A stretch of 64,000 bases of DNA from Erodium maritimum (taxonomy: Eukaryota > Streptophyta > Magnoliopsida > Geraniales > Geraniaceae): positions 23,493,515 through 23,557,514 of the forward strand of contig OY997591.1 of NCBI GenBank assembly GCA_963921825.1, written 5' to 3'. Shown here piece after piece: positions 1 to 64,000 of this stretch (position 1 is its first letter; each line of letters begins with the position of its first letter). The translations under genes and the position numbers were made by a program. The notes beneath the pieces are model-generated. The model was not told the origin of the DNA and ran no database searches. It worked only from the letters and a program-made list of their open reading frames with translations.

Positions 1-230
1 TCATCTTCATTTACACCTGTTCGCCCAGAAACAAAAGCAGGTTTGACCCAAACTCCGATCATCAAATCACTCCATTTCTTGCCCAATCCAGGCGAAGTCG
101 ACGAGGATTTGAATTTTCCTGTGCTAATTCTCGCCAATGGAGGAGAGGTAGAACATTAAAATTAGGAAAAAGACAACCTCGGATCGTCCGCTATGGATTA
201 AGACCCATTTTTGGATTCTTGTATTCCTTG

Positions 231-239
231 TTTATAAAA
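231..239 (+). promoter_or_regulatory. Candidate TATA box of the kinase gene
   Basis: TTTATAAAA lies about 115 bp upstream of the chosen ATG. A start site about 30 bp downstream would give a 5' leader of roughly 85 nt. It is the only good TATA-like match close to the first exon. Inferred from position and sequence only. Confidence 0.45.
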
Positions 240-348
240 CTGTGTTGTGCTCAGTCCTCGCTTTCGTTTACTTCAACAACATCACATGTTTTTGGTGTTT
301 CGATTTCTTATCTCTCTGTCTGAAATTGTTCTTCACCTTTCCCTATTC

Positions 349-3300
349 ATGGAAGACTCCGGATCTGGATCACTGTCTTTCAAGGTAATTGTCTTCTTTA
401 TCTCTTGATGTTTCTGTAAATTTGCCTCAACTCATTATTTGGCTACTTGTCCATTTCTTATACCCATTTAAAACATCAACTAAACTTACTCGTGAGTACT
501 AATTAGTGGGGTTTTCAAGTTCCCAATACTACTTTTTGGGGATTTTCTTCTCCATACCTGTTTTATTTTTCTTTTTTAGTTAATTTGATGTGTGCATAAA
601 TTAGGCTTTGTTTATTTGATGATTATCCTGTTTTTATTTAATGATGCTTTTTGGCTTCGAATGTTAGGTGCTGCTTGGCCGTAAACCATGCATTTAGTTT
701 CAGGACACGTGCTTTTGTTTGTATTTTTTTATGTTGTGATCATAAGTTTTACCCTCGTGTATGATAATCTGTTATACAATAGTATTTGTTTATTAGAATG
801 GATTTGAACTTAAAATTTGTACTCATCATCATGTGCCGTTTTCTTAGAATTAATTGCTTACTAGTGTTTGTCTACTTTTCGTGTCACTCGCTTGCAAGCT
901 AAGTTGCTTGGACTGAAGACAACAAAATCTCTCTAGTAAAAAGGAATTATTCAATTGCCCTGCATAAGCACTTTGCCTTTTTATTTGGAATTCTAAGAAA
1001 TTTGTGATTTACCACGTTATTGAAGTCCATTTAACTGTGGAAGGAAACCAAATGGTGTGAAGTTGAGTTCACACAATTTGTTGTGCATACATCCGTGTGA
1101 AGTTGAGTTCACAATTAAGCTATTTGAGCTTCTGTTTCTCTGTGAGCAGAGGAGTCAGCAGCAATTAGTTGACTCTGAAAGTCCGTATCGCCTTCTCTGT
1201 TGTTCAAGTAAGGGCGATAAAGCTGGTGTAATTCAGGAGCTAGAGAAGGGAGTCGAGGCCACTGTGGCTGATTATGATAGAAGAACAGCACTTCACCTGG
1301 CATCATGTGAAGGCTGCACTGAAATTGTTGTCCTACTTCTTGAGAAAGGAGCTGATGTGAACTCTATAGATCGTTGGGGTCGCACTGTAAGTTAAATGCC
1401 CACATCTTCACTTAACCTTATTGCATCATCATATGCATATAGCATTTTTAGTGCATCACAACAAAAACTGTCTATCATGTAACACTATGGGTTATGTGCA
1501 TATAGTTTATTTGCTGCCAAACAATCAGATGCGTGCTAAACTTAGTCTGACCATTACGATTTTTATGTGCATCTAATTCAGAAAATTATTCCCAATGCAA
1601 TTTTCTTTTTCTAACGTTATTGGTTTATCCCAAGAAGGTTTCATGAAAGAGGAAGGAAAAGAAAGGAGAGTTATAAAATGACATTTGAATTTGCAAATTA
1701 TGATCTTTGTGCGTGTCCCTTTTGAACTGTGCAAATTATATTAATGGTTTAAAAAGAAAAAAAATACATTTTTATATTATTTAATTAGGTCATAATCATT
1801 TGTTGTTCATTGTTTGGCATGGTTACTAGGATCTTAGATTGCATGTTTGAAGAACTTTTACTTTGTTAAAAGCCTCAAATGGTCATTATATTTTTTGTTA
1901 CTTGAGGGGCTTCTTGACATATGTCAATGCGGGTTGATACTGGTGTACCCTTTGAAGTTACTATTACCATTGCAATGTTCTGTCATTCGGTCGACATGAC
2001 CATGTTGGCCTCATGTTGATATAAATGACTTTGCAGCCATTGTCAGATGCTCGCAGTTTTGGCCATGATGAAATATGCAAAATCTTGCTGGCCAAGGGTG
2101 GAATAGATCCGGTAGCTTCTTCACACTGTTATTATAATGATGATTCTCAGGGATCCAAGATAAAGATATAAAAACTTGACCGTGCCACACCGGGAACTAT
2201 ATGATTGCATACTTACTTTATCCTTTATACTCTTATGTTGATTAAATAATTATTTAACTCTTTGTTTTACAACAGGTGGGTCTTGACTGCCAAGCTCCAT
2301 GTTATTCGATTGATCACACAGAGATTCGCATGGATGAAGCAATAAAAATTGGAGAAGTAATTTTCAAATTTTAACTAATATGAAAATCATCTGTAGTTCT
2401 TTTCAAAGGAAGATATTTACTATGATGACAATTGGAGCAACTTGAATACTACCCTTTCAAGTGCATCAAGAGCTCATGTGAAGTATTTTAGATATTTCTC
2501 CCCTACTAATGTTTTAATGCGGCAGGGATCATATGGTGAAATTTATCTAGTGAACTGGCGCGGTACACAAGTTGCTGCAAAGACAATTCGTTCTTCCATT
2601 GCATCAAACTCAAGAGTGAAGTGAGTTGACCTATGCTTTGATTTGGTGTGAAGGTCTTGTTTCTATTGTTAATGATTTTGCTTAATTCATGTTACGATTC
2701 ATCACAAAATGGACTTTAATTTTACCTGTCCATAAATGCACCAAATATAACTAAATGAAGTTGTTTGATCAACAATTCCTAATCTACCCCTGCCCTAAAT
2801 GAAGTGATGTGATGAAGTTATCTATGATGTAGAAAGAATTAAAAGCATCAACGTCTAGAACTCACTGTCGATGATTTACGAAGAAACCAACCCGTATGGA
2901 TGAAAGCTAAGCAAGTTTTCTTTTAAACTTTTACCTAAATATAAGCATGTTAGTTTGAAGTTTCATGAAGCATTAATTCATGCTTAAAGGTTAGATGTCA
3001 GGTGAAGAGATGGTCAGAATTGCATATTTTCCCTAATGGGGCTCACGTGGTTGACTACTGTCTTATATGAATAATACTTAAGGGCCAGGACTGCCTGTGG
3101 AAATGAAAGAGGTTTCAGGATAAACTTGAGGAGAAAAAAATATTTAGAACCAAAACGCCCTTACCTGAAAGTTTGGGAACTTATTTTGCCTTCAAGTTAT
3201 TTTATGCTTATATTTGTTGGTTGTGATAATGAAACTCCTTACAGAATTTAATTCTTTTGCCGTTTTAACTGCTTTTGAGTAAACAAGTTTGGCTCCTGAG

Positions 3301-5382
3301 TATGACTTACTGTTTCATATTAAAAATTTAAGCTGGTAGACTTTTGAAAGAAATTTTAACATATTTTTTTTTCTTTCTAGAATCAATAATGTGTATACTG
3401 TTTCAAGTTCTATAATAGACGAAACCTCCTGAACTTTTTCAATACATGTTTTCTACATACCCTTTTTGATTTTATATTTTTGTATAGGATTAACTTCTTG
3501 AAGGAATTGGCCCTTTGGCAAACGTTGCGGCACCCTAATATTGTGCAGTTCCTTGGTGTCCTAAAGCACCCTGACCGTTTGATCTTCCTGACTGAGTATC
3601 TTTGCAATGTCAGTTAATTAGACTTATAAATTTCAGTATATATTCATTTTATTGTGAATTTTATCAAAAATTTAGTTTTTCCCTTAATTTGAAATCTAGG
3701 GAAGTTTACATGATATTTTGAGAAGGAAAGGAAAGCTTGATCCACTTACCGCTGTTGCATATGCTTTGGATATTGCAAGGTATTTCAAGAGATGCACTTT
3801 TGTTATTTAAGTTTGTTTCTTGCAACTTTAATTCTAGGAGGAATCAATTTTCCCCTTAAAGTTTGGACTGTCACAATCATTTTTTATGTGAGGTTAGAGG
3901 ATGCCCAATTGTCTTTTTGGTAATTTAGTACAACTTCAAACTCTTTTCTCCCATTATATGTTTCTAGTGACATGGTTTGGAGGGTGTTCATCATGACCTT
4001 AACAGCTAAAGCAATATGCTCAATATTGAAACTGCATCTAGTGATTTACTTTGATTCGAGGCATGCTTGATTTCAATTCATGGCACGTCTCTGCTCAATA
4101 TATTGTGCATGTCATAAAAGGTGGTGAAGTATTCATATATTTGAATTGTGGACTTTTTAACAAGAACATTTTTTATGATTGCTTGCAGTTCAATCTTAGT
4201 CATTAATTTATTTTGGATTGAAAAAGTTGAAGATCAATCTTTGTTTTTCAATCTGAATATTATTTCTGTATTTGTTTTTGTTCAATCTTTGTTTTATGCT
4301 GTATGTTTCACTGTTCGAACTCTTGCCAATTGCAACCAATGCTAACTTCTTTTGTCTTCAAAATCATGTATTGAACTATTTACAAAGGGCCGACAATCCA
4401 AAGATTGAACAAATGTCTTCTGTAGTTCACACCTATTTTTTAACATGCTTTTAATTATACTGCTCTTCAAATTCATGCTTTTTTCTGAATCATAGTAATT
4501 TTGTAGAGGTATGAATTATCTTCACCACCATAAACCGCATGCTATAGTTCACCGGGACCTGACGCCAAGGTATGCAAATGGGTTACTTTGATTAAATCCT
4601 AATTGCATTGCATGGATCAAATGTTTCTTTGTACCGATAAGCCAACCAACTACAGTTGTATCAACAAGTATTATTATCTTGTTTGGTTGTTACTTTCAGT
4701 AATGTGCTGCAAGATGAATCTGGACGGCTGAAAGTAACAGATTTTGGGCTGAGCAAAATTGCACAGGAAAAAGATTCTGTCTTCTACAAAATGACAGGAG
4801 GCACGGGGTCATGTAAGATCGGTAAATAACTACATTATTGTGAAATAATAGATGGAATGGTTTCTTAGATTAGATGGTGCTGTGACATTTGTTAGATCGA
4901 TATATGGCGCCAGAGGTGTATCGGCGTGAATCTTATGGCAAGAGTGTTGATGTCTTCTCATTTGCTCTAACTGTGCATGAGGTATGGTTTTGTCTTACAA
5001 AATAGCATTTGAGAATTGGTTAGCACTTAGATTAGCTAGTTTGTGTTATCACTTGCAGATGTTTCAAGGGAAGCCGTCTAATAGTGGAGAAGCCCCACAA
5101 CAGATTGCAGACAGGCGGGCGTATGAACATTCTCGTCCACCTCTCTCTTCGTATCTCTACCCCGAGCCAATCAGGGTGTGAGTAATTTATTTCACTACAC
5201 TCACCTTGCTGTGTTACTTTCATGGATTGAATAAAACTTTTTACAGGCTTCTTCGAGACTGCTGGCACAGAAATCCAGAGTTGAGGCCTACATTTGAACA
5301 GATCATTTCACGGCTGGAGGTCATCCAAGAAGGTTTGAAAATGAAATCCACGGGAGCGCCCTGTACCTGTGCCGTTCTCTGA
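349..5382 (+). CDS. Ankyrin-repeat Raf-like (ILK-type) protein kinase, 12 exons
   Basis: Exons read by GT-AG borders and phase: 349-384, 1150-1386, 2037-2111, 2276-2356, 2526-2620, 3488-3608, 3700-3779, 4507-4569, 4700-4812, 4896-4981, 5059-5177, 5247-5382; 1242 nt, 413 residues plus TGA. Ankyrin repeats occupy about residues 20-115 (RTALHLASCEG, GADVNSIDRWGRTPL). The kinase domain follows: Gly loop GEGSYG near 142-147, VAAK lysine near 162, alpha-C glutamate in FLKEL near 181, HRDLTPSN at 257-264, DFG at 277-279, APE at 305-307, and a final DCWHRNPELRPTF block. This layout is that of plant integrin-linked-kinase-like proteins (group C1 Raf-like MAPKKKs), cytosolic or membrane-associated Ser/Thr kinases in stress and ion signalling. 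The HRD loop has Thr in place of the usual Lys two residues after Asp. All phases join without a stop. The exon 1 ATG and the first intron are the least certain parts. Confidence 0.9.
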
Positions 5383-5384
5383 AC

Positions 5385-5390
5385 AATAAA
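5385..5390 (+). terminator. Candidate polyadenylation signal of the kinase gene
   Basis: AATAAA starts two bases after the stop codon. Being so close, it may not be the one used; the next few hundred bases are AT-rich and could hold others. Confidence 0.35.
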
Positions 5391-5717
5391 ATCCACAAGA
5401 CAACAGTATATATATACATACATGCACTAAATTATGTTTATGTTTTCCAGACTGAGACTGGGTTGTTGTGATATACAGTGAACTCTGTTGAAGAAAATGA
5501 TCGTGAATTGTGGAGAACACATACACATGCCTGCTATATAGCATAGAAGCCACATAAGATCGTCGTTTTCGTTTACTATGGACATGAACCGTTCATAATT
5601 GCTTTAGTTTGTGCTGCTTCATGGGCTCTCTTCTGTATTTATATTTCTACTTCAGCTAGTGAAGCTGCATTTGAAAGAAGTAAAACGAGAGCAATCTTAA
5701 AAATAGATGAAATGTTA
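5391..5717. other. 3' flank of the kinase gene, no further gene seen
   Basis: AT-rich sequence between the kinase stop codon and the Mutator-like element. It probably contains the 3' UTR. No other coding or structural feature is recognisable. Confidence 0.5.
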
Positions 5718-5726
5718 TAAATATAA

Positions 5727-7197
5727 GGTATGCCCTAAATCTTTCAGATTTTATTTAAAGTACTTTTAATCTTTTTTATATCATTTTGATACCCTAAATT
5801 TTTATTTGTGTCAGTTTAATACTCGTCGTTAACTTTCTGTCCAATTTTGGATGAAAAATTATGCATGACATATGACCTAAATATTTTTAAAAGTACCAAA
5901 TTCATCATTTGGTCTAGTAAAACCCTAATTTCACTTCTTCAACCTTCTCCCCCACACAATACACTCTAAGCCACGGTCCTCCATCGCAGCTCGCATCTCT
6001 AATGCGTTTGGAGAACCGGAGCTCTTGACGGCGGCAGAGGAGTTCCGGTGGTGGATCTGGTCACAAAGTCATGGTCTTCGTTCTCGTTTGTGTTGGTCAG
6101 ATCTGAAGTCGGCGAGCTTTTGCTTTTGGTCTTCAACGTCGTGGACGACGGCTTGTAGATTTTGTAGACGTAGTTCGTGGCTGGATCCACTCCCGAGGTC
6201 CAGCGTCCTCCGCCGCCGCCGAAGCAAATCCACTGGGGACGAGTCGCCCTCCATCTCCACGACAAGTCTGAGCTCCACCTCAAGGACTTCAATTACGAGT
6301 TGAAAGAGTCTCAGGCGAATTTCACTTGCATATCTGTTTTGAGTTGAATCTTAAGATTCAAGTTTGGATTTTGTGGATTTTGTTACAAAATTTTGATTTG
6401 CAGCTTGGTTTTGAGAATCTATGAATTTTTCATTTTCTTAGATTTTGGTTTCACTTTCGGAAATATTCTCTTTTGCTGTCAAGTTATATGACCTTTGTCG
6501 TAGTGAAATTGGTTGAGTTGATTGTATTTGGATGTTTGATGGATTCTGAAAATGGTTTCAGTTTTAGATTCTAAAAATTCTTAATGTGTTGATATTGGAT
6601 TTGTTGTCATATTTTAATGTTATGTTTGTTAGAACATCTGAATGTGTCGATGATTGAATGGATTTACAAAGATTTGTTGTGGAATTGATCTTAGAAGTTA
6701 TGACAAATGGATGATTTTTTTTTGAAATGTGATGAGAAATGGATGATAATATCTCTTTAGGATTCTTTTAAAATAAATATTGAATTTTTAAATATAAAAT
6801 ATGATTCTTATAAATAAAATTTTAAATATAATTAAATAAAAAATTCAAATAAAGTGATTTTTAAAAAATAAATACAGAATTTTTAGATAAAAATTGGATT
6901 TTTTTTAAAAATAAAATTGATTTTTAGATAAAAAAAATAAATTCTTAAAAAATGATTTTTTAAAATAAAAATATGATTTTTTAAAATAAAAATAATTTTA
7001 GAAAATCAATGGCATAGGTTTGAAAATTTGATTGTTTGTGATGATTATTATGGTCATTTGACCTGTTTTAGATGAAAAGTTAACGACGGTAACTAAAATG
7101 ACACAAATAAAAATTAATGGTACTGAGGTGACACGAAAACGAATAAGAACTCTAAATGAAATATGAAATATTTAGGGTACTGAGGTGAAATTATCCC
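5727..7197. mobile_element. Non-autonomous Mutator-like element (MULE), 1471 bp
   Basis: The ends are diverged terminal inverted repeats of about 170 bp. The left end reads GGTATGCCCTAAATC and the reverse complement of the right end GGGATAATTTCACCTC; both then pass through TACCCTAAA-like blocks and a shared GTCGTTAACTTT motif. The element is flanked by a perfect 9-bp direct repeat TAAATATAA (5718-5726 and 7198-7206), the TSD length typical of Mutator elements. It has no transposase. The interior holds a GC-rich segment (about 5985-6310) followed by very AT-rich DNA. Confidence 0.75.
5985..6310. other. GC-rich segment inside the MULE, possible captured gene fragment
   Basis: Base composition changes abruptly from the AT-rich element to GC-rich, codon-like sequence open on both strands (97-residue frame on minus, 92 on plus). 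Neither frame matches a family I recognise. Capture of host gene pieces is well known for plant MULEs (Pack-MULEs), so this is the first explanation to test. It is not a supported gene. Confidence 0.4.
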
Positions 7198-7250
7198 TAA
7201 ATATAATAATTATGTTGGATGAGCTTTTGATTTTCTTTGGAGTATATTAT

Positions 7251-7403
7251 TGTAACACCCCGCCGTCCCACACAGGGCCCCACGCGCGGCGATGTTAGGT
7301 CTGCAGCCCAGTACACCCCAACCCCTCTGGTGTACTGTCCACAGACAAATACCAACCCAGGTTGTTGGTGAGACTTGAACCAAAGACCTCGCCCTTTATA
7401 GCA
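7251..7403 (-). mobile_element. SINE copy 1, 5'-truncated, minus orientation
   Basis: It matches the 3' body of the fuller SINE copy at 7543-7736, including the downstream half of the tRNA-like B-box region. With copy 2 it forms a perfect inverted repeat: 7251-7379 pairs with 7404-7532 (129 bp) around a 24-bp loop. The loop carries this copy's continuation of the tRNA-like region. Confidence 0.7.
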
Positions 7404-7541
7404 TTCAAGTCTCACCAACAACCTGGGTTGGTATTTGTCTGTGGACAGTACACCAGAGGGGTTGGGGTGTACTGGGCTGCAGACCTAACATCGCCGCGCG
7501 TGGGGCCCTGTGTGGGACGGCGGGGTGTTACAAAAAAGTGC
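7404..7541 (+). mobile_element. SINE copy 2, 5'-truncated, plus orientation
   Basis: It starts inside the B-box region (TTCAAGTCTCACC) and runs to a short A-rich tail followed by GTG. It is the exact reverse complement of copy 1 over 129 bp. Its tail also meets the tail of copy 3 in reverse at a GTGCAC centre, so copies 2 and 3 form a second, less perfect inverted repeat. Confidence 0.7.
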
Positions 7542-7736
7542 ACTTTTTTATAACACCCCGCCGTCCCACACAGGGCCCCACGCGCGGTGATGCTAGGTCT
7601 GCAGCCCAATACACCCCAACCCCTCTGGTGTATTGTCCACAGACAAATACCAACCTAGGTTGTTGGTGAGACTTGAACCCAAGACCTCACCCTTTATAGC
7701 ATTTCCTTGAGTGATGCTATCACCAATTGAGCTAGC
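7542..7736 (-). mobile_element. tRNA-derived SINE copy 3, nearly full length, minus orientation
   Basis: Read on the minus strand it has an RNA polymerase III A box (TAGCTCAATTGG) near its start and a B box (GGTTCAAGTCT) about 50 bp later. A body of about 110 bp and a short A-rich tail follow. This is the layout of a plant tRNA-derived SINE. The first few tRNA bases are missing where LTR A1 begins at 7737. Confidence 0.75.
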
Positions 7737-8040
7737 TGTCACGCCCCAATTTCAGTAAACCGAACTCGGGACGCGAACGTTTTAAAATAAAGAACACTTG
7801 AAACCTGTTTTCATTGAATCACTTTAAAATACCAGTTTAGTTCAACAAAATAATAATTACAACTTAAAACACGTCCCAACAAGTGGACCAAAAACATGGT
7901 ATCCGTCGCTAGACTCAAAACACCCAGAAAACCGCTTCAAGCTTCAGAAGCTCACCTAGTCCAGCCTACGAACGGTACCTGTAGGAAAAGCAGCTAGGGG
8001 TGAGCGTTCGCTCACCACCGCGGATAACAGACTGACTACG

Positions 8041-8267
8041 GCATAATTAGCAGAATAAGTCGGTGACACCAACAACGACTCAAAGACACACACACGACCA
8101 AAATGCTTTCCTCAACCGACTCAACACTCGGACACGTTATGTAGACCCCACCCTACGATTGACGACCTCCTCCAAGACACGACTGACAACCACACAATAC
8201 CAAACAAGATCACAAAGGATCGCAAACCAGCTGCTCAGTAACCAATCTTTGTATCTCGCCCTTCCCG
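8041..8267 (+). repeat. 227-bp direct repeat within LTR A1, first copy
   Basis: Nearly identical to 8803-9029, offset 762 bp. Only a few substitutions are seen, for example AAGTCGG against AAGCCGG. The two copies flank a reversed GC-rich LTR fragment and a 31-base C run. Confidence 0.85.
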
Positions 8268-8274
8268 TGCACCG

Positions 8275-8306
<32 letters not shown>

Positions 8307-8799
8307 TCTTCTCTAGCTCACGTCGCCGCCGCCGCCGTTGGCCAAGTCTCCGTCCAGCCACGGCACCACCACCGAGCCCCGCCTCTCTCCCTCGTCTTCT
8401 CGGACCAGACCCGCCGTCGCCGGCGCTCCTCTCGCCTCTCTCTCCCGAGGGTCCGCCGCCTCCTCCCCTTCTCGTCGTCGGAACCCTCGAACCCGATCCC
8501 CGTCGTCCAAGATCTGAGACGGGTGAGGGGCCACCGTGCCTCGCCGTGCTCTACCGCCACGCCCGGCACCGCGACCACCTCCCGCCGCCCTTATCTCCCC
8601 TACGGTGAGCCACCACCGTGTCCGGCCGGCTTTATCGCCGTCGAGGGTCGTTGGATTTTCTGACCGAGCCCTCCCTTTCGTTGTATTGTTTTCCACTTAT
8701 GTTAAATCTGTTAATGTTAAATCCGTTAATGTTAAATCCGTTAATGTTAAATCTGTTAATGTTGAATCTGTAAATGTTGAATCTGTTAATACGAAAACA
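8268..8799 (-). repeat. Reversed LTR fragment inserted in LTR A1, with C31 run and 15-bp tandem repeat
   Basis: GTCTCCGTCCAGCCAC and AAGATCTGAGACGGG-type blocks resemble LTR A2 around 12019-12220, which is in reverse orientation, so this piece is inverted relative to A1. It starts with a run of 31 C (8275-8305). It ends with six copies of a 15-bp unit, TGTTAAATCCGTTAA with variants (8700-8790), which produce a false VNVKSVNVKS frame. Confidence 0.55.
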
Positions 8800-8802
8800 A
8801 CT

Positions 8803-9029
8803 GTATAATTAGCAGAATAAGCCGGTGACACCAACAACGACTCAAAGACACACACACGACCAAAATGCTTTCCTCAACCGACTCAACACTCGGACACGTT
8901 ATGTAGACCCCACCCTACGATTGACGACCTCCTCCAAGACACGACTGACAACCACACAATACCAAACAAGATCACAAAGGATCGCAAACCAGCTGCTCAG
9001 TAACCAATCTCTGTATCTCGCCCTTTCCG
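8803..9029 (+). repeat. 227-bp direct repeat within LTR A1, second copy
   Basis: Second copy of 8041-8267. It resumes the normal order of the LTR, continuing directly into the hairpin minisatellite. Confidence 0.85.
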
Positions 9030-9215
9030 ATCCCAGTCGGTACAGGCGCTCGACCTGTCGCACAACTTCTCCCGATCCCAGTCGGGAGGCTAACCCACAA
9101 CCTCTCCGCTTCACCCGATCCCAGTCGGGTGGTTAGCCACACCCGCGCGTCCTTCCCCCGATCCCAGTCAGGGAGCTAGCCCACAACCCCTCCGCTTCTC
9201 CCGATCCCAGTCGGG
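9028..9215. repeat. Minisatellite with CCCGATCCCAGTCGGG hairpin units
   Basis: Five copies about 43 bp apart (near 9028, 9072, 9117, 9159 and 9201). Each contains CGATCCCAGTCGGG, which can fold on itself. The same position in A2, B and C holds different arrays. Confidence 0.75.
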
Positions 9216-9369
9216 AGGCTAGCTACACCACACAACCTCCACCAGTATCAGGTAACCAAACACAATCACAAACAAGTTCAAACAGACAGTGACGACACCG
9301 GTGACAACTCCACAGGCACTCTAGGCCAACAAGACACCAACAACCAAACGCAGGTTCAACAACTCTACG

Positions 9370-9610
9370 GGCCCTCATGGCCACCCAAGACACCAACGGT
9401 AAAGTACGGGTTCACAACCCCACGGGCACTCACGGCCACCAAAACACCGAAACGACAACACGGGCTCTCATGGCCACCCAAGACTCAGCAATAAAAAACA
9501 CGGGCTCTCAAGGCCACCCAAACTCGACAATAAATAACACGGGCTCTCAAGGCCACCCAACTCAACAATAAATAACACGGGCTCTCAAGGCCACCCAAAC
9601 CCAACAACAA
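9370..9610. repeat. Minisatellite with GGCCACCCAA / CACGGGCTCTCA units
   Basis: About six imperfect units of 35-40 bp built on CACGGGCTCTCA-GGCCACCCAA. Related arrays lie at the same place in LTRs A2 (13456-13640, reversed), B (57-bp units, reversed) and C (39-bp units). Confidence 0.75.
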
Positions 9611-11397
9611 ATAACGCACAACAACCTCTGGCATAATCGATGCCTCCAACAGTCCTAAGATCACTAGTTTCACAAACAACCTCCGGGCATGGTCATATGC
9701 CTCCAGCAGTCCTACTATCAACAGTTTCACAATCAACCTCCGGGCATGGTCATATGCCTCCAGTAATTCTACTAACGCTAAGTTCTCTGCTCCTACGACA
9801 CTACTAAGTGTCACATGCATTTCCAGTATTCGCTACGTTCCCGTATCATGCATTTCTAATATTCGATAACCTACTTAACCCACGACACCCCGGTGTCACA
9901 TGCAATTCTACAGTTAACTTTCCCTAGTCAGGGCCGAGATCCGGCTACTTTTCCCTACCTCACGACGATACCGCAGCAGCGTCTCCTAGCTGCTGACGAC
10001 CGGGCCAACGCCGTCTTTCAGGGCGAAGTCCGCGTCTGGGTGTAACTCCGGTTTTCTCTTCGATCGAAGCCGCACTCTACTTTACACAGAAAGTTACAAT
10101 TAATACCGGTTTCACAAATTGATTTAAAGGTTACGACGGTTTCGATTAAGTTCAAAGGATTCTTTTTGACTCGAGCGAGCTAAAAGTGGGATTACGACGA
10201 ATCGGGTTCGAGTACCCGAGCACCGAAACCGGTGCACGTTTCCAAGGCACGGTTCCAATGCACAGATCTCGAGGCATGATTCCCGAGGCACCCGTTTCAG
10301 CGTTCCGCTTTTATCCCGTTCAAGATCCAAATTACCGTTCAGTTTAAACGTCATGTTTAGTCAAGGCTCCAGATTTATTACAATAGTCCCAAAACCCAAA
10401 TTAAATCGAATCTGATTTTTAAACCCCTTTCTATTTAAATTAGGTTTTGTTATACTTTCCTTTTGAAAATTGTTTTCTTTTCACATTTAAGATCCAACTT
10501 CGATTCCACACGCCCAAAAATCAGTTCTTTTGATCAAGACAGATCTTAACCCTTTTTGAATAAATCTGATTTTCGTTTTAAATTCAGTTTTCTTTTCAAA
10601 ACCTTTTGATCTTGCTTCCAACAGTTCAGATCCAAAAAGAGATCGGTTTCAACAGAGCCTAGAACCACCAAGAACGTTCCAGAACTGAGAACACTCGGGA
10701 AAAGAAAGCAAAGGGAAGGAGGAAGAAGATTTGAGCCCGACCGGTCACCGGCGAAGACACCGCCGGCGACCAAAACCTCACGGGCTTGTTCTCATCGTGG
10801 GGAAAGGATGACGGCGAGGGTGAGGCGGCCGTCACGGGAATGGCTGGTTGCAGCCGGGAGAACGGTGGAGCTCGACGGGAGCTTGGTCACGCGCCGGTGG
10901 AGAGAAGAAACAAGGTGAGGGGAGGGTGGAGCTCGGTGTTTGGCCGGCGAGCTCGCCAGAGCGAAAAACGAGCGGGAACGTGGCGGCCGAGAGGTTCGAC
11001 GAAGAAGGGGAGACGGGTTCGCGTGTCGTGCGGTGGTGGTCGGAAACGGACCCGGAGACGGCTGGAAGGTCGGATCTAGGGGAGGGCGGCGGCAGACGTG
11101 AAGAGGGAGGTGAGGATTCGACGAAGAAGAAGAGGAAAACGGGAGAGGGTCGGCGACCAGAAACGAAGGAGGAGGAGAAAAATGGGATTAGGGTTTCTGA
11201 ACCCTGATCTCCTCCTTAAGTAAAGCGGGCCAGATGCCTCTTTGGGCCTTAGAAGATGAAGCGGGCCTCCCGGCCCAAGTGAAGAGGTGCTGGGTCGGCC
11301 GGGTCACCTGGTCGGGTCTGGTCCATCCGACCCGGTTCTCTTTTTTTTTTTGAAGTCGGTCTAATTTTCCCACTCGATTTCTACTCACGACACTACA

Positions 11398-11828
11398 GTA
11401 AAATAAATTTAATATTTTACTTCCTTTTAATTTAGCCGGTCTTTACAATTATAGGGTCTCTTGGATTTCATTTCTTTATATCTTATCATGACCGTGTTTC
11501 CTTCCTAGTCTATAAACAAAGACAACTAAGACAAACACGGTTAAGACATGTTATATACAATTTCATAAGCAATAGAATTATCATCTTTCTCGTTATGTCA
11601 AGCTCTTTATATTTATTTAGTTATTTTATTATATGTTATCAGCACGAATCTCTTCAACGGTGTAGTGTTCCATCTTTTTCTTCTTATTTACGATGGTGGC
11701 TACTATTGATCAATTTTGAAGGATTACTTATAATCACCTAACGATTAAAAAATCACTTACTTTTTGATGTTTAATACATTTGATACATCAAGAAGGTTCA
11801 TTCATAAATTCACCATGTTATATTTATA
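11398..11828. other. AT-rich spacer between LTR A1 and a MULE-like end
   Basis: No gene is seen. The segment TTATCAGCACGA near 11638 resembles sequence just after the LTR of some plant copia elements. The CCGTGTTT/AAACACGG pair near 11490-11540 is a short inverted repeat. Both point to a degraded retroelement but neither is decisive. Confidence 0.25.
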
Positions 11829-12000
11829 TATAGAGGAAATTCTATCTCAATATCTTAAAACTATGTAATTCCATTATTAGTATCTTAAGTTTTTTTTCCC
11901 TTTCGTTACCCTAGTTTCAAAATTTTCAAATTACTACCTATTGTTAACTTTCTGTCTATTTTTAGACGGAAAATCGTTATGTCACTTGTACATGACCTAA
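11829..12000. mobile_element. Lone MULE-like terminal repeat
   Basis: It resembles the 170-bp terminus of the 5727-7197 element in order: a TTCTATCTCAATATCTTAAA start, a TTACCCTA block, TGTTAACTTTCTGTC, then CATGACCTAA. It stops at about 12000, exactly where LTR A2 sequence begins. No matching opposite terminus was found, so the rest of the element is lost or rearranged. Confidence 0.45.
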
Positions 12001-14533
12001 CCGAGCCCCCCCTCCTCGTCTCCGTCCAGCCACGACGCCGTCCCCGAGCTCCTCTCGCCTCCCTCACAGTGCCGTAGCCGCCGCCGCCGTCCTCGATGGT
12101 AGCGAGGCCGGAGCTGCCTCGCCGTCGCCGGCCACGCCCTCTCCCGAGCCGTGGCAGTTTCGCCGGCGCGAACTCAGATCCGGGACAGCCCGTTCTTCTC
12201 CGTCCAGATCTGGGACGGGCGAGGTGCTCCGCCATGCTCCGCCATGCACCGCCGTGCACCGCCCAGCCGTTCCTCTCCTCCACGGTGAGGTTGGTACCTG
12301 GGGGTTTTAGTCGCCGGCGACGTCTTCGCCGGCGGCCGATTTATTTGTTTCGTACCGTTCATCTTTATTTGGTTTCTGTGTATTGTCCGAGCTTCTGTAA
12401 ATCCAGAAAAGGAAGAAATAAAACAGTTTTGAATTTAAACGTTAGTTTTGTAATTCTGGACCTGGTCATGTTTGTCTTGTTGATCTGGACTCAAAATTTC
12501 GAGCTGTAAAAGGGAAAATGAAGTGTTTTGAAACAGTTAGGGTTTGAGATCGGTTTTGGATGGAAAATCGAACTTCTGAAGTTGAAGGGAAAGGAACCCT
12601 AAATCGAAAAATCGGTTTTGTTTAAAAAGGGGATTTAAATTGGAAAATGACCTAATTTGAAAGGAGTTTTAAAATAAAACCAGATTTGGAAATAAAAGGG
12701 AAGTAAAATCAGCGGATTTAAAACGGATTTCGAGCAGTTGAACGAATCTGGAACTCTGGTTAAAATGGACTGCAAATTGGGTTTAAAAAGGAACAAAAGC
12801 GGACCGCTGAATCGGACCTCGGGATTTGTGCATTAGGACAGTGCCTCGCATGCACCGGTTTCGGTGCTCGGGTACTCAAACCCGATTCGCCGTGACCCTG
12901 CTTTTAGCCCGCTCGAGTTTAAAGGACAATTGTCGGATCTAGACTGGTTTAATCGTAACCTTTAATTTAGCGGTGGAACCATTATTAATCTATGGCTTTC
13001 GTGTTCTCTTTAGCGTCCGGCTTCGATCGAAGTGAAGCCCGGAGGTAGCGAGCCAGAACGTCAGCAACTAGGAAACATAGCGGTTGCTCTTCAGTTGAGG
13101 TAGGGAAAAGTAGCCGGATCTCGGCCCTGATTAGGGAAAGTTAATAGTAGAATTGCACGTGACACCGGGGTGTCGTGGGTTGAGTAGATTTATTTAAATA
13201 TTAGAAAAGCATGATACGGGAACGTAGCGATTATTGGAAATGCATGTGACACTTAGTAGTGTCGTAGGAGCAGAGAACTTAGCGTTAATTGATTGACTGG
13301 AGGCATATGACCATGCCCGGAGGTTGTTGTGAAACTAGTGATCTTAGGACTGCTGGAGGCATATGACCATGCCCGGAGGTTGTTGTGAAACTAGTGATCT
13401 TAGGACTGTTGGAGGCATCGTTTATGCCGGAGGTTGTTGTGCGTTAATTGTTATCGAGTTGGGTGGCCTTGAGAGCCCGTGTTATTTATTATCGAGTTTG
13501 GGTGGCCTTGAGAGCCCGTGTTGTTTATTGTCGAGTTTGAGTGGCCTTGAGAGGCCGTGTTATTTATTGCTGAGTCTTGCGTGGCCGTGAGTGCCGTGGG
13601 GTTGTTGAACCCGAGTCTTGATTGGTGAGGTGTCTTGAGTGGCCTTGAGTGCCTGTGTTGTCGAACTTGTTTGTGATCGTGTTTGTGATGGTGACTGTGA
13701 CCGTGGGTGCCTGAGTGAGAGAGGTGAGTGAGACAGGTCGACCGCCTGGCCTGAGTGGTTCGGCAAAGTGCGTGAGTGAGAGAGGTTACTGAGACAGGTC
13801 GACCGCCTGGCCTGAGTGGTTCAGCGAAGTGCGTGAGTGAGAGAGGTGAGTGAGACAGGTCGACCGCCTGGCCTGAGTGGTTCGGCAAAGTGCGCGAGTG
13901 AGACAGGTCGACCGCCTGGCCTGAGTGGTTCGGCAAAGTGCATGAGTGAGGGAGGTTACTGAGCAACTGGTTTGCGATCCTTTGTGATCTTGTTTGGTGT
14001 GCGATCCTTTGTGATCTTGTTTGGTATTGCGTAGTTCCTTTGAGTCCTTGGAAGAGGTCGTGATCGTTGTGTCGTGTCTACTTACGTGTTTGAGTGTCGA
14101 GTCGTTCGAGGAAGGTCACCGTGGGTGTTTGTCAGTTAGAGTACTTGGATTGGGGACAGTGATCCCCGGGGGTTGAGTTTGTTGTTGGTGTTACCGGCAT
14201 TGTCTGCTAATTATGCCGTAGTCAGTCTGTTATCCGTGGTGGTGAGCGAATGCTCACCCCTAGCTGCTTTTCCTACAGGTACTGTTCGTGGGACGGACTA
14301 GGTGAGCTCTCGAAGCTTGTGGAGCTAGGAGTGGAGTCCGGGTTTTTACTTTTGGTCTAGCGACGGATACCTCGCCTTTTTGTCCGCTTGTGGGACGTTT
14401 TATTTGAATTGTAATTATCCTTTGTTGAACTAAACTGGTATTGTAAAATGTTTTAATGGAAATGTTTTCAAAGTGCTTTCTTATTTTAAACGTTCGCGTC
14501 CCGAGTTCGGTTTACTGAAATTGCGGCGTGACA
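12001..14533 (-). mobile_element. LTR copy A2 of the ~3-kb family, reverse, 3'-truncated
   Basis: On the minus strand it starts TGTCACGCCGCAATTTCAG at 14533 and follows the block order of A1. The palindrome is at 14242-14257, arrays at 13727-13960 and 13456-13640, the CCGGCTACTTTTCCCTACCTC block is near 13100, and the GC-rich zone is near 12020-12330. About 0.4 kb of the 3' end is missing where it meets the MULE-like terminus. The frame at 13451-13966 on minus is a repeat artefact. Confidence 0.6.
13727..13960. repeat. Minisatellite, 50-60-bp units, in LTR A2
   Basis: Four units carrying ACAGGTCGACCGCCTGGCC and TGAGTGGTTCGGCAAAGTG, starting near 13734, 13794, 13854 and 13904. They occupy the position of the CCCGATCCCAGTCGGG array in A1. 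Confidence 0.75.
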
Positions 14534-14937
14534 TTTTTTGTGTCACCTCAGTAGCCTAAACTTTCATTAATTCATTTAGAGTACCCTAAATATTTTTTTT
14601 TTCACCTCGGTACCCTAAACTTTCATTAATTCCATTTTAGTACCCACCGTTAACTTTACATATGATTTTCCATCCAAAATAGGTAAAATAACCATACTAC
14701 CCCTCACCAACAACCAAAATTATGGTAAAGTTAATGGTGGGTACTAACATGTAATTAATGAAAGTTTAGGGTACTAAAATGGAATTAATAAAAGTTTAGG
14801 GTACTGAGGTGACACAAAAAAGATTTAGGGTACTCTAAATAAATATGAAAAATTTAGGGTACTGAGATGACACAGAAAAGATTTAGGGTACTCTAAATAA
14901 GATATGAAAGATTTAGGGTACTGAAGTAGAATTAACC
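14534..14937. mobile_element. MITE built from TTTAGGGTAC repeats, inverted-repeat structure
   Basis: The left half reads ACCCTAAA-type blocks and the right half TTTAGGGTAC(T) blocks, arranged around a centre near 14690 (CACCGTTAACTTTAC against GTAAAGTTAATGGTG). At least nine such blocks are present. The sequence is related to the termini of the 5727-7197 MULE, so this is probably a MULE-derived MITE. The left arm is about 125 bp shorter than the right and stops at the LTR A2 border. Confidence 0.6.
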
Positions 14938-15240
14938 TTAACTTTAATGACATATTAATACAGTACACATTAGTCTATGCATAAATTGGGGAAATGGAAA
15001 AACCAAAGGACTTGTAACATAAATTTAGAAGCTTTTATGAATTGAAGAAGTCATCCAACACATATATTCATAACAATTAAAGATTTTTTATTTTATATTT
15101 TTAAATATAAAATATGATTTTATTTTTATATATTTGTGAATGAAAATATAGTTCTTATATAAACATCTAAAATTTAATTAATGAAAATTAATAGTATTAA
15201 ATACATAAATAAATTAGAATGTGCTAATTCATACACTCGA
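14938..15240. other. AT-rich DNA, no feature recognised
   Basis: Low-complexity AT-rich sequence between the MITE and the unidentified poly(A)-tailed segment. No gene or repeat structure is seen. Confidence 0.4.
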
Positions 15241-16571
15241 AAAAATTCGGAACCTAGGGTTTCTCTCCTTCTTCAAATCGCTTTCCCCTTAAAAGTCCAT
15301 TTCCGATCTCACCCATCGCCACAACCGCCCTCCCTTCTATTGACTTCCATGGATTCCCGTTCACCATGCTCACTATAACCACCCACCACCTCCCGCCTGC
15401 TGATTCGTTATGCGACAATGGCGTGACCAATCCACTAGAGCCCGTGGATCACACCACAGGGAGAAACCTCCTCCCTCGATACTGATCACCGAAGACTGCA
15501 TCACGAAATGACGTATCTGTACCCTAGGGAATGCCATATCCGATCAGATTCTCGAACCCAGCCACGGTGCCGCCAAATGACACGGAGGTGGATGAGGACA
15601 CCGCCCTCCACTGGATCGTCGAAGAAATGACAATGTATTATGGAGATCACAAGCAAGGACAGATTGGGGATCTCGGATGGATACATCACCCCACTGGTAG
15701 ATGCTCCACCAACATGAACATACCCTTTTCGAGCCGACTAATGGTGATGGACGATCAGGATGAGAATCAGGTTGTACGTCTTGACCGATGTCTATACAAC
15801 TACGAATTCGGGTAACCCTCGACACCCATCCATAGAGGACTCACCTGGGAGATGTGATGGACCAATCTCACATCTATCAAAATTCGAGAGAGTTTAAGAG
15901 ACTAACAGACCCTAACTTTTCCCTTTCATGGGTGATCTTCTAATCTCTGGCGCCATCAGGTCCGTCTTCCTCGTGGTGAGAGCCAAGGACATCCGTCTAG
16001 GGTTAAGGAGAGCCTTAAGTATCCGTTGAGGACTAGGTTTTCGGCGTCGCCTCCCCGATGCACGTCAGGTATGCGCCTCGTCTCCCCCTTCATCATCACC
16101 TTACACGCGATGGTTACCAGATGGAAACGGTGGATTTGAGATCTGGGGGTGGGACGGTAAGATGGTGTACCATTACACGACACCCCAAGTCGGGTTACCC
16201 CAGCGTTTCGAAAAGACAAGCCGATCGATCCTCGTTATGCAAAGCATCCCAAGATGATCCGAAAAACATGATCAATCATGAGGCATTCAAACAGTCACTT
16301 ATACGGCTCTTCTCAAGGGTCCTTAGGCAACTTCAATTATGGGATGATTTATTGTTGCCTATGTTTTATATTTTCTGTTTTAGCTATTCATATGTTGGGA
16401 CTACTCTATGTTGTATAAGATGGAAATTAGACTTTTTCTACGGGTTCATAAGCGCTTGAAGCCCTACTGGAGTCTCAAACATATTCTGGAACCCAAGGTC
16501 TTTGACTCAGCTCTTGTAATGATCGATCAACATTATTAATAAAACAGCTATGTCTTCACGTTTCAAAAAAA
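15241..16571 (+). other. Unidentified poly(A)-tailed segment, possible retroposon or processed pseudogene
   Basis: It begins with AACCTAGGGTTTCTCTCC, reminiscent of a 5' leader, and is of moderate GC. It contains an intronless 94-residue frame (15531-15815), acidic and lacking a family I recognise. It ends with AATAAAACAGC about 20 bp before an eight-base A run (16564-16571). This resembles a truncated LINE or a retroposed transcript. No target duplication was found and no identity is assigned. Confidence 0.35.
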
Positions 16572-16863
16572 ATATATATGTAAATACTATACGATCAAAT
16601 GTACTAATATTATAGATTATAATATAAACATAAGGAAACATTTCTTATTAAAAATATATTAAATGCTAAGTTGAATAAATATTTTCAAACTTAATAATTT
16701 ATATTAATATATTCGAACACTAGATTTAAATTAACTATTATGTAGTAATGACCATAAATTCTTCATACGACATTTGATTTATACCTGTAAAATATCAAAT
16801 GAAAGACATCTGAAAGCTCCCATATAATTTTTTCGAGACATAATATACCATGACATACCCTTA
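16572..16863. other. AT-rich DNA, no feature recognised
   Basis: Very AT-rich sequence between the poly(A)-tailed segment and the presumed Harbinger terminus. Nothing further can be supported. Confidence 0.4.
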
Positions 16864-16879
16864 GAGCACTCACAGTGGG
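16864..16879 (+). repeat. Presumed left terminal repeat of a PIF/Harbinger element
   Basis: GAGCACTCACAGTGGG directly follows TTA, the usual Harbinger target trinucleotide. It resembles GAGCA..CA..GGG termini of plant PIF/Harbinger elements. It matches 12 of 16 bases of the reverse complement at 61261-61276, which is followed by TTA. Confidence 0.4.
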
Positions 16880-18400
16880 AATAGAACGAATTGGTCTGTT
16901 CCTGGGTCAATTCAACCTTAAATTTTATATTTAGCGGTGTAATGTGAGTCATTTTCCCCACAGTGGGAATAATTAAAAAATAACATGTATGAAAAACACA
17001 ACACCAAATCGTTGCAAGGAAAAGGTTTATTGTTGCCGGCAACAATTATCGGATGGTACGAAAGATGAACGAGAAAGGAAACAAAACAAGACCGATAACA
17101 ACCGACCACATGACAAATTAAAGGGGGGAGAAGTCGTTCTATAGGAGACATTTTGGGCATTCCCGAATTGTCGACCACCACTCATGCTTATTGATGGGGT
17201 GGCCGACAATTGTAGCGTACTACCGATTCGCTTCCAAGAGCACCTGCGCTTCGGTGGCCACTGAACTGAGAGTTTCTCATGCCTCTAAGAAAGAAAACTC
17301 GAGCTCCCTCACAGGTATGTTGGTCTTCTACCAGTGGTCTTTGAGATGCTTCTCAAATCGAGGATACGATGGGTGTGCATGGATTTCCAGTCATGGTGGA
17401 GGCGTCTCCAATACTCCCGTGTCACGTTAGTATGGATCTTCCACACGAGAACAAGGCGCCTCTCTTCTTCGTCTTTTCATGAAGGAGCCATGGTCGATTC
17501 TTTTTTGAGGAAGTGGTGGTGAAGAAACAGAAAAAGAGAAAGGTGGAGGAGAAACCGTTGAAGCCGAAATGTGTGAAGAGAATCAATGATGTTGTGAGAA
17601 TAAATAGGCATATTCGGCTAGGGTTAAATAATGTGTAGAATCGGTCAAACTTATCCATGATTAAATCGGTGAATAAATGAGGTGGCAGTTTGGTGCATGT
17701 GAAAAGGGGTAGAATTGTCTATTTCAATAAACATTACATTACACATAAAGTAAAGCTAAAAATTTATCGAACAAATCAAGTTGATTATCGAGTACAAAAT
17801 CAAACATACCGTGTTCAAAGCCGAGTACAACGATTAACAAACAAACATACATGAAAATAATTTAATTGTGGTTCATAGCTTAAGTATAACGAACATTAGA
17901 GATTTGTTGTTGGCCTTCTTGAGTGAATCTAATTGAAAATGTCTAGAGCAACGACTTTGGCGTATTGCCTCGTCAAGGAGTAGTGGCACTTAATAAGAGG
18001 GGCTTTTGCACGCTTGAACCTACCACGCCGGCGGGCTTCTCGTTCGATCTTGTAGAGTGGTTGTAGTGGACCCATATCAATCTATAAAACACCATTTTCG
18101 TTGTCAGATGCTATTGTTTTGGATAATTGCTTGAATACTTAAGAACATGAGGACATATGCATTGGTTTGGTTGCCCTTAATAGATGAAAAATTGTGAGGG
18201 TGAAGTGTTGGTGTGGTCCACCGAATCGGCCTCCGATATGCATATGGAAGGGGCAAGGTCCATGTAACAAAAAAATAACATATTCTTGTACAACATATTA
18301 AAATTTCCGACATATAGCTAAATGTAACAGAAATGCAGCAACGATAATCCCAAAATAAAACAACAACAAAAAATCAGAAATACAATGAAAGTGCTGCGAA
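16880..18400 (-). pseudogene. Decayed Harbinger interior, possible ORF1 (Myb/SANT-like) relic
   Basis: On the minus strand around 17500-17330 broken frames give KDEEERRLVLVWK, EYWRRLHHDWKS and, after a shift, PRFEKHLKDHW. This is reminiscent of the trihelix-like ORF1 that accompanies Harbinger transposases. Stops and frameshifts interrupt it. The assignment depends on the neighbouring transposase and the terminal repeat; the rest of the stretch shows nothing recognisable. Confidence 0.3.
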
Positions 18401-18600
18401 ATACAAACAAAGTAAGCGTATATGCGTTGTCGTCATCCGAAACCGTCTCATGCCTGAACATATTCCAAATTTGTTCAATGAGATCTGCTTTCAACTGGTG
18501 GTGGACAGCTCGATCCACGATATGTCTTGTGTGGTTTGGATGACATCATTCTCAGTAGTGGCTCTCATTGGATGGGTAGGATTGGTCCTTCGTCCTCCAG

Positions 18601-18920
18601 TCGTTCAACATTTCCTTAGTAGGTATCACGTTCATCATCTACAATCATGTTGTGTATGAAAATGCACACCCGTATTATCATAGCCAATTTTCGATCGTCC
18701 CAACCTTGAGTCGGCCTACTGATGATATGAAATCGAGCTTGGAGAACCTCGAAAGCTCTCTCCACACCCTTCTTTGCAGCCTCCTATTTCTTTGCATATA
18801 ACACGTGCTTCAAAAGTTGTAATGTCGGGATGGATTTCACCAAGGTTTCCCACGGTGGATATATTCTGTTAGTTAAGTAGTAAGAAGTCTTGTAATAGGT
18901 AGTTTTTACCTCAAACACGA
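18601..18920 (-). pseudogene. PIF/Harbinger transposase, C-terminal part (pseudogene)
   Basis: On the minus strand the translation gives YYLTNRIYPPW, then VKSIPTLQ, KKGVERAFEVLQARFHII, WDDRKLAMIIRVC and FIHNMIVDDERD. These are the conserved C-terminal blocks of DDE_Tnp_4 (HARBI1/PIF-like) transposases; the Glu of VERAF is the third catalytic acid. In-frame stops lie after YAKK and after DERDTY. The block carrying the second Asp is absent here. The N-terminal part of a similar transposase is at 60230-60720 on the same strand. Confidence 0.75.
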
Positions 18921-18960
18921 CCTTGGGCTACTCACCTCTAATGAGATGAGGATGACGAAG

Positions 18961-19064
18961 TGTCAAAACACTCTTTTTACGTGCATTAGTATACGGTCAT
19001 CAAGAAATAGATAAAATAGTTAAGTACTGATCGAACCCACAAGAACTAGAGGTATCATTAGTAT
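18961..19064. other. Left part of the sequence that hosts solo LTR B
   Basis: The segment ending TCGAACCCACAAGAACTAG...AGTAT continues at 22543 after the LTR. The AGTAT at 19060-19064 is the left copy of the 5-bp target duplication. Confidence 0.5.
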
Positions 19065-20837
19065 TGTAATAACCACTCCCGGTCAACGCCAGTCAAATCT
19101 GCGAAAAACAGGAAAATTTAAAAAAAATCAGCAGACACTTGATTGAACCTAAATTTGACCCCGAGGGTCATACTGGAATTAAGTTGACCCCGATATCGAC
19201 CAAAGTGAGTTCCGGGGGACTCAGGGCAACTTTCTGATCAATTTGGGAAATGTTGACTTTTCGCTGGAAAAGTCAACCGAGCGACGTTTTGGTCCATTCG
19301 AGGACCGTTTGGGTCCAAAAAGCTTAGCCGTCGTCGCAGCGGTCTTAGTTGAGCCGTTTCCTTGTAGCCCGTCAAGTTTCGTAATTTCTTGGAAAAAGTG
19401 CCCGTTCGGGGCCCGAAACGTCCGAATTTCGCGAATCTGATTGGAAAATATCTAGTAGATATTTTCCCAAAAAGGTGTGGGACCCACCCTGCCACTTGTC
19501 AAGCAAGTGGTGGTGTTAGGATTTGGGACAAGACAAGACAAGACTTTGATGGTTAGTTTTGCTTTTTAAAGTGTTAGTTTTTTTAATAAAACAAAAGGGA
19601 AACAAGATGATACACGTCCATTTCAAAAAAAGAAGAAGAAAAGGGTAGGTTTTAGAGAGAGAAAATGAGTTAGGAGAAAAGGAGAGAAAAGAGAAGAGGC
19701 TTGGGGAATTTGTGACGTTTCTCAATCATCCGACCGGTGGATCGTCTCAACGATAGAAGAATAGAGTTCACACCGTCATTCTCTACGGTGAGCACCTAAC
19801 CGATTTTCGTTTTGGAAAGTTCGAATTTTAGGGTTTGAGTTTAAACGATTCAAATATGGTTGGGTTTTGTTTAAGTTTGGTTTAAAGATGATTGGTTGAG
19901 GTTTGGAGTTCGTTAGGAACGTTTTGGGGCGAAAAGGGAATTTTTCCCATTGTGGCCATGTGGGGCCCACGTGCCCGGGTATCGGGTTTTTGTGTTCGGG
20001 TGGTTTAGAACGTTCCCCGGATCATTAATCCACAACTGGATCGAAATTTGGAATTAAATTGCAAAAGTTGCATTTATCGGGTTTAGAAACTTTAAACGCT
20101 AATTAATTGACTCGGAAGTCGGAATTCAATTCCGTCGAGTGCCTTGGGACCCTTGAATTATTCTAAGACCGTAGAAACGAAAACGGGAATTTTTGGAGCC
20201 CCGGAAGGGCATTTACAAAACCCGGGCAGATTCGCCATGTCGGGCGAATCGGGCCTTTTCGGGTCCAATATCGACAATGTTGAGTAATTGGGGAGTTTGG
20301 GAGTGATCGACATTGTCGGGGTTACTTTTGGGCGTCAGGTTTATTAAAATTCAGCATTATGCCTGCAAGCTTAAAAACGTTAAAATTGTGTTCTTTTAGA
20401 TCGTGCAGCGGACCGGGGCCAAGGAAAGCTAGGCGAGTGACGGAGATCACGCCGGGGCTTATTTGGGCACTTTTGGAGAAAACGCACGAGGTAGGGAAAA
20501 GTAGCCGGATCTCGGCCCTGACTAGGGAAAGTTAACAATAGAATTGCATGTGACACCGGGGTGTCGTGGGTTAAGTAGGTTTATTGAATATTAGAAAGGC
20601 ATGATACGGGAATGTAGCGATCACTAGAATTGCATGTGACACTTAGTGTTGTAGGAGCATAGAACTTAGCGATGTTAGAATTACTGGAGGCATATGACCA
20701 TGCCTGGAGGTTGATTGCGAACTTATCGATATTAGAAGTACTGGAGGCATATGACCATGCCCGGAGGTTGATTGTGAAACTGTTGATATTAGAACTGTTG
20801 GAGGCATTGGTTATGCCGGAGGTTATTTGTGTATTTT

Positions 20838-21560
20838 GTGTCTTGGGAGGCCATGAGTGCCCGTGGGGTTGTTGAACCCGTGTCTTTACTGTTGGTGTCT
20901 TGGGAGGCCATGAGTGCCCGCGGGGTTGTTGAACCCGTGTCTTTACTGTTGGTGTCTTGGGAGGCCATGAGTGCCCGTGGGGTTGTTGAACCCGTGTCTC
21001 TACTGTTGGTGTCTTGGGAGGCCATGAGTGCCCGCGGGGTTGTTGAACCCGTGTCTTTACTGTTGGTGTCTTGGGAGGCCATGAGTGCCCGTGGGGTTGT
21101 TGAACCCGTGTCTTTACTGTTGGTGTCTTGGGAGGCCATGAGTGCTCGTGGGGTTGTTGAACCCGTGTCTCTACTGTTGGTGTCTTGGGAGGCCATGAGT
21201 GCCCGCGGGGTTGTTGAACCCGTGTCTTTACTGTTGGTGTCTTGGGAGGCCATGAGTGCCTGTGGGGTTGTTGAACCCGTGTCTTTACTGTGGGTGTGTC
21301 TTGGGAGGCCGTGAGTGCCTGTTGGGTTATTGAACCCATGTCTTTACCGTTGGTGTGTCTAGGGAGGCCGTGAGTGCCTGTGGGGTTGTTGAGCCCGTGA
21401 GTTACTGTTGGTGGTTTTGAGTGGCCGTGAGTGCCCGTGATTTATGGTTGGTGGTTTTGAGAGGCCGTGAGTGCCCGTGGGGTTGTTGAGCCCGTGAGTT
21501 ACTGTTGGTGTATCTTGGGAGGCCGTGAGTGCCTGGGGGGTTGTTGAGTCGTGTTTTACC
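20838..21560. repeat. 57-bp minisatellite in solo LTR B
   Basis: About eight near-identical 57-bp units (TGTCTTGGGAGGCCATGAG...) run from 20838 to about 21290, then several diverged units to 21560. Because 57 is a multiple of three, both strands stay open and give long repetitive frames. Confidence 0.9.
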
Positions 21561-21785
21561 GTTGGTGTCTTGGGTGGCCATGAGTGCCTGTGGAGTGCTG
21601 AACTTGTGTTGTTGCTGTTTGTTGAACTTTGTTTGTGATTGTGATTGTGGTTACCTGAGGTTGTGGGCCCGCTTCATGAAACGGGGGTCCTCGATCACAC
21701 GCGTCTGCATGTTCAGACGGGGTAGGGGGCCAGCCCGACAACAAAGGGGTCCTGGCCGCGCGTGTGTGGTTCGGGGTTGTGAGTG

Positions 21786-21925
21786 TGATAGGTCGACATC
21801 CTGATCCGACTTTGTGTCGATGAATTGTGATAGGTCGACAACCTGATCCGACTTTGTGTTGATGAATTGCGATAGGTCGACAGCCTGATCCGACTTTGTG
21901 TCGCTGAATTGCGACAGGTCGACCG
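21786..21925. repeat. ~42-bp minisatellite in solo LTR B
   Basis: Four units containing ATAGGTCGACAACCTGATCCG, starting near 21789, 21830, 21872 and 21914. It is the positional counterpart of the A1, A2 and C arrays with different unit sequence. Confidence 0.8.
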
Positions 21926-22542
21926 CCTGACCTGATGAGATCGGTAAAGGGCGTGAGGGAGGTTACTGAGCAGCTGGTATGCGATCCTTTGTGATCTTGT
22001 TTGGTGTGCGATCATTTGTGATCTTGGGTGTTGCGTGGTGGTCTTTTGAGTCCTTGGAAGAGGTCGTGATCGTGGTGTTGGGTCTACATTAAGAGTCTGA
22101 GTGTTGAGTCGGTTGAGGAAAGTATCAGTGTGTGGGTGTCAGTCGGGTTACTTGAGTTTGGGGACAGTGATCCCCGGTGTTAAGTTGGTTGTTGGTGTTA
22201 CCGGCATTGTCTGCTAAGTATGCCGTAGTCAGTCTGTTATCTGTGGTGGTGAGCGAATGCTCACCCCTAGCTGCTTTTCCTACAGGTACCGGTCGCAGGT
22301 TGGACTAGGTGAGCTTCCGGAGCTTGAAGAGCTATGAGCGGGTTTCTGGGTTTATTTTTGAGTCTAGCGGCGGATACCATACTTTTGTCCACTTGTTGGG
22401 ACGTATTTCAAATTGTAAATATTATTTTGTTGAACAAACGGTGATTTTTAAAGTATGTTAATGTAAAATGTTTCAAAATGTTTTATTGTTTTAAAGGTTC
22501 ACGTCCTGAGTTCGGTTACTAAAATTGGGGCGTGACAAGTAT

Positions 22543-23933
22543 TTTAATAAAACCTAGGGATGTGGGATGTCACTTCGACATCCCCGAAAGGAAAAATAAA
22601 GGGAAAACATAACAAAGTTGTTTTGAGTCTAGACAAATAGGAAATTATGTACACACTACCACCTAGGTCACATAGTTTTTTATTCACACAAGGAGTCGGT
22701 CACGGGCACAAGTAATCAAAATTTTCAATTAACGCATGGTTTTGTTAATGAAGGTGAAATAAAATAATGCTTTCCTTATGGTCTTAGAACACTTAAGTTC
22801 TTATGTATGCGATATCATGAAATCAACCCCATACTAGTCACAGGAAGAGGGCATAAGACCATTGACCGGACTTATATGCGAACCACCAATCATCGGAAAT
22901 CCATAAAATACGGTGTAAATCTATGATCTTGCGCGAAGCTCGATAAATCCTCGAACGAGAGATAACGGCAACAAATGCGTGTCACTTTCGCTACCAACTA
23001 CCACAAGTAGAGATAACTACACCGCTTGACGAATCGACTCAACTACACCTAGGTCACTTCCTAATTCTCGAATTTCATCAATAACGATGAAAACCGAAAA
23101 CCAAGTACAACTAAATAGAGTATTGAATCACGATACTCTGGTACTACACGAGCATGCGAAGACTCTAAATGAATTTTCGAATTTACTTAGCTACGCGTAG
23201 TTCAATCAACCTGATGACCAAATAGATCGATCATCAAAGAGAACTAAATAGAGTAACGAATCACGAAGCTCTGGTAATACACAAGTATAACTAAACCCTA
23301 AATCAATAAACGAATCTACTTAGCTACGCCTAGTTCACTTCTTGAAAACCAAACACCACCGACCAAGACGGTTTCGGTAATCAAGTAGAACTACATAGAA
23401 CATTAAATCACGATAGTCTGGTAATACACAAGCGTAAGTAAATTCAATACAAGTGAAATCTCGTCTCACACTCTATCGAATCATGGATCGCTCCAAACAT
23501 CAATCTACATAGGGCACACAACAATTATGGAAAATTCCATATCGTTCGACCGGCTTGAATCACACAAGAGACTCAAGAAGACACATCCTATAATATTTCT
23601 ATCTCATCAATAGGAAATCAAGACATGTGAATGTAGAAAATCCTAGATAAGTTCACTAAATGGCTAAAGTTTGTATTTTTACGAACTCTAGCCTATAACT
23701 TGATATCCACCCAAAAGATGAAATAGATAACACATGAAAACGGGTTTTAAATCATGAAAGTTTCGAACACAAAGTAAGAAAATCATGCTTGAACATCAAG
23801 TAGCTTAAATATAGATAAATACTCATATAAGCAAGTGGATGCTATTTAAGCTCAAAAACCCCAAATCACGCTATAAACATCACCAACATAAAGTTAACCA
23901 CAAAACCATGCATCAACTTAAAGAAAATCAACA
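22543..23933. other. Unidentified repeat hosting LTR B, with three ~140-bp imperfect repeats
   Basis: No protein-coding signal. Three diverged copies of a 130-145-bp unit begin near 23109, 23243 and 23389. Each contains ACTAAATAGAGTA, CACGA..CTCTGGTA and TACACAAG, with CTTAGCTACGCCTAGTTCA at the junctions. It is continuous with 18961-19064 across solo LTR B. The type of element is unknown. Confidence 0.45.
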
Positions 23934-24118
23934 TTTTTTTTATAAGCGAGTTGAAAGATTTCATTATACTGAAGAGCGGTACAATGAAAAGCAGAAACGT
24001 GGCCAAAGTGACCCGTTTCTGAACAAACAAGAACATAATAAAGACAAACCAGACTAAAGAATCTGTAAACAGGAACTACCAACATGCTATAAACATGTAG
24101 AAACATCGAAGCCAATGA
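23934..24118 (-). mobile_element. LINE 3' UTR and poly(A) tail
   Basis: On the minus strand the sequence after the ORF2 stop runs through a TATAATGAAATC signal to AAAAAAAA (plus 23934-23941). This is the 3' terminus of the L1-type LINE whose 5' end lies beyond 58806. No target duplication was recognised on either side. Confidence 0.7.
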
Positions 24119-25158
24119 TTAAACCAAGCAAGATCTCGGGCTTCTTTTCCAAACGACAATGGTTGTCTCCGAAAGTAATAAACCTGCTGACCGAAGAAGA
24201 CTGAAGGATAAGTGTTGCAGCTTCAAAAAAGATACTTCAACAATGTCAATAACATTAGAGTACACCACTGCATTTCTCCTCAACCATAAAACCCATAGAG
24301 CAATATAAGCAACACGAAGCGATTTAAGCCAAAGACTCCTAGGCCATAAGCTCTCCCAGCTATATAAGGAAAAAGTAGTATTTGCAGGTTGAACATACAC
24401 AACTCCCCACCACCTGTAAACTTTTGTCCAGAAAGTCCATGCAAACTTACAGTGCAGAAAGATATGATTAGAATCTTCAAAAACCAATTTGCAAGACTTA
24501 CAAAGCATTTCAGAAAGGGAAATACGGCAGCCCCGACCTTCTAAAAAACCATAGACGGGATCGCCTGATTAACAATCAGCCAAACTAGCATATCATATTT
24601 TGGAGGCCATCCCTTAATCCACAGAAAACCGGACCAAGGTGGTGCAGGGTGACTCGGCGCTTCCAAAAGCGAATAAACAGTGCTCGTGGTGAAATGAGAA
24701 GCCTTTGGCCAAACCAGAGAATCGCCCATCCCTTCATGGATGGGAACACCACTCAGGAGCTGAAGTAGAAACCGAGCCTCTCTATCCTCCCAAACAAAGC
24801 AGTCTCGACGAAAAAGCAGGGTCCACATTCCTTGAGCACAAATCTCACTGATCAGCTGTTTCTTAGAAGTTGTTATGGAATAGAGTCTCAGGAATTGATC
24901 TTTTAAAGATTGATCACCAAGCCACACATCTTCCCAAAAACGAACTCTATTTCCATTGCCAACCTTCCAATGCAAGCTCTGATTACCAAATAAGCAGGAA
25001 AAAGACGGGTTAGATGCCAAGTTCACAATATGGGAGAAAACAGAGGACGAGTTAGGTTTGTCCACAGCTGTTAAATCCCAATCAGTAATGTTCCAACCAT
25101 AACGCTCACATATGAATCTTTTCCAAAAAGAATCCTGCTCATTGGCAAAACGCCAAAA
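24119..25158 (-). pseudogene. LINE ORF2 C-terminal region with zf-RVT, broken
   Basis: Continues the reverse transcriptase on the minus strand. One piece (24541-25065) carries FPFxx-type connection sequence, with GNQSLHWKVGNGNRVRFWED and WIKGWPPKYDMLVW. The next (24119-24508) carries the zinc-binding block MLCKSCKLVFEDSNHIFLHC, which is the zf-RVT domain of plant L1-type ORF2. A TGA near 25157 replaces a Trp codon expected before FWRF. A one-base frameshift in a T run near 24545 separates the two pieces. Confidence 0.8.
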
Positions 25159-26490
25159 TCATTTGGCAAGGAGACTATCATTCACTTGTTCTAGGCATCT
25201 AAGGCCAAGGCCACCGGAAGATCGAGGTCTGCAAACCGAGGACCATGCCACCCTATTTAGAACCCGCCGAGCAACATTACCTTTCCACAAAAACCGTCTT
25301 TGCCACGCCTCTAACTCCAAAAGAACAACCTTAGGAGCTTTAAATAAAGTCATGTAAAATACCGGTAAAGCAGAGAGGGTATTCTTAATTAACACCAACC
25401 GACCGGCCATATTGAGCAACTTCATTTTCCATAACGCCAAAGAAGATTTAAAACTCTGGATAATTGGATCCCAAGTTTTAATTCTTCTCGGATCAGCTCC
25501 TAACTGAAATCCCAAGTATCTGACAGGTAACTGTACTACTTCACAGAGAAAAATCTGATGTATGATGTCCTCTGATAAAGAGAACCCATTAAGGAGAATA
25601 GCTTTGGACTTATGAAAATTAATCTTGAGCCCTGAAATAAGCTGAAACATGTCCAAAGTAGTATTTAAAGTATGTAAGTTTGCTTCGGTACCTGAAACAA
25701 ATAACAAGGCATCGTCTGCAAACTGTAGATGAGAGATTAGGAAATTCTCTCGTCCCATCCTGACACCACCGAAATCACCTGCCATAATTCCTTGATTGAG
25801 AATCTGATGTAGACCTTCTGCTGCCAGTAAGAACACAAAGGGAGAGAGTGGGCACCCTTGGCGTAACCCATTAGAAATAGAGAAATCAGAGCTCGGAGAT
25901 CCATTAATAAGGACTGACATAGTAGCCTGGAAACATTTCGATAACCAACTTCTCCAACGGTCTCCAAAACCCATAGAATGCAAAACATCATCAATGTAGT
26001 CCCACCCCAGCTTGTCATAAGCCTTTTCGAAATCTAATAGAAGAAGTAGCACCTCAGACTTATTCTGTTTAACCATTTGAATCACCTCCGAGGCTATTAG
26101 AACACCATCCACCAATTGGCGACCTGCTACAAAACCACTATGAACATCATTTATGAGATCAGGGAGAACAGTTTTCAAACGCTTTGCTAACACCTTTGCA
26201 ATGATCTTATAGGGTGCTGAAATTAAGCTGATGGGTCTCAGTTCAGACATGGTCTCAGGATTTTGAACCTTAGGAATCAGAGTCAAAAAAGTAGCATTAA
26301 GACCCTTTCCTATTGTTCCTGTAGAATGAAAAGTGCAGATAAAACTTATCACATCTGCCCCTACAATCTTCCAACATTCCTTAAAAAAATTCAACGTGAA
26401 ACCGTCCGGGCCGGGTGATTTTTCACTTCCACAATCAAGTACTGCTTGGTATATCTCTTCCTCAGAAAACTCAGCCTCCAAATAAGAGTT
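25159..26490 (-). pseudogene. LINE ORF2 reverse transcriptase domain
   Basis: A 440-codon open stretch with the L1-type RT blocks in order: KSPGPDGFT, LIPKVQNP, LRPISL, LLLLDFEKAYD, GLRQGCPLSP and the catalytic FADD in LQFADDALLF. A single TAG near 26491 separates it from the endonuclease part, in the same frame. It would copy LINE RNA by target-primed reverse transcription. The nonsense codons here make this copy inactive. Confidence 0.9.
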
Positions 26491-27303
26491 CTAAGCAACC
26501 AATAATCTAGAAAAAGGTAGTGCAGGAAGAGCCAAAAAAGGTTGAGGAGGCTTGGAGAACCTGTCTTTAAAATGTGAAGTAGCGTGGTCTTTGATGTCCT
26601 TTGGCTCAGATAAAAGCAAGGAACCATCTCTAATGATATAGATTCTATTACACGAACCCCTGAAATTTGCAAGTCTCATGAAAAATTTAGAACATAAATC
26701 ACCTTCTTTAAACCATCTCTGTCGAGACTTCTGACACCATATACGGGCTAGTAATTTCTGTTTCTGAATAAGCTCCACCTTCAACACAGATCTTTGAATA
26801 CTCTCTGAATCAGTAAGATTTCGAGTATCCAGTAATCTATCAAGAGCCTCAATTTCCTTGGTCAGAGATGAGACAGCATGGTCAATCCTGCCAAAGACCT
26901 CCCTGTTCCACACCCTAAGATCATCTCTAAGACATTTCAACTTGAACCATAGTTTATAAGTGTGGGAACCAGTGCATGAGTACAAGTTCCAGAACTCGCG
27001 GATCAATTCAGAAAAATTCTTCGAGTCCAACCACACGTTAATGAACTTAAAAGGCTTGGGGCCCCAATTCACAACCTTGGATTCAAGTAAAATAGGACGG
27101 TGATCGGATAAGCCCCTTTCCAAACCTCTTTGAGTGATATTTTCAAAGGCTAATAAAAAATCCGGAGAAACCAGAAACCGATCCAAACGGGTGGCCTTAG
27201 AACCCGGTCCATACCACGTGAATTTCCCGCCTTCCATTCTCAAGTCAGTAAGACCAAGAGCTAATATGAAATTTAGGAAACAGCTGCTGTCTTGCTATGA
27301 GAA
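26491..27303 (-). pseudogene. LINE ORF2 endonuclease C-terminal half and RT N-terminal region
   Basis: Contains GGKFTWYGPG, LDRFLVS and SDHRPILLES, the last carrying the SDH catalytic motif of the apurinic-type endonuclease. A long linker leads into RT. The N-terminal half of the same endonuclease is at 53658-54126; the two were separated by copia element 1. GAGAA at 27299-27303 is one copy of its target duplication. Confidence 0.9.
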
Positions 27304-28979
27304 TGTTGGGTCTCGATGGAGGGTATGAACACATACTTGCAGCGGAAATAACTCGAGACCATGTCATAGAACACTACCAAATATTAGATACACAAGAGAA
27401 TAAACAATATGGATGTTTCCTTACCAACTAGTTCAAGAAAAGGAAGAGAACACCAAAGAAACGATGATCGGCTTGAGTCTCCAAGACGCCTACGTATCCA
27501 ATTGGAATCAAAGCCACGTAGTTCTTCTTTAGATGACTCAAGAACACAACAAGAGGGGGGAAAAGTGCCAAACTCGAAATTGTAGTGTGAGAGGGAGAGA
27601 AGTTGTGTTTCTATTCTTGTCTTGTGATTTGTTGTAGGAAAAAGATGACTTAAACCATCAACAACCATCAAGGACAAGTAAGGTGTGAAGAATGGTGTGA
27701 AGTAAGACAAGCATGGTGCTAAGTATGGCAAGACAAGATGGGTTAGGTGGTGAATCACCAACACCTTAATCCTTGTCTTGCTTACTTAGTACTAATTAAT
27801 CAAGACTTGATTAATTAGTTCCATGGGCCTTGGTTGCATGGGCCTTTCATGGGCCTCTTGGAACATGGCCCATGGCCATTCCCAACGAGGTCCCGTGACG
27901 TGCTCATCGCCTCCAAGCCTTCCATACCGGAAATGTCCAACGTTATCCAACGCGATCAATCCCAAGACTCCAAGCCTTGTCTTGATCCGTAATGTCCTAT
28001 TCACTTACGGGCACATGACCCAAAACCCAGTTTTGGTCATGTCCCGAGACAACTCTCTTTTGGCCATTCTCCATAAATGTGTCAATGAGTTTCATCCTTC
28101 GATGTGACCCTTAGGTCTATGCATGTCGATAGATCAACGTAAAATCCCATTTTACTTGATCCTATATAAGTGGCAACTAACGAGACTTTAGTATTGCCTG
28201 ACACTACATAGCGAATCGAACCAATCGATTCTAACCTTTCCGTCGTCCCTGTCATTATCCTTTTATCTCCGATATCCTGATTGAGATAAGGCATAGAGCC
28301 GTCATCCTTATTATTCTCAATCACTGTTCCTTGATATGTGAGATGACTGAATATATGATACCTAGTATCATGTGCATGGCCATGCTATTCTTTCAGTCAC
28401 TCTCGATCAAGCGGCCGAGAACCGATATCTTTCCCATACCTCAGTATGAGGGATAAATCCCTTAGCCGTCTTTCGTGTCACTCATGCAACCCGTCCCCAA
28501 GCCAATCCTGGCCGTTATGGAAGCCCTGTTACGGACAACGTTAGGCTCAGGTCAAACTTAGTTGTTGACTGCATAGTGATCACAAAGACTCCTTGGTCTA
28601 AGGATACATGACAAGCTACGACACTGAATATGTTAATGACTCAATCTATGGCACATATTCAGGGCGGGTCGTCCAATATCATGTCCCACATGATATCTAT
28701 GATCAGACTCCGGAATCCCATTCCAATGACTAACAGAACGTAAGCCATGAAGAGCCATCTTTCATACTAGTCGCTTCAAGTGAAGCTTTGTTGACTAGGG
28801 ACCCATCGAGTGTGATCCATCTCGATCTATGGTTCTATTCGCATGGTGGGCATAGATCAGAAATCACATCGATATATTACTCCAACACATAAGTAATAGA
28901 AAACCGCTTTAATCTTATTGCTAATGATGATATATACATTTGGACATTTATGATTGAACTACGGGCACTAAGACTAACA
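27304..28979 (-). mobile_element. Copia element 1, 3' LTR (1676 bp)
   Basis: On the minus strand it begins TGTTAGTCTTAG right after the polypurine tract GGGCAAGTGGGAGAT and ends GAGACCCAACA. The element runs 27304-53657, flanked by GAGAA at 27299-27303 and 53658-53662. Compared by eye with its split 5' LTR there are five substitutions and two small indels. The LTR contains a perfect 14-bp inverted repeat (ACTAATTAATCAAG). Confidence 0.95.
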
Positions 28980-28994
28980 ATCTCCCACTTGCCC
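28980..28994 (-). promoter_or_regulatory. Polypurine tract of copia element 1
   Basis: GGGCAAGTGGGAGAT on the minus strand directly precedes the 3' LTR and overlaps the stop codon region of gag-pol. It primes plus-strand DNA synthesis in LTR elements. Confidence 0.85.
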
Positions 28995-31900
28995 TAGTTC
29001 CAATCTAAACTCCAATCTATTCCCATTGAAATTACATGCCTCTCATGTTTAGGCAACGATAGTGCCTTAGTCAACGGGTCGGCTATGTTATCATCAGTTG
29101 CAATATAGGTGATCTTCACATCGCCTCGGTTCAGTATCTCTCTGATGAGGTGATATCGCCGCAGCACATGTTTGGATTTGTTATGCGATCTGGGCTCTTT
29201 AGCTTGCGCAATAGCCCCTGTGTTGTCGCAAAATAGGTTCACCGGGCTGGATGGGTTTTTGATTACACCCAACCCTGCCGTGAACTTCCTAATCCACACA
29301 GCCTCCTTGGCCGCCTCTGCAGCCGCTATGTACTCGGCCTCTGTCGTGGAGTCAGCGACGGTGTCTTGCTTCACGCTCTTCCAGCTGAAAGCTCCGCCAT
29401 TCAGCGTGAACACATATCCTGACTGACTTCTAAAGTCATCTGGATCTGTTTGGAAACTAGCGTCTACATATCCATTAACAACTAGTTCAGAATCATCTTT
29501 TCCCCCGTACACTAGAAACGCGTCCTTAGTTCTTCTCAAATATTTGAGAATCGCTTTGACCGCTATCCAGTGTTCCTCACCAGGGTTAGACTGATGTCTG
29601 CTGGTACAACTCAAGGCATATGAGACATCCGGTCTCGTGCATATCATGGAATACATGATCGATCCTACCGCCGAAGCGTATGGGATTCGCATCATTCTTT
29701 TCAGCTCATCAGGTGTCTTAGGACACTGAGTCTTGCTGAGATGAACGCCATGACGTGCGGGTAAGAGTCCTTTCTTGGAATCAAGCATTGAGAACCTACT
29801 CAATACCTTGTTCACATAGGTGCTTTGACTTAAACCCAAGACCCTCTTGGTGCGATCTCTATATATCTTAATCCCTAAGATATAAGCAGCATCGCCTAAG
29901 TCCTTCATTGAGAAACACTTCCCTAACCAAGCTTTAGTCTCGTGCAAGGTTGGGATGTCGTTTCCAATGAGTAGTATGTCATCGACATACAACACCAGAA
30001 AGGTAATCATACCCCCATTTGCCTTCTTGTAAACGCAAGGTTCATCTTCATTCTTGATAAAGCCAAATCCAATTACAACTTCATCAAAACGAAGGTTCCA
30101 ACTCCGAGAAGCTTGTTTCAATCCATAAATGGATTTCAACAACTTACAAATCTTTCCCTTATTCTTCGGATCGACAAAACCTTCGGGTTGAGACATATAA
30201 ACGTCCTCCGACAAATTTCCGTTTAGGAAAGCGGTTTTGACATCCATTTGCCATATCTCGTAATCGTGATATGCAGCTATGGCAAGAAGAATTCGGATAG
30301 ATTTGACCATAGCCACTGGGGAAAAGGTTTCCTCATAGTCAATCCCTTGGATCTGCCTATAACCTTTCGCCACCAGTCGGGCTTTGTAGGTCTGAGGGTT
30401 GCCTTCCATGTCCATCTTCACCTTGAAGATCCATTTGCATCCGATGGTTCTTACACCACCGATGGGATCAACCAGTTCCCAGACTTGGTTGTCCGACATG
30501 GATTGCATTTCCTCCCTCATGGCTCCCAGCCATAACTCAGAGTCGGGTCCGTCCACAGCTTCCTGAAATGTAGCTGGATCATCGTGATCCACCACAAGCT
30601 CACCGTCACCTCCAGACACAAAGTAACCATATCTCGGAGGTGGACGACTAACCCTTTCAGATCGCCTTGGACCTTCTGGAATTGTTGCAGGAACTGGTCC
30701 TTGCTCTACGACCATCTCAGGCTCTTCTACAGGGTTGTCCAGTGGATCAGTTGGATCTGTACCACCCTGAATTTCTTCTAGATGTACAGCCCTCCCACTG
30801 ACGTCTTTGGAAATAAACTCCCTTTCCATAAAGACCCCACCCCGAGCGACGAACACCGTGTTCTCACTGGGTTTGTAGAAGTAGTACCCCATTGTTTGTT
30901 TGGGATACCCAACGAAGGTGCATTTATCATATCTTGGTTCGAGCTTAGTCGGAACTAAACGTTTCACATAAGCCTCGCAACCCCAAATCTTCAGGAAGGA
31001 CAAAACGGGATTTCTCCCGCGCCATTTCTCAAATGGTGTCCCTTCCACAGCCTTCGTCGGAGCCCGATTCAAAATGAATGCGGCCGTCTCCAGAGCATAA
31101 CCCCAGAAAGAGATTGGGAGATCAGTCCCACTAATCATGGACCGGACCATATCCAATAAAGTCCGATTTCTCCGTTCGGACACACCATTCAATTGTGGTG
31201 TTCCGGGAGGAGTCCATTCCGAAAGGATCCCACTTTCTGCTAGATGATCTAAAAACTCTGTGGTCAAGTATTCTCCACCTCGATCTGATCGAAGTGCTTT
31301 AATACTTTTCCCGAGCTGGTTTTCTACTTCAGTCTTAAACTCTTTGAATTTATCAAAAGCTTCAGACTTATGTCTCATCAAATAGACATAACCATATCTA
31401 CTGAAGTCGTTAGTAAATGTGATAAAGTAGCTAAAACCCCTCCTGGCAAGTGTGCTCATTGGTCCACACACATCCGAGTGTATTAGCCCCAATAAGTCAC
31501 CCGCCCTTTCACCGCGACCGATGAAGGGCGCTTTAGTCAGTTTTCCCATCAAACAAGATTCGCATCTATCAATCGAATGAAATTCGAATGGACTAAGAAG
31601 TCCACACTTGTGAAGTGTTGATATGCGTTTCTCGTTTATGTGGCCTAAACGACAATGCCATAAAAGAGTTTGGTCTAAATCATTGGACTTAGACATCTTG
31701 GTATTTACATTATATATAGAGCTTGAGGCATTTTTATCCATATCCAATATGTACAATCCTCCAACCATTTTGGCGCTAGCATAAAATATATCATTGCATA
31801 AAATATTGAAAATCCCATTTCCAACATCAAAATTGTATCCTTCCTTGTCCAACAAAGAAATAGATACAATATTCCTACTGAAAGTAGGTACACAATATAC

Positions 31901-33019
31901 ATTGTTCAAAAAAAAAACTAGCCCACTTGGCAAAAGAAGACTTATGGATCCTACAGCAGTCGCCACAACTCTAGTCTTGTTGCCCACTCTGAGGTCCACC
32001 TCGTCCTTCTTCAAGCTTCTCCTACCTTCCAGCCACTGCACATTAGTACAAATGTGAGATTCAGCCCCGGTATCCAATACCCATGAATCTTTGGAAGTAG
32101 TGAGATTTAGCTCTATAAAGAAAATACCTGATGAAGGCACAGTCCCACCGCCCTTCTTCAGATCATCCAGAAACTTCCTGCAATCTTTCTTCCAGTGACC
32201 AGGCTGTTGACAGTAGAAGAAGACATTCTCGACATCCTTCCCCTTCCTTGAGGACTCCCCGGTCCTAGGAGGGTTAGGACGCTTCGGATGCCTCATCTTT
32301 CCTGCCAAGTGCATAGGGGCCTTGCCCTTACCACTAACAGTTCCCTTATTCTTGAAACTGTTTCCCTGTCTGACCATCAGAACATCCTTGGATCCCTGAT
32401 CCTTGACGTTCTTTTCAGCAGTTACCAACATTCCATGCAACTCTGAAATGGTCTTGTCCATATCGTGCATATGATAGTTCATGACGAACGTAGCATATGA
32501 ACGAGGAAGGGAACGCAGAACCACATCCGCTGCCATCTCGTTCTCTATCTTAAGACCCAGTCGATTAAGATGTTCGAGATGCCCCTTCATCTTTAGGACA
32601 TGAGGACCCACGGAGACTCCTGCTGACATTTTGCAGGAGAGAAGTTCATTAAGGACATTGTATCTCACGATACGTGCCCTTTCCTTGAACATACCCTTTA
32701 TGATCCCCATCATAGTATAGGGGTCATCAGAGTACTCCATGAACTGGTCTTGGAGATCAGACTCCATGCAGCCCAGCATAATACATGCCACATCTATAGA
32801 ATCGCTAAGGTGCTTTTGGTATGCATCCTTAACGGCCCTAATGGCATTATTAGCTGGCTCCTCAGGGATAGCCTGGTCTAGGACATATTCTTTGCGCTCG
32901 AATTTGAGGACTATCCTCAAGTTTCTGTCCCAGTCCAAGTAGTTTGTCCCACTTAGCTTGATCCTATCAAGAATGGTTTTTAGTGACAAACTACTATTGT
33001 TCGCTGAAGTACTTGCCAT
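28994..33019 (-). CDS. Copia element 1 Gag-Pol, Angela/BARE-like, intact frame (1341 aa)
   Basis: One uninterrupted frame. Gag fills about residues 1-290 with LSGTNYLDWDRNLRIVL, typical of the Angela/BARE lineage. A zinc knuckle near 267 reads FFYCQQPGHWKKDC: the first Cys of CCHC is Phe, whereas element 2 has Cys. Protease motif DTGA is near 316; the integrase HHCC block is near 455-500; its catalytic acids are D515 (HSDVCGP), D578 (SDRGGEY) and E614 (NGVSERRN). RT begins near 830 with YVDD near 1010-1013; RNase H blocks are NGYVDASF, TTEAEYIA and LFCDNTGA. The order PR-IN-RT-RH is that of Ty1/copia. Length equals that of element 2 before its interruption. It is open, but the altered zinc knuckle and several private substitutions (for example FTNDF for FTDDF) make full activity doubtful. 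Confidence 0.95.
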   Translation of the reverse strand: MASTSANNSSLSLKTILDRIKLSGTNYLDWDRNLRIVLKFERKEYVLDQAIPEEPANNAIRAVKDAYQKHLSDSIDVACIMLGCMESDLQDQFMEYSDDPYTMMGIIKGMFKERARIVRYNVLNELLSCKMSAGVSVGPHVLKMKGHLEHLNRLGLKIENEMAADVVLRSLPRSYATFVMNYHMHDMDKTISELHGMLVTAEKNVKDQGSKDVLMVRQGNSFKNKGTVSGKGKAPMHLAGKMRHPKRPNPPRTGESSRKGKDVENVFFYCQQPGHWKKDCRKFLDDLKKGGGTVPSSGIFFIELNLTTSKDSWVLDTGAESHICTNVQWLEGRRSLKKDEVDLRVGNKTRVVATAVGSISLLLPSGLVFFLNNVYCVPTFSRNIVSISLLDKEGYNFDVGNGIFNILCNDIFYASAKMVGGLYILDMDKNASSSIYNVNTKMSKSNDLDQTLLWHCRLGHINEKRISTLHKCGLLSPFEFHSIDRCESCLMGKLTKAPFIGRGERAGDLLGLIHSDVCGPMSTLARRGFSYFITFTNDFSRYGYVYLMRHKSEAFDKFKEFKTEVENQLGKSIKALRSDRGGEYLTTEFLDHLAESGILSEWTPPGTPQLNGVSERRNRTLLDMVRSMISGTDLPISFWGYALETAAFILNRAPTKAVEGTPFEKWRGRNPVLSFLKIWGCEAYVKRLVPTKLEPRYDKCTFVGYPKQTMGYYFYKPSENTVFVARGGVFMEREFISKDVSGRAVHLEEIQGGTDPTDPLDNPVEEPEMVVEQGPVPATIPEGPRRSERVSRPPPRYGYFVSGGDGELVVDHDDPATFQEAVDGPDSELWLGAMREEMQSMSDNQVWELVDPIGGVRTIGCKWIFKVKMDMEGNPQTYKARLVAKGYRQIQGIDYEETFSPVAMVKSIRILLAIAAYHDYEIWQMDVKTAFLNGNLSEDVYMSQPEGFVDPKNKGKICKLLKSIYGLKQASRSWNLRFDEVVIGFGFIKNEDEPCVYKKANGGMITFLVLYVDDILLIGNDIPTLHETKAWLGKCFSMKDLGDAAYILGIKIYRDRTKRVLGLSQSTYVNKVLSRFSMLDSKKGLLPARHGVHLSKTQCPKTPDELKRMMRIPYASAVGSIMYSMICTRPDVSYALSCTSRHQSNPGEEHWIAVKAILKYLRRTKDAFLVYGGKDDSELVVNGYVDASFQTDPDDFRSQSGYVFTLNGGAFSWKSVKQDTVADSTTEAEYIAAAEAAKEAVWIRKFTAGLGVIKNPSSPVNLFCDNTGAIAQAKEPRSHNKSKHVLRRYHLIREILNRGDVKITYIATDDNIADPLTKALSLPKHERHVISMGIDWSLDWN

Positions 33020-34554
33020 TTGATCTACACGACAAACAAAATATAATCAGTAAACTGAATAAATTTTATGAAGATCAAGTTCAAACACCAACCAATTGAT
33101 TCTAAACCTTTAGAACCTAAAACCAAGATCCTTGATTCACCCGATTAAGCTGAACTAATGCTCACCACTTAATCGAGCTATGTAGGTAGGACTCCATCCA
33201 ATCACATCCAATGTGACTCTTGGCTAGGGTATGTACTCATGTACACGGCTTACCCTATCTAATACCCTAGCTCAACCTCAGGCTGAGAATCGTAGTCGGG
33301 TCCACCAATTTTCAACTATGGCCCGTCACTATGTGGGTGCTCCGCTAATGCGCACGACACCTACACATGTCGTCCAAACCTACTACCCCGTTTTCCCATG
33401 GATGCTCCGCTAATGCGCACGACACCCATAGGACGGGGAGGTAGTAAGGTGTTGATAATTGGGAGGTATCGGACATGACCCGTTTTTACTTGTCCGGTTG
33501 TGTTTTAAACTTTTGGCACATCCTAGATGCGATGAGCACATCAACTACATTCCAAATGTAATGATGCCTCCAATTACATCCAATGTAATTCTTCCTTCGA
33601 ACCCGTCAACTACATCCAATGTAATGACGATTCTAAGGGCTCACAGACAATGATTAAAACCAATTTTATCTTTGCATGTGAGGTGATATGCTCGGTAAAT
33701 TAAGTTAAGCATGCAATTCTAAAACACATAGAAATGATCATGCAAAAACTAAACCAAGCATAAAGCGTTAAATATGTACATAATAGCCCACTAAACTAAC
33801 TCCCACTAGCTTCTTGAGCTCCACCGACTCCAAGCCGATGTCAAAACCCGAGAAGCCACCAAATGACCTTTTCGCCCTTTCTTCGTCTTGAGTAAAATAT
33901 TACAATTTAATACACGACTCGCAGGTCGGGAATTAATAAATATTACAAATAAGTGGTACGACGACCACACCTCGAAAAAATAATTACACGCTAACTCTAA
34001 CGGCTCGCAGGCCGTGAAAAGCGATAAATAATTAAATCAAACTCGGGGCTATTATGTACACCATGCCAACATCACATCACACATCGTGTTATCAAACAAG
34101 CATGTTATCAAACATCATGTGATTTTCCGGTTTTAATTAATTGCCAAGTTTCGAAAATTTTTGATACTCGGTTTATCGAAACCGTTCAAAATTGAAACTT
34201 TTGACTATTTGATTTTTGAGTTCATCAAGACGGTTCCAAACTCGTCATGACTAACAAAACGGTTTAGCTCGGCATATTGACCATCCAATGGTCATGCTTG
34301 GCCTAGCTCCGTCCAACGGAGCCCCGTTCGGTCCCGGTTTCGGCTCCCCGAGAGTCCCGCTCCCGAGACCCGAAAAATCAAATTTTTTTCAAAAATTCCA
34401 GATTTGATAAACTTTTCAAAAATTCATTTTTCATGCATTAAACCCATAAACAAGAATTTAAAACATGTTATCAAACAATTTAGCAAATTAACATGCAAAA
34501 CCGAAACTAGCAAGCAAAACCGAAAGTTCTCTTGTGAATCCCGAAGGTAGCACG
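33020..34554 (-). promoter_or_regulatory. Copia element 1 leader between PBS and gag
   Basis: A 1535-bp untranslated leader. It holds two copies of GCTCCGCTAATGCGCACGAC about 65 bp apart and several copies of ACATCCAATGTAAT near 33540-33630. The same features occur in elements 2 and 3. In BARE-type elements the leader is expected to carry RNA dimerisation and packaging signals; the assignment here is inference. Confidence 0.6.
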
Positions 34555-34566
34555 GCTCTGATACCA
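34555..34566 (-). promoter_or_regulatory. Primer-binding site of copia element 1
   Basis: TGGTATCAGAGC on the minus strand, complementary to the 3' end of initiator methionine tRNA, one base after the 5' LTR end. This is the standard minus-strand primer site of plant copia elements. Confidence 0.95.
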
Positions 34567-34567
34567 C

Positions 34568-35795
34568 TGTTGGGTCTCGATGGAGGGTATGAACAAATAC
34601 TTGCAGCGGAAATAACTCGAGACCATGTCATAGAACACTACCAAATATTAGATACACAAGAGAATAAACAATATGGATGTTTCCTTTACCAACTAGTTCA
34701 AGAAAAGGAAGAGAACACCAAAGAAACGATGATCGGCTTGAGTCTCCAAGACGCCTACGTATCCAATTGGAATCAAAGCCACGTAGTTCTTCTTTAGATG
34801 ACTCAAGAACACAACAAGAGGGGGGAAAAGTGCCAAACTCGAAATTGTAGTGTGAGAAGGAGAGAAGTTGTGTTTCTATTCTTGTCTTGTGATTTGTTGT
34901 AGGAAAAAGATGACTTAAACCATCAACAACCATCAAGGACAAGTAAGGTGTGAAGCATGGTGTGAAGTAAGACAAGCATGGTGCTAAGTATGGCAAGACA
35001 AGATGGGTTAGGTGGTGAATCACCAACACCTTAATCCTTGTCTTGCTTACTTAGTACTAATTAATCAAGACTTGATTAATTAGTTCCATGGGCCTTGGTT
35101 GCATGGGCCTTTCATGGGCCTCTTGGAACATGGCCCATGGCCATTCCCAACGAGGTCCCGTGACGTGCTCATCGCCTCCAAGCCTTCCATACCGGAAATG
35201 TCCAACGTTATCCAACGCGATCAATCCCAAGACTCCAAGCCTTGTCTTGATCCGTAATGTCCTATTCACTTACGGGCACATGACCCAAAACCCAGTTTTG
35301 GTCATGTCCCGAGACAACTCTCTTTTGGCCATTCTCCATAAATGTGTCAATGAGTTTCATCCTTCGATGTGACCCTTAGGTCTATGCATGTCGATAGATC
35401 AACGTAAAATCCCATTTTACTTGATCCTATATAAGTGGCAACTAACGAGACTTTAGTATTGCCTGACACTACATAGCGAATCGAACCAATCGATTCTAAC
35501 CTTTCCGTCGTCCCTGTCATTATCCTTTTATCTCCGATATCCTGATTGAGATAAGGCATAGAGCCGTCATCCTTATTATTCTCAATCACTGTTCCTTGAT
35601 ATGTGAGATGACTGAATATATGATACCTAGTATCATGTGCATGGCCATGCTATTCTTTCAGTCACTCTCGATCAAGCGGCCGAGAACCGATATCTTTCCC
35701 ATACCTCAGTATGAGGGATAAATCCCTTAGCCGTCTTTCGTGTCACTCATGCAACCCGTCCCCAAGCCAATCCTGGCCGTTATGGAAGCCCTGTT
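34568..35795 (-). mobile_element. Copia element 1, 5' LTR, inner part
   Basis: The 1228 bp of the 5' LTR next to the PBS, including CTATATAAG (35428-35436), the reverse complement of a TATA-like box. It ends at CTGTT (35791-35795), the left copy of element 2's target duplication. The outer 451 bp of the same LTR is at 53207-53657. Confidence 0.95.
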
Positions 35796-37471
35796 TGTTA
35801 GTCTTAGTGCCCGTAGTTCAATCATAAATGTCCAAATGTATATATCATCATTAGCAATAAGATTAAAGCGGCTTTCTATTACTTATGTGTTGGAGTAATA
35901 TATCGATGTGATTTCTGATCTATGCCCACCATGCGAATAGAACCATAGATCGAGATGGATCACACTCGATGGGTCCCTAGTCAATAAAGCTTCACTAGAA
36001 GCGACTAGTATGAAAGATGGCTCTTCATGGCTTACGTTCTGTTAGTCATTGGAATGGGATTCCGGAGTCTGATCATAGATATCATGTGGGACATGATATT
36101 GGACGACCCGCCCTGAATATGTGCCATAGATTGAGTCATTAACATATTCAGTGTCGTAGCTTGTCATGTATCCTTAGACCAAGGAGTCTTTGTGATCACT
36201 ATGCAGTCAACAACTAAGTTTGACCTGAGCCTAACGTTGTCCGTAACAGGGCTTCCATAACGGCCAGGATTGGCTTGGGGACGGGTTGCATGAGTGACAC
36301 GAAAGACGGCTAAGGGATTTATCCCTCATACTGAGGTATGGGAAAGATATCGGTTCTCGGCCGCTTGATCGAGAGTGACTGAAAGAATAGCATGGCCATG
36401 CACATGATACTAGGTATCATATATTCAGTCATCTCACATATCAAGGAACAGTGATTGAGAATAATAAGGATGACGGCTCTATGCCTTATCTCAATCAGGA
36501 TATCGGAGATAAAAGGATAATGACAGGGAGGACGGAAAGGTTAGAATCGATTGGTTCGATTCGCTATGTAGTGTCAGGCAATACTAAAGTCTCGTTAGTT
36601 GCCACTTATATAGGATCAAGTAAAATGGGATTTTACGTTGATCTATCGACATGCATAGACCTAAGGGTCACACCGAAGGATGAAACTCATTGACACATTT
36701 ATGGAGAATGGCCAAAAGAGAGTTGTCTCGGGACATGACCAAAACTGGGTTTTGGGTCATGTGCCCGTAAGTGAATAGGACATTACGGATCAAGACAAGG
36801 CTTGGAGTCTTGGGATTGATCGCGTCGGATAATGTTGGACATTTCCGGTATGGAAGGCTTGGAGGCGATGAGCACGTCACGGGACCTCGTTGGGAATGGC
36901 CATGGGCCATGTTCCAAGAGGCCCATGAAAGGCCCATGCAACCAAGGCCCATGGAACTAATTAATCAAGTCTTGATTAATTAGTACTAAGTAAGCAAGAC
37001 AAGGATTAAGGTGTTGGTGATTCACCACCTAACCCATCTTGTCTTGCCATACTTAGCACCATGCTTGTCTTACTTCACACCATGCTTCACACCTTACTTG
37101 TCCTTGATGGTTGTTGATGGTTTAAGTCATCTTTTTCCTACAACAAATCACAAGACAAGAATAGAAACACAACTTCTCTCCCTCTCACACTACAATTTCG
37201 AGTTTGGCACTTTTCCCCCCTCTTGTTGTGTTCTTGAGTCATCTAAAGAAGAACTACGTGGCTTTGATTCCATTTGGATACGTAGGCGTCTTGGAGACTC
37301 AAGCCGATCATCGTTTCTTTGGTGTTCTCTTCCTTTTCTTGAACTAGTTGGTAAGGAAACATCCATATTGTTTATTCTCTTGTGTATCTAATATTTGGTA
37401 GTGTTCTATGACATGGTCTCGAGTTATTTCCGCTGCAAGTATGTGTTCATACCCTCCATCGAGACCCAACA
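35796..37471 (+). mobile_element. Copia element 2, 5' LTR (1676 bp)
   Basis: TGTTAGTCTTAG to GAGACCCAACA. Element 2 occupies 35796-53201 with TSD CTGTT (35791-35795 and 53202-53206). Its two LTRs differ at one base that I can see (near 37209 against 52939). A TATA-like CTTATATAGG is at 36605-36614 and a perfect 29-base palindrome (arm ACTAATTAATCAAG) at 36956-36984. Confidence 0.95.
36956..36984. repeat. Perfect 14+1+14 palindrome in the copia LTR
   Basis: ACTAATTAATCAAG, one centre base, then its exact reverse complement. It is present in the LTRs of all three elements (for example near 27789 and 40211). It lies about 350 bp downstream of the TATA-like box, so it would be in the transcribed part. 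A role in RNA folding or termination is possible but unproven. Confidence 0.8.
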
Positions 37472-37472
37472 G

Positions 37473-37484
37473 TGGTATCAGAGC
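37473..37484 (+). promoter_or_regulatory. Primer-binding site of copia element 2
   Basis: TGGTATCAGAGC, initiator-tRNA complementary, one base after the 5' LTR end at 37471. Confidence 0.95.
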
Positions 37485-39019
37485 CGTGCTACCTTCGGGA
37501 TTCACAAGAGAACTTTCGGTTTTGCTTGCTAGTTTCGGTTTTGCATGTTAATTTGCTAAATTGTTTGATAACATGTTTTAAATTCTTGTTTATGGGTTTA
37601 ATGCATGAAAAATGAATTTTTGAAAAGTTTATCAAATCTGGAATTTTTGAAAAAAATTTGATTTTTCGGGTCTCGGGAGCGGGACTCTCGGGGAGCCGAA
37701 ACCGGGACCGAACGGGGCTCCGTTGGACGGAGCTAGGCCAAGCATGACCATTGGATGGTCAATATGCCGAGCTAAACCGTTTTGTTAGTCATGACGAGTT
37801 TGGAACCGTCTTGATGAACTCAAAAATCAAATGTTCAAAAGTTTCAATTTTGAACGGTTTCGATAAATCGAGTATCAAAAATTTTCGAAACTTGGCAATT
37901 AATTAAAACCGGAAAATCACATGATGTTTGATAACATGCTTGTTTGATAACACGATGTGTGATGTGATGTTGGCATGGTGTACATAATAGCCCCGAGTTT
38001 GATTTAATTATTTATCGCTTTTCACGGCCTGCGAGCCGTTAGAGTTAGCGTGTAATTATTTTTTCGAGGTGTGGTCGTCGTACCACTTATTTGTAATATT
38101 TATTAATTCCCGACCTGCGAGTCGTGTATTAAATTGTAATATTTTACTCAAGACGAAGAAAGGGCGAAAAGGTCATTTGGTGGCTTCTCGGGTTTTGACA
38201 TCGGCTTGGAGTCGGTGGAGCTCAAGAAGCTAGTGGGAGTTAGTTTAGTGGGCTATTATGTACATATTTAACGCTTTATGCTTGGTTTAGTTTTTGCATG
38301 ATCTTTTCTATGTGTTTTAGAATTGCATGCTTAACTTAATTTACCGAGCATATCACCTCACATGCAAAGATAAAATTGGTTTTAATCATTGTCTGTGAGC
38401 CCTTAGAATCGTCATTACATTGGATGTAGTTGACGGGTTCGAAGGAAGAATTACATTGGATGTAATTGGAGGCATCATTACATTTGGAATGTAGTTGATG
38501 TGCTCATCGCATCTAGGATGTGCCAAAAGTTTAAAACACAACCGGACAAGTAAAAACGGGTCATGTCCGATACCTCCCAATTATCAACACCTTACTACCT
38601 CCCCGTCCTATGGGTGTCGTGCGCATTAGCGGAGCATCCATGGGAAAGCGGGGTAGTAGGTTTGGACGACATGTGTAGGTGTCGTGCGCATTAGCGGAGC
38701 ACCCACATAGTGACGGGCCATAGTTGAAAATTGGTGGACCCGACTACGATTCTCAGCCTGAGGTTGAGCTAGGGTATTAGATAGGGTAAGCCGTGTACAT
38801 GAGTACATACCCTAGCCAAGATTCACATTGGATGTGATTGGATGGAGTCCTACCTACATAGCTCGATTAAGTAGTGAGCATTAGTTCAGCTTAATCGGGT
38901 GAATCAAGGATCTTGGTTTTAGGTTCTAAAGGTTTAGAATCAATTGGTTGGTGTTTGAACTTGATCTTCATAAAATTTATTCAGTTTACTGATTATATTT
39001 TGTTTGTCGTGTAGATCAA
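37485..39019 (+). promoter_or_regulatory. Copia element 2 leader between PBS and gag
   Basis: A 1535-bp leader, the same length as in element 1. It contains repeated ATTACATTGGATGTA-type motifs (38410-38500) and two GTCGTGCGCATTAGCGGAGC copies (near 38617 and 38681). No open frame of note. Confidence 0.6.
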
Positions 39020-39714
39020 ATGGCAAGTACTTCAGCGAACAATAGTAGTTTGTCACTAAAAACCATTCTTGATAGGATCAAGCTAAGTGGGACAAACTAC
39101 TTGGACTGGGACAGAAACTTGAGGATAGTCCTCAAATTCGAGCGCAAAGAATATGTCCTAGACCAGGCTATCCCTGAGGAGCCAGCTAATAATGCCATTA
39201 GGGCCGTTAAGGATGCATACCAAAAGCACCTTAGCGATTCTATAGATGTGGCATGTATTATGCTGGGCTGCATGGAGTCTGATCTCCAAGACCAGTTCAT
39301 GGAGTACTCTGATGACCCCTATACTATGATGGGGATCATAAAGGGTATGTTCAAGGAAAGGGCACGTATCGTGAGATACAATGTCCTTAATGAACTTCTC
39401 TCCTGCAAAATGTCAGCAGGAGTCTCCGTGGGTCCTCATGTCCTAAAGATGAAGGGGCATCTCGAACATCTTAATCGACTGGGTCTTAAGATAGAGAACG
39501 AGATGGCAGCGGATGTGGTTCTGCGTTCCCTTCCTCGTTCATATGCTACGTTCGTCATGAACTATCATATGCACGATATGGACAAGACCATTTCAGAGTT
39601 GCATGGAATGTTGGTAACTGCTGAAAAGAACGTCAAGGATCAGGGATCCAAGGATGTTCTGATGGTCAGACAGGGAAACAGTTTCAAGAATAAGGGAACT
39701 GTTAGTGGTAAGGG
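39020..39714 (+). CDS. Copia element 2 Gag-Pol, N-terminal part (interrupted)
   Basis: The first 231 codons of Gag, almost identical to element 1, ending at AAGGG (39710-39714) where element 3 is inserted. The frame continues at 48181 with phase preserved: 695 nt before the break plus 10 nt after it give 235 codons before the Met at 48191. The extra codons after 39714 in the open frame belong to element 3's LTR. Confidence 0.9.
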
Positions 39715-41402
39715 TGTTGGGTCTCGAGGTAGGGTTGGAGATGAACCAACTCGCAGCGGAAAATCAATGAAAACCAAGAGACGATTAAAACCATGAAACA
39801 ACTAACAAAGAATGGATTCACAAGAGAAAAATTCAGCACTAGTTCTTACCAAAACAAGAACACCGGTTAACGAATGATTGGCTTGAGTCTCCAAGACGCC
39901 TACGTATCCACATGGGAATCAAAGCCACGTAGTTCTTCTCTTTGAGGACTCAAGAACACAAACATGGAGGTGGAAACTAGCCAAACCCGAAATGGCCATG
40001 GAAGAGGGAGAGAAAATGTGTTTCCTATTCTTGTCTTGTGTTTGTTATGTTGAAAAAAGATGACTTAAACATAACAAAACCCATACTTGTCCAACTAAAG
40101 GCATGGGACAAGTATGGTGTCAAGTAAGGTGTAAATAGGACAAAGTATGGCAAGACAAGATTGGGTTAGGTGGTGAATCACCAACACCTTAATCCTTGTC
40201 TTGCTTACTTAGTACTAATTAATCAAGACTTGATTAATTAGTTCCATGGGCCTTGGTTGCATGGGCCTTTCATGGGCCTCTTGGAACATGGCCCGTGACC
40301 ATTTCCAACGAGGTCCCGTGATTCGCTCATCGCCTCCATGCCTTCCATACCGGAAATGTCCAACATTATCCGACGCGATCAATCCCAAGACTCCAAGCCT
40401 TGTCTCGATCCGTAAAGTCCTATTCACTTACGGGCACATGACCCAAAACCCAGTTTTGGTCATGTCCCGAGACAACTCCCTTTTGGCCATTCTCCATAAA
40501 TGTGTCAATGAGTTTCATCCTCCGGTGTGACCCTTAGGTTTATGCATGTCAATAGATCAACGTAAAATCCTATTTTACTTGATCCTATTTAAGTGGCAAC
40601 TAACGAGACTTTAGTATTGCCTGACACTACATAACGAATCGACCCTGTCGATTCTAACCTTTCCGTCGTCCCTGTCATTATCCTTTTATCTCCGATATCC
40701 TGATTGAGATAAGGCATAGAGCCGTCATCCTTATTATTCTCAATCACCGTTCCTTGATATGTGAGATGACTGAAGATATGATACCCAGTATCATGTGCAT
40801 GGCCATGCTATTCTTCCAGTCACTCTCGATCAAGTGGCCGAGAACCGATATCTTTCCCATACCTTAGTATGAGGGATAAATCCCTTAGCCGTCTTTCGTG
40901 TCACTCATGTAGCCCGTCCCCAAGCCAATCCTGGCCGTTATGGAAGCCCTGTTACGGACAACGTTAGGCTCAGGTCAAACTCAGTTGTTGACTACATAGC
41001 GATCACAAAGACTCCTTGGTCTAAGGATACATGACAAGCTACAACACTGAATATGTTCATGACTTAATCTATGGCACATATTCAGGGCGGGTCGTCCAAT
41101 ATCATGTCCCACATGATATCTATGATCAGACTCCGGAATCTCATTCCAATGACTAACAGAACGTAAGCCATAAAGAGCCATCTTTCATACTAGTCGCTTC
41201 TAGTGAAGCTTTGTTGACTAGGGACCCATCGAGTGTGATCTATCTCGATCTATGGTTCTATTCGCATGGTGGGCATAGATCAGAGCACACATCGATATAT
41301 TACTCCAACACATAAGTAATATAAAGCCGCTTTAATTTTATTGCTAACGATGATATATACATTTGGACATTTAGGATTGAACTACGGGCACTAAGACTAA
41401 CA
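39715..41402 (-). mobile_element. Copia element 3, 3' LTR (1688 bp)
   Basis: On the minus strand it starts TGTTAGTCTTAG after GGGCAAGTGGGAGAT and ends GAGACCCAACA. It belongs to a subfamily distinct from elements 1 and 2: the sequence next to the 3' end reads TCGAGGTAGGGTTGG rather than TCGATGGAGGG. Element 3 covers 39715-48175 with TSD AAGGG (39710-39714 and 48176-48180). Only one difference from its 5' LTR was seen (CATGTAGCC against CATCTAGCC). Confidence 0.95.
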
Positions 41403-41417
41403 ATCTCCCACTTGCCC
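41403..41417 (-). promoter_or_regulatory. Polypurine tract of copia element 3
   Basis: GGGCAAGTGGGAGAT on the minus strand, identical to those of elements 1 and 2, next to the 3' LTR. It is intact although the coding region beside it is not. Confidence 0.85.
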
Positions 41418-42990
41418 TAGTTCCAATCTAAACTCCAATATGTCCCCATCGACTTTACATGTCTAACATGTTCAGGCAGTGACACTGCCTCAGTCAACGG
41501 GTTGGCTATGTTATCATCTGTTGCAATATCGGTTATCTTCACTTCACCTCAGTTCAGTATTTATCTGATGAGGTGGATACGCCGCAGTACATGTTTGGAT
41601 TTGTTATGCGATCTAGGCTTTTAGCTTGCGCAATGGCCCTTGTGTTGTCGCAAAATGGATTCACCGGACTGGATGGGTTTTTAATTACACCCAGCCCTGC
41701 CATGAATTTCCAAATCCACATAGCCTCCTTAAGCTGCCTCTGCAGCATCCATGTACTTGGCCTCTGTCGTAGATTCGGCAATGGTATCTTGCTTTACGCT
41801 TTCCCAGCTAAAGCTCTGCCATTCAGCGTAAACACATATCCTGATTGACTTCTAAAGTCATCTGGATTTGTCTTGGAAAACTAGCGTCTACTCATCCTTC
41901 GACGACTAGTTCAGCATCATCTTTCCCCCGGGTTAGAATGATGTCTACTGGTACAACATAAGGCTTACGAGACGTCTGGTCTCATACATGTCATGGCATA
42001 TATGATCGATCCTGCCCCCAGGCGCATAGGATTCTCATCATCCTTTTCAGCTCATCAGGTGTCTTAGGACACTGAGTCTTGCTGAGATGAATGCCATGAC
42101 TAGTGGGTAAGAGTCCTTTCTTTGAATCGAGCATTAAGAACCTACTCAATGCCTTGTTCACATAGGTTCCCTGACTTAAATCCAAGACCCTCTTGGTGCG
42201 ATCTCTACATATCTTAATCCTTAAGATATGAGAAGCATCACCTAAGTCCTTTATTGAAAAACACTTCCTCAACCAAGCTTTAGTCTCGTGCAAGGTTGGG
42301 ATGTCGTTTTCAATGAGAACCAGAAAGGTAATATTGCTCCCACTAGCCTTCTTATAAACGCAAGATTCATCCTCGTTCTTGATTAAGCCAAATCCAATTA
42401 CAGCTTCATCAAAACGAAGGATCCAACTCCGAGAAGTTCGTTTCAATCCATAAATGGATTTCAACAACTTATAAATCTTTCCTTTATTCTTCGGATCGTC
42501 AAAACCTTTGGGCCGAGACATACAAACGTACTCAGTCAAATTTCCATTTAGGAAAGCGGTTTTGACATCCACTTGCCATATCTCGTAATTATGATACGCA
42601 GTTATGTCAAGAAGAATTTGGATCGATTTTGACCATAGCCACTAAGGAGAAGGTTTCCTCATAGTCAATCCATTGGATCTGCCTATAACCTTTCGCCACC
42701 AGTTGAGCTTTGTAGGTCAGAGGGTTGCCGTCCATGTCCATCTTCACCTTGAAGATCCATTTGCATCCTATGGTCCTCACACCATTGATGGGATCAACCG
42801 GTTCCCAGACTCGGTTGTCCGACATGGATTGCATTTCCTCCCTCATGGCTCCCAGCCATAACTCGGAGTTGGGCCCATCCACGACTTCCTGAAAGGTGGC
42901 TGGATCATCGTGATCCACCATGACTTCATTGTCACCTCCGGATACCATATCTTGGAGGTGGAAGATTGATCCTTTCAAATCGCCTTGGAC
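41418..42990 (-). pseudogene. Copia element 3 RT and RNase H relic, YVDD deleted
   Basis: The minus-strand pieces 42607-42978 and 41991-42572 match RT, and 41554-41781 matches RNase H, of elements 1 and 2. In the RT catalytic block element 3 reads FLVLIENDIPTL where the relatives have FLVLYVDDILLIGND: an in-frame 21-bp deletion near 42320 removes the catalytic YVDD. A deletion of about 85 bp near 41930 and several frameshifts separate RT from RNase H. No functional RT can come from this element. Confidence 0.9.
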
Positions 42991-43066
42991 CTTCCGGAAT
43001 TGTAACAGGAATTGGTTCTTACTCTACGACAATCTCTGGCTTCTTTCTACTGGGTTGCCAATTGGT

Positions 43067-44310
43067 TTAGACAGATCTGTACCATCCTGAATTTCTTCGA
43101 GATGCACAGTCCTCCCAATGACGTCTTTGGAAACAAAACTCCTTTTCCATAAAGACCCCACCCCATGCGATGAACACCATGTTCTCACTGGGATTGTAGA
43201 AGTGGTATCCCCTAGTTGCTTTGGGATACCACACGAAGGTGCATATCTCAGATCTTGGTTCGAGCTTAGTCGAAACCAAACGTTTCACATAAGCCTCGCA
43301 ACCACAAATCTTTAGGAAGGACAAAGCGGGCATCATCCCATTCCATTTTTAAAATGGTGTCCCTTCCACACCCTTCGTCGAAGCCCGATTCACTATGAAT
43401 GCGGTCGTCTCTAGAGCATAATCCCAGAAAGAGATTGGGAGATCAGTCCAACTAATAATGGAACGGACCATTGTCTAACAATGTCCGATTTCTCCGTTTG
43501 GCTACACCTTTCATCTACAGTGTCCCAAGAGGAGTCTATTCCAAAAGGATCCCATTCTCTTTTAGATGATCTAATAACTCTGTGGTCAAGTATTTTCCAC
43601 CTCGATCCAATCGAAGTGCCTTAATACCTTTGTCCAACTGGTTTTCTACTTTAATCTTAAACTCTTTGAATTTATCAAAAGCTTCAGACTTATGTCTCAG
43701 CGAATAGACATAACCATATTTACTGTAATCATCAGTAAATGTGATAAAGTAGCTAAAACCCCTCCTGGCAAGCGAAGTTATTGGTCTACACACATTCGAG
43801 TGTATCAGCCCCAATAATTCACCCGCCCTTTCATCGCGATCGATAAAAGGGCACTTTAGTCATTTTGGCCATCAAACAAACCTCGCACCTATCGATCGAA
43901 TGGAATTCGAATGAACCTGAAAGCCCGCACTTCTGAAGTGCTGATAGGCGCTTCTTATTTATGCGACCCAAATGACAGTGCCATAACAGAGTTAGGTTTA
44001 AATCGTTGGATTTAGACCTCTTGGTATTAACGGAATATATAGAACTTGAGGCATTGTTACCCATATCTAATATGTACAATCCTCCAACCATGTCAGTACT
44101 GGTATAAAACATATCATTGCATAGAACATTGAAAACTCCATTTCCAATATTAACATTATATCCTTCCTTGTTAAACACGGATACAGATATAATATTCCTA
44201 CTAAAAGTAGGTATGCAATATACATTATACAATACTAAGACAAGGCCTCTTGGCAAAGCAAGACTCATGGATCCTACAGCAGTTGCCACAACTCTGAGGT
44301 CCACTTCGTG
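43067..44310 (-). pseudogene. Copia element 3 integrase relic
   Basis: Four broken frames on the minus strand (43067-43336, 43345-43530, 43536-43814, 43831-44304) match integrase of elements 1 and 2. The HHCC region (HCHLGRINKKRL, CEVCLMAK) and core blocks HSNVCRP and LRLDRGGKY are recognisable. The core acids are altered: HSD became HSN and RGGEY became RGGKY. Frameshifts separate the pieces. Confidence 0.85.
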
Positions 44311-44933
44311 CTTTCCAGACCTCTCCTACTTTCAGCCACCATATATAAGTGCATGTGTGAGATTCAGTCCTGGTATCTAATACCCATGAATCTTTGGAAG
44401 TAGAGAGATGTAGCTCTATAGAGTTAATACCGGATGAAGGCACGGTCCCACCGCCCTTCCTTAGATCATCCAGGTTTCCTGATGAAGGCGCAGTCCTACT
44501 GCCCTTCTTCAGATCATCCACGCTATTTGATGAAGGCGCAGTCCCACTGCCCTTCTTCAGATCAGCCGTGAACTTCCTGTAATCCCGGTTCCAATGACCA
44601 GGCTGTTGGCAGTAGAAGCAGACATTCTCATGTGTCTCATCTTTCCTGCCAAGTGCGCATGGGCCCCGCCCTTGCCACTTCCAATTCCCTTGTTGACCAT
44701 CAGAATATCCTTGGATCCCAGATCCCTGATATATTCTTCTCAGCAATTAATGACACTTCATGTAACTCTGATATGGTCTTAGAGACAGCCTTGTCATGGA
44801 CATATTCTTTGCGTTCAGACCTGAGGACTATCCTCAAAATTCTGTACCAGTCCAAATAGTTTGTCCCATTTAGCTTGACCCTGTCAAGAATGGTTTTTAA
44901 TGACAAACTATTAATGTTCGCTGAACTTGCCAT
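44311..44933 (-). pseudogene. Copia element 3 gag and protease relic, with internal repeat
   Basis: Starts with a gag N-terminus like its relatives (NGTNYLDWYR) but jumps from YVHDKAV to SKTISELHEV, losing about 150 residues of Gag. The zinc knuckle is CFYCQQPGHWNRDY, with the last Cys changed to Tyr. After it a 16-residue block (DDLKKGSGTAPSS type) is present three times, against once in relatives. The protease motif DTGA is replaced by DTRT. Frames 44225-44746 and 44700-44933 overlap out of phase. Confidence 0.85.
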
Positions 44934-44935
44934 TT

Positions 44936-46474
44936 GATCTACAACAGATAAAATTCAATCAGTAAACTGAATAAATTTTATGAAGATCAAGCTTAGACAC
45001 CAACAATCGATTCTAAACCTTTAGAATCTGAAACCAAGATCCTTGATTCACTCGATTAAGCTGAACTAATGCTCACCACTTAATAGAGCTATGTAGGTAG
45101 GACTCCATCCAATCACATCCAATGTGACTCTTGGCTAGGGTATGTACATATGTACACGACTTACCCTATCTGTTACCCTAGCTCAACCTCAGGCTGAGAA
45201 TCGTAGTCGGGTCCACCAATTTTCAACTATGGCCCGTCACTATGTAGGTGCTCCGCTAATGCGCACGACACCCACATATGTCGTCCAAACCTACTACCCC
45301 GCTTCCCCATGGATGCTCCGCTAATGCGCACGACACCCATAGGACGGGGAGGTAGTAAGGTGTTGATGATTGGGAGGTATCGGACATGACCCGCTTTTAC
45401 TTGTCCAGTTGTGTTCAAAACTTTGGCACATCCTAGATGCGATGAGCACATCAACTACATTCCAAATGCAATGATGCCTCAAATTACATCCAATGTAATT
45501 CTTCCTTTGAACCCGTCAACTACATCCAATGCAATGACGGTTCTAAGGGTTCACACACAAGGATTAAAATTCCAATTTTATCTTTGCATGTGAGGTGATA
45601 TGCTCGGTAAATAAAGTTAAGCATGCAATTCTAAAACACAGAATTAATCATGCATAAACTAAACCAAGCATAAAGCGATAAATATGCACATAATAGCCCC
45701 CTAAACTAACTCCCACTAGCTTCTTGAGCTCCACCGACTCCAAGCCGATGCCAACACCCGAAAAGCCACCAAATGACCTTTTCGCCCTTTCTTCATCTTG
45801 AGTAAAATATTACAATTTAATACACGACTCGCAGGTCGGGAATAAATAAATATTACAAACAAGTGGTTCGACGACCACACCTTGAAAGAATAATTACACG
45901 TTAACTCTAACGGCTCGCAGGCCGTGAAAAGCGATAAATAATTAAATTGAGCTCGGGGCTATTATGTACACCATGCCAACATCACATCACACATCGTGTT
46001 ATCAAACAAGCATGTTATCAAACATCATGTGATTTTCCGGTTTTAATTAATAGCCAAGTTTCGAAATTTTTTGATGCTCGGTTTATCGAAACCGTTCAAA
46101 AATGAAACTTTTGAACATTTGATCTTCGAGTTCGTCATGACGGTTCCAAACTCGTCATAACTAACAAAACGGTTTAGCCTTAGCATATCAACCATCCAAT
46201 GGTCATGCTTGGCCTAGCTCCGTCCAACGGAGCCCCGTTCGGTCTCGGTTTCGGCTCCCCGAGAGTCCCGCTCCCGAGACCCGAAAAATCAAACTTTTTT
46301 CAAAATTTCCAGATTTGAAATAATTTTCAAAAATTCATTTTACATGCATTAAATCCATAAACAATAATTTAAAACATGTTATCAAACAATTTAGCAAAAC
46401 AACATGCCAAAAACGAAACTTTCAAGCAAAACCGAAACTTTGAACACCGTCTTGTGAATCCCGAAGGTAGCACG
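44936..46474 (-). promoter_or_regulatory. Copia element 3 leader, full length
   Basis: 1539 bp against 1535 bp in elements 1 and 2, with the same repeated motifs: GCTCCGCTAATGCGCACGAC twice (near 45250 and 45315) and ACATCCAATG copies near 45487-45530. The non-coding leader has kept its length while the coding region lost about 0.5 kb. Confidence 0.65.
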
Positions 46475-46486
46475 GCTCTGATACCA
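46475..46486 (-). promoter_or_regulatory. Primer-binding site of copia element 3
   Basis: TGGTATCAGAGC on the minus strand, unchanged from elements 1 and 2, one base from the 5' LTR. Confidence 0.95.
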
Positions 46487-46487
46487 C

Positions 46488-48175
46488 TGTTGGGTCTCGA
46501 GGTAGGGTTGGAGATGAACCAACTCGCAGCGGAAAATCAATGAAAACCAAGAGACGATTAAAACCATGAAACAACTAACAAAGAATGGATTCACAAGAGA
46601 AAAATTCAGCACTAGTTCTTACCAAAACAAGAACACCGGTTAACGAATGATTGGCTTGAGTCTCCAAGACGCCTACGTATCCACATGGGAATCAAAGCCA
46701 CGTAGTTCTTCTCTTTGAGGACTCAAGAACACAAACATGGAGGTGGAAACTAGCCAAACCCGAAATGGCCATGGAAGAGGGAGAGAAAATGTGTTTCCTA
46801 TTCTTGTCTTGTGTTTGTTATGTTGAAAAAAGATGACTTAAACATAACAAAACCCATACTTGTCCAACTAAAGGCATGGGACAAGTATGGTGTCAAGTAA
46901 GGTGTAAATAGGACAAAGTATGGCAAGACAAGATTGGGTTAGGTGGTGAATCACCAACACCTTAATCCTTGTCTTGCTTACTTAGTACTAATTAATCAAG
47001 ACTTGATTAATTAGTTCCATGGGCCTTGGTTGCATGGGCCTTTCATGGGCCTCTTGGAACATGGCCCGTGACCATTTCCAACGAGGTCCCGTGATTCGCT
47101 CATCGCCTCCATGCCTTCCATACCGGAAATGTCCAACATTATCCGACGCGATCAATCCCAAGACTCCAAGCCTTGTCTCGATCCGTAAAGTCCTATTCAC
47201 TTACGGGCACATGACCCAAAACCCAGTTTTGGTCATGTCCCGAGACAACTCCCTTTTGGCCATTCTCCATAAATGTGTCAATGAGTTTCATCCTCCGGTG
47301 TGACCCTTAGGTTTATGCATGTCAATAGATCAACGTAAAATCCTATTTTACTTGATCCTATTTAAGTGGCAACTAACGAGACTTTAGTATTGCCTGACAC
47401 TACATAACGAATCGACCCTGTCGATTCTAACCTTTCCGTCGTCCCTGTCATTATCCTTTTATCTCCGATATCCTGATTGAGATAAGGCATAGAGCCGTCA
47501 TCCTTATTATTCTCAATCACCGTTCCTTGATATGTGAGATGACTGAAGATATGATACCCAGTATCATGTGCATGGCCATGCTATTCTTCCAGTCACTCTC
47601 GATCAAGTGGCCGAGAACCGATATCTTTCCCATACCTTAGTATGAGGGATAAATCCCTTAGCCGTCTTTCGTGTCACTCATCTAGCCCGTCCCCAAGCCA
47701 ATCCTGGCCGTTATGGAAGCCCTGTTACGGACAACGTTAGGCTCAGGTCAAACTCAGTTGTTGACTACATAGCGATCACAAAGACTCCTTGGTCTAAGGA
47801 TACATGACAAGCTACAACACTGAATATGTTCATGACTTAATCTATGGCACATATTCAGGGCGGGTCGTCCAATATCATGTCCCACATGATATCTATGATC
47901 AGACTCCGGAATCTCATTCCAATGACTAACAGAACGTAAGCCATAAAGAGCCATCTTTCATACTAGTCGCTTCTAGTGAAGCTTTGTTGACTAGGGACCC
48001 ATCGAGTGTGATCTATCTCGATCTATGGTTCTATTCGCATGGTGGGCATAGATCAGAGCACACATCGATATATTACTCCAACACATAAGTAATATAAAGC
48101 CGCTTTAATTTTATTGCTAACGATGATATATACATTTGGACATTTAGGATTGAACTACGGGCACTAAGACTAACA
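46488..48175 (-). mobile_element. Copia element 3, 5' LTR (1688 bp)
   Basis: Same length as its 3' LTR and almost identical. It is followed by AAGGG (48176-48180), the second copy of the target duplication, after which element 2 gag resumes. Confidence 0.95.
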
Positions 48176-48180
48176 AAGGG

Positions 48181-51100
48181 CAAGGCCCCTATGCACTTGG
48201 CAGGAAAGATGAGGCATCCGAAGCGTCCTAACCCTCCTAGGACCGGGGAGTCCTCAAGGAAGGGGAAGGATGTCGAGAATGTCTGCTTCTACTGTCAACA
48301 GCCTGGTCACTGGAAGAAAGATTGCAGGAAGTTTCTGGATGATCTGAAGAAGGGCGGTGGGACTGTGCCTTCATCAGGTATTTTCTTTATAGAGCTAAAT
48401 CTCACTACTTCCAAAGATTCATGGGTATTGGATACCGGGGCTGAATCTCACATTTGTACTAATGTGCAGTGGCTGGAAGGTAGGAGAAGCTTGAAGAAGG
48501 ACGAGGTGGACCTCAGAGTGGGCAACAAGACTAGAGTTGTGGCGACTGCTGTAGGATCCATAAGTCTTCTTTTGCCAAGTGGGCTAGTTTTTGTTTTGAA
48601 CAATGTATATTGTGTACCTACTTTCAGTAGGAATATTGTATCTATTTCTTTGTTGGACAAGGAAGGATACAATTTTGATGTTGGAAATGGGATTTTCAAT
48701 ATTTTATGCAATGATATATTTTATGCTAGCGCCAAAATGGTTGGAGGATTGTACATATTGGATATGGATAACAATGCCTCAAGCTCTATATATAATGTAA
48801 ATACCAAGAGGTCTAAGTCCAATGATTTAGACCAAACTCTTTTATGGCATTGTCGTTTAGGCCACATAAACGAGAAACGCATATCAACACTTCACAAGTG
48901 TGGACTTCTTAGTCCATTCGAATTTCATTCGATTGATAGATGCGAATCTTGTTTGATGGGAAAACTGACTAAAGCGCCCTTCATCGGTCGCGGTGAAAGG
49001 GCGGGTGACTTATTGGGGCTAATACACTCGGATGTGTGTGGACCAATGAGCACACTTGCCAGGAGGGGTTTTAGCTACTTTATCACATTTACTGACGACT
49101 TCAGTAGATATGGTTATGTCTATTTGATGAGACATAAGTCTGAAGCTTTTGATAAATTCAAAGAGTTTAAGACGGAAGTAGAAAACCAGCTCGGGAAAAG
49201 TATTAAAGCACTTCGATCAGATCGAGGTGGAGAATACTTGACCACAGAGTTTTTAGATCATCTAGCAGAAAGTGGGATCCTTTCGGAATGGACTCCTCCC
49301 GGAACACCACAATTGAATGGTGTGTCCGAACGGAGAAATCGGACTTTATTGGATATGGTCCGGTCCATGATTAGTGGGACTGATCTCCCAATCTCTTTCT
49401 GGGGTTATGCTCTGGAGACGGCCGCATTCATTTTGAATCGGGCTCCGACGAAGGCTGTGGAAGGGACACCATTTGAGAAATGGCGCGGGAGAAAGCCCGT
49501 TTTGTCCTTCCTAAAGATTTGGGGTTGCGAGGCTTATGTGAAACGTTTAGTTCCGACTAAGCTCGAACCAAGATCTGATAAATGCACCTTCGTTGGGTAT
49601 CCCAAAGAAACAATGGGGTACTACTTCTACAAACCCAGCAAGAACACGGTGTTCGTCGCTCGGGGTGGGGTCTTTATGGAAAGGGAGTTTATTTCCAAAG
49701 ACGTCAGTGGGAGGGTTGTACATCTAGAAGAAATTCAGGGTGGTACAGATCCAACTGATCCACTGGACAACCCTGTAGAAGAGCCTGAGATGGTCGTAGA
49801 GCAAGGACCAGTTCCTGCAACAATTCCAGAAGGTCCAAGGCGATCTGAAAGGGTTAGTCGTCCACCTCCGAGATATGGTTACTTTGTGTCTGGAGGTGAC
49901 GGTGAGCTTGTGGTGGATCACGATGATCCAGCTACATTTCAGGAAGCTGTGGACGGACCCGACTCTGAGTTATGGCTGGGAGCCATGAGGGAGGAAATGC
50001 AATCCATGTCGGACAACCAAGTTTGGGAACTGGTTGATCCCATCGGTGGTGTAAGAACCATCGGATGCAAATGGATCTTCAAGGTGAAGATGGACATGGA
50101 AGGCAACCCTCAGACCTACAAAGCCCGACTAGTGGCGAAAGGTTATAGGCAGATCCAAGGGATTGACTATGAGGAAACCTTTTCCCCAGTGGCTATGGTC
50201 AAATCTATCCGAATTCTTCTTGCCATAGCTGCATATCACGATTACGAGATATGGCAAATGGATGTCAAAACCGCTTTCCTAAACGGAAATTTGTCGGAGG
50301 ACGTTTATATGTCTCAACCCGAAGGTTTTGTCGATCCGAAGAATAAGGGAAAGATTTGTAAGTTGTTGAAATCCATTTATGGATTGAAACAAGCTTCTCG
50401 GAGTTGGAACCTTCGTTTTGATGAAGCTGTAATTGGATTTGGCTTTATCAAGAATGAAGATGAACCTTGCGTTTACAAGAAGGCAAATGGGGGTATGATT
50501 ACCTTTCTGGTGTTGTATGTCGATGACATACTACTCATTGGAAACGACATCCCAACCTTGCACGAGACTAAAGCTTGGTTAGGGAAGTGTTTCTCAATGA
50601 AGGACTTAGGCGATGCTGCTTATATCTTAGGGATTAAGATATATAGAGATCGCACCAAGAGGGTCTTGGGTTTAAGTCAAAGCACCTATGTGAACAAGGT
50701 ATTGAGTAGGTTCTCAATGCTTGATTCCAAGAAAGGACTCTTACCCGCACGTCATGGCGTTCATCTCAGCAAGACTCAGTGTCCTAAGACACCTGATGAG
50801 CTGAAAAGAATGATGCGAATCCCATACGCTTCGGCGGTAGGATCGATCATGTATTCCATGATATGCACGAGACCGGATGTCTCATATGCCTTGAGTTGTA
50901 CCAGCAGACATCAGTCTAACCCTGGTGAGGAACACTGGATAGCGGTCAAAGCGATTCTCAAATATTTGAGAAGAACTAAGGACGCGTTTCTAGTGTACGG
51001 GGGAAAAGATGATTCTGAACTAGTTGTTAATGGATATGTAGACGCTAGTTTCCAGACAGATCCAGATGACTTTAGAAGTCAGTCAGGATATGTGTTCACG

Positions 51101-51511
51101 CTGAATGGCGGAGCTTTCAGCTGGAAGAGCGTGAAGCAAGACACCGTCGCTGACTCCACGACAGAGGCCGAGTACATAGCGGCTGCAGAGGCGGCCAAGG
51201 AGGCTGTGTGGATTAGGAAGTTCACGGCAGGGTTGGGTGTAATCAAAAACCCATCCAGCCCGGTGAACCTATTTTGCGACAACACAGGGGCTATTGCGCA
51301 AGCTAAAGAGCCCAGATCGCATAACAAATCCAAACATGTACTGCGGCGATATCACCTCATCAGAGAGATACTGAACCGAGGCGATGTGAAGATCACCTAT
51401 ATTGCAACTGATGATAACATAGCCGACCCGTTGACTAAGGCACTATCGTTGCCTAAACATGAGAGGCATGTAAGGTCAATGGGAATAGATTGGAGTTTAG
51501 ATTGGAGCTAG
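48181..51511 (+). CDS. Copia element 2 Gag-Pol, remainder (interrupted gene)
   Basis: Continues the frame begun at 39020. It contains the normal zinc knuckle CFYCQQPGHWKKDC, protease DTGA, integrase with HSDVCGP, SDRGGEY and NGVSERRN, RT with YVDD, and RNase H with NGYVDASF, TTEAEYIA and CDNTGA. Stop TAG is at 51509-51511. Together the two parts give 1341 codons, as in element 1, with no stop or shift other than the insertion itself. An internal Met at 48191 would give a 1106-residue product lacking most of Gag. Confidence 0.93.
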
Positions 51512-51525
51512 GGCAAGTGGGAGAT
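51511..51525 (+). promoter_or_regulatory. Polypurine tract of copia element 2
   Basis: GGGCAAGTGGGAGAT directly before the 3' LTR, overlapping the last base of the stop codon. Confidence 0.85.
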
Positions 51526-53201
51526 TGTTAGTCTTAGTGCCCGTAGTTCAATCATAAATGTCCAAATGTATATATCATCATTAGCAATAAGATTAAAGCG
51601 GCTTTCTATTACTTATGTGTTGGAGTAATATATCGATGTGATTTCTGATCTATGCCCACCATGCGAATAGAACCATAGATCGAGATGGATCACACTCGAT
51701 GGGTCCCTAGTCAATAAAGCTTCACTAGAAGCGACTAGTATGAAAGATGGCTCTTCATGGCTTACGTTCTGTTAGTCATTGGAATGGGATTCCGGAGTCT
51801 GATCATAGATATCATGTGGGACATGATATTGGACGACCCGCCCTGAATATGTGCCATAGATTGAGTCATTAACATATTCAGTGTCGTAGCTTGTCATGTA
51901 TCCTTAGACCAAGGAGTCTTTGTGATCACTATGCAGTCAACAACTAAGTTTGACCTGAGCCTAACGTTGTCCGTAACAGGGCTTCCATAACGGCCAGGAT
52001 TGGCTTGGGGACGGGTTGCATGAGTGACACGAAAGACGGCTAAGGGATTTATCCCTCATACTGAGGTATGGGAAAGATATCGGTTCTCGGCCGCTTGATC
52101 GAGAGTGACTGAAAGAATAGCATGGCCATGCACATGATACTAGGTATCATATATTCAGTCATCTCACATATCAAGGAACAGTGATTGAGAATAATAAGGA
52201 TGACGGCTCTATGCCTTATCTCAATCAGGATATCGGAGATAAAAGGATAATGACAGGGAGGACGGAAAGGTTAGAATCGATTGGTTCGATTCGCTATGTA
52301 GTGTCAGGCAATACTAAAGTCTCGTTAGTTGCCACTTATATAGGATCAAGTAAAATGGGATTTTACGTTGATCTATCGACATGCATAGACCTAAGGGTCA
52401 CACCGAAGGATGAAACTCATTGACACATTTATGGAGAATGGCCAAAAGAGAGTTGTCTCGGGACATGACCAAAACTGGGTTTTGGGTCATGTGCCCGTAA
52501 GTGAATAGGACATTACGGATCAAGACAAGGCTTGGAGTCTTGGGATTGATCGCGTCGGATAATGTTGGACATTTCCGGTATGGAAGGCTTGGAGGCGATG
52601 AGCACGTCACGGGACCTCGTTGGGAATGGCCATGGGCCATGTTCCAAGAGGCCCATGAAAGGCCCATGCAACCAAGGCCCATGGAACTAATTAATCAAGT
52701 CTTGATTAATTAGTACTAAGTAAGCAAGACAAGGATTAAGGTGTTGGTGATTCACCACCTAACCCATCTTGTCTTGCCATACTTAGCACCATGCTTGTCT
52801 TACTTCACACCATGCTTCACACCTTACTTGTCCTTGATGGTTGTTGATGGTTTAAGTCATCTTTTTCCTACAACAAATCACAAGACAAGAATAGAAACAC
52901 AACTTCTCTCCCTCTCACACTACAATTTCGAGTTTGGCACTTTCCCCCCCTCTTGTTGTGTTCTTGAGTCATCTAAAGAAGAACTACGTGGCTTTGATTC
53001 CATTTGGATACGTAGGCGTCTTGGAGACTCAAGCCGATCATCGTTTCTTTGGTGTTCTCTTCCTTTTCTTGAACTAGTTGGTAAGGAAACATCCATATTG
53101 TTTATTCTCTTGTGTATCTAATATTTGGTAGTGTTCTATGACATGGTCTCGAGTTATTTCCGCTGCAAGTATGTGTTCATACCCTCCATCGAGACCCAAC
53201 A
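51526..53201 (+). mobile_element. Copia element 2, 3' LTR (1676 bp)
   Basis: TGTTAGTCTTAG to GAGACCCAACA, followed by CTGTT (53202-53206), the right copy of the target duplication in element 1's LTR. Confidence 0.95.
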
Positions 53202-53206
53202 CTGTT

Positions 53207-53657
53207 ACGGACAACGTTAGGCTCAGGTCAAACTTAGTTGTTGACTGCATAGTGATCACAAAGACTCCTTGGTCTAAGGATACATGACAAGCTACGACAC
53301 TGAATATGTTAATGACTCAATCTATGGCACATATTCAGGGCGGGTCGTCCAATATCATGTCCCACATGATATCTATGATCAGACTCCGGAATCCCATTCC
53401 AATGACTAACAGAACGTAAGCCATGAAGAGCCATCTTTCATACTAGTCGCTTCAAGTGAAGCTTTGTTGACTAGGGACCCATCGAGTGTGATCCATCTCG
53501 ATCTATGGTTCTATTCGCATGGTGGGCATAGATCAGAAATCACATCGATATATTACTCCAACACATAAGTAATAGAAAGCCGCTTTAATCTTATTGCTAA
53601 TGATGATATATATACATTTGGACATTTATGATTGAACTACGGGCACTAAGACTAATA
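53207..53657 (-). mobile_element. Copia element 1, 5' LTR, outer part
   Basis: The displaced first 451 bp of element 1's 5' LTR. Its terminal TG has become TA (plus-strand AATA in place of AACA). It is followed by GAGAA (53658-53662), the second copy of element 1's target duplication. The two parts add up to 1679 bp against 1676 bp for the 3' LTR. Confidence 0.93.
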
Positions 53658-54126
53658 GAGAAGACACTGTTCCTACGTTCCTCTGCCACCAGAACGGAGT
53701 TAAAATCCCCACCTACACACATAACATCAGTAAAGCGCGACTGTGTGAACTGATCTCTTCCCAAAAAGCAGCCCTACCAGCTTCATTTGTTGGTGCATAA
53801 ACATTGACTATTACAATAGTAGTATGTGCTTCACCCCACGACCCTATCCAGATTAAGGCATGTTTCAAAGGAATGTTTTCCATACAGTGAAAAATAGAAG
53901 GCCTACAAACTGACAATAAGCCCCCCTGAAGCCCCTTCAGCTGGAGAAAAAGCATGATCCCAATTTCCAACGACCCACAACTACGCAGATAAGTAGGAGA
54001 GAATAATTCAACCTTTGTTTCTTGCAGCATCACAAAATCAGGATGCTCAGTCCTAATTGTGTTGCTAATGCTCCGCCTCTTCTGGACGGAGTTAGTTCCT
54101 CTCACATTCCATGAGAGGAACTTCAT
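53658..54126 (-). pseudogene. LINE ORF2 start and endonuclease N-terminal half
   Basis: Begins MKFLSWNVRGTNS, the usual start of plant L1 endonucleases. The metal-binding QETK block (PDFVMLQETKVE) and IVNVYAP follow. The frame is lost near 53713 and the region ends at the copia 1 insertion; the C-terminal half with SDH is at 26491-27303. Its ATG lies five bases after the ORF1 stop. Confidence 0.9.
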
Positions 54127-54130
54127 CACC

Positions 54131-54418
54131 TCAATTCAAGGTTAGAGCACGAGGATTGGAGCTCAAGACCTCCAAATCCTCGTCGTCACATTCATCCTCA
54201 TATATATCGTCTTCATCTGCTTCCAGATCAAGTCGTTCCGGTATCTCTAAATCAAGATTGTTGAATTGATCTAAAACAGAGACATCAGCTTTTAAAGCCT
54301 TAAACCCAACCTGTTTAACATAATCCCAATCTCCCTGTCGAGCTTGGCGTTCTGTACTTTCAGGGCTAAGACGTGACAAAACCGGAGCCTGATAAGAAAC
54401 TGCAGGTATCACCCGTTG
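54131..54418 (-). pseudogene. LINE ORF1, C-terminal end
   Basis: An acidic tail (DLEADEDDIYEDECDDEDLE) ending in TGA just upstream of the ORF2 ATG. It is cut off by solo LTR C at 54419. CGTTG at 54414-54418 is the left target duplication. Confidence 0.8.
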
Positions 54419-54899
54419 TGTCACGCCCCAGTTTCAGTAAACCGAACTCGGGACGCGAGCATTTAAAATCATAAAACATTTGGAACCTGTTTTGAATCAA
54501 CACTTTAAAATCGCCATTTAATTAATCAAAATAATATTTACAACTCAAAAAGCGTCCCAACAAATGGACAAGGTACAGGTATCCGTCACTACCCTCAAAA
54601 GATATAACCTGGACTTCGCTCCTAGCTCCACAAGCTTCTAGAGCTCACCTAGTCCGTCCAGTGATCAGTACTTGTAGGAAAAGCAGCTAGGGGTGAGCGT
54701 TCGCTCACCACCATAGATAACAGATTGACTACGGCATACTTAGCAGACAATGCCGGTAACACCAAAACCAAACCCAACACCGGAACTACAATCCCCAACT
54801 CAAGTACTCAACTGACCCACAACCCGTTACCTTCCTCAACAGACTCAACCTCAAACTCGTAATGTAAACCCGACACAACCATTGACGACCTCCTCCAAA

Positions 54900-55035
54900 G
54901 ACACGAACACGGATCAGGCTAGCCAAAGAATGCTCACAACATGCCGAGACTCGAACACGGATCAGGCTAGCCAAAGAATGCTCACAACCTGCCGAGACTC
55001 GAACTTGGTCAGGCTAGCCAAAGAATGCTCGCAAC
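54900..55035. repeat. 48-bp minisatellite in solo LTR C
   Basis: Three units with GATCAGGCTAGCCAAAGAATG, starting near 54904, 54952 and 55000. It sits where A1, A2 and B have their own, different arrays. Confidence 0.75.
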
Positions 55036-55114
55036 CTACCGGGATCCACAATCACAATCACAAGCAAGGTTCAACAAACAGTAACAAGACCAGTTCAACA
55101 CTCCACAGGCACTC

Positions 55115-55960
55115 ATGGCCACTCAAGACTCCAACGGTAAAACTCGGGTTCAACAACCCCACGGGCCCTCCTGGCCTCCCAAGACACACCAACAGTAACT
55201 CACGGGCTCAACAACCCCACGGGCACTCATGGCCTCCCGAGACATCCCAACAGTAAAACACGGGCTCTCATGGCTACCCAAAACTCACCGACAATAACTC
55301 ACGGGCTCTCATGGCCACCCAAGACACCAACAATAAAACACGGGCTCTCATGGCCACCCAAGACACCAACAATAATACACGGGCTCTCATGGCCACCCAA
55401 GACACCAACAATAATACACGGGCTCTCATGGCCACCCAAGACATAAATTAAACAGTCAACCTCCGGGCATGGTCATATGCCTCCAGTAATTCTAACATCG
55501 ATAAGTTCTCTGCTCCTACGACACTACTAAGTGTCACATGGCCACTCAAGACTCCAACGGTAAAACTCGGGTTCAACAACCCCACGGGCCCTCCTGGCCT
55601 CCCAAGACACACCAACAGTAACTCACGGGCTCAACAACCCCACGGGCACTCATGGCCTCCCGAGACATCCCAACAGTAAAACACGGGCTCTCATGGCTAC
55701 CCAAGACTCACCGACAATAACTCACGGGCTCTCATGGCCACCCAAGACACCAACAATAAAACACGGGCTCTCATGGCCACCCAAGACACCAACAATAATA
55801 CACGGGCTCTCATGGCCACCCAAGACACCAACAGCAATACACGGGCTCTCATGGCCACCCAAGACATAAATTAAACAGTCAACCTCCGGGCATGGTCATA
55901 TGCCTCCAGTAATTCTAACATCGATAAGTTCTTTGCTCCTACGACACTACTAAGTGTCAC
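55115..55960. repeat. 423-bp tandem duplication containing a 39-bp minisatellite
   Basis: The segment from ATGGCCACTCAAGACTCC (55115) recurs at 55538 with few changes and ends near 55960. Each copy contains several 39-bp units (CACGGGCTCTCATGGCC...). The junction joins GTGTCACATG to GGCCACTC, replacing the normal GTGTCACATGCATTTCC. Confidence 0.85.
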
Positions 55961-57341
55961 ATGCATTTCCAATAAACGCTACGTTCCCGTATCATGCCTT
56001 TCTAATATTCGATAAACCTAATTAACCCACGACACCCCGGTGTCACATGCAATTCTATTGTTAACTTTCCCTAGTCAGGGCCGAGATCCGGCTACTTTTC
56101 CCTACCTCGTATAAGTTCTCCAAAAGACAACCAACGAGCTCCGGTGTGATCTCAGTTACTCACCCAGCTTTCCCTTGCCTCGGTCCGCGGCACGATCTAA
56201 AAGAACACAATTTTAAGGCACTTAACAACTCGCAGGAATAAACTGAAATTCAATAAACTTAACGCCCAAACGTAACCCCGAAAATGTCGATCACTCCCAA
56301 ACTTCCCAATTACTCGACATTGTCGATAAAGGACCCGTAAAGGCCCGATTCGCCCAACATGGCGAATCTGCCCGGGTTTTGGAAATGCCCTTCCGGGGCT
56401 CCAAAAATTCCCGTTTTTGTTTCTACGGTCTTAGAATAATTCAAGGGTCCCAATGCACTTGACGGAATCGAATTCCGACTTCCGAGTCAATTAATTAATG
56501 CTTAAAGTTCCTAAACCCGATAATTACAACTTTCGCATTTTAATTCCAAATTTCGATTCGGTTATGGATAAATGGTCCGGGGAACGTTCTAAACCACCCG
56601 AACACAAAACCCGAGCACCCGAGCACGTGGGCCCCACCCGGCCCGACTTGGCCGTGGGTCCTAGGGTTTAAGTGGGCCCAGCCCACCATGGTGGTGGCCG
56701 GCCCTAGCTCCGGCCAGCCACAACACATGGTGGCCGGCCACCCCCTACGGTGGCCGGAGCTCCTCCCGAGCTCCCGGTCGCCGGAAAACGTCCTCCTTCC
56801 CCTCCAAACGTCCCCAAAACGTCTCTAACAATCCCCAATCCTCAATACAACCCTAAACCATTCATTTTAACAAAACCCTAGCTTTTGAAATTAATCAAAT
56901 CGACGATCGGTTTAGTGTATACCGTAGAGGAGGACGAGGGGAGTGTGAATCTCCAAGCTTTGAGACGATCCAAGGGTGGAATGCTCGTGAATAGTGCTCC
57001 AAACCCTAGCTCTCCTCTTGCTTCTCCTTTTCTCTATTCTCCTTCTCTCTCTAACCTCTCTCTTTCTTTTTCTATTTTTTTTCTCTTTGATTTCCTCTTG
57101 GCCGAACCCCCTATCAAGTCTCATCTTTATTTTTCCCCCAAAACTAACACCACCACTTGTTGGACAAGTGGAAAAGTTGTCCTGAGTCCCCCGGAACTCA
57201 CTTTGGTCGATATCGGGGTCAACTTAAGTCGGGTATGACCCTCGGGGTCAATTTAGGTTGAACTAAGTGTCTATCTTATAAATTTTAAATTTTCCTGTTT
57301 TTCGCAGGTTTGACTGGCGTTGACCGGGAGCGGTTATTACA

Positions 57342-57950
57342 CGTTGTATACGTTTGAGGAGGAACGAGACGCTGAAGAATAAACATGTGCACCTGCTTTG
57401 TCTGCGGCAGATTGTTTCAAAACTGCTCGGGCTTTGGGCTCACTTGTATCCGTTGGAAGCTTGGCAAAACCCGGCCCTTTATTCCCAATTTTCATAACCG
57501 AGTTATCAGAATTTGAGATGGAGTTGGAGACCTTAGATGGGGAAGAATCAGCAGGATCAGCAGAGCCGTATTTGCATTCCCATTCCTTAATAGAGGAGGA
57601 AGAAACCGGTAATGAGATGCTCGGAACAATCGACTCCAGCACTTCCCTCGTGTCAATACCAGTGATACAAACAGGGAATATAGAAGTCCCTAGCTGAAAC
57701 TCCAAGACCAAAGAGGAGATTTTTGAGTTTCTATGAATCAATATAAAGGACTTGTCAAACGCAACTGTCTCAGGAGTTGTGTCAATCAAATGATGCAAAA
57801 CTGATCCCAGTTTCTTGCCAACCGAAATCACAGAAGCTTCGGTTCGCCCTTGAAAAGGTAAGCCTTCAACCAAAACCCATTGTATGAAACCTCCCATCGT
57901 AACTAACACTCACGAATTGCTTATAACATGAAACCATGGTTTCAATTTCT
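57342..57950 (-). pseudogene. LINE ORF1, middle region
   Basis: A 190-codon frame on the minus strand (57337-57909; its last two codons lie in the LTR) with a Ser-rich stretch. It continues ORF1 after a frameshift near 57945. Such extensions downstream of the RRM occur in plant L1 ORF1 proteins. Confidence 0.75.
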
Positions 57951-57951
57951 T

Positions 57952-58806
57952 CTAGTTGTCACTCTCCAGTTCATCTCTCAGAGTAGGATTGATGACTGTG
58001 AGTAGAAAGACTCTGTTGCTAAAGGAGCGTAGAACGATATCCTCTAAACCCAAGGAAGATAGCAAAGAGGTATATTGGGAAGTAGACCAATTGTTATGTG
58101 CTAGAACGAGGATACCTTCTCGAGCCATCTCCCGAGACCCTTCGACCATAGTCCCTTGTGCTACATTCTCTGCAATCTTTTTAACCTTTGGAACCCAATG
58201 TTGTCGAGGACCTAGTTTAATCTGACTGACATTGAGTGAAGCAGGACGATCAAAAGCCAAAGCCACCAGCAGTTTGTATCCGGCATGAATTGTACCATTT
58301 GTAGCTGCAATGACATCCTTAGCTCTATCAGAAGCAATTTGAGCAAAGCCAAATAATTTCCCAGTGTGGTTCGATCGCTTGCAGACAAAGCTTGAAATTA
58401 TGCCCTCTGTTCCCAGCAATTGCTTCAACCACGCACTGTCACTTCCCGGAGGCAAATTGCAGATGAATAGTTTAGTGGTGGTCAGAGGAGGATCAACAGA
58501 AGCCTGAATCTGCACCGGGTCCTGAATGTTTGGTGTAAGAACAGAGCTTTCCAGACGTTGCACCAAAGAAGAAACTCTTCCCCTCTGAACCAAAGACGTT
58601 GCAGAAGAAGATTCACCCTCCTTAGAAGATGATACCTGGTTTGGATCGTGCGAGCTACCACTAGGGACTACTACAACAGATTTCGGTCTCATATTTTGCT
58701 TCACCACATCAGAACGAGCCGGCGCCTTCCCTTTTCTCGCGTCCCTTAACATATCGACGTTCCTTCTCGAGCTATGGATCCACAGAAGAGATTGGTTCAA
58801 TTGCAT
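57952..58806 (-). pseudogene. LINE ORF1, N-terminal region with RRM
   Basis: A 284-codon frame starting MQLNQSLLW. An RNA-recognition motif spans about residues 110-190, with RNP2 LFICNLP and RNP1 KLFGFAQI. RRM-type ORF1 proteins are RNA-binding components of plant L1 particles. The frame ends early at a stop after ELESDN and continues, shifted, at 57950. Confidence 0.85.
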
Positions 58807-58935
58807 AAGACGATTACTCAGTGGAAAACAGAAAGCCTGGCCAGAGAATCAAACGATCGGACGAGGAAAAACGACCAACCTTAGAATCGGGTGAAGGGGG
58901 CGCGTGAGGCGCGTTGTTTTTTCCCGTCTACTCAA
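58807..58935 (-). mobile_element. Probable LINE 5' UTR
   Basis: The sequence upstream of the ORF1 Met up to a change in character near 58937. No target duplication partner for the 3' flank was found, so the exact 5' end is not fixed. Confidence 0.4.
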
Positions 58936-59640
58936 GGTGACAGACTCGTTTCTCTCCCTTCCTAAAATTGAAATCCAAGGTCATGGATTCAAAATCCTAC
59001 TCAAGCATACTAAAAAATCTAACTGTTCAACAAAATATAGAAGAGTAGAGATTAGTATCAGGATTGGGTTGAGAAACCCAATAAAAAAAACTCTTTTAGC
59101 TCGGAAACCTACCATATCCAACTCTCCAAAGCTTCAACACATGAGAATGGAGAAGTTGGAGATGGTGGGAGGCTCATGGATGCATGAAACCTCCTTGGAT
59201 CGTCGAAATTATAGCCTCAAGTGGTAGATTTGCTCTATAAAATGAAGAACACTTAAGAATACTTAAGAACAAAATGAATAACAAAAAAATAAAAATAAAA
59301 AGCTAACTTCAATTTGTTGTACATAAGTAACAAAAAGAAAAATAAAATAAAACAATAATCTGGGAAGGAGGCGCACGCACAAGATAGAGAAAAGGGAGAT
59401 GTTGTTGGGGTTGACCAGGTCAGCACGCCACATGGCGTGCTCTGGTTCGTTCCTCTATTTTAATTATTTTTTGACTCCTTTTCTCGGATCCACTCCGATA
59501 GACATCGTTCTTGCGCCAATAATTTTATTTTTTTAGTGGCCTCAAAACAAGACTAATCATGAATATATTTGGAACAATTTAAAAATATCGACGAAGAACG
59601 AGATTTTGCGGAATTGTGAGTAAAAGCTATATATATATAT
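58936..59640. other. Unidentified DNA next to the LINE 5' end
   Basis: It starts with about 30 bp (GGTGACAGACTCGTTTCTCT...) nearly identical to copia RT sequence at 62871-62900. AT-rich and A-rich sequence follows, with no supported gene; the 107-residue frame at 58904-59227 has no recognisable domain. It ends in an AT microsatellite (59629-59647). Confidence 0.4.
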
Positions 59641-60032
59641 ATATATAGGGTAGCTATCCAGTAAAAACCACCCTTATTGTGCAAACTACGAACTCACCAG
59701 GTGCTGACACGTGGCGCGCACAGTGCTGATAGTTTGCGCAGCACGGTGCTAATAGTTTGCGCGCACAGTGCTGATAGTTTGCATTTGTGCTAAACTATTA
59801 GCACCGTGCTGCGCAAACTATCAGCACTGTGCGCGCCACGTGTCATCCCCTGATGAGTTCGTAGTTTGCACAATAAGGTGCGGTATTTTATATATTTATT
59901 GTCCACGTGTCAACATCTGGTGCGCTCTGCTGACATCACTTTGGGGGGATTCTATGGCTCTCGTGGGGTCGTAGTTTGCACAATAAGGGGGGGGGGGGGG
60001 GGTTTGTACCTGATACCAACCCTATATATATA
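59641..60032. mobile_element. MITE with long palindrome, ~390 bp
   Basis: The termini are inverted repeats of about 29 bp: ATATATAGGGTAGCTATCC on the left, ATATATAGGGTTGGTATC as the reverse complement of the right. Inside, 59706-59758 and 59792-59844 form a perfect 53-bp inverted repeat. The pairing extends with a few mismatches through TTATTGTGCAAACTACGAAC. A third copy of that motif lies near 59970, before a run of 16 G. It encodes nothing. Confidence 0.65.
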
Positions 60033-60229
60033 AGAGGCATAAACAAGGTAAAACATGGAGAAAATGGTCAATTAAGATAGGACAGATTTACGCTCATCAA
60101 CCTCGTTGTACGTGAGAAAAAAATGATGATTGGTTCAAAACATTAATGTCGTTATTCGACCCCGACATACTAAAATATGCATGCCAAAATTAGGTGTCTG
60201 GCCCCGCAACATCTTCAAGCTTTACTGTA
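60033..60229. other. Short spacer, no feature recognised
   Basis: Sequence between the MITE and the transposase relic. It may be further decayed Harbinger DNA. Confidence 0.3.
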
Positions 60230-60720
60230 GATCAAAGACGATTGCCTCGCTTGTGAACCCCTTGCAGAGTTTTTGTACAATTCTTCCAAGCCGAATGCAT
60301 ACAATCTAGCTTGTCGATACAATCGGGGAAACCACGTTTTTCATTCACACGCGTATGGTAAGAAATATCATTAACATTAGGATTCTTGCGGTACGTCTCC
60401 CTAAAGACGTTAATGGTGGCATAGCAATACCGATGCATGCACTCGAGAGCCGTTGTTTCCGCCATTTTCAAATACTCTTCCAGGCTGTCGGCTGATGAAC
60501 CATACCATAGCATCCGTATAGTATTCGTAAACTTTGAAGCGTAGAGAACCCGGACATACCACGATAATAATCTCTTTGGGTAAAGTAATCATCAAACTCG
60601 GACACGCCCCTTACAAGTTTCATGAAAGCGGTTTGTGACATACGGAAACATAACGATTTTTTTCCATCTTACAATGGCTTCAATATGAAGTAGTCGAACA
60701 TAAGCCGCTCATGAGCATCG
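60230..60720 (-). pseudogene. PIF/Harbinger transposase, N-terminal part (pseudogene)
   Basis: On the minus strand, frames joined by shifts give FRMSQTAFMKLV, FDDYFTQRDYYRG, FSTLQSLRILYG, EYLKMAETTALECMHRYC, RGFPDCIDKLDCMHSAWKNC and GVHKRGN. These are the N-terminal and first-Asp (DCMH) blocks of Harbinger transposases. The central block with the second Asp is missing. It is on the same strand as the C-terminal relic at 18601-18920 and could be the other half of the same gene. Confidence 0.75.
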
Positions 60721-61260
60721 CTTTGAAATCAGAAAAAGTATTTCCTTCCGTGCTTCACCCGCACAAGATTCGTCATCCGTTCCTTAACTTCCATAACCGT
60801 ACCCCGTAAGGATTGGAACATCTGCTTCTCCGCCTCACGTGTGCTCTCCCGTAATGTTGCATTGTTGATTTCGCTCGCATCATATACTCGTCACCACTAG
60901 AAGAATCCATAAGCAAACGAAAAAAATAAAAATAAAACTATCTTTAGAGGACAACGAAACAATTGATGGTGTGGGAATGACTTAGAACTAGGAATGATAT
61001 TTATAGAGAAAATTCATATCAGATTTTTTTTAAAATCGCTTAACCCTAATCGGCTAAGTCAGCAATAGGTGGCGGATTCTGCTCGACGAATCGGTTGATT
61101 AAAGTCTTTTTTGTAGAATCGACTATCGATGAATTGCAAAATCATAAATCGTTTAAAGAGACGTCACCTATTTGACATTGAAAAGGACCGATATTATATG
61201 ATTCAACGCAAGAAATCAACTTTTCAATTAAATTCGATGTGCGATACTGTGAGAATAAAA
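60721..61260 (-). other. Upstream part of the Harbinger relic
   Basis: Minus-strand sequence between the presumed right terminal repeat and the transposase N-terminus. It includes possible first codons near 60910. No intact frame. Confidence 0.3.
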
Positions 61261-61276
61261 CCCATTCTAGGTGCTC
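61261..61276 (-). repeat. Presumed right terminal repeat of the Harbinger element
   Basis: CCCATTCTAGGTGCTC followed by TTA. Its reverse complement GAGCACCTAGAATGGG matches the left terminus (16864-16879) at 12 of 16 positions. Confidence 0.4.
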
Positions 61277-61550
61277 TTAACCCCTAAATCCATCCATGTT
61301 CAGGTGGCATCTTGAAATCGCATCCCAAAAGTATAACCGTCCTTTTTTCCTTAAAGTGATTTTGAACATCCAACTATGGTTTTGAGCCGCTTTAGACCGA
61401 TGTCTGTAAAGATGCAAATGAAAAAAAAAACGATTTTTGGTTCGATGAATGTGTTCGGCGTGCCGAGCATTATCAAGTTAGGGGAATTGGAGTTTGCCGT
61501 GTAATACAATTTGAAATGAGATAAGAGATGAAATAATGTTTGCACCTAAG
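61277..61550. other. DNA between the Harbinger terminus and the Ale-like copia LTR
   Basis: No gene or repeat structure recognised. Confidence 0.35.
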
Positions 61551-61749
61551 TGCAAAGAATGAGAAATTGTTCTCATCTTGATTTCATTGTTCAATATAAC
61601 CACATATTTCTACAAGTGTGGTACAAACATAAAATAAAATAAAATATTTCTACTAATTACAATATTTACTATTAATGAAATAAATAATTGATTGAACAAT
61701 AATTGTGTAATTAGGGATCAAGATTATTCCAAATACACAATTATTGTCA
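61551..61749 (-). mobile_element. Probable short 3' LTR of an Ale/Retrofit-like copia element
   Basis: On the minus strand, after the pol stop and a CTTAAGGGGGAGTAC polypurine tract, the sequence starts TGACAATAATTG and can end at TTTGCA near 61551, giving about 200 bp. Short LTRs of this kind fit the Ale/Retrofit lineage. The distal border is a guess, because no second LTR lies in the window. Confidence 0.45.
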
Positions 61750-61759
61750 GTACTCCCCC

Positions 61760-63997
61760 TTAAGTTGGAGCGTGAGTGTTGGAAATGCCCAACTTGCACA
61801 ATAGCTCATGAAAACGGTCACGTCTCAATCCTTTGACGAAGATATCATCAGGTTGGTGTCGACTAGGGATTGGTTCGGGTCGAAGCACTCTACCTTGGAT
61901 CTGTTGACGAACGAAATGGAAATCAATCTTTATGTGCTTTGTTCTTTCATGGAACACTAGATTGGAAGCAATGTGTATGACTGCGTGATTATTATAGAAG
62001 AAGGGAATGGTCGAACTCTGAGGGACTTGGAGATCATTGAGGAGTTGTTGTATCCATACTCTCACGCGACTAGTTGCTTCAATGGCTCTGTACTCTACCT
62101 CTGTTGTCGAACAAGATACCACAGTCTGCTTCTTGGATCGCCAGACAACGTGGGATGATCCAAGGAACATGATATAGCCAGTGGTAGATTTCCGAGTATC
62201 AGGACATCTTGCCCAATCAACAACACAATACGCTCGGAGTGTGATAGTGTTGGCAGCCAGGAAAAACAGTCCCTGCCCTAGGCTGCTCTTGAGGTAACAA
62301 AGAACATGAAAGGCAGCATCCAGATGTGTTTGGCGTGGGCCATGCAAAAACTAGCTCAAAATGTGTACTAGCATAGATGATGCCCCGTCGAGTGATGGTC
62401 AGATACAGTAGGCGACCAACCAAGCGACGATATTGTCCACTAACTTGCCAAAGGGGTCCACCATCTATCGAGAAGTGGTGTTGTTGGGTAAGCAAAAAGG
62501 AAGTTGGTTTACAACCAGTTAAGCCACTATCGGCCAAGATGTCGAGGGTGAACTTACTTTGTGAGAGAATAATTCCTGAAGGAGGGCGATCCAACTCTAA
62601 GCCAAAGAAGTATTTCAAGGTTCCCAAATCCTTGATCTTGAACAATTGATCCAAATGTTCTTTAAGTTGTTGAATGCGAAGTACATCTGTTCTAATAATG
62701 ACTAAGTCATCCACATAGATGAGGATGACGACGAAGGAGCCAAGAGCAACAAAAGTGAATAGCGAGTGATCTGCAACAGATGGCTTGTACCCTAGGTTGG
62801 TAATAGAATATGTGAACTTTTGGTACCAGTTGCGAGACGCCTGCTTCAGACCGTGTAGGGACTTGTGAAGGTGACAGACTCGTTGCTCTCCCTCCCTAGA
62901 AAAGCCCTATGGAACCTTCATGTAGACTTCCTATTGCAAATCCCATGGAGGAAGTCGTTGTTCACATCGAGTTGGTATAAAAGCCAGTTACGAGTGGCTG
63001 CAATGGTGAGAAGACTCGAACAGTGACCATCTTGACGATTGAGGAAAATGTGTCAGTGTAAGCAACTCCTTCCACTTGGGTATAACCTTTTGCGACGAGT
63101 CGAGCTTTATAACGCTCAATGCTTCCATTAGGGAGGCACTTCACTTTGTACACCCACTTGGAATCGATGGCCCGAGCTCTATCAAGGTCAATGTCTGATT
63201 CCCTTCAAGGGATACAATTTCCCTTGCCATAGCGTCTCACCATTGCTCATGTTTGATAGCTTGCTGAAAAGTACATGGCTCATCTACGGACGAAAAGGAT
63301 GTTAGAAAAGCAGAGTGAGCAGGTGACAATTTATCATAGAAAATAGAATGCGAAATAAGATGTATCATCGAGTTTGCCGAAGGAGCGATCGTGTGCAGGG
63401 TGGGATCAGGCGGTGCAACAGAAGGTGGTAGAATATAATCATATCCACGCAAACGTGTGTAGACCTTGCAGACACATTTGGTAGGAAGACATGGTTCTTC
63501 CACAGTATCACACACAATATCTTTAACCTAGGTCGTGGGTGAAGAGGATAGAACATTGGACGGAGCATGAATCTCAGGGAAGCATTAGATGGTGCAAGAG
63601 GTGGATCAACTGAAGCATTGAGATGTTGGTTGATGTCCGTATACTAGTCTCCGGGGAAGATGTTCTCCCAAAACTGCACATCTCGTGAGACAACCACCGC
63701 TCGAATTTCAAGATAAAAAATGCGATAACCCTTTTTTCTTCTTGGGTAGCCGACGAATAAACCTGGTCAGGATCTCGATGCAAACTTGTCACGTGTTTGT
63801 TGATGAACGTAGCAGAGACAACCAAAGCTTCGGAGGTGGTCATATCCTGGTTTCTTCCCGCAAAGCATCTCAAAAGGAGTTTTGTTCCCAATGACTGCAA
63901 GTGGCATCCGATTAATCAAGTAGGTTGCGGTGAGTGTGCAGTCCCCCCCCCCCCCACCCCCCCCCCCACCCCCCCCCCCCCCCCCAAAAAAAAACAC
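61760..63997 (-). pseudogene. Decayed copia pol (integrase C-term, RT, RNase H)
   Basis: Minus-strand pieces in order: integrase end ([33 protein letters not shown]) near 63770-63940; a linker at 63237-63515; RT ([24 protein letters not shown], the altered YVDD block; KIKDLGTLKYFFGLEL) at 62217-63180; RNase H (DTRKSTTGY, CSTTEVEYRA, NNHAVIHIASNLVFHERTKHI) at 61760-62347. Several frameshifts separate them. The sequence differs clearly from elements 1-3 and resembles the Ale/Retrofit type. A C-rich run cuts the integrase near 63943 and the 5' part lies beyond the window. Confidence 0.8.
63943..63995. repeat. C-rich homopolymer followed by A run at the window end
   Basis: About 43 bases of almost pure C broken by single A residues, then nine A. 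It interrupts an otherwise continuous copia integrase frame. It may be a sequencing or assembly artefact. Confidence 0.7.
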
Positions 63998-64000
63998 AAA

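Follow-up and report, generated by a model that had tools for sequence, protein, structure and literature searches.

Element 3, an LTR retrotransposon lacking a usable coding region, very probably represents a numerous and lasting non-autonomous copia lineage that is replicated in trans by proteins of the element 1 and element 2 type. It was found in a 64,000-nucleotide stretch of the Erodium maritimum genome (the window). Coding lesions shared between copies, distinct TSDs, unbiased codon positions, decay of linkage with distance and a chimera with element 1 together point to such a lineage.

Structure of element 3 and its relatives

Element 3 is located within element 2, which is itself located within one LTR of element 1 (Table 1). 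The domain order of element 1 is Retrotran_gag_2, zf-CCHC, Pol_BBD, gag_pre-integrs, rve, SH3_retrovirus and RVT_2; the ORF pieces of element 2 (258 and 1106 aa) flank element 3. An LTR pair with TG..CA ends, a primer binding site (PBS), a polypurine tract (PPT) and a 5-bp TSD identify element 3 as a complete copia element. An earlier note on this DNA had claimed near-identical LTRs, a perfect TSD and an intact PBS and PPT, and all of this was confirmed: the LTRs differ at position 40909 only (1 of 1688), the TSD is present at both ends, and the PBS, the PPT and the initial 12 LTR bases are those of element 1. Element 1 is an intact relative in the same genome with matching cis signals (PBS, PPT and LTR start; the U5 side differs). 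The leader lengths of 1539 and 1535 bp given in the note had to be corrected; re-measured from the LTR end to the homologous ATG, they are 1554 bp in element 3 and 1548 bp in element 1, with differences at 86 of 1542 aligned bases. In the 5′ LTR, divergence from element 1 is strong over the final ~430 bp in the sense direction (the U5 side) and ~4% in the remainder.

Table 1. Positions of the nested elements and of the parts of element 3 in the window.
Feature	Positions	Strand	Remarks
Element 1, autonomous-type, TSD GAGAA	27304..35795 (left part), rest 53207-53657	-	right LTR split by element 2
Element 1 gag-pol, single uninterrupted ORF, 1341 aa	28994..33019	-	
Element 2, another copy of the autonomous type, TSD CTGTT	35796..53201	+	
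Element 3, complete non-autonomous copia LTR retrotransposon in element 2 gag	39715..48175	-	LTR pair, TSD, PBS, PPT, thousands of marker matches
Element 3 TSD AAGGG, left	39710..39714	.	
Element 3 TSD AAGGG, right	48176..48180	.	
Element 3 5′ LTR, 1688 bp	46488..48175	-	
Element 3 3′ LTR, 1688 bp	39715..41402	-	single mismatch vs 5′ LTR
Element 3 PBS region GTGGTATCAGAGCCGTGC	46470..46487	-	same sequence in element 1
Element 3 untranslated leader, 1554 bp to homologous gag ATG	44934..46487	-	
Element 3 gag/protease remnant	44225..44933	-	408 bp deleted (junction near 44780), further indels, DTGA to DTRT
Element 3 pre-integrase and integrase core remnants, frame-shifted	43536..44325	-	first catalytic Asp altered
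Element 3 reverse transcriptase remnants (RVT_2), two frames	41991..43023	-	21-bp YVDD deletion near 42319
Element 3 RNase H-side remnant	41419..41990	-	77-bp deletion (junction near 41929), small indels
Element 3 PPT GGGCAAGTGGGAGAT	41403..41417	-	identical in element 1 and 23/23 copies

Coding lesions of element 3

Comparison with element 1 revealed 17 frame-shifting indels in the coding region of element 3. In addition, 408 bp (136 codons) are deleted from gag, 21 and 18 bp elsewhere in gag/PR, 21 bp over YVDD and 77 bp towards RNase H. For the 408-bp gag segment of element 1, 1071 candidate places were available; the 40 full-length ones that were scored all carry an identical sequence. The internal region measures 5085 bp, compared to 5588 bp in element 1, and since the leader of element 3 is no shorter, the net loss is coding. 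The absence of a usable coding region, the loss of part of gag and a purely coding shortfall of ~0.5 kb had all been claimed before and stand. So does the alteration of the integrase acids: as read by eye, the first Asp is Asn, and the frame stops ahead of the Glu. Two claims stand in part. The 21-bp deletion in the reverse transcriptase is in frame and includes YVDD, but to say that it removes exactly this block is slightly loose, as seven residues around it are lost (FLVLYVDDILLIGND to FLVLIEND). The change of protease DTGA to DTRT is present in element 3, but DTRT is the minority state of the lineage (5 of 23 copies, with DTMT in the other 18).

Pfam remnants of gag_pre-integrs and RVT_2 score over the cut-off, while those of zf-CCHC, Pol_BBD and rve fall below the curated cut-off (zf-CCHC only just); the remnants follow the order of element 1, with integrase upstream of reverse transcriptase, as in copia. 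LARD and TRIM elements have an internal region without coding homology or are of miniature size. Element 3 is neither, given its gag_pre-integrs and RVT_2 remnants and its total size of 8.46 kb. Polymorphisms within the lineage are distributed over the three codon positions without bias (129/109/127, p=0.37), and there is no sign of constraint on the coding region.

Copy number in the genome

We counted matches to element 3 markers in the 763-Mb genome and obtained 4,626 for the YVDD-deletion junction, 4,490 for the gag-deletion junction and 4,734 for the U5-PBS junction. The three counts agree, and since reversed patterns, used as a control, gave 0 matches each, here and in the intact-type and U5-end counts below, they exceed chance. 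Intact-type markers gave 668 and 493 matches; by marker counts (4,626 vs 668 and 4,734 vs 493), the element 3 type is thus about seven- to tenfold more abundant than its intact-type relatives. Assuming full length for all marked copies, the lineage would occupy ~5% of the genome (39 Mb). U5 ends gave 13,123 matches against the 4,734 U5-PBS junctions, which, at the differing match tolerances of the two counts, suggests many solo or truncated LTRs. A tandem array of units sharing an LTR is located at C1:42.50-42.53 Mb, and unit-spaced pairs occur elsewhere.

Relationship of the lineage to element 1

Divergence from element 1 amounts to 5.7% in the leader, 15.3% in the coding region (gag-INT, 0.177) and 9.2% in the LTR. 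When blocks are compared, U3 and the leader differ by ~3-6.5%, and U5 and the coding region by ~10-29%. On the U5 side (LTR from ~position 1260), windows differ by 13-29%, fixed differences start abruptly, and there are 89 of them against 24 polymorphisms. From block to block, diversity among copies of the lineage is much more even than divergence from element 1. The leader's divergence from element 1 is about one third of that of gag-INT (0.057 vs 0.177), and the corresponding diversity ratios are 0.76 in 14 young copies (0.0106 vs 0.0139) and 0.50 in the window copy plus four arbitrary ones (0.0096 vs 0.0193). The contrast is robust for U3/U5 (p about 1e-11 and 2e-10) and weaker for leader/coding in the small set (p=0.02). 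These comparisons weaken the view that the leader is so close to element 1 through constraint alone.

In the first 16 independent copies, lower non-coding diversity was absent (0.0114 vs 0.0095 in coding; 4718 of 5000 permutations at or above the observed value); this comparison was set aside because the copies had been fetched by similarity to the RT-RH end. One set of copies was chosen by similarity to the RT-RH end of the window copy, so diversity there is biased low; eight further copies, taken from C1 by exact match, offset this bias only in part.

Linkage at non-CpG sites decreased with distance: r2 was 0.34 for sites less than 100 bp apart and about 0.09 for those separated by more than 1 kb (none of 2000 permutations was as extreme), and the four-gamete fraction increased with distance from 0.11 to 0.30, yet was 0.22 beyond 2 kb. 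One element, at C1:76723869-76732433, is a chimera: its leader and deleted gag come from element 3 and its INT is of the element-3 type, while its RT matches element 1 at 77 of 78 diagnostic columns and its 3′ end comes from element 1. Its U3 is a mosaic identical in both LTRs over 255 bp, its U5 end is that of element 3, and its TSD is CCTTC. The same mosaic in both LTRs is expected if element-3 and element-1 RNAs shared one particle. Of 20 places looked at, this is the one chimera that was characterized, and it was read from short pieces; two further candidates (L047 and L048) were dropped because of an unsuitable orientation or spacing. The chimera and the linkage decay could in part be due to genomic copies that exchanged sequence by gene conversion and then transposed.

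These data bear on a further, tentative proposal, which may well prove wrong: the parasite may keep pace with its helper by repeated uptake of promoter (U3) and leader segments from it, as RNAs of both types switch templates within one particle. The proximity of U3 and leader to element 1, the remoteness of U5 and coding region and the more even diversity within the lineage support it, as does the exchange with element 1 seen in the chimera. If true, the lineage would be a mosaic in which the helper supplies fresh cis-acting parts from time to time and the dead coding region is left to drift.

The most likely trans helper appears to be proteins of the element-1 type. Since U5 is strongly unlike element 1 and its fixed differences begin so abruptly, a different autonomous subfamily could also act as a helper. 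That a copia subfamily carrying the element-3 U5 is the helper in place of the element-1 type, with element 1 no more than a cousin, we consider very improbable. Among the matches listed, 47 of 76 element-3 U5 sites pair with the exact YVDD-deletion junction, and when 20 of the remaining 29 were read, the deletion was present in all nine readable at YVDD (11 were unreadable there). No element-3 U5 joined to an element-3 body with YVDD was seen among the sites looked at; the sole element read with this U5 and YVDD is the chimera, which has an element-1 RT and itself links both lineages.

Shared lesions and independent insertions

The earlier note had proposed to search for further copies that share these lesions but differ in their TSDs, and this test bore it out. 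All six large deletions are present in each of the 23 complete copies compared. Out of 29 copies examined, 20 could be scored for TSDs, and all 20 have perfect 5-bp TSDs that differ from one another; in 16 of these 20, the LTR pairs differ at 0-5 sites. Different TSDs and near-identical LTR pairs indicate that defective copies inserted recently. Internal divergence between copies (median 1.15%, maximum 3.7%) exceeds that of most LTR pairs, and it thus follows that the lineage diverged while replicating. The case in which only this copy carries the lesions is contradicted by ~4,500-4,600 junctions genome-wide and by the deletion in nine of nine readable extra U5 sites. The shared lesions, distinct TSDs and number of junctions agree with the note's view of a non-autonomous lineage, for which we infer movement in trans.

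That the copies multiplied as DNA, by segmental or tandem duplication, instead of by retrotransposition, is highly improbable: the array on C1 and the unit-spaced pairs show that some copies do arise so, but copying together with flanks would repeat one TSD, and each of the 20 scorable copies has its own. Insertion of an intact element 3 that then decayed in place, its LTR identity being due to gene conversion or assembly collapse, is ruled out for practical purposes, as regards the main lesions, by the same six deletions in 23 of 23 copies, 20 differing TSDs and flanks and thousands of junctions; collapse cannot yield separate flanks and TSDs, and a 1-bp insertion (element-1 position 3043), absent from the other copies compared, indicates that a small amount of decay is private to element 3.

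Discussion

For replication in trans, we propose that element 3 RNA would be transcribed from its own LTR promoter, and that the preserved PBS, leader, PPT and LTR ends would permit packaging, reverse transcription and integration by Gag-Pol of the element-1/2 type. The main coding lesions had already become fixed when the sampled copies began to spread, so that every new copy is born defective. Within particles, template switching would recombine element 3 RNA with that of sister copies and, on some occasions at least, with that of element 1.

The loss of RT besides Gag had been regarded as unusual. This does not hold, since some RLC_Angela elements of wheat have a coding region that is degenerate throughout (PMC9744471). 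Non-autonomous RLC_Angela elements are nearly full-sized, have a degenerate CDS and are >85% identical to autonomous ones. Element 3 resembles them in size, CDS state and identity: over the whole alignment it diverges from element 1 by ~11%, the coding part alone being slightly less than 85% identical. In wheat, populations were compared by PCA and trees (PMC9744471), whereas here shared lesions, linkage decay and a chimera were read at single loci.

Barley BARE2 is likewise a copia parasite of an autonomous sister, BARE1, with packaging signals kept; it is packaged in BARE1 particles and outnumbers BARE1 in barley (PMC3735527). In BARE2, the gag start codon is lost through a deletion but the remainder could still be translatable (PMC3735527), whereas element 3 is also broken in PR, INT, RT and RNase H, its pol being untranslatable because of the 17 frame-shifting indels and the RT/RNase H-side deletions. 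Dasheng/RIRE2 of rice and SNRE of soybean are comparable cases in which a non-autonomous LTR element multiplied alongside its autonomous partner, and LTR swapping appears in the title of the SNRE paper, as cited in PMC3701649. In Arabidopsis Onsen, co-packaged family members recombine during transposition bursts, as we propose here. In Onsen, the partners are younger and older copies within a single family, and the recombinants were observed directly among new insertions (PMC5668417); for element 3, recombination of a defective with an autonomous type is deduced from genome copies.

By analogy, the strategy of trans-mobilized defective LTR elements is one already known from wheat and barley, to which the element 3 lineage adds another case. 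It would be a clear natural example of a parasite of a genomic parasite. Its many young copies, the intact-ORF relative found alongside it in the window and a chimera that can be read make it testable how non-autonomous LTR elements remain compatible with their helpers through time.

Structure of the nested elements

Element 3, a copia LTR retrotransposon with a broken gag-pol, lies within element 2 (target-site duplication (TSD) CTGTT), itself nested in one LTR of element 1 (TSD GAGAA); of the three, it therefore inserted most recently. Element 1, an autonomous-type relative, has an uninterrupted gag-pol of 1341 amino acids with domains in copia order, and the same frame is found in element 2 as two pieces (258 and 1106 amino acids) flanking element 3. 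Element 3 holds short open pieces only: its coding region differs from that of element 1 at 519 of 3465 aligned bases and by 17 frame-shifting indels, and its leader at 86 of 1542. Its ends are two 1688-bp LTRs that differ at one base, with the TSD AAGGG on both sides. The description in an earlier note, of near-identical LTRs and a perfect TSD around an unusable coding region, is thereby borne out. A short repeat lies in the gag/protease remnant (see table); relative to element 1, there is a 15-base insertion within it and a 25-base insertion beside it.

Element 3 is a member of a family

With 1 kb of the element 3 3′ end as query, 40 places were scored at 99–100% (the best 40 of 1017 candidates). 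Junction markers were counted on both strands of the whole genome: the YVDD deletion gave 2313 + 2313 = 4626 matches, the gag deletion 2272 + 2218 = 4490 and the element-3 U5-PBS 2368 + 2366 = 4734, against 316 + 352 = 668 for the intact YVDD of element 1 and 244 + 249 = 493 for the element-1 U5-PBS; ratios between the two types are rough, since pattern tolerances were unequal (2 or 3 mismatches in 30–42 bases), and the counts are too low for old copies of both. Reversed-pattern controls gave no genome-wide match for any marker. Element 3 is therefore not a lone wreck. Element-3 U5 ends numbered 13,123 against the 4,734 U5-PBS junctions (unequal tolerances), and this excess suggests several thousand solo or truncated element-3 LTRs.

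We sampled 29 copies: the window copy, 20 chosen by similarity and eight from the exact matches to the YVDD-deletion junction (every twelfth place in coordinate order, all on C1, one swapped for a near neighbour since the original lay inside a tandem array). Outside the TSD count were L010, L011, L013 and L014, which form one array, and L016, L018, L023, L028 and L074, which lacked two complete LTRs or were unscored. All 20 scorable copies had perfect 5-bp TSDs, all mutually different. LTR pairs showed 0–1 differences in 13 copies, including the window copy, 3–5 in three, and 9, 16, 17/1288 and 27/1541 in one each. At a plant substitution rate of 1.3 × 10−8 per site per year, these correspond to ages from ~0 to ~0.7 million years.

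Deletions of 408, 21, 18, 8, 21 and 77 bp were common to all 23 complete internal regions compared (the window copy, 15 similarity-chosen without array members L010 and L014, and seven from the exact matches). Out of 31 indels separating the window copy from element 1, 27 were present in 18/18 copies of a first set, one in 17 and two in 2; for a 1-bp insertion, no second copy was listed in that set. The search proposed in the earlier note thus did find copies with the same lesions and different TSDs.

That note had also considered that other members of the subfamily might be intact. We took 76 exact matches to the element-3 U5 from the first part of C1; in 47 of these, an exact match to the YVDD-deletion junction stood at the correct spacing. 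Twenty of the 29 unpaired sites were read at the RT place (9 were not fetched): 11 were interrupted or truncated and hence unreadable at YVDD, and all nine readable ones carried the deletion (seven with the full 21-base gap in the zone, two with it slightly shifted). No element-3 body with YVDD was seen among these 47 paired and nine readable sites. Since RT identity to the window copy in the nine ranged from 99% down to 88%, older copies also have the deletion.

The coding region shows no sign of coding constraint: polymorphic sites in 23 copies fell 129/109/127 by codon position (p = 0.37). Fixed differences from element 1 were biased (131/103/193, p = 3 × 10−7), a bias compatible with constraint that acted along the element-1 side or that predated the loss.

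Arrays and other repeats

Several element-3 copies stand in tandem arrays with shared LTRs. The outermost flanks of the array that holds L010 and L014, TTAAG in both, look as if the whole array lay within a single TSD.

Coordinates of the chimeric element, arrays and repeats
Feature	Position	TSD or flanks	Remarks
Element-3/element-1 chimera	C1:76723869-76732433	CCTTC	Read in short pieces, LTRs in part
Tandem array (L010, L011, L013, L014)	C1:42497207-42531530	TTAAG	Element-3 units, shared LTRs; spacing mostly ~6768 bp
LTR-sharing arrays	C1:14735614-14749168; C1:18705638-18712420; other places		Element-3 marker pairs or triples, same orientation, ~6.75-6.78 kb spacing
Gag-junction sites	C1:97179060; 97187700; 97196340		8640-bp spacing, unlike the ~6.75-6.78 kb arrays
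48-bp repeat	window 44428-44564		~3 copies, 84% matches
57-bp repeat	window 20838-21593		~10 copies, higher period 171 bp
Related units	window 55095-55866		Akin to the 57-bp repeat by eye, opposite orientation
Tandem duplication	window 55114-55963		423 bp, 99% matches

Probable replication in trans and exchange with element 1

In element 1 and the 23 copies, the polypurine tract and LTR start (first 12 bases) were kept in 24/24, the first 16 internal bases in 22/24 and the last 12 LTR bases in 20/24, in agreement with the intact primer-binding site and polypurine tract described earlier. The cis requirements appear to be present and the trans requirements are broken, and the natural reading is that element 3 would be replicated by Gag-Pol of the element-1 type.

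Divergence from element 1 is patchy: ~4% in LTR positions 1–1170 (2.9–6.3% per window), 13–29% in LTR windows from 1171 onward, with a sharp break near position 1260, 5.7% in the leader and 15% (10–28%) in the coding region. Diversity within the lineage was 0.6–3.5% in all windows (window copy and seven arbitrary copies). Fixed/polymorphic sites in the eight copies were 35/67 in LTR 1–1170, 89/24 in 1171–1688, 58/106 in the leader, 161/52 in gag-protease, 141/102 in integrase, 73/57 in RT and 71/53 in RNase H. In young-LTR copies, the U3/U5 contrast gave p ~10−11 (14 copies) and ~2 × 10−10 (5 copies), and the leader/gag-integrase contrast p = 9 × 10−7 and 0.02, respectively. Linkage decayed with distance among 20 copies (the three oldest omitted), a sign of recombination: r2 at non-CpG informative sites fell from 0.34 (<100 bp) to ~0.09 (>1 kb; 0/2000 shuffles as extreme), and the four-gamete fraction rose from 0.11 to 0.30 at 1–2 kb, then was 0.22 at longer distances. 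We read the patchy divergence as probable exchange between the two lineages; some constraint on the element-3 leader may also contribute to its low divergence.

Twenty intact-YVDD places chosen for want of an exact element-1 U5 partner were examined. Four had element-1 U5 and one an element-3 LTR correctly placed; 15 were not assignable at that spot, some having parts of other copies. The place with the element-3 LTR is the chimera of the table, which has element-3 PBS and leader (99%), gag across the 408-bp deletion (98%) and integrase (96%), followed by element-1-type RT with YVDD (77/78 diagnostic columns, of which the deletion accounts for 21) and an element-1-type 3′ end (46/46 bases). 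The first 255 bp of its LTRs are identical. Up to position 118, seven diagnostic sites carry the element-1 base in both LTRs (at site 55 this base also occurs in 1/23 element-3 copies), with element-3-like site 77 as the exception; positions 162, 202 and 231 carry element-3 bases in both. The 3′ LTR is element-3-like at 755–1055 and at its end. Since the same mosaic stands in both LTRs, it must have been reverse-transcribed. The simplest origin is template switching between RNAs packaged together; alternatively, a genomic copy may have undergone gene conversion and then retrotransposed.

Relation to known systems

BARE2, unable to produce Gag, is packaged into the particles of BARE1 (PMC3735527), Onsen members recombine pairwise, which is thought to occur on co-packaging (PMC5668417), elements with a common LTR are treated (PMC1950507), and pararetroviruses that are non-autonomous and whose noncoding sequences have been homogenised to those of their partners offer a parallel (PMC5491270). 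No description of a comparable autonomous/non-autonomous chimera was recognised among the listed titles and abstract openings, and one may be in print. Non-autonomous, parasitic LTR elements are thus an already known kind, of which the element-3 lineage is a further member.
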